Assembly (NCBI RefSeq): GCF_021044625.1
Contig: NZ_CP087999.1
Coordinates: 3,741,001 to 3,805,000, forward strand
Direction: 5' to 3'
From: Geomonas sp. RF6
Lineage (GTDB): Bacteria; Desulfobacterota; Desulfuromonadia; Geobacterales; Geobacteraceae
DNA: 64,000 bases
In this document: piece after piece, positions 1-64,000 of the stretch
Layout: every line of letters starts with the position of its first letter
How positions within the stretch are numbered: position 1 is the stretch's first letter
Notes under the pieces: model-generated
The model's database searches: none
What the model saw: only the letters and a program-made list of their open reading frames with translations
What the model was told of the DNA's origin: nothing
Made by a program: the position numbers and the translations under genes

Positions 1-668
1 AGATGGGAGACGAGTCCGAGGCCCGCCAGAGCCCACCAGCTCCTCGGACTGAAGCCGGTGAGGGGGAGTCCGAGGGCGAGGTTCACGACCAGGAGGAGGG
101 CGGCCCCGGCGATGACGGAGATGGTCATGAAGGTCAGGGTGTCGCTGGCGCCTCGTGCCTTTTGCGTGGTGAGGAGGTAGGCGGCGTAGAAGATGCTCGC
201 TCCGATGCTTAAGAGATCTCCCCGGTTGAAGGTGAGCTCCCGCAGGGCGTTTGGCCCCACGATGAGGGCCATGCCGATGAGGGAAAGCCCGAGCCCCAGC
301 CAGAACCTCGGTGCGAGCCGCTCCCGGAAGAAGATCAGTGCGCCGAGCCCCACCCAGATCGGCGCGTTGTTGGCTAGAAGCGTGGCCGCTGCAGCCGAGG
401 TGAGGAGAAGGCCCGAGTTCCAGAAGGTGAGATCGGCGGCAAAGAGGGCGCCTCCGGCGGCGATGAGGAGCAGGTCGTGCCGCGCGGGGAGCGTCTTTTT
501 CCCCACAACCCACGCCATAACGAGGGGCGGGGCAGCAAAAAAGAGCCTGTAGAAGGCGGAAACGGTTCCCGGGAGTGCGGCGATCTTCACAAAGAGCGCG
601 GAGCACCCTATGCAGAGAATGCCACAGGCAAGCGCGGCGTAGGCGAGGCGGATTTCCTTGGTCGTCAT
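1..668 (-). CDS. EamA/DMT-family permease (C-terminus outside window)
   Basis: The minus strand reads as one open frame from an ATG at 668 to the window edge, about 222 residues. The product is almost wholly hydrophobic with closely spaced membrane helices, begins MTTKEIRLAYAALACG, and has the tandem-helix pattern of 10-TM EamA drug/metabolite permeases (usual length about 290-300 residues, so roughly 70 are missing). Members export or import small metabolites; the substrate cannot be predicted. It is divergent from the acyl-CoA dehydrogenase across about 96 bases. The Shine-Dalgarno before 668 is weak, so the exact start is uncertain. Confidence 0.8.
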   Translation of the reverse strand, partial: MTTKEIRLAYAALACGILCIGCSALFVKIAALPGTVSAFYRLFFAAPPLVMAWVVGKKTLPARHDLLLIAAGGALFAADLTFWNSGLLLTSAAAATLLANNAPIWVGLGALIFFRERLAPRFWLGLGLSLIGMALIVGPNALRELTFNRGDLLSIGASIFYAAYLLTTQKARGASDTLTFMTISVIAGAALLLVVNLALGLPLTGFSPRSWWALAGLGLVSH

Positions 669-764
669 ATCAGGTCTTTCGTGGTGGGATTCGCGCCAAG
701 GTACCCGATTACCTCCCGAGGATCAATGTAAAAGGGAAGACCCTGTTCACATCCAGGAGGCTCC

Positions 765-1925
765 ATGAATCTCGATCTCACGGAAGAGCAGAAGCTGATA
801 CAGGAGACCGCGCGGGAGTTTGCCCGGGCCGAGTTGCAGCCGGTGGCGGCGAGGCTCGACGAGTCGGGAGACAGGGAGCTTTTTCTGGCTAACCTGAAAA
901 AACTCGCCCACCTCGGCTTCATGGGGCTGAACATCCCGGAGAGCTACGGGGGGGCCGAAGCCGGTGCGGTCGCCTTCAGCGTCGCGGTCACAGAGATTGC
1001 CCGCGCCTGCGCCTCGACGGCGGTCACCCTTTCGGTCAACAACATGGTTTGCGAGGTCATTGCGGCCATGGGGACGGAGGAGCAGCGCCGGCGCTACCTG
1101 CCGCGCATCTGTTCCGGCGAGTATTCTGCTGCGAGCTTCGCCCTTTCCGAACCGGGAGCGGGCTCCGACGCCGCCGCCATATCGACGGAGGCGGTTCCCA
1201 CAGCAGACGGCTACGTCCTTAACGGTGCAAAGGTTTTCATCACCAGCGCTCCGTATGCCGGCGTTTTCCTCGTGTGGGCAGTGACGGACAAGGCAGCTCC
1301 GAAAGGGAAGGGGATCACCTGCTTTCTCGTGGAGGCGGGAACCCCCGGGCTGGTGGTGGGGAAGGAAGAGCACAAGATGGGGCAGAAGGCGTCGGCGACG
1401 TGCGAGGTGCTCTTGAAGGAGTGCCGGGTGCCGGCTGACGCGGTTCTTGGTACCGTGAATGACGGCTACCGCATTGCCGTCGGCGAACTGGCCGGCGGCC
1501 GCATCGGCATCGGCTCGTTGGCACTCGGCGTGGGGCTGGCCGCAATGGAGTATGCCACGCGGTACGCCGCGCAGCGGGTGCAGTTCGGCCAGAAGCTCAC
1601 GTCGTTCCAGTCGCTGCAGTGGAAGATCGCGGAAGCGTACACGGAGCTTGAGGCGGCGCGCCTCCTGCTCATGCAGGCGGCATTTCGCAAGGAGCAAGGG
1701 AGGAGCTTTTTCAAGGAAGCCTCCATGGCGAAGATGTACGCGAGCGAAGCGGCGAACCGCGCCTGTTACAGCGCCATCCAGATGCTCGGGGGATACGGGT
1801 ACATCCAGGACTTCCCGGTGGAGCGATACGCGAGGGACGTGCGGGTAACATCCATCTACGAAGGGACGAACGAGATCCAGCGGCTCATCATCGCCCGCGA
1901 GATCGTGCGGGGGTTCGAGGGATAG
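765..1925 (+). CDS. Acyl-CoA dehydrogenase
   Basis: This 386-residue protein has the normal length of the acyl-CoA dehydrogenase family, FAD flavoenzymes that introduce the alpha,beta double bond into acyl-CoA thioesters and pass electrons to ETF. Visible marks are the N-terminal helical domain (LTEEQKLIQETAREFA), the mid-domain FALSEPGAGSDA segment that contacts flavin and substrate, and the C-terminal signature ending IYEGTNEIQ, whose Glu matches the catalytic base of the short/medium-chain enzymes. A strong AGGAGG lies 7 bases before the ATG. It stands alone here; no ETF, thiolase or CoA transferase is adjacent, so the substrate (butyryl-, glutaryl- or branched-chain-CoA) is not determined. 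Confidence 0.93.
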   Translation: MNLDLTEEQKLIQETAREFARAELQPVAARLDESGDRELFLANLKKLAHLGFMGLNIPESYGGAEAGAVAFSVAVTEIARACASTAVTLSVNNMVCEVIAAMGTEEQRRRYLPRICSGEYSAASFALSEPGAGSDAAAISTEAVPTADGYVLNGAKVFITSAPYAGVFLVWAVTDKAAPKGKGITCFLVEAGTPGLVVGKEEHKMGQKASATCEVLLKECRVPADAVLGTVNDGYRIAVGELAGGRIGIGSLALGVGLAAMEYATRYAAQRVQFGQKLTSFQSLQWKIAEAYTELEAARLLLMQAAFRKEQGRSFFKEASMAKMYASEAANRACYSAIQMLGGYGYIQDFPVERYARDVRVTSIYEGTNEIQRLIIAREIVRGFEG

Positions 1926-2270
1926 CGGAGGGTACAAGCCGCCGTGTAATCCACGGTCCCGCGAACGGTCGACACTGGTCCGACTGGTCCGACTGGTCTG
2001 ACTCGCCGGGAACGCCTGCGGCTTATCCCGGCCTACGGTGGACGCTATGTGGTCGATGTGAATGTAGGCCGGAATAAGCGAAGCGTTTCCGGCGGTCCAT
2101 CGTGCTGACGGGCAGCGGCCTGCCGGGAACGCCTGGCGGCTTATCCCGGCCTAACATGACGCCGCCATCGGCCGGTTGCACCGTGCCTGTTGCTGTCTGC
2201 CATCCTGTTCATGATACTATAGGAGGTAACGATGGTTTTCAGGTAGTATGAGCGCATTGGGGTGAGACCT
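1926..2270. repeat. Intergenic BIME-like cluster of REP palindromes
   Basis: About 345 bases without a convincing gene. It starts with three tandem copies of a 9-base unit (GACTGGTCC type, 1974-2003). Three palindrome arms of one family follow: 2005-2036 and 2122-2155 in one orientation and 2064-2093 in the other. Each reads GCCGGGAACGCC...GGCTTATCCCGGCCTA or its complement. The same family recurs at 48478-48508 and in the tandem array at 50066-50821, so these are dispersed REP-type elements. A strong AGGAGG at 2221 precedes tiny frames discussed under findings. Confidence 0.75.
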
Positions 2271-2843
2271 ATGAATCGCCATCCCCTCAGCAGAAGTCTC
2301 TCTCTTTTCTTTCCCCTTCTCCTCTTCATTTGCTTCCTCCCCCCCTTTTCGCCTGCCTTTGCACAACCGCATGACGGAGGGAAGGGAGCCACCCCCTACT
2401 ACGTGGAGATAAGCATCACCGGACGCATGCTCACCCTCTACGAGAAAAGGGAAGGGGAGGCTCCGGTGCAGATTCGCCAGTATCCGGTAGGCACCGTCGC
2501 AATCGGCAACAACACCTACCCTACCGGAGAAGGGAAGGTCACCAGGATCGAGTTCGACCCCTGGTGGCACCCCACCCCCTACTCGCGACAGATCTTCCGC
2601 GGCCGCGGCATCGTCCTTCCGCCCGCCGTCCCTCCCGGTGATCCCCTGAACTACATGGGGCCCGTCAAGATCTCCCTCTCGCACAAGACGTGGAAAGGGG
2701 CGATCTACCGCATCCACGGCAACAACAATCCGAACAGGGTAGGCAGACGCGTGACCGGCGGGTGCTTCGTCATGCACAACAGGGACGGCCTGGAGCTCGC
2801 TCGCACCATCAAGGTGGGTACCGTCGTTAACATCATTCCCTGA
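2271..2843 (+). CDS. Secreted L,D-transpeptidase (YkuD fold)
   Basis: A protein of about 190 residues with an N-terminal signal peptide (hydrophobic stretch LFFPLLLFICFLPPFSPAFA). It then carries a YkuD-type domain with the catalytic pattern IHGNN...TGGCFVMHN: the His-Gly pair followed by Gly-Cys, the Cys being the expected nucleophile. Such enzymes make 3-3 peptidoglycan cross-links or attach proteins to the wall in the periplasm. The usual Arg after the Cys is replaced (GCFVMHN rather than GCIRM), so specificity may differ. ATG 2271 is chosen because GGGGTGAG sits just before it; a GTG at 2262 in the same frame would add three residues. A second L,D-transpeptidase lies at 43547. Confidence 0.85.
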   Translation: MNRHPLSRSLSLFFPLLLFICFLPPFSPAFAQPHDGGKGATPYYVEISITGRMLTLYEKREGEAPVQIRQYPVGTVAIGNNTYPTGEGKVTRIEFDPWWHPTPYSRQIFRGRGIVLPPAVPPGDPLNYMGPVKISLSHKTWKGAIYRIHGNNNPNRVGRRVTGGCFVMHNRDGLELARTIKVGTVVNIIP

Positions 2844-2927
2844 GTGCAGGGGCGTTTCCTCTCCTGAAACCGCCTGTCCCGCACACTCCTCTGCGCAGGA
2901 CCCATGCACCCTCTGCGGGGAGAATCG

Positions 2928-3998
2928 ATGCGTCGAGGAATCGCTTTCTTCATCCTTTTTGCCGGTGGCCTCTGCGGACCTTCGGCAGGGGCATCTGAGG
3001 AGTCCGCATCTGCGGCGGTGGAGACGTCCACTTCGAAGGGACAGGAGCGTTCCCCCTTCCAGCTCACACTCTACGGCAGGGGAAGTTTCGACGTGACCTA
3101 CTACAGGGACGGCACCTCCCCACGGGACCTTTCCTACGGCATCTGGAACGGGAGCCGGGCCGGGGTAAGGGGGAGTGTCGCGGTGGGGCGCGGAACCAAG
3201 GCCCTTTTCCACCTGGAGAGCGGCTTCGGGACGGAGGACGGCAAATTCAGGCTCATGCAGGATAAGGTCTTCGGCCGCCAGGCCTACGGCGGTATCGAGA
3301 GCCCGCTGGGGACCTTGACGTACTGGAGGCAATACCCTGTTTCCGATCCCCTTGCAAGCCTCGTGGACATCGCCCTGCCGGGGGTCCTGAGCGCCTACAA
3401 GAGTCAGTTCTACTGGCAGATCGACAGGCTGGAACGATCCCTCATCTATAGCTCCCCCAAGGTGAGGGATGTGCAGGCTCGCCTGGGGTACGCATTCGGC
3501 AAGAAGAGTGGGGAGGTCGGTGCTTCCACCTGGACTGCCGGCGTCCTGTACAGCACGAAGCGGCTTTCGGCCGGGGCGTCGCTCGAGTCGTGGAAAACCT
3601 CCGCTTTCGGCACCCCGGGCGCCGTGTACAATTTCTGGAACGTGGCTGCTTCCTGCGAGGTGGGGGGGGCGACGCTGGTGGCCGGTTTCTCATCGGACGA
3701 CGTCAACCTCGACCTGTCGTCGGATGACGCCATCGCGAGCAGGACCTTCGCCCTCGGTGCACAGATGGCAGCGGGACGCGCGGGGAGGGTCGTGCTGCTG
3801 GAGCAGATAATGGCCCCGGAGAGGGGGGGGACGGTGAGCATATCGACGGTGCGTTACACGTACCTCCTCTCGGAGCGCGCCTCGCTTTTCGCGCAGGCGA
3901 ATGTGGCAAACCGCGCGGCGGACGATGCCTACCTCCGGAGGAGCGAATTCATGCTCGGGGTGTACTACCGTTTCGAGGTATCGCTGCCTGGAGATTGA
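2928..3998 (+). CDS. Outer-membrane porin (Gram-negative porin family)
   Basis: A 356-residue protein with a signal peptide (RRGIAFFILFAGGLCG) followed by about 35 variable residues and a beta-barrel. The first strands match classical trimeric porins: LTLYGRGSFDVTYY, SRAGVRGSVAVGRGTKALFHLESGF, and FGRQAYGGIESPLGTLTYWRQ. It would form a diffusion channel in the outer membrane. The start at 2928 has GGGGAGA just upstream; ATG 2904 in frame would only lengthen the signal peptide. The C-terminus ends YRFEVSLPGD rather than with a terminal Phe, which is atypical for the BAM recognition signal. It lies 84 bases after the L,D-transpeptidase on the same strand. Confidence 0.85.
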   Translation: MRRGIAFFILFAGGLCGPSAGASEESASAAVETSTSKGQERSPFQLTLYGRGSFDVTYYRDGTSPRDLSYGIWNGSRAGVRGSVAVGRGTKALFHLESGFGTEDGKFRLMQDKVFGRQAYGGIESPLGTLTYWRQYPVSDPLASLVDIALPGVLSAYKSQFYWQIDRLERSLIYSSPKVRDVQARLGYAFGKKSGEVGASTWTAGVLYSTKRLSAGASLESWKTSAFGTPGAVYNFWNVAASCEVGGATLVAGFSSDDVNLDLSSDDAIASRTFALGAQMAAGRAGRVVLLEQIMAPERGGTVSISTVRYTYLLSERASLFAQANVANRAADDAYLRRSEFMLGVYYRFEVSLPGD

Positions 3999-4047
3999 CT
4001 GTCGCTGTGGCACAGGACAGAGGTGAGTCCGACGGAGAGGGTGGGGG

Positions 4048-6150
4048 ATGGCGTTACCGCGAGCCACATATTCACTGCGTGCAAAACTGGTGGTACCGGC
4101 GGTGGCCATCATGGTGATGCTCAGCGTCGGGCTCGTCTCGGTGGGATACTGGGCGGAAGATACGGTGGTCGACACCATGTCCAGGCAGCTGATACTGCAC
4201 ATGACAGCGAGCATCCGCGACCACGTTTCCTTCATGATGGATGCGCCGCGCCGTATGCTGACACGCGTCCAGAAAGGGGTCGCGCGCCACCACGTCCCCC
4301 TTTCCGATCCGCGGGCCGTGGGACGGGAGCTTTACGGGCTGCTGGAAGAGGAGCACGGGGTCGACTGGGTGTATTTTGCGAACGAGGCAGGGGGCATTGT
4401 CTCCACCGGGCGGTTGGACGACGGAAGCTTCGTCTTCCTCCTGAGCGACGGTTTCAGGGCCGGCATCGTGCGCGAGTACCATGTTTCCCCCGATGGCGAC
4501 CCCGCGGCGCTGCGCAAGTCCGACGGCTTCTTCGATGCCCGCGGGAAGGAGTGGTACATATCGGCGAAGGAGACGGGACGGTCCTCCTGGACAAAGCCGT
4601 ATCTGGGCTCTGTGGAGCCGATCCTCGGAGTTTCCCTCTCCGCGCCGGTCACGGGGAAGGACGGTGCCGTCGTCGGTGTGTACGGGCTCGACCTCATCCT
4701 GACGCGTCTATCCGACTTCATGAGGCGACAGCTCCTCGGGCGTACCGGTCGCGCCTTTCTCACCGACAGCGACGGATACCTCATCGCCTCGTCAGGAGGG
4801 GTATCTCCAGTCGCTGTCGATGCCGGTGGGCGTCAGCACCGTGTGCGGCCGGAGGAGAGTGCGGACCGGGTGGTGGCCGCAGTGGGGCGCCATCTCAAGC
4901 TCCATCCGGAGATCGTCGCCCGCGCCGAGAAGGGGACTCAGGCCTTTGTCTTTGAAGACCCCCTTCTCGGAGACGTCTCCGCGGGGGTGGAGATTTTTCC
5001 GATCGTGGAGCACAGGTGGTGGGTCATCGTCTCCGCTCTCCCGTCTTCCGAGTTCGTTTCGGCGGTGCGCCACGCCCGCCACCTCTCGCTCGGCCTTTTG
5101 GCCGTGCTGATTGCCGCCGCACTGGGCGCCGGTCTCTGGACCGTGAACCGGGCGCTGCGCCCCCTGGAGGAGTTGACCGAGGATGCCCTTCGGATAGCAA
5201 AGGGGGAGTGGCCCGATGTGAAGGAGAGCCGGCGCTCTGACGAGATCGGCGTGCTGAGCCGTGCCCTCGGCACAATGACCCGCAGCGTCAGGTCCTCCCA
5301 GAGCGAGCTCGAAGAGAGGGTCGCACAGCGCACGGCGGATCTGAACCGCACGGTGGAGATGCTCCGGAAAGAGATCGCCCAGCGGGTCCGGACGACCGAG
5401 GCGCTGCAGGCGGAAACCGCGGAGCGCCTGAACGTGCAGGCCGAGCTGCGGGAGAAGGAGCTGATGCTGATGCAGCAAAGCCGCCTCGCAGCGCTCGGCG
5501 ACATGATCGGTAATATCGCGCACCAGTGGCGCCAGCCGCTGAACATACTCGGCCTGCTCATCCAGGAGATGCAGCTCTTCTACCAGCGAAATACCTTTAC
5601 CGCGGAATACCTCGAGGCGACGGTGGAGCGGATGCTCGACATCATCCAGCACATGTCGAAGACGATCGACGACTTCAGGGACTTCACCCGCACCGACGTG
5701 GAGAAGCAGAACTTCAGGATGGTGGAGGTCGTGGAAAAGGTCGTCTCGTTGCTGGAAGGGGGGCTGAACGCGCACGGAATCTCCACGACGATCGATGCGG
5801 CGGACGACCCGGTGGTGCGCGGCTACCGGAACCAGTTTTCGCAGGCCCTCCTCAACATCATCATCAACGCACGGGACGCACTGCTGGCCGGGGGAGGGGG
5901 AGCGCGGCAGATCCGCATCACAGTGGCGACGGAAGGGGGAAAGTGTGTCGTCACCATTGCCGACACAGCCGGCGGGATCCCCGAGGAGATCATCGGCAGG
6001 ATCTTCGACCCCTACTTCACCACGAAAGGTCCGCAGGAGGGGACGGGGATCGGGTTGTACATGGCCAAAACCATCATTGAGAAGAACATGGGGGGGAAGA
6101 TCTCGGTGCGTAACACCCCCGACGGGGCGGAGTTCCGGATAGAGGTGTGA
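4048..6150 (+). CDS. Membrane sensor histidine kinase (Cache-HAMP-HisKA-HATPase)
   Basis: A 700-residue kinase. TM1 is near residues 14-34, followed by a large periplasmic Cache-type sensor (about 40-345) containing KEWYISAKETG...WTKPYLGS, a second TM (about 346-368), HAMP (370-425) and a coiled coil. The H-box is HQWRQPLN with the phospho-accepting His near 492. The ATPase domain shows NIIINARDAL, ADTAGGIPEEI and GTGIGLYMAK. It should sense a small extracellular ligand and phosphorylate a response regulator. None is adjacent, so it is an orphan. The G1 box reads DTAGG instead of the common DNAGG; the catalytic Asp is kept. It ends just before a terminator shared with the convergent cysN. Confidence 0.92.
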   Translation: MALPRATYSLRAKLVVPAVAIMVMLSVGLVSVGYWAEDTVVDTMSRQLILHMTASIRDHVSFMMDAPRRMLTRVQKGVARHHVPLSDPRAVGRELYGLLEEEHGVDWVYFANEAGGIVSTGRLDDGSFVFLLSDGFRAGIVREYHVSPDGDPAALRKSDGFFDARGKEWYISAKETGRSSWTKPYLGSVEPILGVSLSAPVTGKDGAVVGVYGLDLILTRLSDFMRRQLLGRTGRAFLTDSDGYLIASSGGVSPVAVDAGGRQHRVRPEESADRVVAAVGRHLKLHPEIVARAEKGTQAFVFEDPLLGDVSAGVEIFPIVEHRWWVIVSALPSSEFVSAVRHARHLSLGLLAVLIAAALGAGLWTVNRALRPLEELTEDALRIAKGEWPDVKESRRSDEIGVLSRALGTMTRSVRSSQSELEERVAQRTADLNRTVEMLRKEIAQRVRTTEALQAETAERLNVQAELREKELMLMQQSRLAALGDMIGNIAHQWRQPLNILGLLIQEMQLFYQRNTFTAEYLEATVERMLDIIQHMSKTIDDFRDFTRTDVEKQNFRMVEVVEKVVSLLEGGLNAHGISTTIDAADDPVVRGYRNQFSQALLNIIINARDALLAGGGGARQIRITVATEGGKCVVTIADTAGGIPEEIIGRIFDPYFTTKGPQEGTGIGLYMAKTIIEKNMGGKISVRNTPDGAEFRIEV

Positions 6151-6178
6151 AAGGGGATTTGCAGCAACCGGTACGAAA

Positions 6179-6206
6179 GAAGGGCACCGTTTTCGCGGTG
6201 CCCTTC
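6179..6206. terminator. Bidirectional hairpin between the histidine kinase and cysN
   Basis: An 11-bp perfect stem, GAAGGGCACCG / CGGTGCCCTTC, with the loop TTTTCG, lies between the stop at 6150 and the convergent cysN stop at 6235. The flanking T-rich (plus) and A-containing (minus) sequences are modest. Position and symmetry suggest termination from both sides. Confidence 0.75.
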
Positions 6207-6234
6207 GTCGTTGCAGCTACTTTTTCGGCGAGGT

Positions 6235-7788
6235 CTACAGCCCGTGCACTTCGTCCACCGTTCTCACGATGTCGTCCTTGAAGAGGATGAGGTTCACCTG
6301 GTCCTTTGCGCGGCTGAAGGTGAAATTCAGGTGGTGCTCGTACGCCATGAGCGCCACCGGCTCGATCTGGCTCGGGTCGCGCAGCTTGAAGAGGATGCGG
6401 TTTCCCTTCACCAGCGTGTCGAGGAAGCTCACGGTGACGTCGAAGTCGATGCTCCCCCGCTTCCCGGTGAGGTCTATGAGGTTCCCCTCGTCCCCGGCGA
6501 TGAACTGGTCGCTCAGGTTGATGCGCTGCGCGCTCTCCCCGGAGTTGTCCGCAAAGCTCCTGATGATGCCGCCGCCGCCGATCATGGTGCCGTCTTCCAC
6601 CACGAAGCGCCCGACGCGGATGTTCTCGCTGAAGACGTCTGCCGCGATGTCCCCCTTCAGCGACAGGAGCACGTTTCCGACCTCCGTCGGCAGGAGCTCG
6701 ACCGCAAACCTCTCGGTCACCTCGAGGGACGAGGAGTCGAGCCGCTCCTCGATGGCCAGCACCGTCGCCTGCACCTCGCTGGTGGCGAGCTTCAGCGTGT
6801 ATGTCTTCCCTGCCTTGAACGGCTGGTCGGCGAGCCAGAAAATGCTCGCCCGGAGCTCGCGGGTGCGCACCGGCGCGTTCGCGCGATGGGCGATGATCTC
6901 GCCGCGCTCCACAAAGAGCTCGTCTTCGGTGGTGATCCCGATGCACTCGCCGGCGCGGGCGCTCGGGAGGTCCGGGCACTGCCACTTCTCCACGCTCTTT
7001 ACGCGGGTGATCTTCCCGGACGGCAGGAAGATGACCTCGTCACCCTTCGCCACGGAGCCTGTCTCCACGCGGCCGGCATAGATCCTCTTGCCGTCCCACT
7101 TGTACACGTCCTGCACCGGGAGGCGCAGCGGGAGGTTGCTGTCGGCGCGCACATTCTCGAAGGTGTCGAGCGCCTCCAGTACCGTCGGGCCGGTGTACCA
7201 CGGGGTCCCGCCGTGGCGGGTCGCCATGTTCTCGCCGTCGCGGGCGGAGATCGGGATCACGTAGGAGGGGACGATGTCCACCGAGTGCAGGAAGGCGCGG
7301 ATGTCGTTCTCCACGGAGCGGAACACCTTCTGGTCGTACCCTACCATGTCGAGCTTGTTGATGGTCACCACCACCTGCCTGATACCCAGGAGCGACAGGA
7401 CGTAGGCATGGCGCTTCGTCTGCTCCCGCACCCCTTCAACGCCGTCCACCAGGAGGATCGCGGCGTCGGCGGAGGAGGCGCCGGTGATCATGTTCTTCAA
7501 GAACTGCTTGTGCCCCGGCGCATCGATGATGACGTACGGGCGCTTCTCGGTCTTGAAGAAGGTGGAGGCGGTGTCGATGGTGATGTTCTGGTCGCGCTCC
7601 TCTTCCAGCGCGTCCATGAGGTAGGCGTACTCGAACTCGCGCCCCTGCGCGCGGCAGGTCGCGGCGATCTCCTGGTAGCGCGTCTCCGGGATGCTCCCGG
7701 TGTCGTAAAAGAGGCGCCCGATGAGGGTCGACTTGCCGTGGTCAACGTGTCCGACGATTACTATCTTAAGCGTTTCATCTTGCTTCAT
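6235..7788 (-). CDS. cysN: Sulfate adenylyltransferase GTPase subunit
   Basis: A 517-residue protein of the EF-Tu-like GTPase family. The P-loop is GHVDHGKS, the switch region ERDQNITIDTA, G3 DAPGH and G4 NKLD. It lacks a C-terminal APS kinase (CysC) domain, so it is plain CysN and not NodQ-type. With CysD it couples GTP hydrolysis to formation of adenosine 5'-phosphosulfate from sulfate and ATP in the cytoplasm. It is the last gene of cysH-cysD-cysN, 93 bases after cysD. Absence of a kinase domain agrees with direct reduction of APS by the neighbouring cysH product. Confidence 0.95.
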   Translation of the reverse strand: MKQDETLKIVIVGHVDHGKSTLIGRLFYDTGSIPETRYQEIAATCRAQGREFEYAYLMDALEEERDQNITIDTASTFFKTEKRPYVIIDAPGHKQFLKNMITGASSADAAILLVDGVEGVREQTKRHAYVLSLLGIRQVVVTINKLDMVGYDQKVFRSVENDIRAFLHSVDIVPSYVIPISARDGENMATRHGGTPWYTGPTVLEALDTFENVRADSNLPLRLPVQDVYKWDGKRIYAGRVETGSVAKGDEVIFLPSGKITRVKSVEKWQCPDLPSARAGECIGITTEDELFVERGEIIAHRANAPVRTRELRASIFWLADQPFKAGKTYTLKLATSEVQATVLAIEERLDSSSLEVTERFAVELLPTEVGNVLLSLKGDIAADVFSENIRVGRFVVEDGTMIGGGGIIRSFADNSGESAQRINLSDQFIAGDEGNLIDLTGKRGSIDFDVTVSFLDTLVKGNRILFKLRDPSQIEPVALMAYEHHLNFTFSRAKDQVNLILFKDDIVRTVDEVHGL

Positions 7789-7881
7789 TATCTTCTCCGC
7801 TCCTTATCGAAAAGAGGTTCTCCGTTCGAGGTTGCAGGTTCCGGGGTGGAACGGGAGAACCGCCCCATGGTAGAACACGCC

Positions 7882-8685
7882 TTACATGTACCCCTTGGCG
7901 CGCAGCTTCTGCATCGCGTAGGCATTCTCCTGGTCCTGTGCACGACCGGCGCGCTCGGGGGTGTTGATCACCTTCAGCTCGTCGATTATCTCCTGCACCG
8001 TGGCGGCGTCCGAATTGATCGGCTTCGTGCACGGCATGCACCCCAGCGACCGGAAACGCTTCCCCTCTTTGGCGAAGTACAGCGGGCAGATCTCGATACC
8101 TTCGCGCTGGATGTACTCCCAGATGTTCAGCTCGGTCCAGTGCAGGATCGGGTGGACGCGGATGTGGGTCCCCGCCTCGAAGTTCGTGTTGAACTGGTCC
8201 CACAGTTCGGGCGGCTGGTCCTTGTAGGCCCACTCGAAGTTCTTGTCGCGCGGCGAGAAGACCCTCTCCTTGGCGCGGCTCCCTTCCTCGTCGCGGCGGA
8301 TCCCCAGGAAGAGGCCGTGGAATTCGTTCTCCTCGATGACCTTCGTGAGGCCGTCGGTCTTCAGCTTGCCGCAGCACACCAGGCGTCCGGCCTCGGGGCT
8401 CATCCCTTCCTTGATCGCCTCTTCGTTCCGCCCGACGATGAGATCCGCGCCCCACTCACGCGCCATGCGGTCGCGGTACTCGATCATCTCGGGGTACTTG
8501 TAGGTCGTGTCGATGTGCACCAGCGGGAAGGGGATCTTCCCGAAGAAGGCCTTGCGGGCCAGGTGGATCATCGTGGTGGAGTCCTTGCCGATGGAGTACA
8601 GCATGGCGAGGTTCTCGAACTTCCGGTATGCCTCGCGGAAGATGTAGATGCTTTGCGCTTCGAGTTCGTCCAGGTGGTCGTACAT
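7882..8685 (-). CDS. cysD: Sulfate adenylyltransferase small subunit
   Basis: A 267-residue member of the PAPS-reductase/ATP-sulfurylase superfamily. It has the PP-loop [21 protein letters not shown], the [17 protein letters not shown] motif and [11 protein letters not shown] near the C-terminus, all typical of CysD. It carries the adenylyl-transfer site of the CysDN complex. It lies between cysH (upstream, 145-base gap) and cysN. Its length is slightly below the approximately 300 residues of enteric CysD, as is usual for this lineage. TGATAAGGG-type spacing is not evident, and translation probably starts at ATG 8685 after GGGATTTGAGAG. Confidence 0.95.
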
Positions 8686-8830
8686 TCTCTCAAATCCCTC
8701 CTCGGCCTGAGGCCGGTGTTGCAGTCTTGTCCCCCCGTGCAGCCTTGCGCCGCCTGTCGCTCCCCGGAAAGGGGAAAACCCTTCCGGAGGGATCCGGCCG
8801 GCGGGGAGCCGTCACGGGACCTTCTTTCCT

Positions 8831-9541
8831 CTAGCGGTGCAGACCGCACTCCTTGTGCTCCGGGTTCTCCCACCACCAGCGACCCGCTCTCGGGTGCTCG
8901 CCGGGAGCGACGGCCCTCGTGCACGGCGCGCACCCGATGGAGGGGTACCCCTGTGCGTGGAGGCGGTTCACCGGGAGGCGGTTTGCCTTCGCGTAGGCCC
9001 ACACGTCGTCCTCGGTCCAGTTCAAGAGCGGGTTGATCTTCAGGATGTTGCCGTGCGCCTTGTCGATCTCGATCGCGGGAAGGTCGGTGCGGGTGACGCT
9101 CTGCTCCTTGCGAAGCCCGGTGACCCAACCCTTCAGCCCTGCAAGGGCGCGCCCCAGCGGCTCCACTTTGCGGATGCGGCAGCACTCGTGGCGGTTGTCC
9201 AGCGACTCGCGGAAGGAGTAGGGACCCTTTTCGCGCAGGAGCGCTTCCACCGACTCGTGCTTCGGGAAGTACCAGGTGATGGGGATGTTGTAGCGGGCAG
9301 CGATACCCTCGGCGACCTCGTACGTCTCCTCGTTCAGGCGGCCGGTATCGAGGGCGAATATCCCCACCGGGAGCTTCAGCGCGGCGATCTTGTCGATGAT
9401 GATCAGGTCCTCGACGGAGAAGGAGCAGGCGATCTGCACCGGGCCGGCAGCGGCTGCCACGGCGGCCTGGAGGATCTCTTCTGCTGTGGCGTCGGCGGAA
9501 AGTTGCGGAATCACGATCTCGGGTGCGGTCTCAATGCTCAT
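8831..9541 (-). CDS. cysH: APS/PAPS reductase (iron-sulfur type)
   Basis: A 236-residue reductase converting adenylylated sulfate to sulfite using thioredoxin or glutaredoxin. Visible are the PP-loop region ACSFSVEDL, LDTGRLNEETY, the Cys pair CCRIRKVEPL, the second pair GCAPCTRA and the C-terminal catalytic segment KECGLH. The CC...CxxC set is the ligand pattern of [4Fe-4S] APS reductases, absent from the enteric PAPS enzyme. This fits the lack of an APS kinase in the cluster. ATG 9541 is chosen because a GGAAGGGAG ribosome site sits before it; an open frame extends to 9631 without such a site. It heads the operon cysH-cysD-cysN. Confidence 0.93.
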   Translation of the reverse strand: MSIETAPEIVIPQLSADATAEEILQAAVAAAAGPVQIACSFSVEDLIIIDKIAALKLPVGIFALDTGRLNEETYEVAEGIAARYNIPITWYFPKHESVEALLREKGPYSFRESLDNRHECCRIRKVEPLGRALAGLKGWVTGLRKEQSVTRTDLPAIEIDKAHGNILKINPLLNWTEDDVWAYAKANRLPVNRLHAQGYPSIGCAPCTRAVAPGEHPRAGRWWWENPEHKECGLHR

Positions 9542-9597
9542 GCTGTCTCCCTTCCAGAGGAAAAAATTGGCCGGTGGGCCGATAGTAGTTCTGTGGG

Positions 9598-9624
9598 CAG
9601 AGTATTGTACGGCTGCGTACTCTG
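9598..9624 (-). promoter_or_regulatory. Leader inverted repeat upstream of cysH
   Basis: CAGAGTA and TACTCTG form perfect 7-base arms separated by 13 bases. They lie between the predicted transcription start (about 9636) and the cysH start codon, so they would be in the transcript leader, or could be an operator just downstream of the promoter. No known regulator site is recognised. Confidence 0.35.
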
Positions 9625-9642
9625 AAATCAAACGGTGAGGGG

Positions 9643-9671
9643 AGGATATTGTATCGCAGTTAAATTGTCAA
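9643..9671 (-). promoter_or_regulatory. Sigma-70-type promoter of cysHDN
   Basis: On the minus strand a perfect TTGACA (9671-9666) is followed after 17 bases by TATCCT (9648-9643). It lies about 100 bases before the cysH start with no other gene in between. Confidence 0.65.
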
Positions 9672-9800
9672 GAATAAATCCGCGCGTGCAGGAGGGTATT
9701 TCCTACCTATCGGGTGTGTTTTATGGGGGAGGGGGTTCGTCCACGCCATAAGTGTATGCGAGGACGCACTTTTGAGGCAAGGGGAAAAGCCGCCCATCGG

Positions 9801-9909
9801 GTCCCCCCTCCCTCGACGGGAGGGGGACAGGGGGTGGGTGAAGCTGCCACCTGCCGGAACGGTGGCACCTTCCTCCCCCTGTCCCTTCACCCGCGAGAGG
9901 GGAGGGGAC
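9801..9909. repeat. Dispersed ~110-bp palindromic element, copy 1
   Basis: A G/C-rich element beginning GTCCCCCCTCCCTCGACGGG and ending in GAGGGGAGGGGAC, so its two ends are inverted copies of each other. A second copy with the same ends and internal AGGGGGTGGGTGAAGCTGC lies at 36943-37054. It occupies most of the 402-base gap between cysH and aroC, which otherwise holds only the cysH promoter region. There is no coding capacity; it resembles a BIME or small non-autonomous element. Confidence 0.7.
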
Positions 9910-9943
9910 CTTCATCAGGCAGCGAGGAGGGTAACCGGGAAAG

Positions 9944-11029
9944 CTACCCGCGGCGCCGGTATTCCTGGCGCAGCAGGAGGTCGATGAGGACGAGCGCCGC
10001 CATCCCCTCCACAATCGGGACCGCCCGCGGCACGACGCAGGGGTCGTGCCGACCGGCGCCCTCCAGGACAACCTCCCGCCCGGTGAAGTCGGCGGTCGCC
10101 TGCTTGCGGGCGATGGTGGCGGGGGGCTTGAAGGCGACCCGGAAGTACAGCGGCTCCCCGTTGGAGATCCCCCCCTGCACGCCGCCGCTGAAGTTCGTCA
10201 CCGTGCCGAGCCTGCTCCCCTTCAGCACGAAGGGGTCGTTGTGCACGCTCCCGAGCATGCGGCTCCCGGCAAAGCCGGAGCCGATCTCGAACCCTTTCAC
10301 CGCCGGGAGGGAGAGCATGGCGTGGCCGAGGAGCGCCTGCAGCTTGTCGAAGATCGGCTCACCCAGTCCCGCGGGGACGTTTCGGCACACGCAGCTCACC
10401 ACGCCGCCGACCGAATCGCTCCCCTCGCGGGTGCGCTCGATGAGGCGGATCATGGCGCGCGCCGCCTCCGCATCGGGGCAGCGCACCTCTGTGGCGTCGA
10501 CCTGCGCCCGGTCTATGTGGTCGAGATCGACCGCCCCCGACTCGATCTCGCCGACAGCGCTCACCCAGGCGACTATCTGCACGCCGCAGCGGGCGGCCAG
10601 AAGCTTCTCCGCGATCGCTCCCGCTGCGACCCGCCCTATCGTTTCCCGCGCGCTGGAGCGCCCACCTCCGCTGGAGGCGCGCACGCCGTACTTCTGCTGG
10701 TAGGTGTAGTCCGCGTGGGAGGGGCGGGGAACCTCCTGCATCCCGGCATAGTCGCCGGGGCGCTGGTCGTGGTTGCGCACCGTGAGCGCGATGGGGGTGC
10801 CGAGGGTGACCCCCCGTTCCACCCCCGAAAGGATGGTGACCAGATCCTTCTCGCTGCGCGGGGAGGCGAGCTCGCTCTTCCCGGGACGCCGCCGGTCCAG
10901 CTGCGGCTGGATGTCGTTCTCGCCGAGCGCGATCCCGGCGGGGCAGCCGTCGACGACCGCTCCCACCGCCGCGCAGTGGCTCTCTCCGAAGGTGGTGACC
11001 TTGAACAACTTCCCGAATGTCGATGACAT
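9944..11029 (-). CDS. aroC: Chorismate synthase
   Basis: A 361-residue enzyme of normal length for AroC, which makes chorismate from 5-enolpyruvylshikimate-3-phosphate with reduced FMN. Family signatures are visible: [13 protein letters not shown] near the N-terminus, the central [22 protein letters not shown] and the late [12 protein letters not shown] and [11 protein letters not shown] segments. It is monocistronic here, flanked by a repeat element downstream and by the chemosensory operon transcribed away from it upstream. Confidence 0.97.
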
Positions 11030-11351
11030 GTTCTCTCCGCTTTCATCTGGGGCAGATGAGGCTGGTTAAAAGGTGCTTTCCTCTTCATAGAGTGAAAGGG
11101 GAGGTTCTTTTTGTCAATGCCTGCCGCCGACTGAATGTGTACCGCCTAATTGTTCTCTCACCTCGTGCTGTCGACCGTCGCAACGGTCTCTGCTTGCCTA
11201 GTAATCGATATTGCGCGGCATTATAATGTGTGGATGGAGTATACGATGAAGGAACAAAGAGTTTTTCCCGCGGCTTCACCGGTACGAGCCTCTCGAGCGA
11301 CCCCTGCAGCGCCGACGGCTGCGCAGCGGCAGGCGTGAAGTAAGAAGGGAT
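11030..11351. other. Divergent intergenic region aroC / chemosensory operon
   Basis: 322 bases without an assured gene. A TATAAT at 11221-11226 (plus strand) could be a -10 box, but no -35 is well placed. A 30-codon frame, 11246-11338, begins ATGAAGGAACAAAGAG and ends 13 bases before cheR. It is Ala/Arg-rich at its end, has only a GGAG before it and is not called a gene. Confidence 0.4.
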
Positions 11352-12788
11352 ATGGCGACTACCCTTTCAGACGCTACCCTGACGCGGGTCAGCGACTTTC
11401 TCGGCGCGCAGATGGGACTGCACTTTCCGAAGCAGCGCTGGGGAGACCTTGAGCGGGGGCTTGTGGAGGCGGCTCGCGAGATGGGGTTTCCTGACGTGGC
11501 GGCCTGTGCCGGTCGCCTGGTGAACCAGACGCTCACCCAGAGGCAGATCGAGATTCTCGCCAGCCACCTCACCGTTCCGGAGACGTACTTCTTCAGGGAG
11601 CCCGCGTCGCTGCAGGTGGTGGAGTCGGTCATCCTTCCAGAGCTGGTGCATGAGCGCCGGGGGAGGGACCAGCGACTGAGACTGTGGAGCGCGGGGTGCT
11701 CCAGCGGTGAGGAGGCGTACACCCTGGCCATCATGCTGTACCGGATGCTCCCGGATTTGAAGGAGTGGCACATCACCATCCTCGGCACGGACATAAGCCC
11801 CCGTGCCCTGCACAAGGCGCGCGGCGGCATCTACAGCAACTGGAGTTTTCGCGGAACTCCGAACTGGCTGAAGGATCTCTTCTTCCGCCCGGCCGGTGCG
11901 GGGCGATACGAGCTCTCCCAGCAGATCAGGCAAATGGTCTCCTTCTCCTACCTGAACCTCGCCAGGGACGACTACCCTTCCCTCGTCACCAATACGAACG
12001 CCATGGACCTCATCCTGTGCCGAAACGTCCTCATGTACTTCACGCAGCAGCTGGCGCAGGAGGTCGCGGAGAGGCTGCACAAGAGCCTCATGGACGGCGG
12101 GTGGCTCCTGGTGAGCCCGGCCGAAGTCTCCCCGCAGACCTTCTCCTCCTTCCAGGGAGTGAACTTTCCCGATGCCACCGTTTACCGGAAATCCGCCGAC
12201 TCCGTTCCGGCTCGCTCCGTGGAGGCGCCTGCCTCGATCGCCACACCCTTCCCGGCCGGGAACGGGGGGGCAGAGGGGGGGAGCCTTCCCCTTCATGCTG
12301 CGGAGGATTCGTTGGCGGCGGCTGGTGATGCCTTCCGCGCCGGGAGATACGGGGAGGCCGCTGCCGCACTCCAGGAGCTCCTCCAGGACGGCAGAAGGGA
12401 TGCCCACGGCTACTCTCTCATCGTGCGCAGCTTCGCAAACCAGGGGGCGCTGGACCAGGCGCTCCACTGGTGCGAGCGGGCAATCACGGTGCACAAGCTG
12501 ACTGCGGAGTTCCACTACCTGCGGGCGGTCATCCTGCAGGAAAAGGACGAGATGCAGGAAGCGCGGCTCTCCTTGCAGCGCGCCCTCTACCTCGATCCGA
12601 ATCTCGTGCTGGCGCACTTTGCCCTCGGGAAGATCGCCATGGGAGAGGGGAAGGGGAAGGCGGCGAAGCACTTCCACAACGCCCTCGCCCTCCTGAAGGG
12701 GATGGCGCCGGACGACACCCTCCCGGAGTCCGAGGGGATGACGGCGGCACGGCTCAAGGAAGTCATCCACTCGCTCCTGGGGCGCTAG
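11352..12788 (+). CDS. CheR-type methyltransferase with C-terminal TPRs
   Basis: A 478-residue protein. Residues 1-275 form a CheR domain: N-terminal helices, LTVPETYFFREP, the SAM-binding LWSAGCSSGEEAYTLA, ILGTDIS and DLILCRNVLMYF. After a variable linker, residues about 305-470 form TPR-like helical repeats (AGDAFRAGRYGEAAAAL, REFHYLRAVILQEKDEMQEA-type units). It methylates glutamates of chemoreceptors. The CheR-TPR arrangement is the WspC/FrzF-like form of alternative chemosensory systems rather than E. coli CheR. It heads a co-directional run to 25242, 64 bases before the CheW gene. Confidence 0.92.
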   Translation: MATTLSDATLTRVSDFLGAQMGLHFPKQRWGDLERGLVEAAREMGFPDVAACAGRLVNQTLTQRQIEILASHLTVPETYFFREPASLQVVESVILPELVHERRGRDQRLRLWSAGCSSGEEAYTLAIMLYRMLPDLKEWHITILGTDISPRALHKARGGIYSNWSFRGTPNWLKDLFFRPAGAGRYELSQQIRQMVSFSYLNLARDDYPSLVTNTNAMDLILCRNVLMYFTQQLAQEVAERLHKSLMDGGWLLVSPAEVSPQTFSSFQGVNFPDATVYRKSADSVPARSVEAPASIATPFPAGNGGAEGGSLPLHAAEDSLAAAGDAFRAGRYGEAAAALQELLQDGRRDAHGYSLIVRSFANQGALDQALHWCERAITVHKLTAEFHYLRAVILQEKDEMQEARLSLQRALYLDPNLVLAHFALGKIAMGEGKGKAAKHFHNALALLKGMAPDDTLPESEGMTAARLKEVIHSLLGR

Positions 12789-12852
12789 TGCCGGGGCCCT
12801 CCCCGGGCGCACAGCCGCCGGAAGCGGTAGCCAAGGTGCGACGATAGCGCGT

Positions 12853-13908
12853 ATGATGAGAATGAAAACCGGAATCGCCGAGGATTTATCGGGGAACCTG
12901 CCGATGGAAAAGCTTTTCATCCTGCATCTCGATGACCGCCGCTATGCACTGAAGCTCGCCGCTGTGGAGCGGGTGGTGCGCATGGTGGAGATCACCCCGC
13001 TCCCCTCCTCGCGGACGGTTCTCGGCCTCATGAACCTGCAGGGGCGCATCATCCCCGTTCTCGACCTGCGTCCCCGCTTCGGGATGCCGGCTCGCCCGAC
13101 CGGTGCCGGCGACGTCCTGGTGGTCGCCGCCAGCGCCGGAAAGACCGTCGCACTCGTCGCCGACAGCGCCGGCGAGATCGTGGAGCGCTCCGCCAGCGAG
13201 CCTCTCCCCGCGCCCGAATTCTTCCCCGGCATGGAGTATGTGACGGGCGTTCTGAAGAGCGGGGACCGGCTCGTCCTTTTGTGCGACCTCGACCACATCC
13301 TCTCCGCGGAGGAGAGGGGGCTCATCGCGGAGGTGGAGTCGCGTCCTGAAGAGGAGGGGGCGCTCCCGCCGCCGGGGGGGGATCCGGCAGAGGATGGCGC
13401 GCTGCGAGGGGTACTGAAGGAGCGGGCGCGCAGGCTCGCGCTGGAGCCCCCGGAGCAGATAGTCCCGGAGGATCAGCTCGAGGTCGTGCACTTCACCCTC
13501 GCCTCCGAGCGCTACGGCATCGAATCGGTGCACGTGCGGGAGGTCTACCCGTACAAGGAACTGGTGCCGCTCCCCGGCTCCCCGGACTTCCTCCTCGGAA
13601 TCATGAACGTGCGCGGCAAGATCCACTCCGTCCTCGACATGCGGAGGTTTTTCCATCTCCCCGGGAAGGGATCGCACCTCTTGAGCAAGGTGATCATCCT
13701 GCAGAGCCCGCGCATGGTCTTTGGCATCGTCGCGGACGCCATCCTCGGTGTCGCGTCGGTGCCGCTGGCGGAGCTGCAGCCGGGGCTTCTGACCTTCACC
13801 GGGGCGCGCGCCGCCTACGTGAAGGGGGTGACGAGGGACGGGGTCACGCTTTTGGACGGCGAGAAGATTCTTTCGGACCGCAAGCTTGTGGTGCATATGG
13901 AAGTGTAG
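12853..13908 (+). CDS. Tandem-domain CheW coupling protein
   Basis: A 351-residue protein with two CheW (SH3-like) domains. The first is near residues 20-155 (FILHLDDRRYALKLAAVERVVR, GLMNLQGRIIPVLDLRPRF) and the second near 210-350 (VVHFTLASERYGIESVHVREVY, GIMNVRGKIHSVLDMRRFF). They are joined by an acidic Pro/Glu linker. CheW couples receptors to CheA; two domains in one chain could bridge receptor and kinase arrays. ATG 12853 is followed closely by ATG 12859 and 12904, so the N-terminus is uncertain. In Wsp systems two separate CheW proteins occur; here they appear fused. Confidence 0.9.
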   Translation: MMRMKTGIAEDLSGNLPMEKLFILHLDDRRYALKLAAVERVVRMVEITPLPSSRTVLGLMNLQGRIIPVLDLRPRFGMPARPTGAGDVLVVAASAGKTVALVADSAGEIVERSASEPLPAPEFFPGMEYVTGVLKSGDRLVLLCDLDHILSAEERGLIAEVESRPEEEGALPPPGGDPAEDGALRGVLKERARRLALEPPEQIVPEDQLEVVHFTLASERYGIESVHVREVYPYKELVPLPGSPDFLLGIMNVRGKIHSVLDMRRFFHLPGKGSHLLSKVIILQSPRMVFGIVADAILGVASVPLAELQPGLLTFTGARAAYVKGVTRDGVTLLDGEKILSDRKLVVHMEV

Positions 13909-13932
13909 CGAGGGGAGAGGAAAGGTCAGACG

Positions 13933-16680
13933 ATGCGAGAGAGAGAGACGGTGAGGGATAAGATGAAGCTGCCTGGCACACTGCAGAGGAAGGGGAGGGT
14001 CTTTCTCATCCTCTTCGCCACCATGACCGTCGCCGGGATCGTGACAATAGGCGCCTTTCTGAGCCTCACGAACATGGAGCGCTCCATGAACTCCCTGAAC
14101 CGCAGGGAGATCGCCATCTCCACCGATCTGAAGGAGCTGCGGGGAAGCAGGGCGGCGGAGCGCCAGGACGTACTTTCCATGTTGCTGACCCAGGACCGCT
14201 ACCAGCAGAACCTGCAGCTGCAGGACATCGTGAACAGGACACGGCGCGTCGACGCCGCGATCGAGAGGCTTTCCTCAAGCCTTAAGGAGTTCCCCGACCT
14301 GAACGCAAAGTTCCAGCGCTTCCTTGCCGTACGCAACCAGTACGTCACGGAGAGGGACCAGAAGGAGATCCCGCTCATCATGGACGGCGACCCGCAGGGG
14401 CGCGCCATGGCGCTCGGGGCGCAGGCGAAACGTTCCGACGAGCTGAGAACGGCGCTCGATGACATGATCTCCCAGATCGACCACCGGCTGCAGCAGGAGC
14501 TCCAGACGGTGGGGGCCTCCGCCGCCCGGATTCTACGCACCCTCCTGGCGCTTGGAACGCTCTGCTTTCTCCTGACCGGCGCGCTGGCGTTCCTGCTGCG
14601 CCGCTTCCTCAAGCAGGAGCAGCAGGCGGAAAGGGAGATGCGCGCCCGCAACGACCTTCTCACCGTGCAGCAGCAAAGCTCCCCCGACGACATTATGGCG
14701 GTCGACGCCATAGGGACGATCCTCTTCTACAACCGGCGCTATGACGAGCTGTGGGGGCTTTCCGGCGAGGAGGTGGAGGGGCGCCCCTTCATGCAGGTCA
14801 TCCAGGCATTCCTGCACAAGCTCGCCGAGCCGGAGGCGTTCCTGCAGAAGGTGCGCTACCTCATGGAGCACCGCGAGGAGCGCACCTCCGACGAGATCGT
14901 ACTGAAGGACGGTACCGTTTTCGACCGCTACACCGAGCCGTTGACCGGCAGAGACGGCCACTACTTCGGCAGGATCTGGTACCTGCGCGACATCACCGGC
15001 AGGAAGGAGGCGGAAAGGGCGCTCCTTGAGAGCGAATCGAACTTCCGCGGGCTCCTGGAATCGGCGGCGGACGGGATGCTCATCGTGAACGAGGCGCACG
15101 AGATCCTCATGGTGAACGAGCAGCTGGAGACGATGTTCGGCTACCACCGCTCCGAGCTGATCGGAAAATACGTCGGCGTCCTCATCCCGTCGCGCTTCAG
15201 CCACCATGCGGATTACGCACGCGGCTACATAGAGGCGCCCCGCAAGAGGCTCATGGGGAAGGGGCTGGAGCTTTTCGGCCTCAGAAAGGACGGAACCGAG
15301 TTCTCGGTGGAGATCAGCCTGAGCCCGATGCAGACCTCCAAGGGACTGATCGTCTCTGCCGCCATCAGGGACATCACGGACCGCAAACTGGCGGAGAAGA
15401 AGCTCTCCGCCTCCGCCGCCTACGCCCGCTCCCTCTTCGAGGCGAGCCTCGATCCGATGGTGACGATCAGCCTGGAAGGGAAGATGCTCGACGTGAACGA
15501 GGCGATGGTCCGCTTCACCGGGAACACCCGCGAGGGGCTTCTCGGCGCCGATTTCGCCGTCATCTTCACGGAGCCTGAAAAGGCGCGCGAGGTGTACCGG
15601 CAGACCTTTGCCACCGGCTACATACGCGATTACCCGCTGACGCTGCGCGACGCCTCCGGAAGGGTCACCGACGTCCTCTTCAATGCCACCGTGTACCGAA
15701 ACGAGGCGGGGGAGATCCAGGGGGCCTTCGCGGCCGCCCGCGACATCACCCAGAGGAAGCGGATGGAGGACGAGGTGAAGGAGCTGAACCGGGTCCTCGA
15801 GCAGCGGGTGGCGGAGCGTACCGAGTACCTCTCCAGCCAGACCCAGGAGATCCTGGAGGCGGCGAATGTTCTCGCGGCGGCCTCGAGCCAGATCAAGGAG
15901 ACCACGAACCAGGTCGTCACCGCCGCCATAGAGACAGCCGGCGCGGTGAGCGAGACGACGAGCACCGTGGAGGAGGTGAAGCAGACCGCACTGGTGGCGA
16001 GCCAGAAGGCGCGCAACGTCTCCGATACCGCTCAAAAGACGGTCCAGGTGGCCCAGCGCGGGAGGAAGGCGGTGGAGGAATCGATCTCCGGGATGGGGCG
16101 CATCCAGGACCAGGTGGAGTCGATCGCGGACAGCATCATCCGCCTTGCGGAGCAGAGCCAGACGATCGGCGAGATCATAGCGACGGTGAACGATCTCGCC
16201 GAGCAGAGCAACCTCCTGGCGGTGAACGCGGCGATCGAGGCGGCGAAGGCGGGAGAGCAGGGGAAAGGTTTCGCCGTCGTGGCCCAGGAGGTAAAAAGCC
16301 TCGCCGAGCAGTCGAAGGAGGCGACCGCGCAGGTGCGCACCATCCTGAACGACATCCAGAAGGCGACGAACGTGGCGGTCATGGTGACCGAGCAGGGGAA
16401 CAAGGCGGTGCAGGCCGGGGTCCAGCAGTCGAAGGAGGCCGGCGACGCGATCCGGCAGATGGAGGAGAGTATCGAGGTCTCGGCGCAGGCTGCCGCACAG
16501 ATCGCAGCTTCCGGGCAGCAGCAGCTAAGCGGGATGGACCAGGTCGCACAAAGCATGGAAAACATAAAACAGGCAAGCGAGCAGAACGTGACGGGGATGA
16601 AGCAGGTGGAGGCGACGTTGCAGAACCTGCATGAACTGGGGCAGAAGCTGAAGCAGCTGGTGGAGCGGTACAAGGTGTAG
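13933..16680 (+). CDS. Membrane chemoreceptor with three PAS domains
   Basis: A 915-residue MCP. TM1 is near 21-45, a helical periplasmic domain spans 46-198, and TM2 is near 199-222. Three cytoplasmic PAS domains follow (about 245-365, 365-490, 490-620), then a long MCP coiled coil with the hairpin tip [21 protein letters not shown] and [20 protein letters not shown]. No clear HAMP follows TM2; PAS domains take that place. The C-terminus ends LVERYKV without an NWETF-type tether for CheR/CheB. The PAS3-MCP part closely resembles the soluble receptor at 56296, suggesting a recent paralogue. It lies 24 bases after cheW, as the input of this operon. Confidence 0.93.
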
Positions 16681-16747
16681 AGCCCCCTGTCGGTGAGGCC
16701 GGAAGGGGACGTCGTGTGCATGGCGCACAGTCGCCGGAGAGAAGGTC

Positions 16748-19150
16748 GTGACTGATCGCGAGGCGGAATTCCAGAAGAGGCTCCTGGTTACCTTCAAGGT
16801 GGAGGCGGAGGACCATGTGCACCAGCTCGCCTCGGGGCTGGTGGAGTTGGAGGGGTGCTCGGAGCCGCAGAAGTGCGCGTCCCTCGTGGAAACCGTCTTC
16901 AGGGAGGCGCACAGCCTGAAGGGGGCGGCCCGGGCGGTGAATGCCGGGCGCATAGAGATGCTCTGCCAGGCGCTGGAGAGCCTCCTTGCTGCCTTGAAAC
17001 GTCAGGAGGTGGAACTTTTGCCGGAGCTTTTCGACCTCATGCAGCACTCGGTCGATTTCCTGAAGGATCTCCTCCTCGCCATGGAAGGGGGGATTGCACC
17101 GGGGAAGGAGGAGCAGGACGCGCTGACAGCACTGCTGCACGAGGCTGCGAGGGGGGCGCTCGCGCCCCGTCTCGAAGGAGTGACCCCCGCCGCACCGCCA
17201 CGGGCCGAGGCGCCCTCTGCCGCACCGGCGCCCGAGACTCCCTCCGTGGCTCCGGCGACAGGTGAAGCTCAGCCGGCTGGCGAGCCTCCGCTCCCCGCTT
17301 CGGCGCAGCAGAGTGGGGAGCCGCCCCGGCCGGAGGCGGTGCACGCAGAGACGATTCCTTCGGCGGCCGCGACGGCGCCGGTTCTGGAAACGGTGAAGGT
17401 GGCGACTTCCCGTCTCACCACGGTTCTTCTCCAGGCGGAGGAACTCCTGACTGCGAGGCTGTCGGCAAGCCAGCGGGCCGCTGAGTTGCGGGAGGTCAAT
17501 GCCTCCTTCTCGACCTGGAGGAAGGAGTGGGGGATGGTGACGCCCCTTGTAGACGCGATCTGCCGCACCGAGGAAAACGGAGTCAAGGAGCGCCGGACCC
17601 TCGAGTCCCAGGTGCAGCGCCTCTGCGATTTTCTGTACTGGAACGCCTCCTTCATGGCAGAGCTTCAGGAGCGCACAAAGCAGGTGCTCAGACAGACGGA
17701 CCGGGATGCCCGCGCCGTCGGCGGGATGGTGAGCAACCTCCTGGACGACATGAAGAAGGTCCTCATGCTCCCCTTCTCCTCCCTTCTGGAGATATTTCCG
17801 AAGATGGTGCGGGATCTCGCCCGCGACCGCGGCAAGGAGGTCTCCCTGACCGTGCAGGGGGGGGAGATCGAGATAGACCGGCGCATACTGGAGGAGATGA
17901 AGGATCCCCTGGTGCACCTCGTGCGAAACAGCATCGACCACGGCATCGAGACTCCGCAGGAGCGGCAGGCCGCGGGGAAACCGCCGCGGGCCACGATCGC
18001 CATCGCCATCACCCCGAAGGACGGGAGCAAGGTGGAGCTTACCGTGTGCGACGACGGCCGCGGGATCGATCTCTCCGGGGTGCGCGGGGCGCTGCGCCGC
18101 ACGGGGCTCGTCCCGGTGCACAGGATCGAGGAGCTCAACGTGGCGGAGCTCCTTTCCTATCTCTTCGTCTCCGGGATATCGACCAGCAGCACGGTGGACG
18201 AGATCTCCGGCAGGGGGCTCGGACTGGCGATTGTGAGGGAGAAGGTGGAGAGGTTGAGCGGCACCCTTGCGGTGGAGACGACGGAAGGGGCGCAGACCCT
18301 CTTTCGCATGACACTCCCCCTTACCGTCTCCTCTTTCCGCGTTGTCCTCGTGAGGGTGGCTGACCACTTCTTCGCCTTTCCGGCGGCCCACGTGGAGCAG
18401 GTGGCGAGGGTGAAGAGCGCGGAGATCGGCAGCGCCGAAGGGAAGGAGATGATCCGCTTCAAGGGGCGCATCGTTCCGCTGGTACGTCTGGCGGGGCTCC
18501 TCGGGATCGCACCGGATCTCCCGGGGGGGGAGCGGGTGCAGGTCGTTCTGGCGACGATGGCTGAGAAGACGGTCGCCTACCAGGTGGACGAGGTGCTAAA
18601 CGAGCAGGAGGTGCTGGCAAAGAACCTGGGGCTGCAGATCTCCCGCCTCCCGAACGTCACCGGCGCCACCATCCTCGGCTCCGGCCGCGTCGTCCCCATC
18701 CTGAACGTCTCCGACCTCATGTCCTCCACCATGAAGGGGGAAACGGAGAAGAGGGGAGTGCTCTCCAGCACGGCCGCACCGGAAGAGGTGAAGACGGGGC
18801 TCATTGCGGAGGACTCCATCACCTCGAGGACCTTGCTGAAGAACATACTGGAGAGCGCAGGGTACAGGGTGAGCACCGCGGTGGACGGGGTCGATGCCTT
18901 CACGCAGCTAAAGAGCGGCGGCTTCGACTTCCTTATCTCGGACGTGGACATGCCGCGCATGAACGGCATCGATCTCACCGCAAAGGTGCGGGGGGACCAC
19001 GATCTTGCGGAGCTCCCGGTCATACTGGTGACCTCTCTCGACTCGCAGGCGGACCGGGAAAGGGGGATGGACGTCGGCGCCAGCGCCTACATCGTGAAGG
19101 GGCGCTTCGACCAGAGCGACCTTCTGGAGGCGATCCGCAGGCTGGTGTGA
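16748..19150 (+). CDS. Hybrid CheA histidine kinase with CheW and receiver domains
   Basis: An 800-residue protein from a GTG start. An HPt domain has EAHSLKGAAR with the phospho-His near 55. A Pro/Ala-rich linker (about 135-215) and a dimerisation region follow. The ATPase has VHLVRNSIDHGIE (near 390) and GRGLGLAIVREK, the CheW-like P5 domain begins near 530, and a C-terminal REC domain has ISDVDMPRMNG with the acceptor Asp near 735. No separate P2 (CheY-binding) domain is apparent. CheA-REC hybrids occur in WspE and FrzE systems, where the REC acts as phosphate sink or relay. It is 67 bases after the receptor gene. Confidence 0.93.
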   Translation: MTDREAEFQKRLLVTFKVEAEDHVHQLASGLVELEGCSEPQKCASLVETVFREAHSLKGAARAVNAGRIEMLCQALESLLAALKRQEVELLPELFDLMQHSVDFLKDLLLAMEGGIAPGKEEQDALTALLHEAARGALAPRLEGVTPAAPPRAEAPSAAPAPETPSVAPATGEAQPAGEPPLPASAQQSGEPPRPEAVHAETIPSAAATAPVLETVKVATSRLTTVLLQAEELLTARLSASQRAAELREVNASFSTWRKEWGMVTPLVDAICRTEENGVKERRTLESQVQRLCDFLYWNASFMAELQERTKQVLRQTDRDARAVGGMVSNLLDDMKKVLMLPFSSLLEIFPKMVRDLARDRGKEVSLTVQGGEIEIDRRILEEMKDPLVHLVRNSIDHGIETPQERQAAGKPPRATIAIAITPKDGSKVELTVCDDGRGIDLSGVRGALRRTGLVPVHRIEELNVAELLSYLFVSGISTSSTVDEISGRGLGLAIVREKVERLSGTLAVETTEGAQTLFRMTLPLTVSSFRVVLVRVADHFFAFPAAHVEQVARVKSAEIGSAEGKEMIRFKGRIVPLVRLAGLLGIAPDLPGGERVQVVLATMAEKTVAYQVDEVLNEQEVLAKNLGLQISRLPNVTGATILGSGRVVPILNVSDLMSSTMKGETEKRGVLSSTAAPEEVKTGLIAEDSITSRTLLKNILESAGYRVSTAVDGVDAFTQLKSGGFDFLISDVDMPRMNGIDLTAKVRGDHDLAELPVILVTSLDSQADRERGMDVGASAYIVKGRFDQSDLLEAIRRLV

Positions 19151-19251
19151 GCTGCTGACGGAGTGAAGGGGGGCAAAAAGGATACGATGGCGGGTGGGAG
19201 AACCACCTCTTGCCGCGCGGGCGGCGCGGGAATTGGATGTGGAGGCGCGGT

Positions 19252-20307
19252 ATGGTGAAGGTGCTGGTAGTAGACGATTCCCCTGTGGCGCAGGCCCTTC
19301 TGGTGCACGTGCTCGGATCCGATCCGGAGATCGAGGTCATCGGCACCGCCCGAAACGGTACGGAGGCGATCGCGGTTCTGGAGAAAAAACGCCCCGATGT
19401 GGTGACCATGGACCTGCACATGCACGGCATGGACGGTTTCGTCGCGACCCGGCGCATAATGACCGAGTGTCCCGTCCCGGTGGTGATCGTCTCCGGATCG
19501 ATCGACCCGAAGCTCGACACCACCATTTTCCAGGCCATAGAGGCGGGGGCGGTCGCTATACTCCTGCGCCCCCCGGGGGTGGAGCATCCGGAGCACAGGC
19601 GGGCGGCGGCCGAGCTGGTGCAGACCGTAAAGCTTATGAGCGAGGTGAAGGTCGTGCGCCGTTTCCAGCCGCGCACGAGCATCGCGCGACCGCACTCCGC
19701 AGCGCTGGAGGAGGCGCTCACCGCACCCGACATCAAGGTCATCGCCATCGGCGCCTCCACCGGAGGGCCGATCGTGGTGAAAAGGATACTGAGCGGGCTC
19801 CCGCGCACCTTCCCGATACCGATCCTCGTGGTCCAGCACATGGCGGAGGGATTCGTGGAAGGGTTTGCCGAATGGCTGGCGCAGGCGTGCGCCATACGGG
19901 TAAAGGTCGGCTCCCATGGAGAGTTCCTCGCGCCGGGAGTCGCCTATGTCGGCCCGAGCGGATTCGAACTCGGCATCGACCGGCACGGGAAGATCGAGCT
20001 GGCCCGCGGCAAGGCCGGAGCGGTGCACTGCCCCACCGTCGGGCACCTCTTCGACAGCGTCGCCCAGAGTTTCGGAAGGCATGCGGTGGGGGTGCTCCTC
20101 ACCGGTATGGGATCGGACGGCGCACAGGGATTGAAGCGGCTGAAGGGGAAGGGGGCGATCACCATCGCCCAGGACAAGGAGAGTTCCGTCATCTTCGGGA
20201 TGCCGGGGGAGGCGGTAAAGCTCGGTGCGGCGCAGCATGTGCTCCCACCCGATGCCATCCTGCGCATGCTGACGGTCCTCGGCGGAAAGACGACGGCTCC
20301 CTTTTAG
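19252..20307 (+). CDS. CheB-type receptor methylesterase
   Basis: A 351-residue response regulator with an N-terminal receiver (VLVVDDSPVAQALL; acceptor Asp near 53 in VTMDLHMHGMDG) and a C-terminal methylesterase. The catalytic triad is visible: Ser in GASTGGP (about 169), His in VQHMAEGF (about 195) and Asp in GMGSDGAQG (about 288). It removes methyl groups added by the CheR at 11352. ATG 19252 is preferred because GGAGG lies 7 bases before it; the frame is open to 19210. One difference from CheB is the unusual IEAGAVAILLRPPG in the receiver, where canonical CheB has a KP motif; Arg replaces Lys here. Confidence 0.93.
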   Translation: MVKVLVVDDSPVAQALLVHVLGSDPEIEVIGTARNGTEAIAVLEKKRPDVVTMDLHMHGMDGFVATRRIMTECPVPVVIVSGSIDPKLDTTIFQAIEAGAVAILLRPPGVEHPEHRRAAAELVQTVKLMSEVKVVRRFQPRTSIARPHSAALEEALTAPDIKVIAIGASTGGPIVVKRILSGLPRTFPIPILVVQHMAEGFVEGFAEWLAQACAIRVKVGSHGEFLAPGVAYVGPSGFELGIDRHGKIELARGKAGAVHCPTVGHLFDSVAQSFGRHAVGVLLTGMGSDGAQGLKRLKGKGAITIAQDKESSVIFGMPGEAVKLGAAQHVLPPDAILRMLTVLGGKTTAPF

Positions 20308-20464
20308 GGAAAAGGAGTGGTGCAGCAGGAAAGTGACGCGACGTGATGCGGGCTCCCCCCCGGGAGATGCCCCAAACGACCCCCCGCTATCCCCCTCCCG
20401 GTTCTGAGGGGTAAAATGAGGTAGGGGGAGGAGTACTGAGAAGTAGCCTTTGAAGAGGTCCCTT

Positions 20465-22666
20465 ATGGATGGGAAGCTCACCGACATTGTGGTGGTGGAG
20501 GACAGCCCGACCCAGGCGGAGCAGGTGAAGTTCACCCTGGAAAGCCACGATTTTGCGGTACGGGTGGCGGGAAACGGCGTCCGCGCCCTCGAGCTCATCG
20601 AGGAGAAGCGCCCCGACGTGGTGATAAGCGACGTCATCATGCCGCAGATGGACGGCTACGAGCTGTGCCGCCGCATCAAGGGGGACCCTGCCCTGCGCCG
20701 CATTCCGGTCATTCTCCTTACCTCCCTCTCCGACCCGCGCGACATCGTCCGGGCGCTTGAGTGCGGCGCGGACAACTTCATCGTGAAGCCGTACGACGAG
20801 CATTACCTCCTGTCGCGCATCCGGTACACCATGGAGAACATCCCCATTCACGAAGGGGCGGGGACCGAGCCGGGGGTGGAGATCGTGCTGGCGGGGGAGA
20901 AGCATTTCATAGCCTCCGACCGCGTAAGTGTCTTGAACCTCCTCTTCTCCTCCTACGAGATCGCCATGCGCCGAAACAGCGAGCTCACCAAGATCCAGGA
21001 CGAGCTGAGATCGGTGAACGAGAGGCTCGAGCAGAGGGTCGCGGAGCGGACCGCAGCGCTCTCGGAGGAGCTGAAGAAGCGGAAGAGGATGGAGGATGCC
21101 CTAAAGGAGAGCGAGGAGCAGTACCGCATCATCATGGAAACGGCGAACGACGCCATCATCTGCATAGCTCCCCCGGGGGCGATCTATCTGTGGAACAAGA
21201 AGGCGGAGGAGATCTTCGGGTATTCGGCGCAGGAGGTGCTCGGGAAGGATCTGTACGATATCATTACCTCTCCGGAGCAGCGCAAGAAGGGGCACCACGG
21301 GCTGCGCGGCTTCTTTGCCACCGGCGTCGGCCCCTTCATAGGAAAGACGATGGAGGTGACGGCCTTCAACAAGGAGGGGAGGGAGTTCCCCATCGAGCTG
21401 TCTCTCGCGGCGATGCACATCGGCGGGGAGTGGCACTCGGTGGGGATCGTGCGGGACATAAGCGAGAGGAAGCGGCAGGAGCAGGAATTGCGGCAGGTGA
21501 AGAACTTCCTCTCCGATATCGTCGACTCCATGCCGTCCCTTCTCGTGGGGATCTGCCGTGAGGAGAAGGTCACCCAGTGGAACCTGGAGGCGCAGAGGGT
21601 GACCGGTCTTTCCGCCGCGGAGGCGATCGGCAGGCCGGTGGCGGAGGTCCTCCCCGACTTCTATCCGTGGATCCAGACGCTGCGTTCGCAGGTGCAGCCG
21701 AGGCGCTCCGCCACCATGGAGAAGCTCCTGATGAACAGAAACGGGGAGCGCAGTTTCTACGACCTCATGCTCTACCCCCTCTCCACCGATCCGAGTGCCG
21801 GCGCGGTGGTGCGCATAGAGGACGTCACCGAGCGGGCGCGCATCCAGGAGCTCATGGTGCAGACCGAGAAGATGATGTCGGTGGGTGGGCTCGCAGCCGG
21901 GATGGCGCACGAGATCAACAATCCGCTGGGGATCATCGTGCAGGCGGTGCAGAACGTGGAGCGCCGCCTCTCCAGCGCCCTCCCCGCCAACCGCGACATC
22001 GCGGGGGAGCTCGGGATCGACCTGGAGCAGGTGCGCGGCTACCTGGAACGGCGCCAGATCGTCCAGTTCCTGGAGAGTATCCAGGAGGCGGCCGCCCGCG
22101 CCGCGAGGATCGTCAGCAACATGCTGCAGTTCAGCCGGCAGAGTTCCACTACGAAGCAGCCGGAGCCGCTGGAGCAGATCATGGAAAAGGCGCTGGAGCT
22201 TGCCGCGAACGACTACGACCTGAAGAAGAAGTACGATTTCCGCAGCGTGGAGGTCGTGCGCGAGTACCAGCCCGACGTCCCCCCCGTCCCGGTCGTTTCG
22301 GTGGAGATCGAGCAGGTACTCCTGAACCTCCTGCGCAACGCGGCGCAGGCGATGATGGAGAACCCCCCGGAGAAGAAGCCGCGCATCACGCTCCGGCTCC
22401 GGACCGACGGGCGTTACGGCGTCATGGAGGTGGAGGACAACGGCCCCGGGATTCCGGAGGGGCTGCGGCGCCGCGTCTTCGAACCGTTTTTCACCACGAA
22501 GGAACCGGGGGTGGGGACGGGGCTCGGGCTCTCGGTGTCGTACATGATCATCACCAGCAGCCACCGCGGGCGCCTTACGGTGGAATCGACCCCCGGCGTC
22601 GGTACCTGCTTCGTGATCCGCCTCCCCATCGAGGAGAGGCAGCCGACGGAAAGAGACGAGGAGTGA
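20465..22666 (+). CDS. Response regulator-histidine kinase hybrid (REC-PAS-PAS-HK)
   Basis: A 733-residue cytoplasmic protein. REC occupies 1-125 (acceptor Asp near 55 in VISDVIMPQMDG), followed by a coiled coil at 165-220, PAS1 (about 220-340), PAS2 (345-465), HisKA with the His in GMAHEINNPLG near 481, and HATPase (610-720; VEDNGPGIP, GTGLGLSVSYM). It is likely a phosphorylation target of the upstream CheA and then acts as a kinase, so the pathway would branch to another regulator. The start at 20465 follows GAAGAGGT; an in-frame TTG at 20450 lies further upstream. The gap of 157 bases from cheB contains only C-rich sequence. Confidence 0.9.
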   Translation: MDGKLTDIVVVEDSPTQAEQVKFTLESHDFAVRVAGNGVRALELIEEKRPDVVISDVIMPQMDGYELCRRIKGDPALRRIPVILLTSLSDPRDIVRALECGADNFIVKPYDEHYLLSRIRYTMENIPIHEGAGTEPGVEIVLAGEKHFIASDRVSVLNLLFSSYEIAMRRNSELTKIQDELRSVNERLEQRVAERTAALSEELKKRKRMEDALKESEEQYRIIMETANDAIICIAPPGAIYLWNKKAEEIFGYSAQEVLGKDLYDIITSPEQRKKGHHGLRGFFATGVGPFIGKTMEVTAFNKEGREFPIELSLAAMHIGGEWHSVGIVRDISERKRQEQELRQVKNFLSDIVDSMPSLLVGICREEKVTQWNLEAQRVTGLSAAEAIGRPVAEVLPDFYPWIQTLRSQVQPRRSATMEKLLMNRNGERSFYDLMLYPLSTDPSAGAVVRIEDVTERARIQELMVQTEKMMSVGGLAAGMAHEINNPLGIIVQAVQNVERRLSSALPANRDIAGELGIDLEQVRGYLERRQIVQFLESIQEAAARAARIVSNMLQFSRQSSTTKQPEPLEQIMEKALELAANDYDLKKKYDFRSVEVVREYQPDVPPVPVVSVEIEQVLLNLLRNAAQAMMENPPEKKPRITLRLRTDGRYGVMEVEDNGPGIPEGLRRRVFEPFFTTKEPGVGTGLGLSVSYMIITSSHRGRLTVESTPGVGTCFVIRLPIEERQPTERDEE

Positions 22667-22719
22667 CGGTGAAAGAAAGGGTGCAGGCCGTTTCCTGAGG
22701 CCGGAGACAGGGAGATGTC

Positions 22720-25242
22720 ATGGAAGGAACAGTGAAAGTACTGATTGTCGATGACGAGGAACTCCTGCGCATGAACCTGCGCGCGGTCTTCGAGGATCTG
22801 GGCTATCTGGTGGTGGAGGGGGAGAACGGGCGGCACGCCCTGGAGGTCTTTGCCAGGGAGAAGCCGCACGTCGTCTTCACCGACCTGCGCATGCCGGAAA
22901 TGGACGGGCTCGCCTTTATTAGGGCCCTGAAGAAGGTGAGCCCCGAGACCCCGGTGGTCGTGGTATCCGGGATGGGGACGCTCGAGGATGCGATCCAGGC
23001 GGTGAGGCTCGGTGCCTGGGACTACATAACGAAGCCGCTGCGCCAGCCGGAGGAGATCGAGATCACCGCGAACCGCGTCCTGGAGCGGGCGCGCCTCATC
23101 GCCGAGAACAAGGCATACCGCGAGCACCTGGAGGAGCTGGTGCGCCAGCGCACGGAGGAGCTGCGCGACAGCGAGCGGCGCTACCGCACCCTCTTCGAGT
23201 CCGCCAACGACGCCATCATCCTCGCCCACGACGGGCGCATCGTCGGCTGCAACGACAAGGCGCTGGAGCTCTTCGACCGCCCCCGCGAGGAGATCGTTAC
23301 CGCCCCCTTTGCCGAGCTCTCCCCCGAAGCGCAGCCGGACGGGACGCCGTCGCAGTCGCGCGAGGCGTCCCTCGTGGAGAAGGCGCTCGGAGGGGAGGCG
23401 CAGTTTTTCGAGTGGCAGTTCGTGAAGAAAAGCGGTGCTCGCTTCGACACGGAGATCAGCCTGAACAGGATCGAGCTCTCCGGCACGATGCACCTGCAGG
23501 GGATCATCCGGGACATCACCCAGCGCAAGCTGAAGGACGCCTCCATACTGAAACTTTCCACTGTCGTTGAGCAGAGCGCGAACTCCATCATGATCCTCGA
23601 CACCGAGGGGCGCATCGAATACCTGAACCCGCGTTTTTACCAGACCACCGGCGTCTCTCCCGCCGAGGCGATGGGGAAGCACCCGACCTTCCTGAAGAGC
23701 GGCGCCAACACCCCCGACTTCTTCCACTCGCTGCGCCGGCAGCTGGAGAGGGGGGAGGGGTGGCGCGGCGAGATATGCAAGCCCGGGAGGAACGGGGAGC
23801 TCGTGTGGGAACTGACCACCGTGACTCCCATCAAGGAACGGAGCGGCAGGATCATGAACTACGTGGCGATCGGCGAGGATATAACGGAGCGCAAGCGCTT
23901 CGAGGAGCGGCTGTACCGGCAGGCGAACTTCGACGCACTCACCGGACTGCCGAACCGCTACCTCCTCTCGGAGCAGCTCGCCTACCGGATGTCCCAGGGG
24001 GAGAGCCTCTACGTCATGCTTCTGGACATCGACAACTTCGAGTACGTGAACGACACCCTCGGGCACTCCCAGGGGGACGAGGTCTTGCGCCAGATGGGGC
24101 AGCGCCTGAAGGGGCTCATCGGGGAGGAGGACATTCTCGCCCGCTTCATGGGGGACCAGTTCGTGCTCGTGCGAAAGGGGGGTGGGGGAGATGCGGCGGC
24201 GTACGATTTCGCCCGCGTGGTGGGGAAGGAACTGAACGCCATGTTCCACGTGAACCTCCACGAGATCTTCGTGACCGTCAGTATCGGGATCGCCACCTGC
24301 TGTGTCGACAGCTCCGTGCGGGTGGAGAGCCTCCTGAAGAACGCCGAGGCGGCGCTGCACAAGGCGCAGAAGGAAGGGGTGAACAGCGTCGTCTTCTTCA
24401 CCGACGAGATCGACCAGCAGGCAAACGTGCGCTTCTCGCTGGAGAGCCGTCTGTACAAGGCGCTGGAGCGGGAGGAGTTCGTCCTCTACTACCAGCCGCA
24501 GATCGACATAAAGACGAAGCGGCTGAGCGGGGTGGAGGCGCTCCTGCGCTGGTCCCCCCCCGGTGAGGAGATGATCTTTCCGGAGCGCTTTGTGCGGATT
24601 CTGGAGGAGACGGGGCTGATCGTCCCGGTCGGGGAATGGGTGCTGAGGGAGGCGTGCCGGCAGCACGCATCGTGGATGAGGTCGGGGATGCACCCTTTCT
24701 CCATGTCCGTGAACATCTCCGGCGGACAGTTCCGCAGCGGAAAGTTGCCGGAGATGGTGCAGCGGGCGCTGCACGATTTCGGCATGTCCCCAGCGCTCCT
24801 GAACCTGGAGCTTACCGAGAGCATCCTCATGCAGGACATGAACGAAACGGTGCGCATGCTGAGGGCGCTCGTCGATCTCGGCATCTCCCTCTCCATCGAT
24901 GACTTCGGGACCGGCTATTCGTCACTGAGCTACCTGCGCACGATGCCGATCCACGAGCTGAAGGTCGACCGCTCCTTCATCACCAGTCTCCCGGAGGACG
25001 CAAACTCCGTTGCCATAGTGAACACCATCCTCGGGATGGCGGAGACGCTGAACCTCTCCGTGGTGGCGGAAGGGGTGGAGTCGGAGGCGCAGTTCGACTT
25101 TTTCAGCACGAAGATCTGCGACAGGATCCAGGGGGCCTACTTCAGCAGGGCGATTGCGGCGGAGAAGCTCCCGGTCTTTGTGCGCAACGCGGAGGAGGGG
25201 CTTTTGGAGCAGGGGCAAAGGGTACGGATGCGCGGCAACTGA
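22720..25242 (+). CDS. REC-PAS-PAS-GGDEF-EAL protein with degenerate GGDEF
   Basis: An 840-residue protein: REC (1-125, VFTDLRMPEMDG), coiled coil, PAS (about 150-275 and 275-395), GGDEF (about 400-570) and EAL (about 580-825). The cyclase signature reads MGDQF near residue 476 in place of GGDEF, although the upstream LDIDNFEYVND metal site is kept. The EAL domain retains GVEALLRW, NISGGQF, ELTES, DDFGTGYSSL, KVDRSFI and VAEGVE. The expected activity is therefore hydrolysis of c-di-GMP, possibly with GTP binding by the GGDEF domain as a regulator. It is the last gene of the chemosensory operon, 53 bases after the hybrid kinase, and is followed by a terminator. Confidence 0.92.
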   Translation: MEGTVKVLIVDDEELLRMNLRAVFEDLGYLVVEGENGRHALEVFAREKPHVVFTDLRMPEMDGLAFIRALKKVSPETPVVVVSGMGTLEDAIQAVRLGAWDYITKPLRQPEEIEITANRVLERARLIAENKAYREHLEELVRQRTEELRDSERRYRTLFESANDAIILAHDGRIVGCNDKALELFDRPREEIVTAPFAELSPEAQPDGTPSQSREASLVEKALGGEAQFFEWQFVKKSGARFDTEISLNRIELSGTMHLQGIIRDITQRKLKDASILKLSTVVEQSANSIMILDTEGRIEYLNPRFYQTTGVSPAEAMGKHPTFLKSGANTPDFFHSLRRQLERGEGWRGEICKPGRNGELVWELTTVTPIKERSGRIMNYVAIGEDITERKRFEERLYRQANFDALTGLPNRYLLSEQLAYRMSQGESLYVMLLDIDNFEYVNDTLGHSQGDEVLRQMGQRLKGLIGEEDILARFMGDQFVLVRKGGGGDAAAYDFARVVGKELNAMFHVNLHEIFVTVSIGIATCCVDSSVRVESLLKNAEAALHKAQKEGVNSVVFFTDEIDQQANVRFSLESRLYKALEREEFVLYYQPQIDIKTKRLSGVEALLRWSPPGEEMIFPERFVRILEETGLIVPVGEWVLREACRQHASWMRSGMHPFSMSVNISGGQFRSGKLPEMVQRALHDFGMSPALLNLELTESILMQDMNETVRMLRALVDLGISLSIDDFGTGYSSLSYLRTMPIHELKVDRSFITSLPEDANSVAIVNTILGMAETLNLSVVAEGVESEAQFDFFSTKICDRIQGAYFSRAIAAEKLPVFVRNAEEGLLEQGQRVRMRGN

Positions 25243-25248
25243 AAGGAA

Positions 25249-25280
25249 AAAGCCGCCGGTCTCTCGGGAGCGGCGGCTTT
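25249..25280. terminator. Bidirectional terminator after the chemosensory operon
   Basis: AAAGCCGCC (25249-25257) pairs with GGCGGCTTT (25272-25280). A run of A precedes and T follows the stem, so it can stop both the operon ending at 25242 and the convergent gene ending at 25314. Confidence 0.85.
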
Positions 25281-25313
25281 ATCCGACTATGCGGCAACGA
25301 GTGACGAGCGCCT

Positions 25314-25541
25314 CTAGTTCCTCTCCTTCGGGCGCCACACCAGTTCCAGATCGTCGTCCTCCATGAGGGATGATTCGTACCCTTCCAGCTGATACGGGGC
25401 ATCCTGTCCCTTCCAGACTGACAGTACCTTCGCCACCGTTCCTACCGGGACGCGGTGCGGCTGATGCAGTCTGTCTATTCTCGCTACTACCTTCACCTGA
25501 TCGCCTGCCTTAATCTGAGTGTCTGAGTATGCCGGACTCAT
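25314..25541 (-). CDS. Small SH3-like hypothetical protein
   Basis: A 75-residue protein starting MSPAYSDTQIKAGDQVKV. Alternating hydrophobic and charged beta segments (GDQVKVVARID, VPVGTVAKVLSV, PYQLEGYESSLMEDDDLELV) suggest a small SH3-like or KOW-like barrel, without a known function. ATG 25541 has GGGAGG 7 bases upstream. A promoter lies at 25582-25609 and a shared terminator follows the gene, so it is a self-contained transcription unit. It is not predicted to be secreted. Confidence 0.7.
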   Translation of the reverse strand: MSPAYSDTQIKAGDQVKVVARIDRLHQPHRVPVGTVAKVLSVWKGQDAPYQLEGYESSLMEDDDLELVWRPKERN

Positions 25542-25581
25542 AAAACCTCCCTTCTCTGAAGCAGGTGAATGTTTACTAACT

Positions 25582-25609
25582 ATAGTATCACGAGGACCTG
25601 TCGCGGCAA
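25582..25609 (-). promoter_or_regulatory. Sigma-70-type promoter of the small SH3-like gene
   Basis: On the minus strand TTGCCG (25609-25604) and TACTAT (25587-25582) are separated by 16 bases, 41 bases before the start codon. Upstream (25610-25999) the DNA is AT-rich and without a recognisable gene until the transposase on the other strand. Confidence 0.5.
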
Positions 25610-25999
25610 GGGTGCGGGTCTCACAGAGATTCATTCTGCTCTGACATGCTGCGCCGTACACCTAGTCAGAACGTGCACCGCGGACCGGTTCTCTGTCAAT
25701 GAGTGACACTTTCACTGTCTCGTATACGTTTTTGATGCATTTTTTTACAGTGAAGGTTAAGTTTATGTAAAAAAAATCACCATAAGCCGCTAATTCCCCC
25801 TTGCGTTGGTGTACTTTAATGGTATAAGATCATCGCCGGCTCCAGTTGTGTCAGAGATCATCTTGCTCTTTATGGTCTATGTCAAAAAAGAAAGCGGAAT
25901 CATTCAACGTGCACAGGTAATTCTATTTCACGGTATACGGATTGAGCAATGGCGTTGGAACAGCTGAGGCACACCTAAATCAGTCAATGGAGATGATTC

Positions 26000-26923
26000 A
26001 TGGGCCGACCTCTTAGAATAGAGTTCCCCGGAGCTCACTATCACGTCACAGCTCGCGGCAACGAACTGAGGGACATCTTTGAAACGCGCGGCGACATAGA
26101 GCGCTTTCTGTCGTATCTGGAGACGTCGATCACCAGGTACGGCGTCCTCCTCCACTCCTACTGTCTGATGACCAATCACTACCACCTGCTGGTGGAAACG
26201 ACGAAGGGAAACCTCTCCGAAGTCATGCAGCACCTGAACGGCGCCTACACGCACTACTTCAATTCGAAGCGCAACAGGGTGGGGCACCTTTTCCAGGGGC
26301 GCTACAAGGCGATCCTCATAAACCCTGACGAATACCTCGTGGAGCTGTCACGGTATGTGCACCTGAACCCGGTGCGTACCGGGATGCTTTCCCGCCCGGA
26401 AGAGTACCCGTGGTCGAGCTACCGTGACTTCATCGGCGAGCGGACCCCTCCCGAGTGGCTCACCACGCGGCGCATCCTGAACACTTTCGCCGAACGTGCC
26501 GAGTACCGAAAGTACGTGGAAGAGCTCATGGGGGAGGCGGAGTATCAGAGTCCGCTGAAAAATACCGCAGCCTCCACCTTTCTCGGGAGCCACGCCTTCG
26601 TCGAGGATGTGGTGGGGGCGCATCTCGGCGGGAAAGAGCATCTGCCGGCTCTCCGGGAACTGACGAAGGCACGCACCATCGAGCGGATCCTTTACGAAGT
26701 GGAGCATGCCTTTGACGACGCCAGGATCGCGAAGAAAGTAGGGATCTACCTCGCCCATCGTCACAGCGGCGCCACCCTCAGGGACCTCGGGGAATATTTC
26801 GACAAGAAGGAATCCGCGATCTCCCAGACGAGCCGCAGGCTTGCCGATGCCATAAACAGCGACCGGAAGCTCGCCAGGTCGGTGCGGGAGATCGAGGAGA
26901 GACTGAGCCTCTTTCCGACCTGA
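26000..26923 (+). CDS. REP-associated tyrosine transposase (Y1/IS200-like)
   Basis: A 307-residue HUH-superfamily nuclease. The N-terminal half has RIEFPGAHYHVTARGN, the HUH motif TNHYHLLVE, GHLFQGRYKAILI, and the RYVHLNPVRTGM segment carrying the likely catalytic Tyr. The C-terminal third adds a helix-turn-helix-like region (GATLRDLGEYFDKKESAISQTSRR), which places it in the longer RAYT subgroup. Such single-copy domesticated transposases are linked with spread of REP palindromes; several palindrome families are in this window. Upstream DNA is AT-rich (25,700-25,990). No IS ends or target duplication were seen. Confidence 0.9.
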   Translation: MGRPLRIEFPGAHYHVTARGNELRDIFETRGDIERFLSYLETSITRYGVLLHSYCLMTNHYHLLVETTKGNLSEVMQHLNGAYTHYFNSKRNRVGHLFQGRYKAILINPDEYLVELSRYVHLNPVRTGMLSRPEEYPWSSYRDFIGERTPPEWLTTRRILNTFAERAEYRKYVEELMGEAEYQSPLKNTAASTFLGSHAFVEDVVGAHLGGKEHLPALRELTKARTIERILYEVEHAFDDARIAKKVGIYLAHRHSGATLRDLGEYFDKKESAISQTSRRLADAINSDRKLARSVREIEERLSLFPT

Positions 26924-26949
26924 GATGGTGGAGATACGGACGATCCACC

Positions 26950-26983
26950 AAAAGCCCCATCGGCTATGCCGACGGGGCTTTTT
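26950..26983. terminator. Terminator hairpin downstream of the RAYT gene
   Basis: AAAAGCCCCATCGGC pairs with GCCGACGGGGCTTTT around a 3-base loop and is followed by T's. It lies 27 bases after the transposase stop. Confidence 0.85.
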
Positions 26984-27007
26984 GATTTGCCCAACTGCCC
27001 CAGCGAA

Positions 27008-27042
27008 GAAATGCCCCATCGGCGTGGCCGGTGGGGCATTTC
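27008..27042. terminator. Terminator hairpin downstream of the cytochrome operon
   Basis: GAAATGCCCCATCGGC (27008-27023) pairs with GCCGGTGGGGCATTTC (27027-27042) around GTG, with one wobble pair. Its core is the same GCCCCATCGGC as the hairpin 58 bases upstream, so the two form a near-duplicate pair. It serves the minus-strand operon ending at 27070. Confidence 0.75.
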
Positions 27043-27069
27043 CTTCACCTATCCGAAATATGCAAACCC

Positions 27070-28347
27070 CTACAGCGAAGTCGATGCGCGTCCCTTACCA
27101 CCTCGCTTGCCGGGGAGCGCCTTCGGGAAATCTTTGTCGTCATGGCACTCCTTGCACACCGGCTTCTTCGCGAAGTCCTTCCCGGGGTGGCAGCTGTTGC
27201 AGTCGATCTCCTGGTGGTTTTTGCTGAGAGAAAGACCGGTGACGCTGTGGTTGAACGATCCGAGCTTCCAGGAGTGGCAGGAGGCGCAGCGGGAATCGAC
27301 TTTCTTAAGCGGCGCGCGCTTTCCATGACACCTGTCGCAGGAGAGGCGCGAGTGGAACTTGCCGAGGTCCCAGCGGGCGTTTACCGTGTGGTTGAATGGT
27401 GCCGCTACCTTCTCGGCGTGGCAGGTATTGCAGTTGCGCGTGTCGTGACAGGCGGAGCACTGCTTGTGGCGCGTCCCGAAATCCGCCTTCGCAGCTTTTT
27501 CCTTCTCCACCTTCTTCTTGTGTCCGTCCGCGGTCTTCGCCTCGTGGCACCTCATGCACTTCTCGTCCTTGTGGCACCCGGTGCAGGGGAGGTTGAATTT
27601 CGCCACGTGCTCGTTGTGGTAGAAGGTGACGTAGCGGCCGGTGCTGGAGGTGGTGTCGTACACGACCCGCGTCGGCTCCTGGGAGCGCGGATGGGTCTTT
27701 CCGGTAGCCTTCGAGATCTTCTCCTGCTGGGTCTTCGCACCCTTTGCCGACTTCAGCTGGTGGCACGAGTCGCAGTCGGTGGACTTGCTCCATTTGCGGT
27801 GGCACGGCATGCACTGCCTGTGGTAGGCGGCCTCGAGGTCAGGGGTGCCGATGTCCTCCCTCTTTCTCTCCTTGCCGTGGCACTTCTTGCAGTTCAGCAC
27901 CGGGCCGGTGGTGTTGTAGTGATGGCACCCGTTGCAGCCGTGGCTCATCTCGGACATCTGGGCATGCACCTTGTGGGTGAAGACGACGCTGCCGTACTTC
28001 TCCGACAGATCGTTCAGGACGAGCACCTCCGGCGCCTGCTCCGCGGAGTGATACACAGAGACGGTGTTCTTCGGGCAGCGCACGAGGCAGGGGTTTTCCT
28101 TCGTGGGGTACTCGCAGTCGTGGCACGTCTTGCAGTTGATCTTTCCGGTCGCGTGCCCCTGCGGCGGCTTTGCCTGCGGCTGCATCGGCGCCTCGTCCTG
28201 AGTCGCCTCCTCGCCCTGGTCCCCGTGGGACGCCGCCACGGTCGGCTTCTTCGTCTCCTTGCTGCTTTTGTTGCTGCTCTCCGATATGAGGGTAAAGGCG
28301 GCCAGAAGGGCCACCACGATGGCAAGAGTCAAGAGTACCTTTTTCAT
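27070..28347 (-). CDS. Periplasmic multiheme c-type cytochrome (13 CxxCH)
   Basis: A 425-residue protein with an N-terminal signal or anchor (KKVLLTLAIVVALLAAFTLI) and a hydrophilic Gly/Gln linker. Thirteen CxxCH heme motifs follow: CKTCH, CNGCH, CKKCH, CMPCH, CDSCH, CTGCH, CMRCH, CSACH, CNTCH, CDRCH, CASCH, CNSCH and CKECH. Many additional His residues could be distal ligands. It should accept electrons from the membrane subunit encoded just upstream and relay them in the periplasm. Its ATG overlaps the stop of the NrfD gene (TGATG), so translation is coupled. The C-terminus is very basic (LPGKRGGKGRASTSL). Confidence 0.93.
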   Translation of the reverse strand: MKKVLLTLAIVVALLAAFTLISESSNKSSKETKKPTVAASHGDQGEEATQDEAPMQPQAKPPQGHATGKINCKTCHDCEYPTKENPCLVRCPKNTVSVYHSAEQAPEVLVLNDLSEKYGSVVFTHKVHAQMSEMSHGCNGCHHYNTTGPVLNCKKCHGKERKREDIGTPDLEAAYHRQCMPCHRKWSKSTDCDSCHQLKSAKGAKTQQEKISKATGKTHPRSQEPTRVVYDTTSSTGRYVTFYHNEHVAKFNLPCTGCHKDEKCMRCHEAKTADGHKKKVEKEKAAKADFGTRHKQCSACHDTRNCNTCHAEKVAAPFNHTVNARWDLGKFHSRLSCDRCHGKRAPLKKVDSRCASCHSWKLGSFNHSVTGLSLSKNHQEIDCNSCHPGKDFAKKPVCKECHDDKDFPKALPGKRGGKGRASTSL

Positions 28348-29648
28348 CACTGTTCACCTCCCAGGGGATTGGCGACAAGGTCGGCGACCGGTACCGCCTC
28401 GGTCTTCGGGACCCTGGCACTCTCCAGCTCTGCGGTGTCCACGCAGATCACCGGGAAGACCATCACGATGAGGCGATAGATCAGCACGAGGAGGCAGACA
28501 AACCCCACCGTCACGGAGATCTCCCCTATGGAAGGATAGTAGGGGGTGGTGGCGTACGGGGGGGTGTAGGCGACCACGAAGTTGTTGATCCTGTTCACCA
28601 GGACGCCGCAGATAACGAGGGCCGATGAGCAAAAGAGGCCGGCCTGCGACTTGATGATCCGGTCGGACATGAAAAGGAAGAAGGGGACGACGAAGAGTGC
28701 AATTTCGACCAGGAACATGACGCTCTGGGTGCTCGACAGGTCGAGGTACACGAAGGTCTTCCGGACGAACATGTCGCCCAGCTTGAAGAAAAGGTACACG
28801 CCGATGAGAGGGGTGATGTTGTTTGCCAGCCTCGAAAGGACGTGCATTTCCGCCTTGAGCCCGAAAGAGCGCGACGCGATGAGGGACTCGAAGATGATCA
28901 TCGGGAAGCCCACCGACACCGCAGAGAGGAAGAAGAGCAGGGGCAGGATCGGGGTCTGCCAGAGGGGGTGGATCTTCTGTCCGGCGATGACCATAAGGGT
29001 GCCGAGCGACGACTGGTGCAGCGTGGAGAGAACGACGCCGGCAATGACGAAAAGGAACATCGCCTTGTCCAGCCCCCGGTCCCACAACTTGAGGATCTTG
29101 TCCACCGGCTCGTTGAAGCGCTTCAGGAAACCGTGCAGCTGCACCCTCCCGGTCTCCCTGTCCCTGAAGTACCCTTCGGTGACGATCGGGATGAACTCTA
29201 TGATGAGGACGTTGAGATAGATCATGACGCAGATGCCGACCTCGAAGAGGGCGGAGTTGGGATTCCACATGATGAGGGGATGCCAGATGTAGTACCAGCG
29301 CCCGAGGTCGACGCAGACGCCGATGGCCACGAATATATAGCCGAGGAGAGCGGTAAGGAGCGCCGGGCGCAGGATGGCGTGGTACTCGTCGTTGTGCATG
29401 ATGTGGCCGATGGCGGCGGAGGTGAAGCCGCCTGCCGCAAGGGCGACGCCGGCGGCGACATCGATCCCGATCCAGATCCCCCACGGGTACTGGTTGTTCA
29501 GATTGGTGACGGCGCCTACCCCGAAGAAGAACCTGGCGGCGAGGAATCCTAAACCGTTCAGTGCCAGGAGGACGAGGACGCAGACGCCGGGGGTGAAATA
29601 GTTCTTTGTTCTGTACTTGCCGGAAAGTGCGAGCGGTTTCTCACTCAT
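28347..29648 (-). CDS. NrfD/HybB-like integral membrane quinol subunit
   Basis: A 433-residue polytopic protein, mostly hydrophobic with about ten helices. It has features of the NrfD/PsrC/HybB family: an N-terminal FLAARFFFGVGAVTNLNNQYPWGIWIG region, an Asp/Gly-rich DVAAGVALAAGGFT helix and a conserved central HPLIMWNPNS loop. Members oxidise or reduce menaquinone at the periplasmic face and exchange electrons with an FeS partner. ATG 29648 follows AAGGAGG and overlaps the end of the ferredoxin gene by 8 bases; its own stop overlaps the cytochrome start. The trio resembles the Cbc-type quinone:cytochrome complexes of Geobacter. The direction of electron flow is not shown by sequence. Confidence 0.9.
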   Translation of the reverse strand: MSEKPLALSGKYRTKNYFTPGVCVLVLLALNGLGFLAARFFFGVGAVTNLNNQYPWGIWIGIDVAAGVALAAGGFTSAAIGHIMHNDEYHAILRPALLTALLGYIFVAIGVCVDLGRWYYIWHPLIMWNPNSALFEVGICVMIYLNVLIIEFIPIVTEGYFRDRETGRVQLHGFLKRFNEPVDKILKLWDRGLDKAMFLFVIAGVVLSTLHQSSLGTLMVIAGQKIHPLWQTPILPLLFFLSAVSVGFPMIIFESLIASRSFGLKAEMHVLSRLANNITPLIGVYLFFKLGDMFVRKTFVYLDLSSTQSVMFLVEIALFVVPFFLFMSDRIIKSQAGLFCSSALVICGVLVNRINNFVVAYTPPYATTPYYPSIGEISVTVGFVCLLVLIYRLIVMVFPVICVDTAELESARVPKTEAVPVADLVANPLGGEQ

Positions 29649-30567
29649 GGCCGTCCTCCTTGTGATGTTCCGATTCATCCGCGGCGTGCCGTTTCTTTGA
29701 CAGCCACATCACCGACCCGATGAGGGAGTAGTAGAAGACCGGGGGGAAATAGGAGGCGAAGATGCCGTGCTGAATCGACTCGGAGACGCCGGGGGCCGAT
29801 TTGTTGTGCAGCTTCGGGAAGCCGAGTTCCGTGAAGTCGTTGGTGGCCAGGTACATCCAGGAGGTCCCCGCGACCTCGTGCTCCCCGAAGATATGGGTGC
29901 GGTAGCGCTCCGGCTCCCTTCTGATCTTTTCCCTGGCGACCCGTATGATCTCGTTGCGCGGGCCGTAGGTAAGGGCCTCCACCGGGCAGGTCCCCACGCA
30001 TGCCGGCAATTTCCCTTCTTTCGTCCTGTTGAAGCAGAAGTCGCACTTGGCGATCAACGGTTGCAGCGCCTTCTGGTATTCGAAGGCCGGCACCTGGAAG
30101 GGGCACGCCACCATGCAGTAGCGGCACCCTATGCATTTCTCGGTGGCCCAGATAACGGAGCCGTTTTCCTCTTTGGTGAAAGCTCCCACGATGCACGCCG
30201 AAACACAGGCCGGGTGGTCGCAGTGCATGCACTGGACCTTCACGTTGGTGGGAAGGGCGTCGTCCTTGCCGCTGCGGAATTCGTTCACTACGGTCAGCGC
30301 CGTGTCGCTCGGACGGCGCATGGTGTTGAACACGCTTCTGTCGCTGTAGCTTTCGAGGTTGCCGGTGGGGAGGTCGTGAGCCTTTTTGCAGGCGAACTCA
30401 CATTGCCTGCACCCCACGCACGCCGTTGTGTCGACCAGGACCCCCATGCGGTCCGGAGAGAGTACATTTTTGGGCGCCGCTTCGGCTTGCGTTGCCGTCG
30501 CGGTCAAGGTGGCGGCGCCCAAGGCTACTGTCCCCTTTAGAAATTGCCGCCTGTTCAGTTTTTTCAT
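29641..30567 (-). CDS. Tat-exported four-cluster ferredoxin (HybA-like)
   Basis: A 308-residue protein with a twin-arginine leader (NRRQFLKGTVALGAATLTATATQA). Four 4-Cys groups follow: CVGCRQCEFACKK, CMHCDHPACVSAC, CIGCRYCMVACP, and CDFC...ACVGTCP, enough for four [4Fe-4S] clusters. A hydrophobic C-terminal helix (PPVFYYSLIGSVMWLSKKR) would anchor it to the membrane, as in HybA. It links the NrfD-like quinol subunit with the multiheme cytochrome. ATG 30567 follows GGAGGAGACT; an ATG at 30579 is also in frame. It heads the operon and has a long leader back to a promoter at 30879-30906. Confidence 0.92.
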   Translation of the reverse strand: MKKLNRRQFLKGTVALGAATLTATATQAEAAPKNVLSPDRMGVLVDTTACVGCRQCEFACKKAHDLPTGNLESYSDRSVFNTMRRPSDTALTVVNEFRSGKDDALPTNVKVQCMHCDHPACVSACIVGAFTKEENGSVIWATEKCIGCRYCMVACPFQVPAFEYQKALQPLIAKCDFCFNRTKEGKLPACVGTCPVEALTYGPRNEIIRVAREKIRREPERYRTHIFGEHEVAGTSWMYLATNDFTELGFPKLHNKSAPGVSESIQHGIFASYFPPVFYYSLIGSVMWLSKKRHAADESEHHKEDGHE

Positions 30568-30661
30568 AGTCTCCTCCAAGGAATGAGCATTACAAAACTT
30601 GCAGATGGAGCCTTTTTCCAGGTTGTGAGACAGAACCAGCCGCCTTGCTGTGAAAAGGAAA

Positions 30662-30700
30662 GAGCCGCCCCGGCACTGATAGAGTGGCCAGGAGCGGCTC
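30662..30700 (-). terminator. Terminator-like hairpin in the leader of the cytochrome operon
   Basis: In the minus-strand RNA GAGCCGC (30700-30694) pairs with GCGGCTC (30668-30662), extended inward by further G-C pairs with small bulges, and is followed by TTTCCTTTTC. It lies between the promoter and the first gene, about 95 bases before the start codon, so it could act as an attenuator. No known aptamer was recognised upstream of it. Confidence 0.5.
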
Positions 30701-30878
30701 GTGTCTCGTTTGCGACTAAAGAGTCTCTCGCCAGATGCGACATTCTCTCCCCCCAGACATCACAAGTCATGGCATCAAAAGTACTTCTCCTGCATCTGCC
30801 GGGCTTCTACTGCTTTGGCTTTTGGTCCCCCGGCTGAGGATGGACCTCTACTGTCACTGGGTTAAAAGGTTCCAACCA

Positions 30879-30906
30879 ATAGTAATGCGAGGCAGTACAG
30901 TGTCAA
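30879..30906 (-). promoter_or_regulatory. Sigma-70-type promoter of the quinol/cytochrome operon
   Basis: On the minus strand TTGACA (30906-30901) and TACTAT (30884-30879) are separated by 16 bases. A start near 30872 gives a leader of about 305 nt before the ferredoxin gene. Confidence 0.55.
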
Positions 30907-30987
30907 TCACAGGCAGTGTTTACATTATCCTCGATGCATTTTTCTGCCGACGGCTCTGACAGGAGCTTGATTGCTCGAAGCGCTAAC

Positions 30988-31128
30988 TCAGACGCGTTCC
31001 GTCGTCTCTTCCCGTTTGGCTAATCCTTCCTTCATAAGACGGATGACACATACAGCAAAATATCCCAGCCAAAAGAGTTCCCAAGTAACTACTCCACAGA
31101 TCACCAGCGATGCCAGTATTAGTAACAT
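30988..31128 (-). CDS. Small membrane protein, 46 residues
   Basis: A short frame starting MLLILASLVICGVVTWELFW, with a hydrophobic stretch long enough for one long or two short membrane helices and a charged tail (RLMKEGLAKREETTERV). It is supported by a perfect AGGAGG 8 bases before the ATG, and by TTTACA and TAATGT spaced 16 bases apart about 40-70 bases upstream. It lies upstream of the promoter of the quinol/cytochrome operon on the same strand. The function is unknown; small anchors of respiratory complexes are one possibility, but nothing in the sequence shows it. Confidence 0.6.
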   Translation of the reverse strand: MLLILASLVICGVVTWELFWLGYFAVCVIRLMKEGLAKREETTERV

Positions 31129-31254
31129 GACTGTTTCCTCCTTTTGTCTTGTGAGTGGAGTTGCTTTGTGGGAGTACATTAGCACCAGCACATTCTTTGT
31201 AAATAAATGCTTAATGTATACACTTTAAAATTTCCTCTTATAGATAAATGCAAT

Positions 31255-31650
31255 ACTGTATGAGCTGCCAGCAATTGGTGTCAGGCAATGACATTTCACA
31301 CTTTGAGTCAAAGCTAATAGTGTTTACATTCTATATCTCGATGAATATGTACGGCATTGATAAGGGATTATTGATTGATTCAAAGGTGTCAGGTGTTGAC
31401 ATTTCACATTGTAGGTGCCTGAGCTGTACAACAACAATAATGAAATAGTGTCAACGGAATGAAAGAGACAGAAAATGTATGTGCCTGAGCAGTACATTGA
31501 CAAAAAATAGTGCCTGGGCATCACATTTGACAGTAAACGTGTTTACAACAAAGAGAAGTTAGTGCCTGAGTAACACATAAGACATAATAGTTGGTGCCTG
31601 ACCACCACAATTCACACAGTCCCTGGTGCCTGAGCTGTACTTGTGACACA
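31255..31650. repeat. Degenerate array of GTGCCTGA-type repeats in AT-rich DNA
   Basis: At least eight related units occur, reading approximately GTGCCTGAGCNGYAC followed by A/T-rich TTGACA-like sequence. They start near 31266, 31384, 31413, 31482, 31510, 31560, 31593 and 31625. The first two read GTGTCAGG rather than GTGCCTGA. Spacing falls to about 28-33 bases toward the right-hand end. There is no gene on either strand. Related fragments (CAGTACAGTGTCAATCACAGGCA) lie near 30893. Confidence 0.6.
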
Positions 31651-31790
31651 GAAGAAAAAAGGTTCTTCGAGAGAGGAGCTCGGCCGATGAGGTCAGCGTG
31701 ATGCCGTTGAAGAAAAATGGGGTGCTTCAATGAAGGCGGTGGGGTGCCTACGGCAGGAAGAGTGGGTGCCTTTTCCGAAGAGTGAATGTT

Positions 31791-32310
31791 GGCAGCACGC
31801 TGGAGGATAGGCTTCCCAGCCTGTCCCGCGGCGTGAGCCGCGCGATTCATGGCGGCTGCGCCGCCAACGCAGGCAGGGATGCCTGCGCTCCAGCGCGGCG
31901 CCAACGGAGGGTGGTTTTCCTCGCGTGAGGTGGTGGGCGGCTACAGCACGATAGGCGCTACTGAGGTGCTTCTTCCCGTGAGGTCAAAGTAGGCAGCAGC
32001 GCTGGAGGATAGGCTTCCCTGCCTGTCCCGCGGCGCGAGCCGCGCGATTCATGGCGGCTGCGCCGCCAACGCAGGCAGGGATGCCTGCGCTCCAGCCCGG
32101 CGCCAACGGAAGGTGGTTTTCCTCGCGTGAGGTGGTGGGCGGCTACAGCACGATAGGCGCTACTGAGGTGCTTCTTCCCGTGAGGTCAAAGTAGGCAGCA
32201 CGCTGGAGGATAGGCTTCCCAGCCTGTCCCGCGGCGTGAGCCGCGCGATTCATGGCGGCTGCGCCGCCAACGCAGGCAAGATGCCTGCGCTCCAGCGCGG
32301 TGTCGACGGA
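31791..32310. repeat. 201-bp tandem repeat array, about 2.6 copies
   Basis: Copies start at 31791, 31992 and 32193 with a period of 201 bases and only scattered differences. Each has a palindrome of about 110 bases (CTGGAGGATAGGCTTCCC ... GGGATGCCTGCGCTCCAG) containing GCGGCTGCGCCGCC, then a spacer of about 90 bases (GGTGGTTTTCCTCGCGTGAGG...). The third copy lacks its spacer. A single copy of the same palindrome family is at 48664-48766. The stretch 31129-32439 contains no supported gene. Confidence 0.85.
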
Positions 32311-32439
32311 AGGTGGAGTCGATCGCGGGAGGTGGTTGGGGCGCTGCGAACTATGCTGCTACGTTCGCGGGAGCATCATGAATTAGCTACGACGCGAGAT
32401 TCCGGCTGCAGGCCAAAAAAAGATCGAGATGCAAAATCC

Positions 32440-32898
32440 TCAACCGTTTTCCTGCCATTTCTCCACCAAAAAGCCCCCCGACTCATTGAGATACACATAC
32501 CACAACTCGTCGAACCCCTCGTTCAGCGAGGGGCGTTCGAGGCGGGCGGCGAGGCCGAAGATCGCCTGGTCCGGGACGCGTGCGCTCCCCTGCCTCAGCC
32601 TGTTCCTCTCCATCGACTCGTCAACCTTCGAGCGGAAATAGTACCCGATGACTCTGAATCCCGCCTCCTTTGCCATGCCGATGTGGCGGGCTCTGCCGAT
32701 CCTGGTGAGATTGGTGTTGTCCACCACGTACGATTGCCTCCCCGCAAGGCATGCCTCCAGCAGGAGCTTCTCACGATGCCGTGTCCGGAGCATGTCTCTG
32801 TTGATGCGCACGTGGCTGTCGAAGAGAAAGCTCTTGTAGAATGTGCTCTTCCCACTGGCCGGAATTCCTATCATGATCACGGCAGAAGCCTGTTTCAT
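32440..32898 (-). CDS. P-loop nucleotide kinase (AAA_33 family)
   Basis: A 152-residue protein of the predicted-kinase family related to the kinase domain of polynucleotide kinase. It has the Walker A motif GIPASGKST, INRDMLR (the RDxxR-type lid-1 motif), VVDNTNLTRIGRARHI (the Walker B/TN motif) and VIGYYFRSKVDESMERN. It would transfer phosphate from ATP to a nucleotide, nucleic acid 5'-OH or small molecule. The usual length is about 150 residues, so it is complete. It is divergent from a PPP-type phosphatase across 168 bases. Zeta-toxin-like kinases share the fold, but no antitoxin is adjacent. Confidence 0.8.
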   Translation of the reverse strand: MKQASAVIMIGIPASGKSTFYKSFLFDSHVRINRDMLRTRHREKLLLEACLAGRQSYVVDNTNLTRIGRARHIGMAKEAGFRVIGYYFRSKVDESMERNRLRQGSARVPDQAIFGLAARLERPSLNEGFDELWYVYLNESGGFLVEKWQENG

Positions 32899-33066
32899 TT
32901 CTCCACTCCATGTACAAAGAAGACGGCCAAAGCTCAGTGGGAAGGATCCCCGTAAGGGAGGAGCGACACCGTTGCCGCGCCGAAAGCCCCTCGCGATTCA
33001 ACTGGTATGTTAAAACAGTCGTCACTAGAATGTAAGAGAACGGAATGGTTGAGGAGGGCGGTTTTC

Positions 33067-33756
33067 ATGGCGGGTGGAAGGCAAATAGTCGTAGGCGACA
33101 TTCACGGCTGCTCGCGCACCTTTGAGGCTCTCCTGGCCAGGGTGGACCTGCAGCGCGATGATACGCTCTTTCTTCTGGGCGACTATATTGACCGGGGAAG
33201 TTCGACCCGGGGCCTCATCGAGTCGATCGTGCGCATGAAGCGGGACGGATTCGACGTGCGCCCCATTCGGGGCAATCACGAGGAGATGCTCCTCGGTGCG
33301 CTGGAGACGGGGCTTGCGGACGATCTGATCGACTGGATGGAACAGGGAGGGCACGCAACCCTCAGAAGCTACGGGGTGCGCCACCCCTCGGAGATGCCGG
33401 AACAGCACCTCCATTTCCTGCGGCGACTCCCTCTCTTCATCATCACCGACCGCTTCGTCTTCGTCCACGCGGGGCTCGACTTCTCCCTCCCCGATCCCTT
33501 CAGCGAGGCCGGTACGACTGCCATGCTCTGGGACCGCTCCGGCAAAGGGGATCAGCGGAGGCTCGGCGGGCGCAGGATCGTCACCGGTCACACCCCTCTC
33601 TCCCTCGACGAGATCCGCTCGACCCTCAATTCCGACAAGATCCGTCTGGACAACGGGTGCGTGCTCGGCGCGCGCTACCCGGGGCTCGGCAATCTCCTGG
33701 CACTCGACCTCGATTCGGGAGAGCTCTTCGTGCAGCGAAACGTAGACCGCCTCTGA
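33067..33756 (+). CDS. PPP-family metallophosphatase (PrpA/ApaH-like)
   Basis: A 229-residue phosphatase with the dimetal signature in order: GDIHG, LLGDYIDRG, RGNHEEM, then VHAGLDF and VTGHTPL. Bacterial relatives dephosphorylate phosphoproteins or hydrolyse dinucleoside polyphosphates. The small size and GDYIDRG favour the serine/threonine phosphatase branch. ATG 33067 lies 9 bases after GAGGAGG; the frame is open further upstream to 33007. It is divergent from the P-loop kinase at 32440-32898 and convergent, 12 bases apart, with the NamZ-like gene. Confidence 0.88.
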   Translation: MAGGRQIVVGDIHGCSRTFEALLARVDLQRDDTLFLLGDYIDRGSSTRGLIESIVRMKRDGFDVRPIRGNHEEMLLGALETGLADDLIDWMEQGGHATLRSYGVRHPSEMPEQHLHFLRRLPLFIITDRFVFVHAGLDFSLPDPFSEAGTTAMLWDRSGKGDQRRLGGRRIVTGHTPLSLDEIRSTLNSDKIRLDNGCVLGARYPGLGNLLALDLDSGELFVQRNVDRL

Positions 33757-33768
33757 CGGCAGTGCGCG

Positions 33769-35034
33769 TCAGTACAGGAGGTAGCGCTGCCGCATCCTCT
33801 CGAACCCCACGAGTGACTCGTCCCAGAGCTGGAAAAGCTCCCTCGCGCCGGCTCCGGCCTCGACCGCCTGGCGCAGCCTGCCCGACCCGGCCATGTCATC
33901 GAACCCTTTTCTGAAGAACCCCTTGCGCAGCTCAGGGGGGAGCGCCTCCCACAACTCCCGCAACACGGCAACCCCTGTTTCCACAGGGAGCACCTGGCGG
34001 TAATCGGTGACGGTCACCCGCACCCCGTCTACCACCTTCCCCCTGTAGCGCGGCGCGCTCGATTTCCCCGGCATGCTCACCGGGGTGAAGTGCACCGCTT
34101 CGAAACGCACACCCGGAAGGGCGAGACGTGTCAGTCTCTCCGCCACCCCCTGCGCGTCGATCCCCGGCCACCCCACCAGCCGGAAAGGCTCCTTCGTGCC
34201 GCGCCCCTCGCTTGCCGACGTTCCCTCCAGAAGACCGGTGCCAGGATAGAAGAGGCAGGCATCGAAGCAGTCGATGTTGGGACTGGTCCCCACAAAGGAA
34301 AGACCGGTATCGGGCCAGCGCATCGCGCGGTGCCACCCTTTCATCCGCACTACCCCCAGCTCGAGCTCTCCCACCCCCGGGAGCATCTCTTCCCCCTTTA
34401 CCATGGTGGCGAGTTCCCCAACGGTCATGCCGTGCGCGACCGGAATGGCATAGAGCGAGGTGAAGGAGGGGGGAAGTTCCTCCCGCACAAAGCCGGAGAT
34501 GTACTCCCCCCCGAGCGGGTTGGGGCGGTCCAGCACCAGGAACGGGATGTGCGCTTCCGCCGCCGCCTGCATGGCGAGCCCCATGGTGGATATATAGGTG
34601 TAGAAGCGTGCCCCGATGTCCTGGATGTCGAAGACGAGAAGGTCGAGCCCCTTCAGGTCCTCGGGGCGCGGCTTTCTGGTGGCGCCGTAGAGGCTCTTTA
34701 CGGGGATCCCCGCAACGAGGCCGTCACCGAGGCGCACGCCGTCCTCCGCGCGCCCTTCGAGTCCGTGTTCCGGGGTAAAGATGACGGCGGGCGCGACCCC
34801 TCCTGCCCGGAGAAGCTTCGTCAACTCGACACCCCCTACCACGGCGGAATGGTTGGTGATGAGGCCAAACTTCTTCCCTGCCAGCGGCTGAAAGCGCTCC
34901 TCGGCAACGACCTCGGCTCCCGTCTTGACCGGGGCACCGTGGGAGATAGTGGGGACGATACAGAATATGGCAATAAGGAGGAGGGGAAACCGGAGAGGGT
35001 GAATCATCATGAGCCGCCTAGGGTCACGACGCAT
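33769..35034 (-). CDS. Secreted DUF1343/NamZ-like exo-N-acetylmuramidase
   Basis: A protein of 413-421 residues, depending on start, with a signal peptide (FPLLLIAIFCIVPTISHG) and a full DUF1343 domain. Motifs include KFGLITNHSAVV, FTPEHGLEG, FDIQDIGARFYTYISTM, LDRPNPLGG, PVAHGMTVGE, FVGTSPNI and EGRGTKEPF. A characterised member, NamZ of Bacillus, removes N-acetylmuramic acid from peptidoglycan fragments, so a role in wall turnover or recycling is likely. ATG 35034 has GGGGGGCG before it; ATG 35010 is an alternative and leaves the signal peptide intact. Confidence 0.88.
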   Translation of the reverse strand: MRRDPRRLMMIHPLRFPLLLIAIFCIVPTISHGAPVKTGAEVVAEERFQPLAGKKFGLITNHSAVVGGVELTKLLRAGGVAPAVIFTPEHGLEGRAEDGVRLGDGLVAGIPVKSLYGATRKPRPEDLKGLDLLVFDIQDIGARFYTYISTMGLAMQAAAEAHIPFLVLDRPNPLGGEYISGFVREELPPSFTSLYAIPVAHGMTVGELATMVKGEEMLPGVGELELGVVRMKGWHRAMRWPDTGLSFVGTSPNIDCFDACLFYPGTGLLEGTSASEGRGTKEPFRLVGWPGIDAQGVAERLTRLALPGVRFEAVHFTPVSMPGKSSAPRYRGKVVDGVRVTVTDYRQVLPVETGVAVLRELWEALPPELRKGFFRKGFDDMAGSGRLRQAVEAGAGARELFQLWDESLVGFERMRQRYLLY

Positions 35035-35178
35035 GCGCCCCCCGGAAGATCACGGAGGTGTCGGAATCCGTGCGGGGAAAGTGCAGGGATCAGCGAAGGC
35101 GGGCAGCATCGGGATAAACAAACGCCCAAAGATACGCCGAATTGTGACTCAGGGCAAGGGGGTAGTTAAAGGGGGGAT

Positions 35179-36315
35179 TTACGATCTTCCCATCAGCAGG
35201 CACAGCGCCGCGTAAATGCGCGCGGCGGCCACGACCTCCCGGAAAGGGACCTGCTCGTCCGGTGTGTGTGCTGTTTCGAGCGCGCCGGGGCCGAGGATGA
35301 GCGGTTTCACTCCGGCGGCAAAGAAGAGGTTCCCGTCCGAATGCGACCTGAAGGCGTCAAGATGCAGGTTCAGCCCGAGTTGCGGGTAGAGCTTGCGCAG
35401 GATCTCGGCGGGGCGGTTCTCCGTGCCGAGGTTGTATCCGGCGGCAGCAAAATCGAAGTCCACCGTCATCTTCAGCCCCGGGATGTACAGCTTCGCATCC
35501 TCCGCGACGCGGCGAATCGCTTCCTGCACGTCGACGGGGCTCCTGTCGGGGGGGAGATGGAGGTCGATCCAGGTTTCGCAGCGGTCGGGGACCACGAATC
35601 CCTTCTGGGAGGAGTGCATCTCCCGGATGGAATAGACCACCTGCGAGCGGTCCCGGTTGAAAAGGGGGTCTTTCCCGAGGTGCAAAAGGACCCGCAGCAT
35701 CGACTCCACCGCGTTGTGCCCGAGCTCCGGGAGTGACGAGTGTCTCTTGAGCCCGTGGGTCACGAATCCTGCTTCGAGGTAGCCGAAGTGGGAAAAGCAG
35801 CCGGCAAGTCCTGTCGGCTCCCCGATCACCACCCAGGGAGGGGTGGCGCTCTCCAGAAACGTCGCGCTGCCGTCGCCGTTTTCCTCCTCCCCGACCACCA
35901 GGAGAAGCCCGACGTTTGGATGCTCCAGCGGGGAGAGAACCTCGTTCAGCACGAGGAACGCCTCCAGCATCGCCGCGCAGCCACCCTTCATGTCGGCGCT
36001 GCCGAGCGCATGGATGACGCCGTTTTCCTCCTGCGCTCCGACCTGCTCCAGGTCCCAGGCGTGCACCGTGTCGACATGTCCCACCAGAAAGAGCTCCGGA
36101 TCACCGTTGCCGAGGACGACCTTCAGGTTGTAGCGGTCCTCCTCCACCGTCTGGCGCTCGACCCGGCAGCCGGCGGAGCTCAGCACCTCCTCCAGGTAGA
36201 GCTGGATGTCCTCTTCCTTCCCCGAAGGGGAGTAGATGTCCAGCATCTCCAGGAGGTTCTTTCTGAGGCGCTCCTCGTTCACCCCCTGCAGCACCCGCTC
36301 CAGAAGGGCCGTCAC
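35179..36315 (-). CDS. M20-family metallopeptidase/deacylase (ArgE/DapE-like)
   Basis: A 378-residue M20 hydrolase. Metal and catalytic motifs are GHVDTVHAW, SADMKGGCAAM, VVGEEENGDG, IGEPTG and the late FRSHSDGNLF...ETAHTPDEQV. The family removes acyl or amino-acid groups from amides (acetylornithine, succinyl-diaminopimelate, dipeptides); the exact substrate is not predictable. The start is a GTG at 36315 overlapping the stop of the GNAT gene as GTGA, so the pair is translationally coupled. The frame continues upstream to 36567 only as an out-of-frame reading of the GNAT gene and should not be used. Confidence 0.88.
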   Translation of the reverse strand: MTALLERVLQGVNEERLRKNLLEMLDIYSPSGKEEDIQLYLEEVLSSAGCRVERQTVEEDRYNLKVVLGNGDPELFLVGHVDTVHAWDLEQVGAQEENGVIHALGSADMKGGCAAMLEAFLVLNEVLSPLEHPNVGLLLVVGEEENGDGSATFLESATPPWVVIGEPTGLAGCFSHFGYLEAGFVTHGLKRHSSLPELGHNAVESMLRVLLHLGKDPLFNRDRSQVVYSIREMHSSQKGFVVPDRCETWIDLHLPPDRSPVDVQEAIRRVAEDAKLYIPGLKMTVDFDFAAAGYNLGTENRPAEILRKLYPQLGLNLHLDAFRSHSDGNLFFAAGVKPLILGPGALETAHTPDEQVPFREVVAAARIYAALCLLMGRS

Positions 36316-36824
36316 TTCTTCGCCCCTTTCTTCTTCGTCTTGCGCGTCAGGTTGAGGGTCATGTACACGTGCTCCTGCTTGTTGTTGAAGCCGTGCTTCT
36401 CGAAGAAGCGGATCGCCGGGAGGTTGTCCGCGGAGGTGTCGACGATGATCATCCGCGCCCCCTGCTCCCGCATGCGCCGCTTCATCTCCCGGAAAAGCCT
36501 TTCCCCGACTCCCGCCTGCTGCAGGTCCCTGCGCACCCCGAGCCAGACGAGGTAGCCGTACTTCCACGGCGAATTGTGCTTCTTCACCGTCGTCCCCAGG
36601 GCAAAGCCGAGGACCCTGTCCCCCTGTTCCGCGACGAGGCAGAGCTCGTTGTCGGAGTTGAAGAGGGTTGTTATCTCATATTCGTCCCAGGTGCGGTACA
36701 GGCTCTGGGAATAGTCCGCGGTGAAGACCATCTCCCCTATGTGGAAGACCTCCGAGAGGTCGTCGATGATCATCTCCCTGACTCGTACTGCCTCCTCGCT
36801 CGGTTCCGTTGTCGTCTCAGACAT
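36312..36824 (-). CDS. GNAT-family N-acetyltransferase
   Basis: A 170-residue acetyltransferase beginning MSETTTEPSEEAVRVREMII. The acetyl-CoA site motif A reads VWLGVRRDLQQAGVGERLFREM, followed by MIIVDTSADNLPAIRFFEKHGF, typical of RimI-like GNAT enzymes. A basic tail (RKTKKKGAKK) ends the chain. It precedes and is coupled by a 4-base overlap to an M20 deacylase, which suggests acetylation and deacetylation within one pathway; this is inference. ATG 36824 follows GAGG; the longer open frame upstream runs through a repeat element and is rejected. Confidence 0.88.
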   Translation of the reverse strand: MSETTTEPSEEAVRVREMIIDDLSEVFHIGEMVFTADYSQSLYRTWDEYEITTLFNSDNELCLVAEQGDRVLGFALGTTVKKHNSPWKYGYLVWLGVRRDLQQAGVGERLFREMKRRMREQGARMIIVDTSADNLPAIRFFEKHGFNNKQEHVYMTLNLTRKTKKKGAKK

Positions 36825-36942
36825 GCTAAACCTCGGCAATTTACATGGGTTTGCAGCCCCTGCGCGTCCTTTCCCTCCTCGGGCCGTAATTAGTATATAC
36901 CCCGAAGAAATGTGACGCAAAAAGGGGGGCGCGCGAGTGGAG

Positions 36943-37054
36943 GTCCCCCCTCCCTTGACGGGAGGGGGACAGGGGGTGGGTGAAGCTGCTATCTGGCTGA
37001 AATGGAGGCACCTTCCCCCCCACCCTGTCCCTCCCCCGCAAGGGGGGAGGGGAC
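36943..37054. repeat. Dispersed ~110-bp palindromic element, copy 2
   Basis: A second copy of the element at 9801-9909, with the same GTCCCCCCTCCC start, AGGGGGTGGGTGAAGCTGC interior and GGGGGAGGGGAC end. It lies in the 423-base gap between the GNAT gene and tamA. Immediately after it, 37070-37125 (GGAATTCCCGGATGA...) has a short relative near 48825. Confidence 0.7.
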
Positions 37055-37247
37055 GCCGGACCGACGTCACTGGAATTCCCGGATGAGCCATCTTTCAGAG
37101 GGGAGGCACGTCAGCTGCGGGTGGGTCCGGCAGCGACCCGCGCCCCCCTCTATTTGCAGGCCTGGAGCGGTATCGCGCCATTTCTTTGATACACTTGCAT
37201 CCCGTGACGCCGCGGCGCCACGACATCCAGAGATCGAAAGGCTCCCG

Positions 37248-39011
37248 ATGGCAAGGCTTTCCCCACTACACCGCGTCGCGTTCCTGGCTCTCCTGTGGGG
37301 CGCCCTGGTGACACCTGCCTTTGCCGATCCTGTGGAGATAGAGGTTTCCGGTGTCGAGGGGGATGCGCGTGCCAATGTGGAACAGGCCCTGGCGCTTCCG
37401 ACCGGACTTGTGACCGAGGGGAAGGTCGACCGGCTCTGGCTCGACCGCTTCGCCGTGCAGGCGCGAGAAAAGGCGACCGATGCGGTGAAGCCATTCGGGT
37501 ATTACCGCGCAGAGGCATCCTCCTCCGTGGAGCCAAGGGGGGGAGGGGAGTACCTCCTGAAGGTGCATGTGGAACTGAAGAGCCCGGTGACGGTCTCGGA
37601 GGTCTCCGTGCTGCTGGATGGGGCAGGTGCCGGGCAGGAAGCGCTGAAAAGGATGGTGCGGGAATTCCCCCTGCGCAAGGGGGGGGTCCTTTTGCAGCCG
37701 CAGTACGAGAACGCGAAGTCGCGGCTCAGATCGCGGGCTCTTGATCTGGGGTACCTCGACGCCGACTTCTCCCGCCACGAGATCCGTATCTCACCCGATC
37801 TCACCAGCGCCCGCATCAACCTCGTCTTCAACACAGGCGCCCAGTACTTCTTCGACGACGCCACCATCGAGGGGGCCCCGCAGTACCCCGACCCTTTCCT
37901 CCGGCGCTACCTCTCCTTCCACAGAGGGGAGGTCTTTTCCTATGCGAAGCTCGGCGAGACACAGCTCAATTTCACCAACGCCGAGCGCTTCCAGCAGGTG
38001 CTGGTGACCCCTGAGAAGGAGAAGGCGAAGGACTTCCACGTGCCGGTCGTGGTGCAGCTCACACCGGCGCCGCGCGTGACGATCCGCCCAGGCTTCGGAT
38101 TCGGCACCGACACGGGGATCCGCTTCTCGGTCGGGTACCGGGACCTCGACCTCTTCCGCGCCGGGCACGATCTGAACGCAAAGCTCTATCTTTCGGAGAG
38201 CCTGCAGGGGGTTGCGGTGCAGTATCTGATCCCCAGCCCGAGAGACATCCGCACCAACACCACCTTCCAGCTGAACCTGCAACGGGAGGACGTGACCGCC
38301 TATATGAGCCGCCTCATCGCCCTGGAAGCGGCACGCAACCGCAGCCTGGGGAGGGGCACCCTCGGCACCGCGTACCTCAGGCTGCAGCAGGAAAATTTTA
38401 CCGTCGGCAGCCAGAACTCCGGCTCCCGCCTCGTTCTCCCCGGTCTCCGCTACACCCAGGAGCGCTTTGACAGCATGACCCGCCCCACCAACGGTTTCCG
38501 CTACAGCCTGGAGGCCCGCGGCACCCACCCGTTCCTCGGCTCCGATACCGGCCTCGTGCAGGGGATCGTGCAGGGCCTCACCATAATCCCCCTCCCGTGG
38601 CGCCTTGGGCTGCGGGTGCGCGGCATGGCTGCCGGGAGCCTCCTTTCGGAGCCCCTCTCCGAGGTCCCGCCGTCTCTGCGCTTTTTTGCCGGAGGGGATC
38701 AGAGCGTGCGCGGCTACTCCTACAAGTCGCTCGGCCCCCGTGACGACACCGGGCAGGTCGTCGGCGGCAGGAACCTCCTCGTCGGGAGCTTGGAAATAGA
38801 ACGCGCCCTCTTCAAGAACTGGGGGGTCTCCCTCTTTTTCGACGCGGGAAATGCCTTTAATGATCCAGGGTATATCAGGCTGAAGGAGGGGGCAGGGATC
38901 GGCGCCCACTACTACAGCCCCGTCGGTGCCATAAACCTTGCCGTCGCCCGTCGGGTAAATGACGAGCAGAGGGCGTACTACATCCACGTCAGCGTGGGGT
39001 TCGAGCTATGA
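37248..39011 (+). CDS. tamA: Omp85-family outer-membrane assembly factor
   Basis: A 587-residue protein with a signal peptide (LHRVAFLALLWGALVTPAFA), N-terminal POTRA modules (about residues 25-265; VEIEVSGVEGDARANVEQAL, VTVSEVSVLLDGAG) and a 16-strand Omp85 barrel. The barrel contains RFFAGGDQSVRGYSYKSLGP, whose RGY is the loop-6 motif, and ends VSVGFEL with the penultimate aromatic. TamA inserts autotransporter-type proteins in the outer membrane and, with TamB, supports lipid transport. Its stop overlaps the start of tamB (ATGA). The length matches TamA (about 577 residues) rather than BamA. Confidence 0.92.
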   Translation: MARLSPLHRVAFLALLWGALVTPAFADPVEIEVSGVEGDARANVEQALALPTGLVTEGKVDRLWLDRFAVQAREKATDAVKPFGYYRAEASSSVEPRGGGEYLLKVHVELKSPVTVSEVSVLLDGAGAGQEALKRMVREFPLRKGGVLLQPQYENAKSRLRSRALDLGYLDADFSRHEIRISPDLTSARINLVFNTGAQYFFDDATIEGAPQYPDPFLRRYLSFHRGEVFSYAKLGETQLNFTNAERFQQVLVTPEKEKAKDFHVPVVVQLTPAPRVTIRPGFGFGTDTGIRFSVGYRDLDLFRAGHDLNAKLYLSESLQGVAVQYLIPSPRDIRTNTTFQLNLQREDVTAYMSRLIALEAARNRSLGRGTLGTAYLRLQQENFTVGSQNSGSRLVLPGLRYTQERFDSMTRPTNGFRYSLEARGTHPFLGSDTGLVQGIVQGLTIIPLPWRLGLRVRGMAAGSLLSEPLSEVPPSLRFFAGGDQSVRGYSYKSLGPRDDTGQVVGGRNLLVGSLEIERALFKNWGVSLFFDAGNAFNDPGYIRLKEGAGIGAHYYSPVGAINLAVARRVNDEQRAYYIHVSVGFEL

Positions 39012-42000
39012 GACGAGCCGTCACCTATACCGTCCTTGCGGGGCTCATCCTCCTGCTCGTGTTCCTCGGGGCGCTCTGGTGGCTCCTCTGGACCCCATCA
39101 GGTGCCAAGTGGGCGCTGCAGCGGGTCCCTTCCACGCCGCAGGCGTCCTTCACGGTGCGCCGGGTGGAGGGGCGGCTCCTCGACCACCTGGTCCTTTCCG
39201 GTGTGCGCGTCGTCTCGGGGCAGAGGACGACGACCGCCCAGCGGGTGGAGCTCACTTGGCAGCCGCTTCTTCTCTTTTCCGGCGAACTCGCAATAGGGGA
39301 GCTCTCATTGTCGGGAGTGAGGGTGGATGATCGGACGCCGGTCACGAAGAAGCCGATCGATCTTACCTGGCCGCGCCTCCCCGGCTTTGCCGACCTCTTC
39401 GAGGCCCGCGTCACCCATCTGCGGATCAACGATCTCACCTACCAGCGCCTGCAGCGTCCCGAGGTGAAGGTACGCGCACTCTCCGCGAGCCTTTCGTGGC
39501 GCTACACCCTTCTCCTGGTGAGTAACCTCCGGGCGGTCGCCCCGGCGGGGCTTCTCGCGGGAGAAATAGTCGCCGGGCTGAAGCGCCCCTCCCTCCGTCT
39601 CGACCTGATCGCCGCGCCCGCGAAGCCGATATCCGGATTCGATTATCTTTCGCTCCAGGCCCGTCTCGGTCGTGCCAGGGGGGCGGAGCAGGTCGCGGGC
39701 ACGGTGAACCTCGTGGGGAAGCGGGGGGAGAAGCGCCTGCTGACAGTGGCCGGTGGCCTGGGGGTTACCAGGACTTCTCTCGTGCTGCACGGGGTGCGGG
39801 TCGAAAAGAGCGGGCAGCCGGGGACCGTGACGGTGGACGGCGATGTCGATCTTTCGGGGGAGGAGCCGGTGGCAGCGCTGAAAGTGCAGGGAAAGGACCT
39901 CGACCTCGCTCCGCAGATCGGCCGGCGCACCGACCTCTCCGGGATCATAAACGTTACCGGTAACCTCGAGAGGTACCGGGGGAACTTTTCTCTCTCCAAC
40001 AAAGGAAAGGGGTGGGAGACGCTTTCCCTTTCCGGCACCCTTGCCGGCGGCATGAAGGGGATAAGGCTCGCCCCCGTCACCGCACGTGTCCTCAGCGGAG
40101 TCGTGCGGGGAGTGGTCGACGTGGGGTGGGGGGAGGTGGTGACGGTTCGCGCGGAGCTGGCGGCGCGGGGAATAAATCCGCAGCGCGTGGCGCCGAAGTG
40201 GCGAGGCCTCGTCAACCTCAACGCCGTCGGCGACCTCGCCTGGTCGCGCGGCACGACCCTGGTCTGGAAGGTAAAGGGGAGGCTCCTCGAGAGCCGTCTG
40301 CAGGGGAAGGAGCTCTCGGGGGAGGTCGATGCCCGCTCCAAGGACGGCGACATCCTCCTCAGGCGCCTCTTTCTGCGCGGCGAAGGTGTCGATCTCTCCG
40401 CCTCGGGGCAGCTCAGCCGTCGCGTCGATTTCAGCCTCGCGGCCGATGACCTTTCCCTCCTCCTCCCCTCCGCAGAGGGGGGGGTGCAGGGGAACGGATG
40501 GTTCCGGTACCGCAACAGGCGGTTTGCGGGGGAGATAGGCGGTACTGCGACCGGTCTTGTCGTCGGCGGCGTCGCCGCCCGGGAAGGCACCTTTTCCGCC
40601 GCCCTGTCGGATGCCGCCGGTTACCCTCTGCATCTCGATGCCTCGCTGGCAGAGGTGGCGATCGGAGAGGTCTATGCAAACAGCGCGACGCTTACGGCGG
40701 ATGGAAGCGTGGAATCTCACGCTGCCACCCTCGTCGTCTGCGCACCTCAGGCCGAAGCGCGCCTCGCCCTCACCGGCGGGTACCGGGACAGGAGGTGGCG
40801 GGGGGAGATCACCGACTTCTCCGGCCATGATGCCGTCGGCCCGTGGGGACTCGCCGCCCCCGCGACACTCGGCATCGATTCCGGCGGATTCACCCTTTCC
40901 CCCCTGCTGGTGCGCGGGGTCGCAGGTGAATTCCTCTCCATCAGCGCCGCCGTCGGGAAGCCCCGGCTCGGGGGGGTGGCGCTAAGCTGGGGGGGGCTTA
41001 ACCTCTCCCGTGCCAACAGCTGGGCGGATGGAGTGCAGTTCACCGGCGGGAGCAACGGCGACCTGGAGCTCAGCTTCCTGCCGAACCGCCGCGTGGACAT
41101 AGCGGGAAAAGCCGTGGCAAGCGGCTCCTTCTGCCTCGACGGCAAGGAGGTCAGGCTGGAGAAGGGGCTGATCAGCCTCGGCGGCGACGAGCGGGGGCTC
41201 TCGGCTCAGGTCGAGCTGCACCTGTGGCGCGGGGTCGTGCAGGCGCGCTTCACCTCTCCTGATGCCGCGCGTCTTGCGCTTCCGGACGACGGCGCTATCG
41301 ACGCCCGCTGGGCGAACCTCGACCTTAAGGAGCTCGCGCCGTGGTTCCCGCCGGGGACGCGCGTCGACGGGACGATCGCGGGGCAGGTGGCGGGGAGGCT
41401 CCTCCCCGGGCAGACCGTCGACCTGAAGGGGAGCACCTCGCTGGAGGGGGGGATCGTGCACTGGACGAAGGAGGACCAGTCGCTCGACGCCGCCTTGCAG
41501 CGCTCCGAGATATCGGTCTCCTGGCAGGGGGGGATCACCCCCGGGAAGATCCGCGGCGCACGCATCGCGGTGACGGGGAGCGCGGCCGGCGCCGGCACCT
41601 ACAGCAAAGGGGGGAGGCGCCTCACCCTCCTGCGCGCTCTCCTCTCGCTCGACGCAGGCTCCCGCGGGACGCGCGTCGTCTTCGAGGCGGTCCCGGAAGG
41701 GAGGGGGGTGGTGAAGGGGGTTCTCGCTTCCGATCGCCCCGCGTCGTTCGACGTCCCCGACAGCGGCCGGTTCGAACTGACTCTCGCCAACCTCGATCCG
41801 CACATCCTCCAGCCCTGGCTGCCGGGGGCGGTAAACCTGGAGGGTGATCTCTCCGGGAAGGTGGCGGGAAACCTCCTTCCGGGGAGTCGCTTCGAGATGG
41901 CGGGGAATGCACTCTTCTCCGGAGGGCTCGCGAAATGGCATGGGGAAAAGGGGGAGATGCAGGCGAATCTGCGCTCCGCCGGCGTCAACTTCACGTGGCG

Positions 42001-43459
42001 CGAGGAATGCATTGCCGGGGACCTCTCCCTCGTACTCTCGGGCGCCGGTCAGGCGCAGGGAAAATTTCAGCTGCCACTTCCGGCGCGCTTCCCGATCGCC
42101 TTCGACCAGAACGGAGCCGTGAGCGGCTCGCTGACCGGGAGGCTCCAGGAGCAGGGGGTCTTGAGCGCCTTCCTCCCGGGGATGGTGCGGGAGAGCCACG
42201 GGAACCTCGATCTCGATCTCGCCCTCGGAGGGGTATGGCGCGATCCGGTTGTGCAGGGGAGAGTGGGGCTCACCGATGGCGGCGGCTACCTTCCCTCCCT
42301 CGGCATTCGGGTCACCGATGTGACACTCGCGCTGCGCCTCGCCAAGGACGTCGTCCGGGTGGAGACGCTGCGGGCCCGGTCCGGTCCCGGCGAGATCGTG
42401 GCAGTCCTCCAGGCGGAGGTGGACGGCTGGCAACTGCGCCGCTACCGCGGGACCCTCAGCGGAGAGCGTTTCCAGACCTTCTATCTTCCCGAGCTCCGGG
42501 TGCTGAGCTCGCCCCAGCTGACCTTCCAGGGGGACGAGAAGCACCTTGTGCTGCGCGGGCAGGTCGGCATCCCGGAGATGCACGTCCTCGGTCCCCCGCC
42601 GCACCAGGCGGTATCGGAGAGCAGGGACGTAATCATCGAAGGGGTCCCTGAAGAGGGTAAGCGCACCTTCCCTGTCGACCTCGACGTGAGGGTGCGGGTC
42701 GTCCTCGGTGAGAAGGTGGAGGTGAAGACGGAGGGGATCGACGCGCAGCTCGGCGGCGGCATGGAGATATTCTTCACCAGCCTGGACAAGATCCGGAGCA
42801 GCGGGGAGATCAACGTGGTGAAAGGGCGCTACCGCGCCTACGGCCTCGACCTCGACATCGTGCGGGGGCGCATCTACTATGCCGGAGGGCCGATCGACCA
42901 GCCGACCCTCGACATACTGGCGCTGCGCACCATCAGCGACGTGAAGGCGGGGGTGACGGTCGGGGGGATTCTGCAGGAGCCGGTAGTGAAGCTCTATTCC
43001 GAGCCTGCCATGCCGGACGTGGACATCCTCGCCTACATGGTCATCGGGCACCCGCTCGGCACGAGCAGCGCAGAGCAGGGGAGTCTGGTCGCCCAGGCGG
43101 CCGGGGTCCTTTTTTCCACCGGGCAGTCGTCGTCGTTGCAGGAGCAGATCAAGAGCAGGCTCGGGCTGAGTACTCTCGAGCTGCAGACGGCCTCGCCGGA
43201 GACGACGGGAAGGATGGGGTACAAGGAGATTGCCGTTACCCCGACCGGAGCGCCCAGCAAGACGGCCCCCGCCACCCAGTCGATGCTGACGGTAGGGAAA
43301 TACCTGACGCCAAAGCTCTACTTCAGCTACGGCCGCTCCCTCTTCACCGGAAGCAGTCTTTTCATGCTGCGCTACGATATCTCCAAACACTGGCAGATCG
43401 AGAGCCAGACCGGCACAGAGAGCGGCCTCGACATCTATTACAAGATACAATTCAAGTAG
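39008..43459 (+). CDS. tamB: Translocation and assembly module / AsmA-like protein
   Basis: A 1,483-residue protein with one N-terminal membrane anchor (VLAGLILLLVFLGALWWLL) and a very long periplasmic region of repeated beta segments with Gly/Leu-rich pseudo-repeats (DLSGEEPVAALKVQGKDLDL type). A conserved C-terminal DUF490 domain spans about 1,130-1,483 (VKGRYRAYGLDLDIVRGRIYY, PDVDILAYMVIGHPLG, FSYGRSLFTGSSLFMLRYD). TamB forms a hydrophobic groove spanning the periplasm and partners TamA. It overlaps tamA by 4 bases, a strongly conserved pairing. Length is slightly above E. coli TamB (about 1,260). Confidence 0.93.
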   Translation: MRRAVTYTVLAGLILLLVFLGALWWLLWTPSGAKWALQRVPSTPQASFTVRRVEGRLLDHLVLSGVRVVSGQRTTTAQRVELTWQPLLLFSGELAIGELSLSGVRVDDRTPVTKKPIDLTWPRLPGFADLFEARVTHLRINDLTYQRLQRPEVKVRALSASLSWRYTLLLVSNLRAVAPAGLLAGEIVAGLKRPSLRLDLIAAPAKPISGFDYLSLQARLGRARGAEQVAGTVNLVGKRGEKRLLTVAGGLGVTRTSLVLHGVRVEKSGQPGTVTVDGDVDLSGEEPVAALKVQGKDLDLAPQIGRRTDLSGIINVTGNLERYRGNFSLSNKGKGWETLSLSGTLAGGMKGIRLAPVTARVLSGVVRGVVDVGWGEVVTVRAELAARGINPQRVAPKWRGLVNLNAVGDLAWSRGTTLVWKVKGRLLESRLQGKELSGEVDARSKDGDILLRRLFLRGEGVDLSASGQLSRRVDFSLAADDLSLLLPSAEGGVQGNGWFRYRNRRFAGEIGGTATGLVVGGVAAREGTFSAALSDAAGYPLHLDASLAEVAIGEVYANSATLTADGSVESHAATLVVCAPQAEARLALTGGYRDRRWRGEITDFSGHDAVGPWGLAAPATLGIDSGGFTLSPLLVRGVAGEFLSISAAVGKPRLGGVALSWGGLNLSRANSWADGVQFTGGSNGDLELSFLPNRRVDIAGKAVASGSFCLDGKEVRLEKGLISLGGDERGLSAQVELHLWRGVVQARFTSPDAARLALPDDGAIDARWANLDLKELAPWFPPGTRVDGTIAGQVAGRLLPGQTVDLKGSTSLEGGIVHWTKEDQSLDAALQRSEISVSWQGGITPGKIRGARIAVTGSAAGAGTYSKGGRRLTLLRALLSLDAGSRGTRVVFEAVPEGRGVVKGVLASDRPASFDVPDSGRFELTLANLDPHILQPWLPGAVNLEGDLSGKVAGNLLPGSRFEMAGNALFSGGLAKWHGEKGEMQANLRSAGVNFTWREECIAGDLSLVLSGAGQAQGKFQLPLPARFPIAFDQNGAVSGSLTGRLQEQGVLSAFLPGMVRESHGNLDLDLALGGVWRDPVVQGRVGLTDGGGYLPSLGIRVTDVTLALRLAKDVVRVETLRARSGPGEIVAVLQAEVDGWQLRRYRGTLSGERFQTFYLPELRVLSSPQLTFQGDEKHLVLRGQVGIPEMHVLGPPPHQAVSESRDVIIEGVPEEGKRTFPVDLDVRVRVVLGEKVEVKTEGIDAQLGGGMEIFFTSLDKIRSSGEINVVKGRYRAYGLDLDIVRGRIYYAGGPIDQPTLDILALRTISDVKAGVTVGGILQEPVVKLYSEPAMPDVDILAYMVIGHPLGTSSAEQGSLVAQAAGVLFSTGQSSSLQEQIKSRLGLSTLELQTASPETTGRMGYKEIAVTPTGAPSKTAPATQSMLTVGKYLTPKLYFSYGRSLFTGSSLFMLRYDISKHWQIESQTGTESGLDIYYKIQFK

Positions 43460-43546
43460 TGAAGCAAACTGCGCCCCCCTTCGGCGCGTGCGGGGCACGA
43501 CCCGCCCCCGGAAAGGGAGGGAGTTTGCGACCGCAGAGGGAAGGAA

Positions 43547-44392
43547 ATGAGAACCCGCGCGCTGAAACTCCTTGTAATGCTGCTGACTCTTTGCTGCGCT
43601 TCCGTCGCCGACGCAGCGAAGATGAAGGTGAAGTCGCTGTGCGACATCTACTACCCGAGCGACACCCGGATTCCGTGGGAGTGCGTCGAACTGCAGGAGG
43701 GGGATACCCCCAACATGATCTTTGGTCGGTACTGGCGCGACGGACTTCATTTCAACCGCATGGACCGGCGCCATTTCGGAGCCGGGGTGTCTGTGAAAGT
43801 TCCGCTAAAGATGGAACAGCTGCGCGGCTTCACACCGCTGCCGGCGACCTACCCGAGCGCCGCCCGGGAGGCGAAGTTCATACTGGTGGACCAGACAGAG
43901 GGTTATCTCGGGGCGTATGAAAACGGGAAGCTCGTCTTTTCCACCCCCGTTGCCGTCGGGATAGAGGGGTATCCCACCCCGACCGGCACCTTTCAGGTAG
44001 ATGCGGCAAACCGGACGCACTCCTCAAACCTTTACCCGGTGGAGGGGACGGATCGTCCGTACCCGATGCATTACGCGCTGCGGTTCTTCCAGGACAAACG
44101 GGAGGAGAGGTGGCCCGCCTACTGGATCCACGGCCGCGACGTCCCGGGCTATCCCGACTCCCACGGCTGCGTAGGGCTTTACGACGAGGAGATGCAGAAG
44201 GAGTACTTCAAGAGTCCGCGAAAACCCCTTCTAAAGGACGCGAAGTGGCTCTACCAATGGGTGACCGGGGAGCGGGCGAAGGTGAAGAGCTTCCAGAAGG
44301 TGGAGAACGGCCCGAAGGTGCAGATTGTGGGGACTCCCCCGGGGGTGAAGGTGACGCCGGGGGGGCGGCCGGTGGGCGCCCCCGGTCCGTAA
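43547..44392 (+). CDS. Secreted L,D-transpeptidase (YkuD)
   Basis: A 281-residue protein with a signal peptide (LKLLVMLLTLCCASVADA), a short N-terminal domain and a YkuD domain. The latter has FILVDQTEGYLGAYENGKLVFSTPVAVG, PTPTGTFQV, YWIHGRD and the active-site SHGCVGLYDEE (catalytic Cys near 206). It modifies peptidoglycan in the periplasm. The C-terminus (GTPPGVKVTPGGRPVGAPGP) is Pro/Gly-rich. It lies 87 bases after tamB on the same strand and ends 26 bases before the putative promoter of the riboswitch, so it is the end of the tamAB transcription unit or separate. The first L,D-transpeptidase in the window (2271) is only distantly similar. Confidence 0.9.
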   Translation: MRTRALKLLVMLLTLCCASVADAAKMKVKSLCDIYYPSDTRIPWECVELQEGDTPNMIFGRYWRDGLHFNRMDRRHFGAGVSVKVPLKMEQLRGFTPLPATYPSAAREAKFILVDQTEGYLGAYENGKLVFSTPVAVGIEGYPTPTGTFQVDAANRTHSSNLYPVEGTDRPYPMHYALRFFQDKREERWPAYWIHGRDVPGYPDSHGCVGLYDEEMQKEYFKSPRKPLLKDAKWLYQWVTGERAKVKSFQKVENGPKVQIVGTPPGVKVTPGGRPVGAPGP

Positions 44393-44417
44393 GCGTCGCT
44401 GGTTAAAAATGTTTTTT

Positions 44418-44446
44418 TTGACTTTGCATCTGCAGGTGAGCTAAAC
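44418..44446 (+). promoter_or_regulatory. Putative promoter of the GEMM-like leader
   Basis: TTGACT (44418-44423) is followed after 17 bases by CTAAAC, a weak -10 box. It would start transcription just before the aptamer. Confidence 0.35.
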
Positions 44447-44465
44447 AGGGTGTGCAGAACCAGCA

Positions 44466-44582
44466 TAAGATAGACGACAATACTAAACCATTCGCGAGAA
44501 TGGGACGGAAAGCCTAGGGTCTCACGAAGACAGCCGGGTCGCCGAAATATCGAACAGAAGATATTAAGGCCCCGGCTTTTTT
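44466..44582 (+). ncRNA. GEMM-I-like cyclic-dinucleotide riboswitch with intrinsic terminator
   Basis: The segment matches the GEMM-I layout: ACTAAACC, a stem CCATTC/GAATGG closed by a GCGA tetraloop, GGGACGGAAAGCC, then AGGGTCT...AGACAGCCGGG and TCGCCGAAATAT. A terminator follows in which AGCCGGG (44532-44538), part of the aptamer's 3' side, can pair with CCCGGCT (44571-44577) before a run of T. Ligand binding would then free the transcript, an ON design. The usual ACGCAAAGCC reads ACGGAAAGCC. The family senses c-di-GMP or, in Geobacter relatives, cGAMP; which one cannot be told here. The next intact gene is at 45228. Confidence 0.75.
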
Positions 44583-44601
44583 GCGTCCGGAACCCAAGAG
44601 G

Positions 44602-44774
44602 GGGGTCAGGTCTTGAAATATCAGTTATTAAAGAAGGCGGAGCGGTCGTTGGCGCGACTCTTTGCGTAAGGCACTGTATTATCACCTTTAGCTGCAGCAT
44701 GCCATGCATGTCACCGGCGCAGGGGGTATGGAATATAACGATTGCGTTGCAGCAAAACCTTATATTTCAAGACC
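44602..44774. repeat. Inverted-repeat-ended element, copy A
   Basis: Begins GGGGTCAGGTCTTGAAATAT and ends in the complementary ATATTTCAAGACC, then decays. The interior (CTTTAGCTGCAGCATGCCATGCATGTCACCG region) is nearly identical to copy B. There is no coding capacity, consistent with a small non-autonomous mobile element. Confidence 0.75.
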
Positions 44775-44782
44775 ACATAGTG

Positions 44783-44960
44783 GGGGTCAGGTCTTGAAAT
44801 ATCAGTTTTTAAAGAAGGCGGAGCGGCCGGTGGCGGAACTCTTGGCGTAAGGCACTGTTATCACCTTTAGCTGCAGCATGCCATGCATGTCACCGGCGCA
44901 GGGGGTATGGAATGTAACGATTGCGTTGCAGCAAGACCTTATATTTCAAGACCTGACCCC
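44783..44960. repeat. Inverted-repeat-ended element, copy B
   Basis: 178 bases with perfect 20-base terminal inverted repeats, GGGGTCAGGTCTTGAAATAT and its complement. It follows copy A directly (8 bases between) in the same orientation. Two further right ends without left ends are at 45090-45112 and 45132-45156, so the site has received at least four insertions. The rest of 44583-45227 holds no gene. Confidence 0.8.
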
Positions 44961-45227
44961 GCGTCTGAACCCCGCGTCCCCGTGGGCTGTCTCTCTTGCC
45001 TTCCAACCCTTTGCAGTTACAATGATTCGGTTTTTCCGTCTCACTCTGGAAGTCACACAAGGAGCACAAGGAGGGTTTGGCGGCAATGACCTTATATTTC
45101 AAGACCTGACCCCCGGTCATACCTGAGGTAAACCTTATATTTCAAGACCTGACCCCGTCGTACGCGACACAGCGGGGGCTTTTCCACCGGAAGGTGGCGA
45201 AGGGAAATCAAAAAAAGAGGTGATGTC

Positions 45228-45938
45228 ATGAAAGGAAAGCATATGAGGAGCACCGTTTTGGGAGGGCAGTTGGTCGTCTCCCTTCTGCTCGCCGCATCTG
45301 TCGCGCAGGCAGGCGTCGGGATGGACGTCAACATCCACGTGGGGGACCAGCCCCGCGAAGTGGTGGTGCGCCAGCCGCCCCCGCCACCCGTTCCTGTCGT
45401 GGTCGGTCCGCCGGTGCGCGAGATCGTGATCGAACAGGATGTGGATTTCATCTTCCCGCAGTCGCTCGGTTTCTACGTGGCGGTGGGCGTACCGTACGAC
45501 CTCTTCTTCCTCGGAAACCGCTACTACATGTTCACTGACGGCAGGTGGCTCTACGCGCCCAGCAGCCACGGTCCGTGGGCGGTGACGAGCTACCGCGAGC
45601 TTCCGCCGCGGCTTCGCAAGTACCGCATCGACCGGATCCGCGAGTGCCGCACCAGAGAGTACGAGATCTACCGCCACGACCACGACAACTATCGCGGCAA
45701 ACACTTCCGTGCCGGGAAGGAGGAGTGGAAGGCGCAGCGCAAGGAGGCGAAGGAAGAGCGGAAATGGGAACGCAAGCAGGCGAAGGAAGAGCGGAAATGG
45801 GAACGCAAGCAGGCGAAGGAAGAGCGCAAGTGGGAGCGGCACGCGGAGAAGGAGCGTCGCAAGGAAGAGAAGCACGCTGAAAAGTGGGATAAGCATGGAG
45901 ATCGGGAGGAGCGCGGCGAGCGCCACGACCGCTACTAG
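45228..45938 (+). CDS. Secreted basic protein with charged tandem repeat, function unknown
   Basis: A 236-residue protein with a signal peptide (LGGQLVVSLLLAASVAQA), a Pro/Val linker (RQPPPPPVPVVVGPPV) and a compact Tyr/Trp-rich domain (FYVAVGVPYDLFFLGNRYYMF, WLYAPSSHGPWAV, LPPRLRKYRIDRIRE). Its C-terminal third is highly charged, with a near-perfect 11-residue repeat (AKEERKWERKQ, three copies, bases 45748-45840) and EKHAEKWDKHGDREE. It would lie in the periplasm; no enzyme motif is visible. AGAGGTGATGTC before ATG 45228 is a fair ribosome site. It is the first gene after the GEMM-like riboswitch, but four mobile-element ends now separate them. Confidence 0.75.
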   Translation: MKGKHMRSTVLGGQLVVSLLLAASVAQAGVGMDVNIHVGDQPREVVVRQPPPPPVPVVVGPPVREIVIEQDVDFIFPQSLGFYVAVGVPYDLFFLGNRYYMFTDGRWLYAPSSHGPWAVTSYRELPPRLRKYRIDRIRECRTREYEIYRHDHDNYRGKHFRAGKEEWKAQRKEAKEERKWERKQAKEERKWERKQAKEERKWERHAEKERRKEEKHAEKWDKHGDREERGERHDRY

Positions 45939-46140
45939 CAATTCCCTTTCCGCCTGTTTCTCATGATACGGCGCCCTCACCACGATCCTCGAGGTGGGGG
46001 CGCCGCCTACCTTTTCCCTGCCGCTTCACCCCCCTTTTCTCCCATTTCCACAATGGTTCCACATTCATTCCATAATTTTCGGCTGAACCGTATGCTATGC
46101 TGATCTCGTCTGAAGGATCCTTCTTTGTCGGAGTGGCGCC

Positions 46141-48429
46141 ATGAAAACAGCAAAGGCTTTCCTCGTTGCAGCATTCCTCCTCCTTACCCCCGCACTTTCG
46201 TTGGCCGCCGGGCTTGGGCACCTGCGCATCAGCTACCTCAAGGGGGATGTCCAGGTAAAGACCCCCGAGGCGGGTGAATGGGGGCTCGCCGTCGTGAACG
46301 CGCCACTGGCCGAAGGGGACCAGGTGTGGGTGCCAGCCGGCGGGCGCGTGGAACTGCAACTGAACGGCGGAAGCTTCCTCCGGCTGGACCGGGACTCATC
46401 GCTGCAGATACTCTCCCTCGACGAGGATTCGTCGCAGTTTTACCTCGCACAGGGGAGGGTGTACGTGAACTTCAACCCGCCGGGGGGCAACGTTCTGCAG
46501 GTGGACACACCGGATGCCTCGACCCGCGCCTTCGACAACACCGTGTACCGCATCGACATGGGGAGCGAGTTTAGCGACGTCTCCGTCTACAAGGGGTCCG
46601 TCGAGGCGGAGAACCGGGTCGGCATGCGGAGGATAAGCGCAGGGGAGATGCTCTCCCTGAGTGAGAACTCCGACGCCGTCATAGGCCCGATGGGACCGCC
46701 GGACGAGTGGGAGGCGTGGAACAAGACGCGCAACAGGCGCTATCTGGCAAGCAGCAGGAGCGTGACGTACCTTCCGGAGGAGCTGAGGTGGTACGCGCCC
46801 GATTTCGACGGTAACGGCAGGTGGGTGTATGTCCAGGACTACGGCAACGTCTGGACGCCGACTGTGATAGCGGCGGACTGGTCTCCGTACCGGGAAGGGC
46901 GCTGGGTCTGGAGAGGGGGGCATTACGTCTGGATCGGCTACGAGCCGTGGGGATGGGCGCCGTACCACTACGGCAGGTGGGCCTACGTCGGAAGGGTCGG
47001 GTGGTGCTGGGTTCCGCCTCCGCGACGCGCGGTGTACTGGGGGCCGGGATATGTCGGGTGGGTGACCACCTCCGATCATGTCGCCTGGGTTCCGCTGGCG
47101 CCGGGGGAAGTTTATTACGGACGCGGCTACTACGGCCCCAACAGCGTGAACATCACCAACGTGAACGTGACTGAGGTGAGGATCACCAACGTCTACCGCA
47201 ACGTCCACGTGCACAACTGCGTCACCGCCGTGCGGCGCGACACCTTTGCCACCGCCTCTCCCAGGAGGGTACGGGCCGATCAGAACTTCGTGCGCAACAG
47301 GATTTTGGCCAGCGGCCGGGCGCGTCCGGGCGCTCCGGACATCCGTCCCTCACGTGGAGGCGAGCTCCTGTCGGCGCGACCGGTACCGCAAGGGAAGCTC
47401 CCGCCTCAACGGGTGAGGACGATGGAGGTGCGGGAGCTGAGAAGGGAACGCCCACTCGTGAGGGAGCCACAGCGTTCGGTGCTGACACCTGGAGGCTCGG
47501 TGCAGACTCTCCCGGTGCGCAACGTGGAGACGAGGAGAAAGCCAGGTAGCGGGCGACCCGAATTTAAATATGTCGCTCCGGCGAGTGCGGCTCCTGCTCC
47601 TCGCACAGATGTGCGCGCTCCTGAAGGGACGCGTTCAGGCACGGCTGGTGCTCCGGCGACGGTGCCGCCCCAGCGGGACACGACGGAGCACCGCAGGCGG
47701 AACCCGGCAGAAGCAGGGCGACGCGCAGGTGTGCCGGAGAGAAAAGACGCGCCGCAGGGCGCTCCGCCTGCTGCCTCGGCGGCACCTTCGGCACCGACTG
47801 CAACACCGGTGGCGCCGTCTTCGACGCCTGCGGCGCGCTCCTCCGCTCCGGCGGCTCCCGCCCCTCACGAAAGCGCTCCGCACAGAAGAGTGCGCCCCGG
47901 CAGGGCGGGCGGGGCATCGTCCGACCCAGGCGCCGCGCCTTCTGCCGCACCCCCGGCTGCACAGCCGGCAAGACGTGCGACTCCGGCAACATCCGCGACT
48001 CCTGCGACATCCGCGACTCCGGCGAGTCCCGCCGCTCCGGCGACCCCAGCAACGCCAGCGTCCCCGGCAAGAAGGGAGCACGAGCGCAGGGGACCGATGG
48101 AGAGAGCTACTCCGACAACGCCGGTTTCACCCGCGCCGGCAGTGCGGCCGCATTCGCAGCACCCGTCGCGGCCGGCGGTAGAGGTGCCGGCGGCTCCTCC
48201 GGCCCAGCGGGCTGTTCCCGCGCCATCGGCCGCGCCGGTGCAGAGGGGCGGGCAGCCGCCTCGTGAATCGTACAGGACGAGGACTCCGGCGGCCGGTCCG
48301 CGCGAAGTTCCCGCACCTCCGGCGACGCCGGCCGCCGGGGCGGCTCCGGGCGCGGCTCCGACTCCTGTACCTGTGCAGCCGGCGGCGCCGCGCCCGGGAA
48401 TGCCGGAAGGGCGCGGAGGGGACCGATGA
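46141..48429 (+). CDS. Secreted FecR/DUF6600-type protein with Pro/Ala low-complexity tail
   Basis: A 762-residue protein with a signal peptide (AFLVAAFLLLTPALSLAAG). A FecR-like domain (about 25-180) has LKGDVQVK, WVPAGGRVELQLNGGSFLRL, VDTPDASTRAFDNTVYRI and SVYKGSVEAENR. An aromatic Tyr/Trp-rich region (about 190-345, GRWVWRGGHYVWIGYEPWGWAPYHYGRW) matches DUF6600. The final ~320 residues are Pro/Ala/Arg-rich with runs of ATPATS-type triplets, and probably unstructured. It is likely a periplasmic or cell-surface structural protein. It lies 202 bases after the previous secreted protein, with an AT-rich promoter-like region between. The repeat tract is prone to slippage. Confidence 0.85.
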   Translation: MKTAKAFLVAAFLLLTPALSLAAGLGHLRISYLKGDVQVKTPEAGEWGLAVVNAPLAEGDQVWVPAGGRVELQLNGGSFLRLDRDSSLQILSLDEDSSQFYLAQGRVYVNFNPPGGNVLQVDTPDASTRAFDNTVYRIDMGSEFSDVSVYKGSVEAENRVGMRRISAGEMLSLSENSDAVIGPMGPPDEWEAWNKTRNRRYLASSRSVTYLPEELRWYAPDFDGNGRWVYVQDYGNVWTPTVIAADWSPYREGRWVWRGGHYVWIGYEPWGWAPYHYGRWAYVGRVGWCWVPPPRRAVYWGPGYVGWVTTSDHVAWVPLAPGEVYYGRGYYGPNSVNITNVNVTEVRITNVYRNVHVHNCVTAVRRDTFATASPRRVRADQNFVRNRILASGRARPGAPDIRPSRGGELLSARPVPQGKLPPQRVRTMEVRELRRERPLVREPQRSVLTPGGSVQTLPVRNVETRRKPGSGRPEFKYVAPASAAPAPRTDVRAPEGTRSGTAGAPATVPPQRDTTEHRRRNPAEAGRRAGVPERKDAPQGAPPAASAAPSAPTATPVAPSSTPAARSSAPAAPAPHESAPHRRVRPGRAGGASSDPGAAPSAAPPAAQPARRATPATSATPATSATPASPAAPATPATPASPARREHERRGPMERATPTTPVSPAPAVRPHSQHPSRPAVEVPAAPPAQRAVPAPSAAPVQRGGQPPRESYRTRTPAAGPREVPAPPATPAAGAAPGAAPTPVPVQPAAPRPGMPEGRGGDR

Positions 48430-48456
48430 CGCCAGGATGACATCTCCATCTTGGCG
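48430..48456 (+). terminator. Hairpin after the FecR/DUF6600 gene
   Basis: CGCCAGGATG pairs with CATCTTGGCG with one wobble pair, directly after the stop codon. No clear T-run follows (ends CACGTTACTG), so it may only stabilise the transcript end. Confidence 0.45.
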
Positions 48457-48477
48457 CACGTTACTGCTGTCGCAGTT

Positions 48478-48508
48478 GCCGGAAACGCTTCGCTTATTCC
48501 GGCCTACA
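48478..48508. repeat. Solitary REP palindrome of the GCCGGAAACGC family
   Basis: GCCGGAAACGCTTCGCTTAT followed by TCCGGCCTAC is the same family as the units at 2064-2093 and 50066-50821. The rest of 48510-48660 shows no gene. Confidence 0.7.
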
Positions 48509-48663
48509 TTTACAGACGCGTGTGCAGGATTGGCATCAAAAGGGAAATCGGAACCTCAGGGCATGTGTGCCCATCAACGCGCAGGCCACGGCTGTAGTTC
48601 CCCCCTTTGCGAAGGCTCTTCCGGGAATTGTGGGGAAGGTGGTTACAAGGACCCGGGTGGCAC

Positions 48664-48766
48664 CGCGCTGGAGCGTAGGCATCTTGCCTGCGATGGCGGC
48701 GCAGCCGCCACAGACCGCGCGGCTGGCGCCGCGGCTACAGGCTGGGAAGCCTGTGCTCCAGCGCGG
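48664..48766. repeat. Solitary copy of the CTGGAG...CTCCAG palindrome
   Basis: The ends CGCTGGAGCGTAGGCATC and AAGCCTGTGCTCCAGCG are inverted copies. The centre contains GGCGGCGCAGCCGCC. The same element is the palindromic half of each unit in the 201-bp array at 31791. Confidence 0.7.
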
Positions 48767-48941
48767 CGCGACTAGCTTCCCCTCCCGTCAACGGATGGGG
48801 GTTAGCCATGCACGGCTCCCCCCGGAATTCCCGGATGAACCTTTGCGAAGGGTGACAGCGGGTGTTTGAATTTTTGCCGACATTCTCCTCCAGAACTGCA
48901 CTCCTTTCAAAGTAAGCTGCCGATGATCGGGACGAAATCAA

Positions 48942-48971
48942 AAAGGGAGCCTCAAGTGCGAGGCTCCCTTT
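48942..48971 (-). terminator. Terminator of the NYN-domain gene
   Basis: AAAGGGAGCCTC and GAGGCTCCCTTT form a perfect 12-bp stem with loop AAGTGC, followed on the minus strand by T's, 23 bases after the stop of the gene at 48994. Confidence 0.88.
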
Positions 48972-48993
48972 CCCGTTTATTGCAGGCGTATTG

Positions 48994-49590
48994 CTAGTTC
49001 GCTGCTATTTCGTTCGAGAAGTCATCGATCCAGTAGACGCGGTCCGCGCGGCTCTGCAGTTCAGTCGACACAGCTGTCTTGAAGACCACGAGCTCCACCT
49101 TTTTTCCTATCTCGGAGAGGAACTCGATGGCGTCGAGCAGGTCGGAGTCGCCGGAGGAGAGAATGAGGGTGTCGTAGTTTTCCTTGTGGATAAGCGAGAG
49201 GGTGGCGATGCCGACGTCCACTCCCTTCTGGATCTCGTTGTTTATCTTGTGCAGCGGCGTTGTTTCCGACTGGTTGGGGCAGGAGAGGTTCACTTTCGTG
49301 CCGCATATCTCGCAGTAGGCCTTGTCGGCCCGCTGGGTCTTCAACTCGTACAGCTTCGTGATGATCTTCGGGCCGTTGGGGGGGGCGCTTCTGAGCCAGT
49401 TGTGGAAGTTGTCCTGAGCTTCGCTCGGCGGGTTGTTCGTGCTGTTCAGGTAGTATGCCCGCCAAATCGGGCCGTCATGCTCCAGCTTGTTTCTGAGCTT
49501 CAGGTAGGAGAACTGGTAGTTGGCCGTCACGCTATGCCTGCTGTTGAATAGATACCCAGCGTCTATGAGCCATAGCCTGCGGTTAGTCAT
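48994..49590 (-). CDS. NYN-domain (LabA/DUF88-like) putative ribonuclease
   Basis: A 198-residue protein of the NYN branch of PIN-like nucleases: WLIDAGYLFNSRH at the start, KGVDVGIATLSLI in the middle, and TLILSSGDSDLLDAIEFLSEIGKKVELVVF. These give the conserved acidic residues (Asp in DAGYL, Asp in KGVDV, Asp in SGDSD) for metal-dependent RNA cleavage. A short insertion with CEIC...SCPNQ could bind zinc. It acts in the cytoplasm. It is monocistronic with its own terminator, and a long gene-free region lies upstream. The RNA target is unknown. Confidence 0.85.
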   Translation of the reverse strand: MTNRRLWLIDAGYLFNSRHSVTANYQFSYLKLRNKLEHDGPIWRAYYLNSTNNPPSEAQDNFHNWLRSAPPNGPKIITKLYELKTQRADKAYCEICGTKVNLSCPNQSETTPLHKINNEIQKGVDVGIATLSLIHKENYDTLILSSGDSDLLDAIEFLSEIGKKVELVVFKTAVSTELQSRADRVYWIDDFSNEIAAN

Positions 49591-50065
49591 GTTGCGCTCC
49601 TTTCTGATGTAGGGAGAACGACTAGGCTTTCTATATCACATTACCCTCCCTTTACAAGCCACTGCCGCTGAGGTGCTGGGATGCGATGAAACTCGACGGC
49701 CCATCCCTCTACGCCGTTCCCCGATCGCTCCCTTGACAGCTTCACCCATCCCTGTGCACCTCCCTCGAAGGACGGAGCCCCTCTCATGTGACTTTCCGAT
49801 TACCTCATTTTCAAGATCCCGAACCGTGAAGCAGTGATTAAAGCTACTTATGCGCCTCCATGGATCGTCAATAATCTGTCGCTGATGCTGTAATCACCAA
49901 AAAAGTGCATAAACAATTGGGAGTTATGCGTACAGCACCTATTCATGCGGCTTCGCAATCCACATTTATGTGGATAACTGTGTTCATAACTTTGCGCCGG
50001 AACCCTTTAGACCCACCTAAAACGCGACCTTTTAGCCTTTTGCCTACAAAATAGGCAGCTGGTTT
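49591..50065. other. Gene-free AT-rich region with clustered DnaA-box-like sites
   Basis: No gene is supported. Within 49850-50040 the DNA is AT-rich and contains TGTGGATAA (49969-49977, a perfect DnaA-box complement). Three near matches are also present: AGTGCATAA (49904-49912), TTATGCGTA (49924-49932) and TGTTCATAA (49981-49989). The perfect box is half of the palindrome ATCCACATTTATGTGGAT (49958-49975). A small hairpin GCCTACAAAATAGGC follows near 50042. Confidence 0.4.
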
Positions 50066-50821
50066 TGACGCGGAGGGGGACCCTTCGATGTGTACTGGCA
50101 GGCGCGGGGAAGCGTGAAATGTAGGCCGGGATAAGCCGCCAGGCGTTCCCGGTGGTCCACCCGCACACGCCGGTGCGGCAGCGATTGCCGGAAACGCTGC
50201 CGCTTATTCCGGCCTACATGTCTCCTCCGGGTCCGTGAGGGAGTGAAGCTATAGAATAGGAGGTTGGTTATGATGCGGAGGGCGATCCTGTGGGGTGGCA
50301 GGGGGGGGCAGCGTGATATGTAGGCCGGGATAAGCCGCCAGGCGTTCCCGGTGGTCCACCCGCACACGCCGGTGCGGCAGCGATTGCCGGAAACGCTGCC
50401 GCTTATTCCGGCCTACATGTCTCCTCCGGGTCCGTGAGGGAGTGAGCTATATAAATAGGAGGTTGGTTGACGCGGAGGGTGACCTTCGTTGTGGACTGGC
50501 AGGCTGGAGCCGCGTGATATGTAGGCCGGGATAAGCCGCCAGGCGTTCCCGGCGGTCCACCCGCACATGCAGGTGCGGCAGCGATTGCCGGAAACGCTGC
50601 CGCTTATTCCGGCCTACATGTCGCCTCCGGGTCCGTGAGGGAGTGAGCTATATAAATAGGAGGTTGGTTGACGCGGAGGGTGATCTTCGTTGTGGACTGG
50701 CAGGGGGAGGACAGCGTGATATGTAGGCCGGGATAAGCCGCCAGGCGTTCCCGGCGGTCCACCCGCACACGCCGGTTCGGCACCGATTGCCGAAACGCTG
50801 CCGCATATTCCGGCCTACATT
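50066..50821. repeat. ~200-bp tandem repeat array, four copies
   Basis: Units begin near 50066, 50271, 50468 and 50669 (TGACGCGGAGG), giving periods of about 205, 197 and 201 bases. Each holds a palindrome of about 100 bases, from GTAGGCCGGGATAAGCCGCC to GCTTATTCCGGCCTAC, and a spacer with CTCCTCCGGGTCCGTGAGGG and, in units 2-4, TATAAATAGGAGGTTGGT or a variant. The last unit stops after its palindrome, 34 bases before the glycosyltransferase stop. The palindromes belong to the REP family at 2005-2155. Confidence 0.88.
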
Positions 50822-50854
50822 GAGCCGTAACGTAAGCCGGCGGCTTCGTGTGCC

Positions 50855-51850
50855 TCAGTACGCCGGATTCACCATCTTTTCACGCAGGCGCGCTATGGGC
50901 GCAAGGAGGGAGTCCGGAACCAGGGATAATGCAAGAAGGAATGCCGCTTCGCTGTGCCATCCCTGCCACCGGCCGTATTCGAGGACATAGTTTCGCGCGA
51001 CGGTCGCCTTTCCCTCGCCCAGAAAGTGCCGGGCGGAGACGCGCGAGCATTCTGCCGCCATCTGCCGCAGGTATGCCTGGTCATCCTGCTGCATCTCAGG
51101 AAAGGCCGCTATGAGCTTGCGGGCAATCTCGATGTTGAAGTCGTTGTACAACTGCTGGTACCGGATGCTGGACAGGTTGCTGCTGTGGATCCGACGGTTC
51201 AATACTGGCCGATTGACGCAGATGAAGGGGAAAATGACCGTTGCCCGCAGCCACAGGTCTCGGTCCTCCCCCACATGGAACCGCTCGTCAAAGGCGCCGA
51301 CGGCCTCCACGACGCAACGCCGGACCATTGTCCCGCCTATCGGGATGAACCTCCCCCTGAGCAGCGCGGAAAAGAGGCCCTCGTAGAGGTATGTTCCATC
51401 TGGGAGGGTGTCGTGAGGAGTCTTCTCGATCTGCTGCGCGACGTACGGTGAAGAGGGGAGCGGCTTTGCAGGGTCCTCCTCGAACTGGTGGAAGAGCCCG
51501 AAAGCGATGCCGGCTCCCCGGTGGGCTGCGAGTGCTGACGCAAGGGTGCGCAGGGCGTCCGGCATGAGGAGATCGTCGGAGTCGAGAAAAACGAGATTTC
51601 TTCCCGTCGTTGCTCCGATCCCCGCGTTGCGCGCGCTGCTTACCCCGCCATTGGCGCGGGCCAGATAGCGCACCCGGGCACCAAAACGCCGCACCACGTC
51701 TGGAGTCCTGTCGGTTGAGCCGTCGTCGACGACGAGCACTTCGTAAGGCGGCACACTCTGGCTCAGGACGCTCTCGATCGCTTCGCCCAAATATTTTTCT
51801 GCATTGTAGCAGGGGATAATAACGGAAATGGTCTGGCAGGGGCTGGTCAT
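50855..51850 (-). CDS. Family 2 glycosyltransferase
   Basis: A 331-residue enzyme with a GT-A fold: ISVIIPCYNAEKYLGEAIESVLSQ, VVDDGSTDRT, ANGGVSSARNAGI and LDSDDLLMP (DXD motif), then VGEDRDLWLRA as the acceptor/catalytic region. It transfers a sugar from a nucleotide donor, probably for surface polysaccharide or glycolipid. There is no TM segment. ATG 51850 follows AGGAGGAGAGG; the frame is open up to 51910. No other glycan genes are adjacent, only repeats and a cytochrome remnant, so the gene looks isolated. Confidence 0.9.
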   Translation of the reverse strand: MTSPCQTISVIIPCYNAEKYLGEAIESVLSQSVPPYEVLVVDDGSTDRTPDVVRRFGARVRYLARANGGVSSARNAGIGATTGRNLVFLDSDDLLMPDALRTLASALAAHRGAGIAFGLFHQFEEDPAKPLPSSPYVAQQIEKTPHDTLPDGTYLYEGLFSALLRGRFIPIGGTMVRRCVVEAVGAFDERFHVGEDRDLWLRATVIFPFICVNRPVLNRRIHSSNLSSIRYQQLYNDFNIEIARKLIAAFPEMQQDDQAYLRQMAAECSRVSARHFLGEGKATVARNYVLEYGRWQGWHSEAAFLLALSLVPDSLLAPIARLREKMVNPAY

Positions 51851-52048
51851 CACTCCTCTCCTCCTGAAGGGGGACGTTGAGGAACGCCAGTACATTACAT
51901 AACACGTCACGGCATAAGAGCAACTCGTGCCGCCGAAAGGGGAGGGGCGATCGACTCCCTGAGTGGGCGCGGCGGGTGCGAAGAAGAGCGGCCCTGGTGC
52001 CTACCCCCGTGGACAAAGGAGGCTGCTTTCCGTTGCCGCTCCCTTAGA

Positions 52049-52609
52049 TTACGGCCTTCGCCCCATGGGCCCCAGATAGGCCGCGGCTGCTCCCTTCAGG
52101 GACATGTCGAGATCTGGCAGCGCGTTGATGGCGGCTACGACCGTGTCGTTCAATGCGCCGTCGTCGAGGTAGTCGATGGAGTCGTAGATGAGCCTCTTGC
52201 TGTACAGCATGTTGTGAGCGTAGGCCCCAGGCTCGTGCTTCAGGAGGGAAAAGTTGAAGGCGGCGCCCATGGTGTCGGCGCTGCCCCAGGCCGTGAAGGC
52301 GTTGACCGCGTCAGTGCTTCCTGCACTTTTGAAGAAGTACGGTGATGCTTCGGAGTAGTAGATCCCGCGCCCCTCCAGCACCTTCTGCAGCGCGAGGAGC
52401 GATGCGGCGAACTTGGTCTCCCGCGTCGCCATTCTTACGGCGTCGAGATACGCGGGCCCCTTGTGGCACTGCGCGCAAGAGGTGCTGCGGATCGTCGCTA
52501 TGGTCCCGCTCCCGTCCCGCCCTACGGGGGAGAAGGAGTGGCTGTTTGTTGAGGTCATGTGGCAGCCGATGCACGGGCCGGCGGCGCCGAAAATGCAGTC
52601 GTGCGCACC
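52049..52609 (-). pseudogene. 5'-truncated c-type cytochrome remnant
   Basis: An open frame of 186 codons begins directly after a TAA (52612-52610) and has two heme motifs. The first is in GPCIGCHMTSTNSHSF and the second in TSCAQCHKGPAYLDAV. Helical sequence follows to a TAA at 52049. The first heme motif lies before the earliest Met (52558), and no start codon or export signal precedes it, so the N-terminal part of a multiheme protein is missing. It may be the 3' end of a larger gene lost by deletion. Intergenic sequence on both sides is unrelated to cytochromes. Confidence 0.65.
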
Positions 52610-52783
52610 TTAAAGCCATCCGGCGAGTGCCTCGCGGTCGCGAAGCCGCAATCGGTGCTGAGCCTGATACCGAGGACCTTTTACCCCGCTTGTAATAAAA
52701 TAGAGAGGAAATCCACGGTGGTCCCAGACCGAAGAGTGGCAGGCTTGCAGGAGCACGGTGGCGCCGGGACAGGGAGGTTTGGC

Positions 52784-54141
<1,358 letters not shown>

Positions 54142-54149
<8 letters not shown>

Positions 54150-54588
54150 CAAGGACGACTTCGAAACTGTGGAGATTCTCCTGGTGGAGGACAACCCCGC
54201 ACACGCCGACATGATGCGCGAAACCTTGAAGGAGAGCAGGATAGCGAACCGGCTCTCCGTGGTCACCGACGGCGAGATGGCTCTCGATTTCCTGTATCGG
54301 AAGGGCCCGTTCGCGGAATCTCCCCGCCCGGGACTCATTCTCCTCGATCTGGGACTCCCCAGGAAGACCGGATTGGAGGTCCTGTCGGAGATAAAGGAGG
54401 ATCCCGAACTCAGACGCATTCCCGTCATCGTTCTTACCACCTCTGAGTCGGAGGAGGACATCCTCAAAAGTTACGATCTCCATGCCAACACATTTATTTC
54501 GAAGCCGGTGCGGCTGAGCGATTTCATGGAGGTCATCAGGAGCCTGGAGAACTACTGGTTCGTCATGGCGCAACTGCCGAAGTCATGA
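54142..54588 (+). CDS. Rcp1-like single-domain response regulator
   Basis: A 148-residue receiver with the acidic pair in LLVEDNPAHADMM, acceptor Asp in LILLDLGLPRKTG (about 68), Thr in VLTTSESEED and Lys in FISKPVRLSDF. The C-terminal extension ending LENYWFVMAQLP is characteristic of Rcp1-type regulators, which partner kinases with PAS or phytochrome sensors. It overlaps the frameshifted kinase gene by 8 bases, its expected partner; if the kinase is dead, the regulator must be fed by another kinase, such as the gene that follows. No DNA-binding domain is present. Confidence 0.92.
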
Positions 54589-54597
54589 GGTTAAGCG

Positions 54598-56259
54598 ATG
54601 GAACGGCCGGCTACGAGGGTCCTGCTGATTGAAGATAATATGGCGGAGGCGGAGTTCATCGGCGCTACGCTGGGGCTGGTGCGGAAGCAGGAGTACGTTT
54701 TGGAGCATGCTTCGTACCTGAAGGAGGGGATCGCTCTGCTGCACGCGCAGCCCTTCGACGTGGTGATCGTGGACCTGGGGCTCCCGGACAGCCAAGGGTT
54801 GGCCAGCGCAGTCGCGGTCAGAAGGGAGTCGCAGGAGATTCCTGTTGTTATCCTCACTGTCCTCGATGATGAGGAAACCGCTCTTAAAGCCCTGGAGATG
54901 GATATACAGGACTACCTAATCAAAGGAGAGATCACCAGCAGCACCCTCTCCCGAACGATCGGGTACGCCATCCATCGGAAAAAGATCGCCCTGGAGTTGG
55001 AAGTGGCCAACGCCAGCCGGCGGGAGATGGCACACATGCTCGACCTTTCCCCGGCTCTGGCCTGCGACCTCGAGCACCGGATCACCCACTGGAGCCGCGG
55101 GATGGAGGAACTTTCTGGATGGTCCAGGGAAGAGGCGATCGGCGCGGTGGCGCACGAGCTGCTGCGGACGGTGTCTCAGTCTCCGCTTGAGCAGATCGAG
55201 GAGACTGTCTTCGAGAGCGGGTTCTACACGGGGGAGCTGGTGCATCACAAGAAGGATGGGACGCCGGTTCCCGTGGTGACCTTGTGGGTCTTGTACCGAG
55301 ACCAGCAGGGGGTGCCGTTGGCAATTCTGAGGACGATGAACGATATCACCCAGCGTAAAGCGATGGAGGAGGAATTGCGGCTGGCCAAGGAGGAACTGGA
55401 GTCAAGGGTTGTTCAGCGAACGGCCCACCTCCACGCCACCATAGGAAAGCTGCGCGAGGAGGTGGCGGCACGGCGTAAAGCAGAACATGCGCTGCACGAG
55501 GAAAGCAGGCAGCGCCTGGAAACGGCGTGGGAACTCCAGGAACGGGAGCAGTTGCTGATTCACCAGAGCCGCATGGCTGCCATGGGAGAAATGATAGGCT
55601 TCATCGCCCACCAGTGGCGCCAGCCGCTCAACGTTTTGGGAGCCGTTATTCAGGAGGTCGAACTGGCGTTCCAGGCGGGGGACCTGACCGAGGATTACCT
55701 CGAGAGCCGAGTGGCGGAAACTATGGCGGTGGTGCAACAGATGTCCGTGACCATCAACGACTTCAGGGACTTCTTTAAGCCTGAGGGAGAAAAGGTCGCA
55801 TTCGGTGTGGCGGAGGAAGTGACGAAAACGATGAAGATCATCGATGCCTACTTCCGCGACATCGCCCTGAAGGTGGAGTTTGTAGCCGCAGATGCCGTTA
55901 TGGCACATGGATTCCCCACGCAATTCGGGCAGGTTATTCTCAATATACTGCTTAACGCAAGGGATGCCTTCCTTGAGCGGAAGGTGGCGCATCCACTCGT
56001 TGCCATCCGTATCTGGACGGAGGGAGAAAAGGCAGTCATCGCCGTCGCCGACAACGCCGGCGGCATCGCACCTGAAATAGTCGAGAGAGTGTTCGATCCA
56101 TACTTCACCACCAAAGGGCCGGAGAAGGGGACGGGGATTGGCCTGTACATCGCAAAGCTCATCATCGAGAGGAACATGAACGGGACACTTAGCGTTCGCA
56201 ACAGTAACGGCGGGGCCGAATTCACCATTGAGATACCGGCGTCTGCGGCTCGGCCGTAA
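54598..56259 (+). CDS. REC-PAS-histidine kinase hybrid
   Basis: A 553-residue cytoplasmic kinase: receiver (1-125, LLIEDNMAEAEFI, IVDLGLPDSQG), PAS (about 140-265), coiled coil, and HisKA with HQWRQPLN (His near 338). The ATPase domain has NILLNARDAF, ADNAGGIAPEI and GTGIGLYIAKL. It is 9 bases after the Rcp1-like regulator. The receiver-first layout makes it a relay protein that responds to an upstream phosphodonor. Its H-box and ATPase resemble those of the Cache kinase at 4048, the same HQWRQPLN subfamily. Confidence 0.9.
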   Translation: MERPATRVLLIEDNMAEAEFIGATLGLVRKQEYVLEHASYLKEGIALLHAQPFDVVIVDLGLPDSQGLASAVAVRRESQEIPVVILTVLDDEETALKALEMDIQDYLIKGEITSSTLSRTIGYAIHRKKIALELEVANASRREMAHMLDLSPALACDLEHRITHWSRGMEELSGWSREEAIGAVAHELLRTVSQSPLEQIEETVFESGFYTGELVHHKKDGTPVPVVTLWVLYRDQQGVPLAILRTMNDITQRKAMEEELRLAKEELESRVVQRTAHLHATIGKLREEVAARRKAEHALHEESRQRLETAWELQEREQLLIHQSRMAAMGEMIGFIAHQWRQPLNVLGAVIQEVELAFQAGDLTEDYLESRVAETMAVVQQMSVTINDFRDFFKPEGEKVAFGVAEEVTKTMKIIDAYFRDIALKVEFVAADAVMAHGFPTQFGQVILNILLNARDAFLERKVAHPLVAIRIWTEGEKAVIAVADNAGGIAPEIVERVFDPYFTTKGPEKGTGIGLYIAKLIIERNMNGTLSVRNSNGGAEFTIEIPASAARP

Positions 56260-56295
56260 TGGCGGGGAGAGCTGTTCCCCTGGCACGAGGTAGCC

Positions 56296-58644
56296 ATGCC
56301 TTCGATCAGAATCTTCGGTCGCGGCAGCTCCAAGGAGCATGATGGCTTGTTTGAAGCTCTTTTTGAAGGGGGACCTGACGCCACTGTGGTCCTCAATGGC
56401 GAGGGGCGCATCATTCTGGTGAACGCTCAGTGCGAGAGACTCTTCGGATACGACCGCAGCGAGCTGGTCGGACGTGAGATAGAAATGCTGGTGGGTGAAG
56501 CCTCACGCGAGATACACCTGGCGCAGCGTGCCCGTTTTGCGGCAGATCCGTCATCGAGTCCCATGGCTGCAGCCCGGGCCGGAGGCGCCGTCCGCAAAGA
56601 TGGGTCGCGGCTCCAGGTGCAGATCAGCCTCGCCTTTGTCCGAAGCAGTGGTGCAGAGCTCCTCGTTGTTGCAATTCGGGACGTAACCGCACAGCAGCGA
56701 CAAATAGAGCAGCTAATAGGGGTTCTTAAAGGTCTTCCCGACCCGGTATTTACACTGACCCCCGAAGGACGGATTACCCATCTCAATGAAGCCGCCGTCC
56801 AGGCCACCGGTATACCTCGCAGCTCGCTCGTCGATTCCCTCTTTTCCGAGTGCTTCACCGAAAAGGAGAAAGCGGTTACATTTCAGCGCGACCTCGTGGC
56901 TACAGGGAAAGTGAATGATTTCCCTCTCTCCTTTGAGCGGCTTTATGGAGGCGCTACCGAGGTACTCGTGAGCGGGACCGTTCTTCGAGACGCAGAGGGG
57001 CAGGCGGTCGGCGCCGTTGTCGCGGCGCGGGACGTGACCACTGCCAATGCCCTTACGGCTCAACTCGCCGAGGCTAAGAAGTACCTCGACAACATCCTGC
57101 AGAGCTCCACCAAGTACTCGATCGTAGGGATCGATCTCGACTGCCGCATCATCTCGTGGAACGAGGGAGGACATCGCAACTATGGGTATTCGGCTGAGGA
57201 GGTCGTCGGCAAGGACATGCGGCTATTACATACTCCGGAAGACAGGGCGTCGGGTGCTGTGGACAGACTGTTGAAGCGTGCGTGGGAGAAAGGTGTGGCG
57301 GAGGGGGAATTCACCAGACTGCGCAAAGATGGGTCCCACTTTGAGGCTAGCGTGGTGGTGACCAGGCGCGACGACCTTGCTGGGCGTCCCATCGGCTACC
57401 TCTTGATGAGCAGCGACATAACGGACCGAAAAACGGCGGAGGAGAAGGTTCGCCAGGCGGCGCTTTACGCCCGGAGCCTCGTGGAGGCCAGCCTCGACCC
57501 GCTGGTGACCATCAGCACGGAGGGGAAGGTCACCGACGTCAACGAGGCCATGATCAAGGCAACGGGTATGTCTCGCGAGGAACTGGTGGGAAGCGACTTC
57601 ACCCTCCACTTTACGGAGCCGCGCCTGGCTCAGGAGGGATACCGGCGGGTATTCAGCGACGGGCATCTTACAGATTACCCGCTCACCATCCGGCACCGAA
57701 ACGGAACCCGGACCGAGGTGCTGTACAACGCTTCGGTGTATCGGGACCTCTCGGGCAACGTCCTTGGCGCTCTTGCCGCGGCCCGCGACGTGACCCGCAG
57801 AAAGCGGCTGGACGAGGAACTCGAGGAAGCCGCCAATATCCTTGCCGCCGCCTCCAGCGAGATCATGGCCACGATGGCGCAGGTGGCCGCCGGCGCCAGG
57901 GAGACCGCAGCCACGGTTAGCGAAACAACCGCGGTCGCCGAGCAGGTGAAGGTGGCGGCCTATTCTTCCAGAAGTAAGGCCCAAACGGTCCGTGACGTGG
58001 CGCAAAAGGCGGTTTCGATGGCACAAAGAGGCAGACGGTTGGTCGATGACTCTGTGACCGGAATGGGCCGGATTCAAGAAGAAATGGCGTCGATTGCGCG
58101 AACCGTCACCGGGCTCTCAGGGCAGAGCGAGATAATAGGGGAGATCATCGAAACCGTGAAGGATCTTGCCGAGCAGAGTAATCTCTTGGCGGTGAACGCC
58201 GCTATCGAGGCGGCAAAGGCGGGAGAGCTTGGGAAGGGGTTCGACGTGGTTGCACGCGAGGTAAAATCGCTCGCTGCGGAGTCGAAGAAGGCCACGGCCC
58301 AGGTGCGTGACATCCTGAACGATATACAGAAGGCGACGAAGGCGGCTGTGCTGGCCGCGGAGCAGGGAAGACTTGGTGTGGAGGCCGGGGTACGGCAGAC
58401 AAGCGACGCCGGCGAGGTCATCCGCCACATGGCCGAGAGCATAGAGGATTCAGCGGAAACCGCGGCCGAGATCGCCTCCTCCAGCCAGGAACACGTGACC
58501 GGAATGGATCAGATCTCCAGTGCGATGGACAACATCAAGCAAGCGAGCGAACAGAACGTCTCCGGCTTGAGGCAGGTGGAAGAGACCCTGCACAACCTGC
58601 ACGCCCTCGGTCAAAAGCTCAAGCAGCTAGTTGAGCAATATTGA
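56296..58644 (+). CDS. Soluble chemoreceptor with four PAS domains
   Basis: A 782-residue MCP without membrane segments. PAS domains lie at about 15-130, 140-255, 260-380 and 385-505, followed by an MCP signalling domain with [20 protein letters not shown] at the hairpin tip. From the fourth PAS onward it is strongly similar to the receptor at 13933 ([35 protein letters not shown] ending). In the tip region the usual GFAVVA reads GFDVVA. A cytoplasmic cue (redox, light or ligand) is likely. There is no CheA or CheW gene here, so it would need the chemosensory operon at 11-25 kb or another kinase. It is 36 bases after the hybrid kinase. Confidence 0.92.
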
Positions 58645-58727
58645 GTCGTTACGCTCCGTTGCCCCAGCCTGTGCGGCGGGTCACCCATTTCCAATCCCTT
58701 TCCTTAGCATGATATGATGACGCTAAG

Positions 58728-58923
58728 GTGTGGCTGTTCTTCACCAGGAGAGCCCACCGACTCAAAGGCGCACTCGCTGCGGTGGCCGCGGAAACGGCCC
58801 GGTGCGTCGCCGGGGAGCTGGAGAAAAGCGGAAACGGCGGCAACCTAAACGCGTTTGAAGGAGTCAGTTGAGGAGGTGAAGGCTGAGATGGAGAGGGTGA
58901 AAGACGCGCTGAAGGGTAAGTAG
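58728..58923 (+). pseudogene. HPt domain remnant with frameshift
   Basis: In one frame 58728-58871 reads ...FFTRRAHRLKGALAAVAAETA RCVAGELEKSGNGG... (the AHRLKGA signature with the His is that of histidine phosphotransfer domains), then stops. An adjacent frame continues EEVKAEMERVKDALKGK to a TAG at 58921-58923. The two together resemble the second half of an HPt domain, such as occurs at the end of hybrid kinases. The N-terminal half is absent. It lies in the 350-base gap between the soluble receptor and the next regulator. Confidence 0.6.
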
Positions 58924-58994
58924 AGCGGCGCGACGGGATAGGGTATACTGGACTTCCAAATAAGACTGTTCTTGACCGCAAAGGAGCTGCCGCT

Positions 58995-59399
58995 ATGTCA
59001 ACACTTCAATCGGATCTCGATATTTCACTCCTCATGGTCGAAGACGACCCTGTCGCGAGAAATGTGATTCTCCGAATGGTCGAGAGGAGATTCCCCGCGT
59101 GCACAATCTATACAGCTGAGAACGGAAGGGAAGGGCTGGAGCTTTATAAACAGCATTCCCCGGAACTAGTCATCAGCGACATCAACATGCCAGAGATGAA
59201 TGGCATCGACATGGCTCGCGAGATACGGACGATAGACCCGGATGCCAGGTTTATCGTGCTTACAGCATACGGCAACCAAAGCTTCCTCCAGACCTTCACC
59301 GAAATCGGATTCTGCGCCTATCTCCTAAAACCAGTTAACTTCAAGGAACTGTTCACCATCATTGAGAGTTGCGTTGGTAAGAGCGGGGGCGGAGGCTGA
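58995..59399 (+). CDS. Single-domain response regulator
   Basis: A 134-residue CheY-like receiver with MVEDDPVARNVI, acceptor Asp in VISDINMPEMNG (about 61), Thr in VLTAYG and Lys in LLKPVNFKEL. There is no output domain. It lies just before the giant multi-domain kinase (4-base gap), whose partner it probably is; the remnant HPt upstream hints that a relay once ran here. Aromatic and Phe-rich alpha4 (QSFLQTFTEIGFCAYL) differs from chemotaxis CheY. Confidence 0.9.
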   Translation: MSTLQSDLDISLLMVEDDPVARNVILRMVERRFPACTIYTAENGREGLELYKQHSPELVISDINMPEMNGIDMAREIRTIDPDARFIVLTAYGNQSFLQTFTEIGFCAYLLKPVNFKELFTIIESCVGKSGGGG

Positions 59400-59403
59400 T
59401 CTT

Positions 59404-62400
59404 TTGACAGTAGAGGCTCCAGGATACGAGATTAGGGCGGTCGCTTCGCAAGAAGCCGATTTCGTATTATTTCGCGCCATCCGTCTTACGGATGGCGCTG
59501 CAGTTTACATAAGAGCTCCGTCTGCCCAATATCCTGAGGTGAGAATCCTCACGCGCCTGGACCACGAGTTTCAGCTCGCCAGCCTCCTGGAGCCCTCCTG
59601 GGCCCTCAAACCGATTGAACTTGTTCAGTACAGGGAACAGAGCGCCCTAGTGCTACATGGCTTCTCCGGTGCCCCACTCTCCGCCCTCACCATTCCGACT
59701 ACAGTAAAAGATTTCCTGGATGTCGCCATAGCATTCGCCGCGGCCCTTCGGTCGCTTCACAAGACTGGATTGGTCCACATGGACCTCAAGCCGCCTAATG
59801 TATTGATCGATCGCGACAGTGGTGAGTTGCGCATTTCCGGGTTCGGGATCGCCACTCCCCGTCCCCCGCATGCCCCCCCGGCCGGTTCACCATTCCTGCT
59901 GCAGGGCACCCCCTCCTATATGGCTCCTGAACAGACAGGCCAGATCAACCGCGGGATAGAGGATGCCACCGACCTCTACAGCGCCGGTGTCATCTTCTAT
60001 CAGATGCTGACGGGGGATCTGCCCTTCCTGGGGACGGACCTATTGGAGCAGATTCACTGTATAGTGGCGGTAACTCCGGTGGCACCGTGTGAGCGGCGCC
60101 GCGAAGTGCCGCGTGTTCTATCTGACATCCTCATGAAGCTTTTGGCAAAGCTGCCGGAGGAGAGGTATCGGACGGCGGCAGGGCTGCATGCCGACCTCGT
60201 TCGCTGCCGTGACAGCCTCATGGAGCACGGCGACATAATCCCCTTTGAACTCGGCGAAAGAGACGTGTGCTCTCGCTTGTACATCCCACAGCATCTCTAC
60301 GGCCGGGACCGGGAGGTCGCTGCCCTGATGGCCGCCTATGAAGAGGTGCGGGAGACCGAAATCCCACGCCTTGCCCTGGTAACGGGGTATGCGGGGATCG
60401 GCAAGTCGGCGCTGGTCGCCGAGCTCCACGCTCCCCTCATCAAGGGCCGCGCCTTCTTCGCCTCCGGGAAATTTGAGCAGTATATGAGCGGGAAGCCCTA
60501 CGCCACAATTTCGCAGGCGCTGAAAGGAGTGGTGCAGCAAATCCTTATGGAGCCTGAGGAACGCCTAGCGACGTGGAGGGATAGGATGCAGGAGGCGGTC
60601 GGGGTCAACGGCAGGCTCCTTGTCGAGCTGGTGCCCGAAATAGAGCATCTTCTCGGCCGCCAGCCTGAGGTCCCGGACCTCCCCCTGACTGAGGGGGAGC
60701 AACGATTTCACCTTCTCCTGCACAGGTTTCTCCAGCTTTTTTGCTTCAAGGGGCGGCCATTTGTTCTTTTCTTAGACGACCTGCAGTGGGCAGATCCCGC
60801 CACCCTCAACCTTCTGACCTACATCCTGCCTCGGACCGATACCCGCTCCATTATGGTGATAGCGGCGTACCGGGACAATGAGGTGGGTCCCGGCCACCCG
60901 GCGATGCTTGCCGTGGAGGACATCAGGCGCGCCGGCGTCGCCCTGAGCGACGTCATCCTAGAGCCGCTGCAAAAGGAGGAGGTGCAGCGGCTGGTGGCCG
61001 ACTCGCTCAGAGCAGATCTTCAACGGACCCGACCGCTCGCGGACCTTATCATGGAAAAGACGGGGGCCAACCCGTTCTTCCTCATCCAGTTCCTGTCGAC
61101 CCTGCACCGGGACGGGCTGGTCACCTGCAATCCGGATCAAGGCACATGGGAGTGGGATCTGGACCGGATTGGACTGCAGCAGTACACCGATAACGTAGTC
61201 ACCTTCCTTGTTCAGAAGATGCGCGGAATGCCGCAAGAGGTGAGCCGCGCACTGCAAATCGCGGCGTGCGTGGGGACCCAAACGGATCTCGGGATTCTTC
61301 GCGCTGTCGCCGGCTCTACGGAGGCAGAGATAGACGCCGCCCTCTGGTACGCGATCCAGGAGGGGCTGCTCTTTCGCCAGGAGAACTCCTGCAGCTTCGT
61401 TCACGACAGGGTCCTGCAAGCCGCGTACTCCCTCAGCCCGCAAGACGAGCGGGAGTCCGCTCATCTAAAGATCGGCCGGATCTACTTCGAACGATTTTCT
61501 GAGGCCGCAGACGAGGACCTCCTCTTTGATATGGTCGGGCACTTCAACCGCGGACACCGCCTCATCGACAGCGCCGAGGACAGGGTGAGGGTTGCAGGGT
61601 TGAACCTGCAGGCAGCGCGAAGGGCGCAGGCATCGGCAGCCTATCGCTCAGGAAAGGGGTACGCTGGCGCGGGTCTGGAGATCCTCGGGGACTTACGGTG
61701 GACGGTGCATACCGCATTGGGGCGTGCACTCACCTTTGAAATGGCTAAATGCGCCTGGTTGGCAGGAGAAGTCGGGGAAGCGGACAGGCTGCTGGAGGAG
61801 GAGATTGCTCGCGCTGAAGGCGCCGAAAAGGCTGAAATGCTCCTGGTGCAGAGCAAAGTTGCCATGACACGGGGTGATCCCTCCGGTGCTGCCGTTAAGA
61901 TTTTGGACGCTTTGGGAGCATTCGGCATCGCCTGGCCTGCTCATCCCTCGCCCGAGGAGGTGCAGAGGGAGTATGAGGAAATCTGGTCCCGGCTAGGAAA
62001 TCGGGAGATAGCTGCTCTCGTCGACCTCCCGGCGATGACTGATCCTACTGTAACGACAGTCATGGAGATCCTCGCCGAGCTGTACCTGCCTGCCTACTGG
62101 ATTGACCTCAATCTGCAGTTGCTGGTCACCTGCCGCATGGTCAACCTGAGCCTCGAGTATGGCAACTCCGATTCGTCACCGATGGGGTACGCCGCGTTAG
62201 GGAGGTTGCTGGGACCGAAGTTCGGCCGGCACCTTGACGGGTACCACTTCGGCAAGGCCGGATACGACCTGGTGGAAAAACGGAAGCTTGTCGCTCTCAA
62301 GGCGCGGGTCAGCGATCTCTTCGGCATAAGCACCTCTTTTTGGGTGGTGCATCTCAGGCAGGGGCTGGAGTACGCCCGCATCAGCTTGAAGGCGGGGAAC

Positions 62401-64000
62401 GAGGTGGGGGATCTTCCCTATGCTTGTTACGCCTGCATGCACATAGTCACCTACAGGATCGCCCTTGCTGCACCACTCCAGGATGTCTATGCGGAGTCGC
62501 AGACCCTGCTGGAATTTGTCAGCGCTGCGAATTACGAAGAGGTGGCGGACATAATCAGGTCGCTGCAACGCTTTATCGGGACGATCCGGGCAGAGGTGCC
62601 AGGGCCCGCTCTTTGGAGTGAGGAAGTCGCAGATGACGACCGGTTTGGGGAGCATATCAGGCAGAATCGCTCCGCATTAGTGGTGGATTGGTACCTCGTG
62701 GCAAAACTGCAGGCATGCGTTCTCATGGGGAAGCATGGCCAGGCGGTGAACGTTCTCGAGGAACTCGCATCATTGGTCTCCAGCTTCATGACCCAGCTCA
62801 ACTACACCGACTACGTCTACTACTCTGCACTGGCGCTGGCAGGTCACCTCCCCGAGGCGCCCCCATCGACCCGGAGCGATTACCTCTCTCGCCTTGCCCT
62901 TCACCTGGAGACATTGGCGGGGTGGACGCTTCACGGGCCGGACAACTTTAGGCATCGTGAGCTCCTGGTCCGGGCGGAACTGTATAGGTTGCAGGACCGC
63001 CCTGACGAAGCGGGGCCCTTATACGACGAAGCCATAGCCGCCGCACGCAAGCAGGGATTTCTGCAGCACGAAGGGCTCGCCCAGGAGCTCGCCGGCCGCT
63101 TCCACGTCTCTCGCAACGAGAAGGAGAGTGCGCGCAGGTACCTCTTTGGAGCGAGGTATGCTTTTGCGCGTTGGGGTGCGACTGCAAAGGTCGCTGCGCT
63201 GAACGCTGAGTTTCCGGCACTTTTGCGTGAGGAAAGGCAAGGAGGGGCGGTGACTCCGGAACAGCTCGATCTCTTGGCCGTCGTGAAGGCTTCACAGGCT
63301 ATTTCTCAGCAGATGGAGTTGTCGCAAGTCGTCGACACCCTTCTTCGGGTGGTAATGGAGCACAGCGGCGCTGACCGCAGCGTCCTTCTCATGATGCATG
63401 AGGGCGAGGCAGTTGCCGTTGCGAAAGCTGGTGTAGAGAGGGGGGGGGAGGTGGCGGTCCTTCAGCGGACATCGGGGAATGAACGGGCGGAAACGCCCTC
63501 CCAGGTGGTTAACTTTGTAAAGCGTGTGGGGGAACCGGTTCTCCTCGATGATGCAAGGACCCCCTCTCCCTACATGACTGATCCATACTTCGGTGACCAT
63601 CACCCCTTGTCCGTGGCGTGCCTGCCTATTGTGCGACAGAGGACTGTTGCGGGAATTATCTACCTGGAGAACCATCTGGTCGTGGGCACCTTCACCAGGA
63701 GCCGCCTCTCCCTTCTCGAGGTTCTCGCGGCCCAGGCCGCCATCTCACTGCAAAACGCGCATCTTTTCAGCGAGTTGCTTAAGGCCAAGGATGAACTGGA
63801 GGACCGGGTAAAAGAGCGAACGGCGGATCTTTCCGCAGCACTCCAAGAGCTTCAGACGGAGACCGAGAAGCGGATACGCGCGGTGGAAGAGGTCCGCGAA
63901 AAGGAGCAGATGCTCATACAACAAAGTCGTCAGGTTGCCATGGGAGATATGCTGGTGAACATTTCGCACCACTGGCGTCAGCCCTTGAACGTGGTAAGCG
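59404..64000 (+). CDS. STK-AAA ATPase-GAF-histidine kinase giant (C-terminus outside window)
   Basis: The frame is open from a TTG at 59404 to the window end, 1,532 residues. It has a protein-kinase-like domain (about 1-285; HMDLKPPNVLI, GTPSYMAPEQ), an ORC/AAA-like ATPase (Walker A GYAGIGKS near 325; Walker B LFLDDLQWAD near 454), a long helical TPR-like region (about 600-1,290) and a GAF domain (about 1,298-1,455). A coiled coil and HisKA with HHWRQPLN follow at the end. These trifunctional kinases are signalling hubs, common in myxobacteria and cyanobacteria. The kinase domain looks degenerate: DFG reads SGFG, and an Arg occupies the place of the ATP-binding Lys (AVYIRAP). GGAGG 9 bases before TTG supports the start. 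Confidence 0.85.
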   Translation, partial: MTVEAPGYEIRAVASQEADFVLFRAIRLTDGAAVYIRAPSAQYPEVRILTRLDHEFQLASLLEPSWALKPIELVQYREQSALVLHGFSGAPLSALTIPTTVKDFLDVAIAFAAALRSLHKTGLVHMDLKPPNVLIDRDSGELRISGFGIATPRPPHAPPAGSPFLLQGTPSYMAPEQTGQINRGIEDATDLYSAGVIFYQMLTGDLPFLGTDLLEQIHCIVAVTPVAPCERRREVPRVLSDILMKLLAKLPEERYRTAAGLHADLVRCRDSLMEHGDIIPFELGERDVCSRLYIPQHLYGRDREVAALMAAYEEVRETEIPRLALVTGYAGIGKSALVAELHAPLIKGRAFFASGKFEQYMSGKPYATISQALKGVVQQILMEPEERLATWRDRMQEAVGVNGRLLVELVPEIEHLLGRQPEVPDLPLTEGEQRFHLLLHRFLQLFCFKGRPFVLFLDDLQWADPATLNLLTYILPRTDTRSIMVIAAYRDNEVGPGHPAMLAVEDIRRAGVALSDVILEPLQKEEVQRLVADSLRADLQRTRPLADLIMEKTGANPFFLIQFLSTLHRDGLVTCNPDQGTWEWDLDRIGLQQYTDNVVTFLVQKMRGMPQEVSRALQIAACVGTQTDLGILRAVAGSTEAEIDAALWYAIQEGLLFRQENSCSFVHDRVLQAAYSLSPQDERESAHLKIGRIYFERFSEAADEDLLFDMVGHFNRGHRLIDSAEDRVRVAGLNLQAARRAQASAAYRSGKGYAGAGLEILGDLRWTVHTALGRALTFEMAKCAWLAGEVGEADRLLEEEIARAEGAEKAEMLLVQSKVAMTRGDPSGAAVKILDALGAFGIAWPAHPSPEEVQREYEEIWSRLGNREIAALVDLPAMTDPTVTTVMEILAELYLPAYWIDLNLQLLVTCRMVNLSLEYGNSDSSPMGYAALGRLLGPKFGRHLDGYHFGKAGYDLVEKRKLVALKARVSDLFGISTSFWVVHLRQGLEYARISLKAGNEVGDLPYACYACMHIVTYRIALAAPLQDVYAESQTLLEFVSAANYEEVADIIRSLQRFIGTIRAEVPGPALWSEEVADDDRFGEHIRQNRSALVVDWYLVAKLQACVLMGKHGQAVNVLEELASLVSSFMTQLNYTDYVYYSALALAGHLPEAPPSTRSDYLSRLALHLETLAGWTLHGPDNFRHRELLVRAELYRLQDRPDEAGPLYDEAIAAARKQGFLQHEGLAQELAGRFHVSRNEKESARRYLFGARYAFARWGATAKVAALNAEFPALLREERQGGAVTPEQLDLLAVVKASQAISQQMELSQVVDTLLRVVMEHSGADRSVLLMMHEGEAVAVAKAGVERGGEVAVLQRTSGNERAETPSQVVNFVKRVGEPVLLDDARTPSPYMTDPYFGDHHPLSVACLPIVRQRTVAGIIYLENHLVVGTFTRSRLSLLEVLAAQAAISLQNAHLFSELLKAKDELEDRVKERTADLSAALQELQTETEKRIRAVEEVREKEQMLIQQSRQVAMGDMLVNISHHWRQPLNVVS

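Follow-up and report, generated by a model that had tools for sequence, protein, structure and literature searches.

The chemosensory gene set studied here belongs to the ACF ('alternative cellular functions') type, a known kind, and has a new variant of the output arrangement. Its output receiver is carried by P0006, a chimera in which the N-terminal third resembles the output-slot proteins of related clusters and the kinase part resembles stand-alone kinases. The array probably commands a captured two-component system, in which the signal would pass from CheA to the P0006 receiver, from there to the P0006 kinase and on to P0007, and so to the breakdown of c-di-GMP. Arrays of this general kind usually make a biofilm signal.

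Gene content of the cluster

The window is the whole stretch of DNA that was analysed, 64,000 nucleotides in length. All seven genes of the set are open and on the same strand between positions 11352 and 25242. Reading frames and Pfam searches agree with a preliminary description in coordinates, co-direction and domains, and in placing both CheW domains on one chain.

Table 1 Features of the chemosensory gene set, with positions in the window
Feature	Position	Strand	Evidence
P0001, CheR-TPR methyltransferase, 478 aa	11352..12788	+	Pfam CheR 8e-48 and TPR; same gene in related clusters
P0002, fused CheW-CheW coupling protein, 351 aa	12853..13908	+	Pfam CheW, two stretches
P0003, chemoreceptor: 4HB sensor, three PAS, MCP signalling domain	13933..16680	+	Pfam 4HB_MCP_1, PAS x3, MCPsignal
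P0004, CheA-REC (Hpt, HATPase, CheW, REC)	16748..19150	+	Pfam; own REC within CheA REC clade
P0005, CheB methylesterase with REC	19255..20307	+	Pfam REC and CheB
P0006, chimeric REC-PAS-PAS-HisKA-HATPase kinase, 738 aa, putative CheA target	20450..22666	+	Pfam REC, PAS, HisKA and HATPase; trees; identity comparisons
P0006 residues 12-205, output-slot receiver, beta-hairpin and long helix	20483..21064	+	Slot-protein identity; REC clade 99/90; AlphaFold2 model
P0006 residues 336-731, PAS-HisKA-HATPase of stand-alone kinase type	21455..22642	+	63% to L108 kinase; HK tree
P0007, REC-PAS-PAS-GGDEF-EAL response regulator, 840 aa, predicted phosphodiesterase	22720..25242	+	Pfam REC, PAS, GGDEF and EAL; motifs
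P0007 receiver, type accompanying P0006-type kinases	22729..23085	+	REC tree; gene neighbourhoods
MGDQF, degenerate GGDEF motif of P0007, residues 477-481	24148..24162	+	Motif reading
P0007 EAL domain, residues 577-810, catalytic residues intact	24448..25149	+	Pfam; MorA alignment; motifs; structure matches

Judging from strand and spacing, the genes would form a single operon; 53 bases separate P0006 from P0007. Searches for promoter-like and sigma-54-like sites turned up no more of them than chance would give. The start of P0005 was taken as GTG at 19255, its reading frame opening with TTG at 19210, and the true start of P0006 possibly lies a few codons downstream of the TTG at 20450 that opens its frame. 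In the chemoreceptor P0003, 146 residues run from the hairpin tip at Glu769 to the C-terminus. P0004 shares 34-47% identity with the CheA proteins of related clusters (BLAST), and the receiver of P0005 has an arginine in place of the conserved lysine, as do several relatives.

The CheW fusion sets this cluster apart from its relatives, which, where readable, have two cheW genes, mostly flanking cheR-TPR with one on each side. Both CheW domains were found in a single reading frame at none of the 41 other che loci, and among the CheW matches listed none besides P0002 spans both domains; used as a query against genome contigs, P0002 returned two loci. The core gene content is kept in relatives, but an EAL gene is absent from all 41 other che loci fetched.

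The output slot and its receiver

An output slot was visible in 35 of the 41 other che loci, the remaining six (L026, L044, L046, L047, L049 and L051) reaching the end of a stretch or contig. A single receiver family occupies the slot in 35/35, carried by kinases in 27 loci, by GGDEF proteins in four and by proteins left unassigned by the BLAST used in four. The slot-type receiver of the present gene set is that of P0006 and not that of P0007: in the REC tree, which has many weak forks, the P0006 receiver lies inside the slot clade (35 rows, 99/90) and the P0007 receiver outside it. The preliminary description regarded the kinase as a second output. As the protein with the slot receiver is the output in every locus with a visible slot, the view of P0006 as an extra output was rejected.

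Residues 12-205 of P0006 were compared with 32 slot proteins (L030, L034 and L042 left out) and share 41-58% identity with 30 of them, and 33 and 36% with the remaining two. L053, whose match was too short, is absent from the slot alignment; alignment A1 holds 32 of 35 prepared rows (L022, L040 and L059 left out), and alignment A2 omits L071 and L092. An AlphaFold2 model of the same residues had a pLDDT of 86.5. When this model was searched with Foldseek, receivers were among the best 50 matches listed, and the hairpin-helix part had no match among those 50.

The evidence leaves about evenly balanced the idea that the receiver and its beta-hairpin/long-helix segment make up an interchangeable 'plug', recognised by the CheA of such arrays and attached in evolution to cyclases as well as to kinases of several unrelated lineages. 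Here the plug would have been attached to a kinase with a phosphodiesterase partner already in place, so that a single fusion would have moved the array from direct control of an effector to control over an entire two-component system.

P0006 as a chimera and its stand-alone relatives

The kinase part of P0006 (residues 336-731) is 63% identical to the L108 kinase, and an HK tree, a quick one with long branches, grouped it with stand-alone kinases (clade SH-aLRT 99). P0006-type kinases were identified at 35 sites outside the window, from 32 fetched loci; these are a subset of the kinase matches in a search of 141 genomes, five of the sites being tandem copies within a single genome (L147, L148) and another lying in the window's own genome (L110). 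A search of 141 genomes of the order, with seven candidates scored in each, found the fusion of slot receiver and kinase in a single genome. The arrangement illustrates clearly how a system of a known class can be rewired in nature. As a chimera the fusion is clean, and parts resembling its parents still exist apart in relatives, as in genome G007, which has both che cluster L024 and the stand-alone P0006-type kinase L108. The chimera allows testing how chemosensory arrays gain new outputs, and whether a receiver moved between effectors stays under the control of CheA.

A P0007-type REC is present within two same-strand genes of the kinase at 28 of the 35 sites, and at 22 of the 35 a REC-(PAS)-GGDEF-EAL gene lies no more than two genes downstream. 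These sets, of the form kinase - (REC) - REC-(PAS)-GGDEF-EAL, come from genomes of the same taxonomic order and resemble the pair of P0006 and P0007; they differ in that no slot receiver was found on the kinase at any of the 35 stand-alone sites, and within four genes of them cheW was found at none and cheA at one. The control, 83 other kinases of the fetched loci, is not independent, coming from loci fetched for the same families. It gave no REC-GGDEF-EAL gene within two genes downstream (0/83), and a P0007-type REC within two genes on either side in 21/83. Seventeen of the 83 follow a REC-GGDEF-EAL gene at a distance of no more than two genes, each in a locus with a P0006-type kinase as well, and because of these cases the REC-GGDEF-EAL regulators may have a second kinase.

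In the REC tree the P0007 receiver clusters with those of four REC-PAS-GGDEF-EAL homologues and one further REC of its own genome (100/99). Kinase identity to P0006 and partner-REC identity to P0007 climb together (Spearman 0.64, n = 26, a value inflated by species relatedness). Where the neighbourhood can be read, the kinases closest to P0006 (65-68% identity), namely L108, L147, L148, L150 and one of two in L151, lack an EAL partner among the genes up to two places away; L146, also among the closest, is cut. The P0007 REC is 51-62% identical to some partner RECs of these closest kinases, as against 42-50% to the RECs of EAL partners. P0007 may itself be recombinant, because the closest P0006-like kinases lack an EAL partner and its REC is nearer to theirs.

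P0007 has an intact EAL and a degenerate GGDEF domain

EAL phosphodiesterases are marked by the residue set EAL, N, E, DD, K, EGVE and Q, and all of these are present in P0007. The MGDQF motif and the intact EAL, DDFGTGYSS and VAEGVE motifs were already noted in the preliminary description. P0007 departs from the GG(D/E)EF motif of diguanylate cyclases, and Glu441 replaces the lysine of the FK..ND motif; its RxxD inhibitory site lacks the arginine. Because the EAL residues are intact and the GGDEF motif is degenerate, P0007 looks like a phosphodiesterase only, and the motifs support the view of a Wsp-related (ACF-type) cluster with a phosphodiesterase-like rather than a cyclase-like c-di-GMP protein. 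Among the top family and structure matches are the phosphodiesterases DosP and DibA, and also MorA; P0007 scored below both NCBIfam cut-offs (DosP and DibA). The full-length model had a low pTM (0.49), and its domain arrangement was not used.

The changed GGDEF motif is not peculiar to this gene set, as is clear from 22 REC-GGDEF-EAL partners of P0006-type kinases, which read GGDEF (2), VGDEF (13), MGDEF (1), VGNQF (2) and GADQF (3), with no pattern match in L163. The change of Glu to Gln seen in P0007 occurs in 5/22, the xGDEF forms not being counted as loss of cyclase. The other nine GGDEF-EAL proteins of this genome read GGDEF in 9/9.

Proposed circuit and alternatives

In the proposed circuit the 4HB-PAS receptor, the fused CheW and CheA would form an array of the ACF type, related to Wsp, Frz and Rhodospirillum centenum Che3, with adaptation by CheR-TPR and CheB. 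CheA would phosphorylate the N-terminal slot receiver of P0006, and this receiver, through the hairpin and long helix, would turn the kinase up or down; it is the conservation of the slot that suggests both this phosphorylation and the gating. P0006 would then phosphorylate, or dephosphorylate, its own partner P0007, whose receiver and PAS domains would set EAL activity and hence c-di-GMP breakdown. The GGDEF domain of P0007 would make no c-di-GMP and may bind GTP as a regulator. What the sequences show is the domain architecture, the chimera, the pairing of the genes and an EAL domain with its residues in place; every phosphotransfer step, the enzyme activity and its sign are inferred.

The preliminary description instead proposed a direct, inverted Wsp system, in which CheA phosphorylates P0007, the stimulus lowers c-di-GMP and P0006 is a parallel branch. 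The adjoining genes on one strand, the intact receiver residues, and the intact EAL and degenerate GGDEF domains of P0007 all agree with this model, but it is unlikely, given that the P0007 receiver is not of the slot type present in 35/35 che loci and groups with receivers found beside P0006-type kinases. Direct action of CheA on the EAL protein is thus not supported, the slot receiver being on P0006 and the P0007 receiver belonging to another REC family; CheA might also reach P0007. Nor is it supported that receptor signalling lowers c-di-GMP, as several steps could go either way and the best precedent, in the available text of PMC3868531, includes an inhibitory step. The effector domain alone does not give the direction of a c-di-GMP output when a kinase intervenes.

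Tandem GGDEF-EAL proteins can serve as receptors, and P0007 could be a c-di-GMP or GTP binding adaptor like LapD or FimX, with no enzyme activity and with protein binding as its message. This is quite improbable: LapD structures are among the structure matches and the GGDEF domain is degenerate, but all EAL residues checked are in place, all seven motifs tested are retained in 21 of the 22 partner regulators of P0006-type kinases, and phosphodiesterases are among the best matches. LapD-type proteins are not known to keep all EAL residues. A further point for an adaptor is that the degenerate GGDEF domain of FimX senses GTP, according to the available text of PMC8846402. It is very improbable indeed that P0006 and P0007 are chance neighbours, the array working only via P0006 on an unlinked regulator and P0007 answering another kinase. 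The lack of an EAL gene in the other che loci (0/41) and the 17 cases of a second kinase behind a P0007-like regulator fit such an arrangement; the 53-base spacing on one strand and the P0007-type receivers near P0006-type kinases at 28/35 sites argue against it and for the captured two-component system.

Comparison with known systems

The cluster combines a CheR-TPR gene with multidomain response regulators, by which the ACF class is recognised in the available text of PMC3447774. The same text tallies, for CheR-TPR clusters, a single EAL-bearing regulator and two that combine REC with GGDEF and EAL, so an EAL output in such a cluster is not new. The Che3 system of R. centenum, compared here by its published description, likewise has a che cluster with a CheA-REC and a second hybrid kinase with N-terminal receiver(s). 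In the available text of PMC3868531, CheA3 acts on the CheS3 receiver, this step switches the hybrid kinase off, and CheY3 is phosphorylated only by CheS3~P. The final regulator there is the stand-alone receiver CheY3, whereas here it is REC-PAS-PAS-GGDEF-EAL.

Wsp of Pseudomonas has two separate CheW genes and a CheB; here the CheW pair is fused in one gene. Shared with Wsp are a 4HB_MCP_1 receptor, CheA, a REC-bearing c-di-GMP protein and the ACF class (PMC8846402, available text) and CheR-TPR (PMC3447774, likewise), the 4HB receptor, CheR-TPR, CheA-REC and CheB lying here in one cluster. WspE drives WspR, an active cyclase of REC-GGDEF make-up, directly (PMC8846402, available text), whereas here a kinase carries the slot REC, GGDEF reads MGDQF and the c-di-GMP protein is phosphodiesterase-like.

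CheA/Y-fusion che clusters of Geobacter also have a CheA with a C-terminal receiver and are assigned non-chemotaxis roles, being compared with Frz and with cluster 3 of both P. aeruginosa and R. centenum (PMC2577667, available text). 'EAL' and 'c-di-GMP' do not occur in the text of that paper, and its available part describes no captured kinase-phosphodiesterase pair for these clusters. A cascade from CheA through a hybrid kinase to an EAL protein was not found among the search results and the papers cited here. E. coli DosP and NCBIfam DibA share the PAS/GGDEF/EAL layout of P0007. DosP, a one-component haem sensor, has no receiver and reads EGTQF where P0007 has MGDQF.

Genomic context and gene content

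The host genome is a single contig of 5.26 Mb, of which the window covers bases 3741001–3805000; none of the relatives searched belonged to the same genus. The seven genes all lie on the plus strand and are flanked on both sides by minus-strand genes. Pfam searches returned the same domain strings for all seven as the preliminary description.

Features of the window in and around the seven-gene set
Feature	Position	Strand	Description
Upstream border gene	9944-11029	minus	presumed chorismate synthase, from resemblance
Seven-gene set	11352-25242	plus	P0001 to P0007
P0005	19255-20307	plus	CheB
P0006	20450-22666	plus	REC-PAS-PAS-HisKA-HATPase kinase
P0007	22720-25242	plus	REC-PAS-PAS-GGDEF-EAL regulator
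Downstream border gene	25314	minus	small gene
Gene just downstream	26000-26923		presumed REP-associated transposase, from resemblance
Gene set	27070-30579	minus	presumably multihaem cytochrome, membrane subunit and ferredoxin-type protein

Conservation of the chemosensory cluster and its output slot

Relatives of the cheW query were found in 19 of 58 close genomes and, at E up to 1e-44, in 20 of 395 genomes of a phylum sample, the host being counted in each. Forty-one other chemosensory clusters (che loci) were fetched, including a second cluster of the host genome (L041) and two from one genome (L043 and L046). Their commonest gene order is cheW, cheR-TPR, cheW, mcp, cheA-REC and cheB, then an output gene. 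Relatives thus keep the core gene content, but an EAL gene was present in 0/41 che loci. A fused CheW-CheW reading frame was likewise absent from all 41.

The gene after cheB, here called the output slot, was readable in 35 of the 41 loci, and every slot protein carried a receiver of the P0006 kind (at least 40% identity). BLAST showed this receiver joined to a kinase module in 27 loci and to GGDEF in four (L022, L050, L053 and L054; motifs GGEEF or GGDEF); the remaining four had neither by BLAST, although one (L023) is a kinase by profile. In an alignment of slot receivers and the segment that follows, P0006 residues 128–205 form a conserved beta-hairpin and long helix, with a motif like Y-I-DR-QIL-LLLSTYE-A--KN-EL, common to slot proteins of both output kinds, kinase and GGDEF. 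No Pfam match covers this segment of P0006, nor did any of the 50 PDB fold matches listed.

The conserved receiver lysine of CheB is arginine in P0005, as in the CheB of L021, L028, L037, L042, L043, L052, L055 and L057; another residue occupies the position in L029 and L056. Given this arginine, the usual phosphorylation switch is perhaps dispensable, and CheB of this cluster family may be activated without it.

Two parts of P0006

Sequence comparison identifies P0006 as a chimeric kinase, with a slot-type N-terminal part and the kinase part of a stand-alone type that lacks the slot receiver. Residues 12–205 (receiver and hairpin-helix) shared 41–58% identity with 30 of 32 slot proteins, the other two giving 36% (L061) and 33% (L022). 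For residues 336–731, the stand-alone kinase L108 of genome G007 gave 63% identity, and the 11 other kinases compared gave 37–53% over parts of P0006. Slot kinases reached no more than about 31% in the kinase region over long matches; in nine, a stretch of about 100 residues in the ATP domain gave 40–47%. In a windowed profile, coverage passed from the slot set to the stand-alone set at residues 201–240; the joint cannot be placed exactly because identity to the latter stays low (about 0.2–0.3) as far as residue 440.

In a 150-receiver tree, in which many other forks were weak and the domain is short, the P0006 receiver fell among the 35 rows of the slot clade (support 99/90), while CheA (98/98) and CheB (99/99) receivers each formed a separate clade. 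A quick kinase tree placed P0006 in a 13-row clade of stand-alone-type kinases (SH-aLRT 99) containing no slot kinases, which were scattered over several separate places. P0006 had matches at E up to 1e-85 in 56 of 141 genomes of the order (own counted), seven candidates being scored per genome, and both parts with this kinase type were found in the window's own match only. A match in G466 spanned residues 11–729, but its receiver was 66% identical and its kinase merely 35%. NCBIfam gave AtoS first, below cut-off and of little weight.

P0006-type kinases and their partner regulators

With 48% identity or more to P0006 as the threshold, P0006-type kinases occupied 35 sites in 31 loci outside the window. 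At 28 of these sites a receiver of the P0007 type (40% or more) lay at most two same-strand genes away, and at 22 a REC-(PAS)-GGDEF-EAL gene lay at most two genes downstream. The other kinases of all fetched loci served as a control: 0/83 had a REC-GGDEF-EAL gene within two genes downstream. When both directions were counted, seventeen had one no more than two genes away; these follow the regulator, and all are in loci also holding a P0006-type kinase. A P0007-type receiver was near 21 of the 83, and neither feature was near any of the 44 control kinases in che loci. The kinase search also recovered the four loci first found via P0007.

The more similar a kinase was to P0006, the more similar its partner REC tended to be to that of P0007 (identities compared; Spearman 0.64, n = 26, p = 0.0004, uncorrected for kinship). 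Complicating this picture, the kinases nearest P0006 (65–68%) had no EAL partner wherever readable, and P0007 may therefore be recombinant, possibly joining the REC of one subtype to the GGDEF-EAL half of another. The partner was a REC-(PAS)-kinase in L108, L148 and L150 (REC 51–60% to P0007) and a 123-residue REC beside the 65–68% kinase of L151. In L146, cut by a contig end, the partner REC was 62% identical to P0007; L147 had four kinase copies with no partner near.

On contig 32 of G519 (L147 and L148) the kinase family has expanded locally: five P0006-type kinases, with receiver genes after them, occupy about 14 kb. Chemosensory-type genes lay within four genes of the kinase at 20 of the 35 sites (receptor 13, CheB-type 9, CheR-type 1, CheA-type 1), so such closeness may be older than the fusion. 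A second P0006-type REC-PAS-PAS kinase of the host (L110, 7056–8996) adjoins two receptor genes and a CheA belonging to another cluster, and carries a receiver of a different kind (34% to that of P0006). In L090, L112, L153, L154 and L157–L161, stand-alone CheB methylesterase-like genes (about 190–200 aa) are found no more than four genes from the kinase, some with receptors, and such sets are possible receptor-controlled modules without a nearby cheW.

Enzyme domains of P0007

The intact EAL and degenerate GGDEF domains read earlier were both confirmed: all seven catalytic EAL positions checked are kept, and the GGDEF motif is MGDQF, with the FK-motif lysine also missing. DosP has EGTQF at this position. 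These residues predict that cyclase activity is lost and phosphodiesterase activity present. Some other EAL proteins of the host genome (L065, L069, L070 and L071) deviate at one or more catalytic positions. Among the 22 regulators beside P0006-type kinases, 20 deviate from GGDEF or are unreadable, five of these having glutamine like P0007, and 21 retain the seven EAL motifs complete, the exception being L151, which fails two patterns. AlphaFold2 and Foldseek showed folds resembling DosP, MorA and PA0575-type proteins.

The P0007 receiver lay outside the slot, CheA and CheB clades, in a group (100/99) made up of the receivers from four REC-PAS-GGDEF-EAL homologues plus a single host-genome receiver. 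NCBIfam gave RssB first, then AtoC, NtrX, NtrC and FixJ, all below cut-off and of little weight.

Proposed signalling route and precedent

Signals would pass from the array to CheA, then to the P0006 receiver, the P0006 kinase, the P0007 receiver and finally the EAL domain. In R. centenum, passages of one report describe phosphorylation of the CheS3 receiver by CheA3, which shuts the CheS3 kinase off, and of CheY3 by CheS3~P only (PMC3868531). If this rule holds here, CheA activity would reduce P0007 phosphorylation, and its effect on c-di-GMP would hinge on whether phosphate activates EAL; no direction of change is therefore claimed.

Sections of a 2012 survey describe CheR-TPR clusters with diverse REC outputs, among them one with EAL and two with GGDEF+EAL (PMC3447774), and parts of a 2008 study compare Geobacter CheA/Y clusters to Frz and to cluster 3 of P. 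aeruginosa and of R. centenum (PMC2577667). Searches of an open-access library gave no case of a slot receiver joined to a kinase that brought its phosphodiesterase partner. In the P0003 receptor the stretch between hairpin tip and C-terminus measures 146 residues, a length that, as a rough estimate, would fit class 40H, given as that of WspA in the same 2008 text (PMC2577667).
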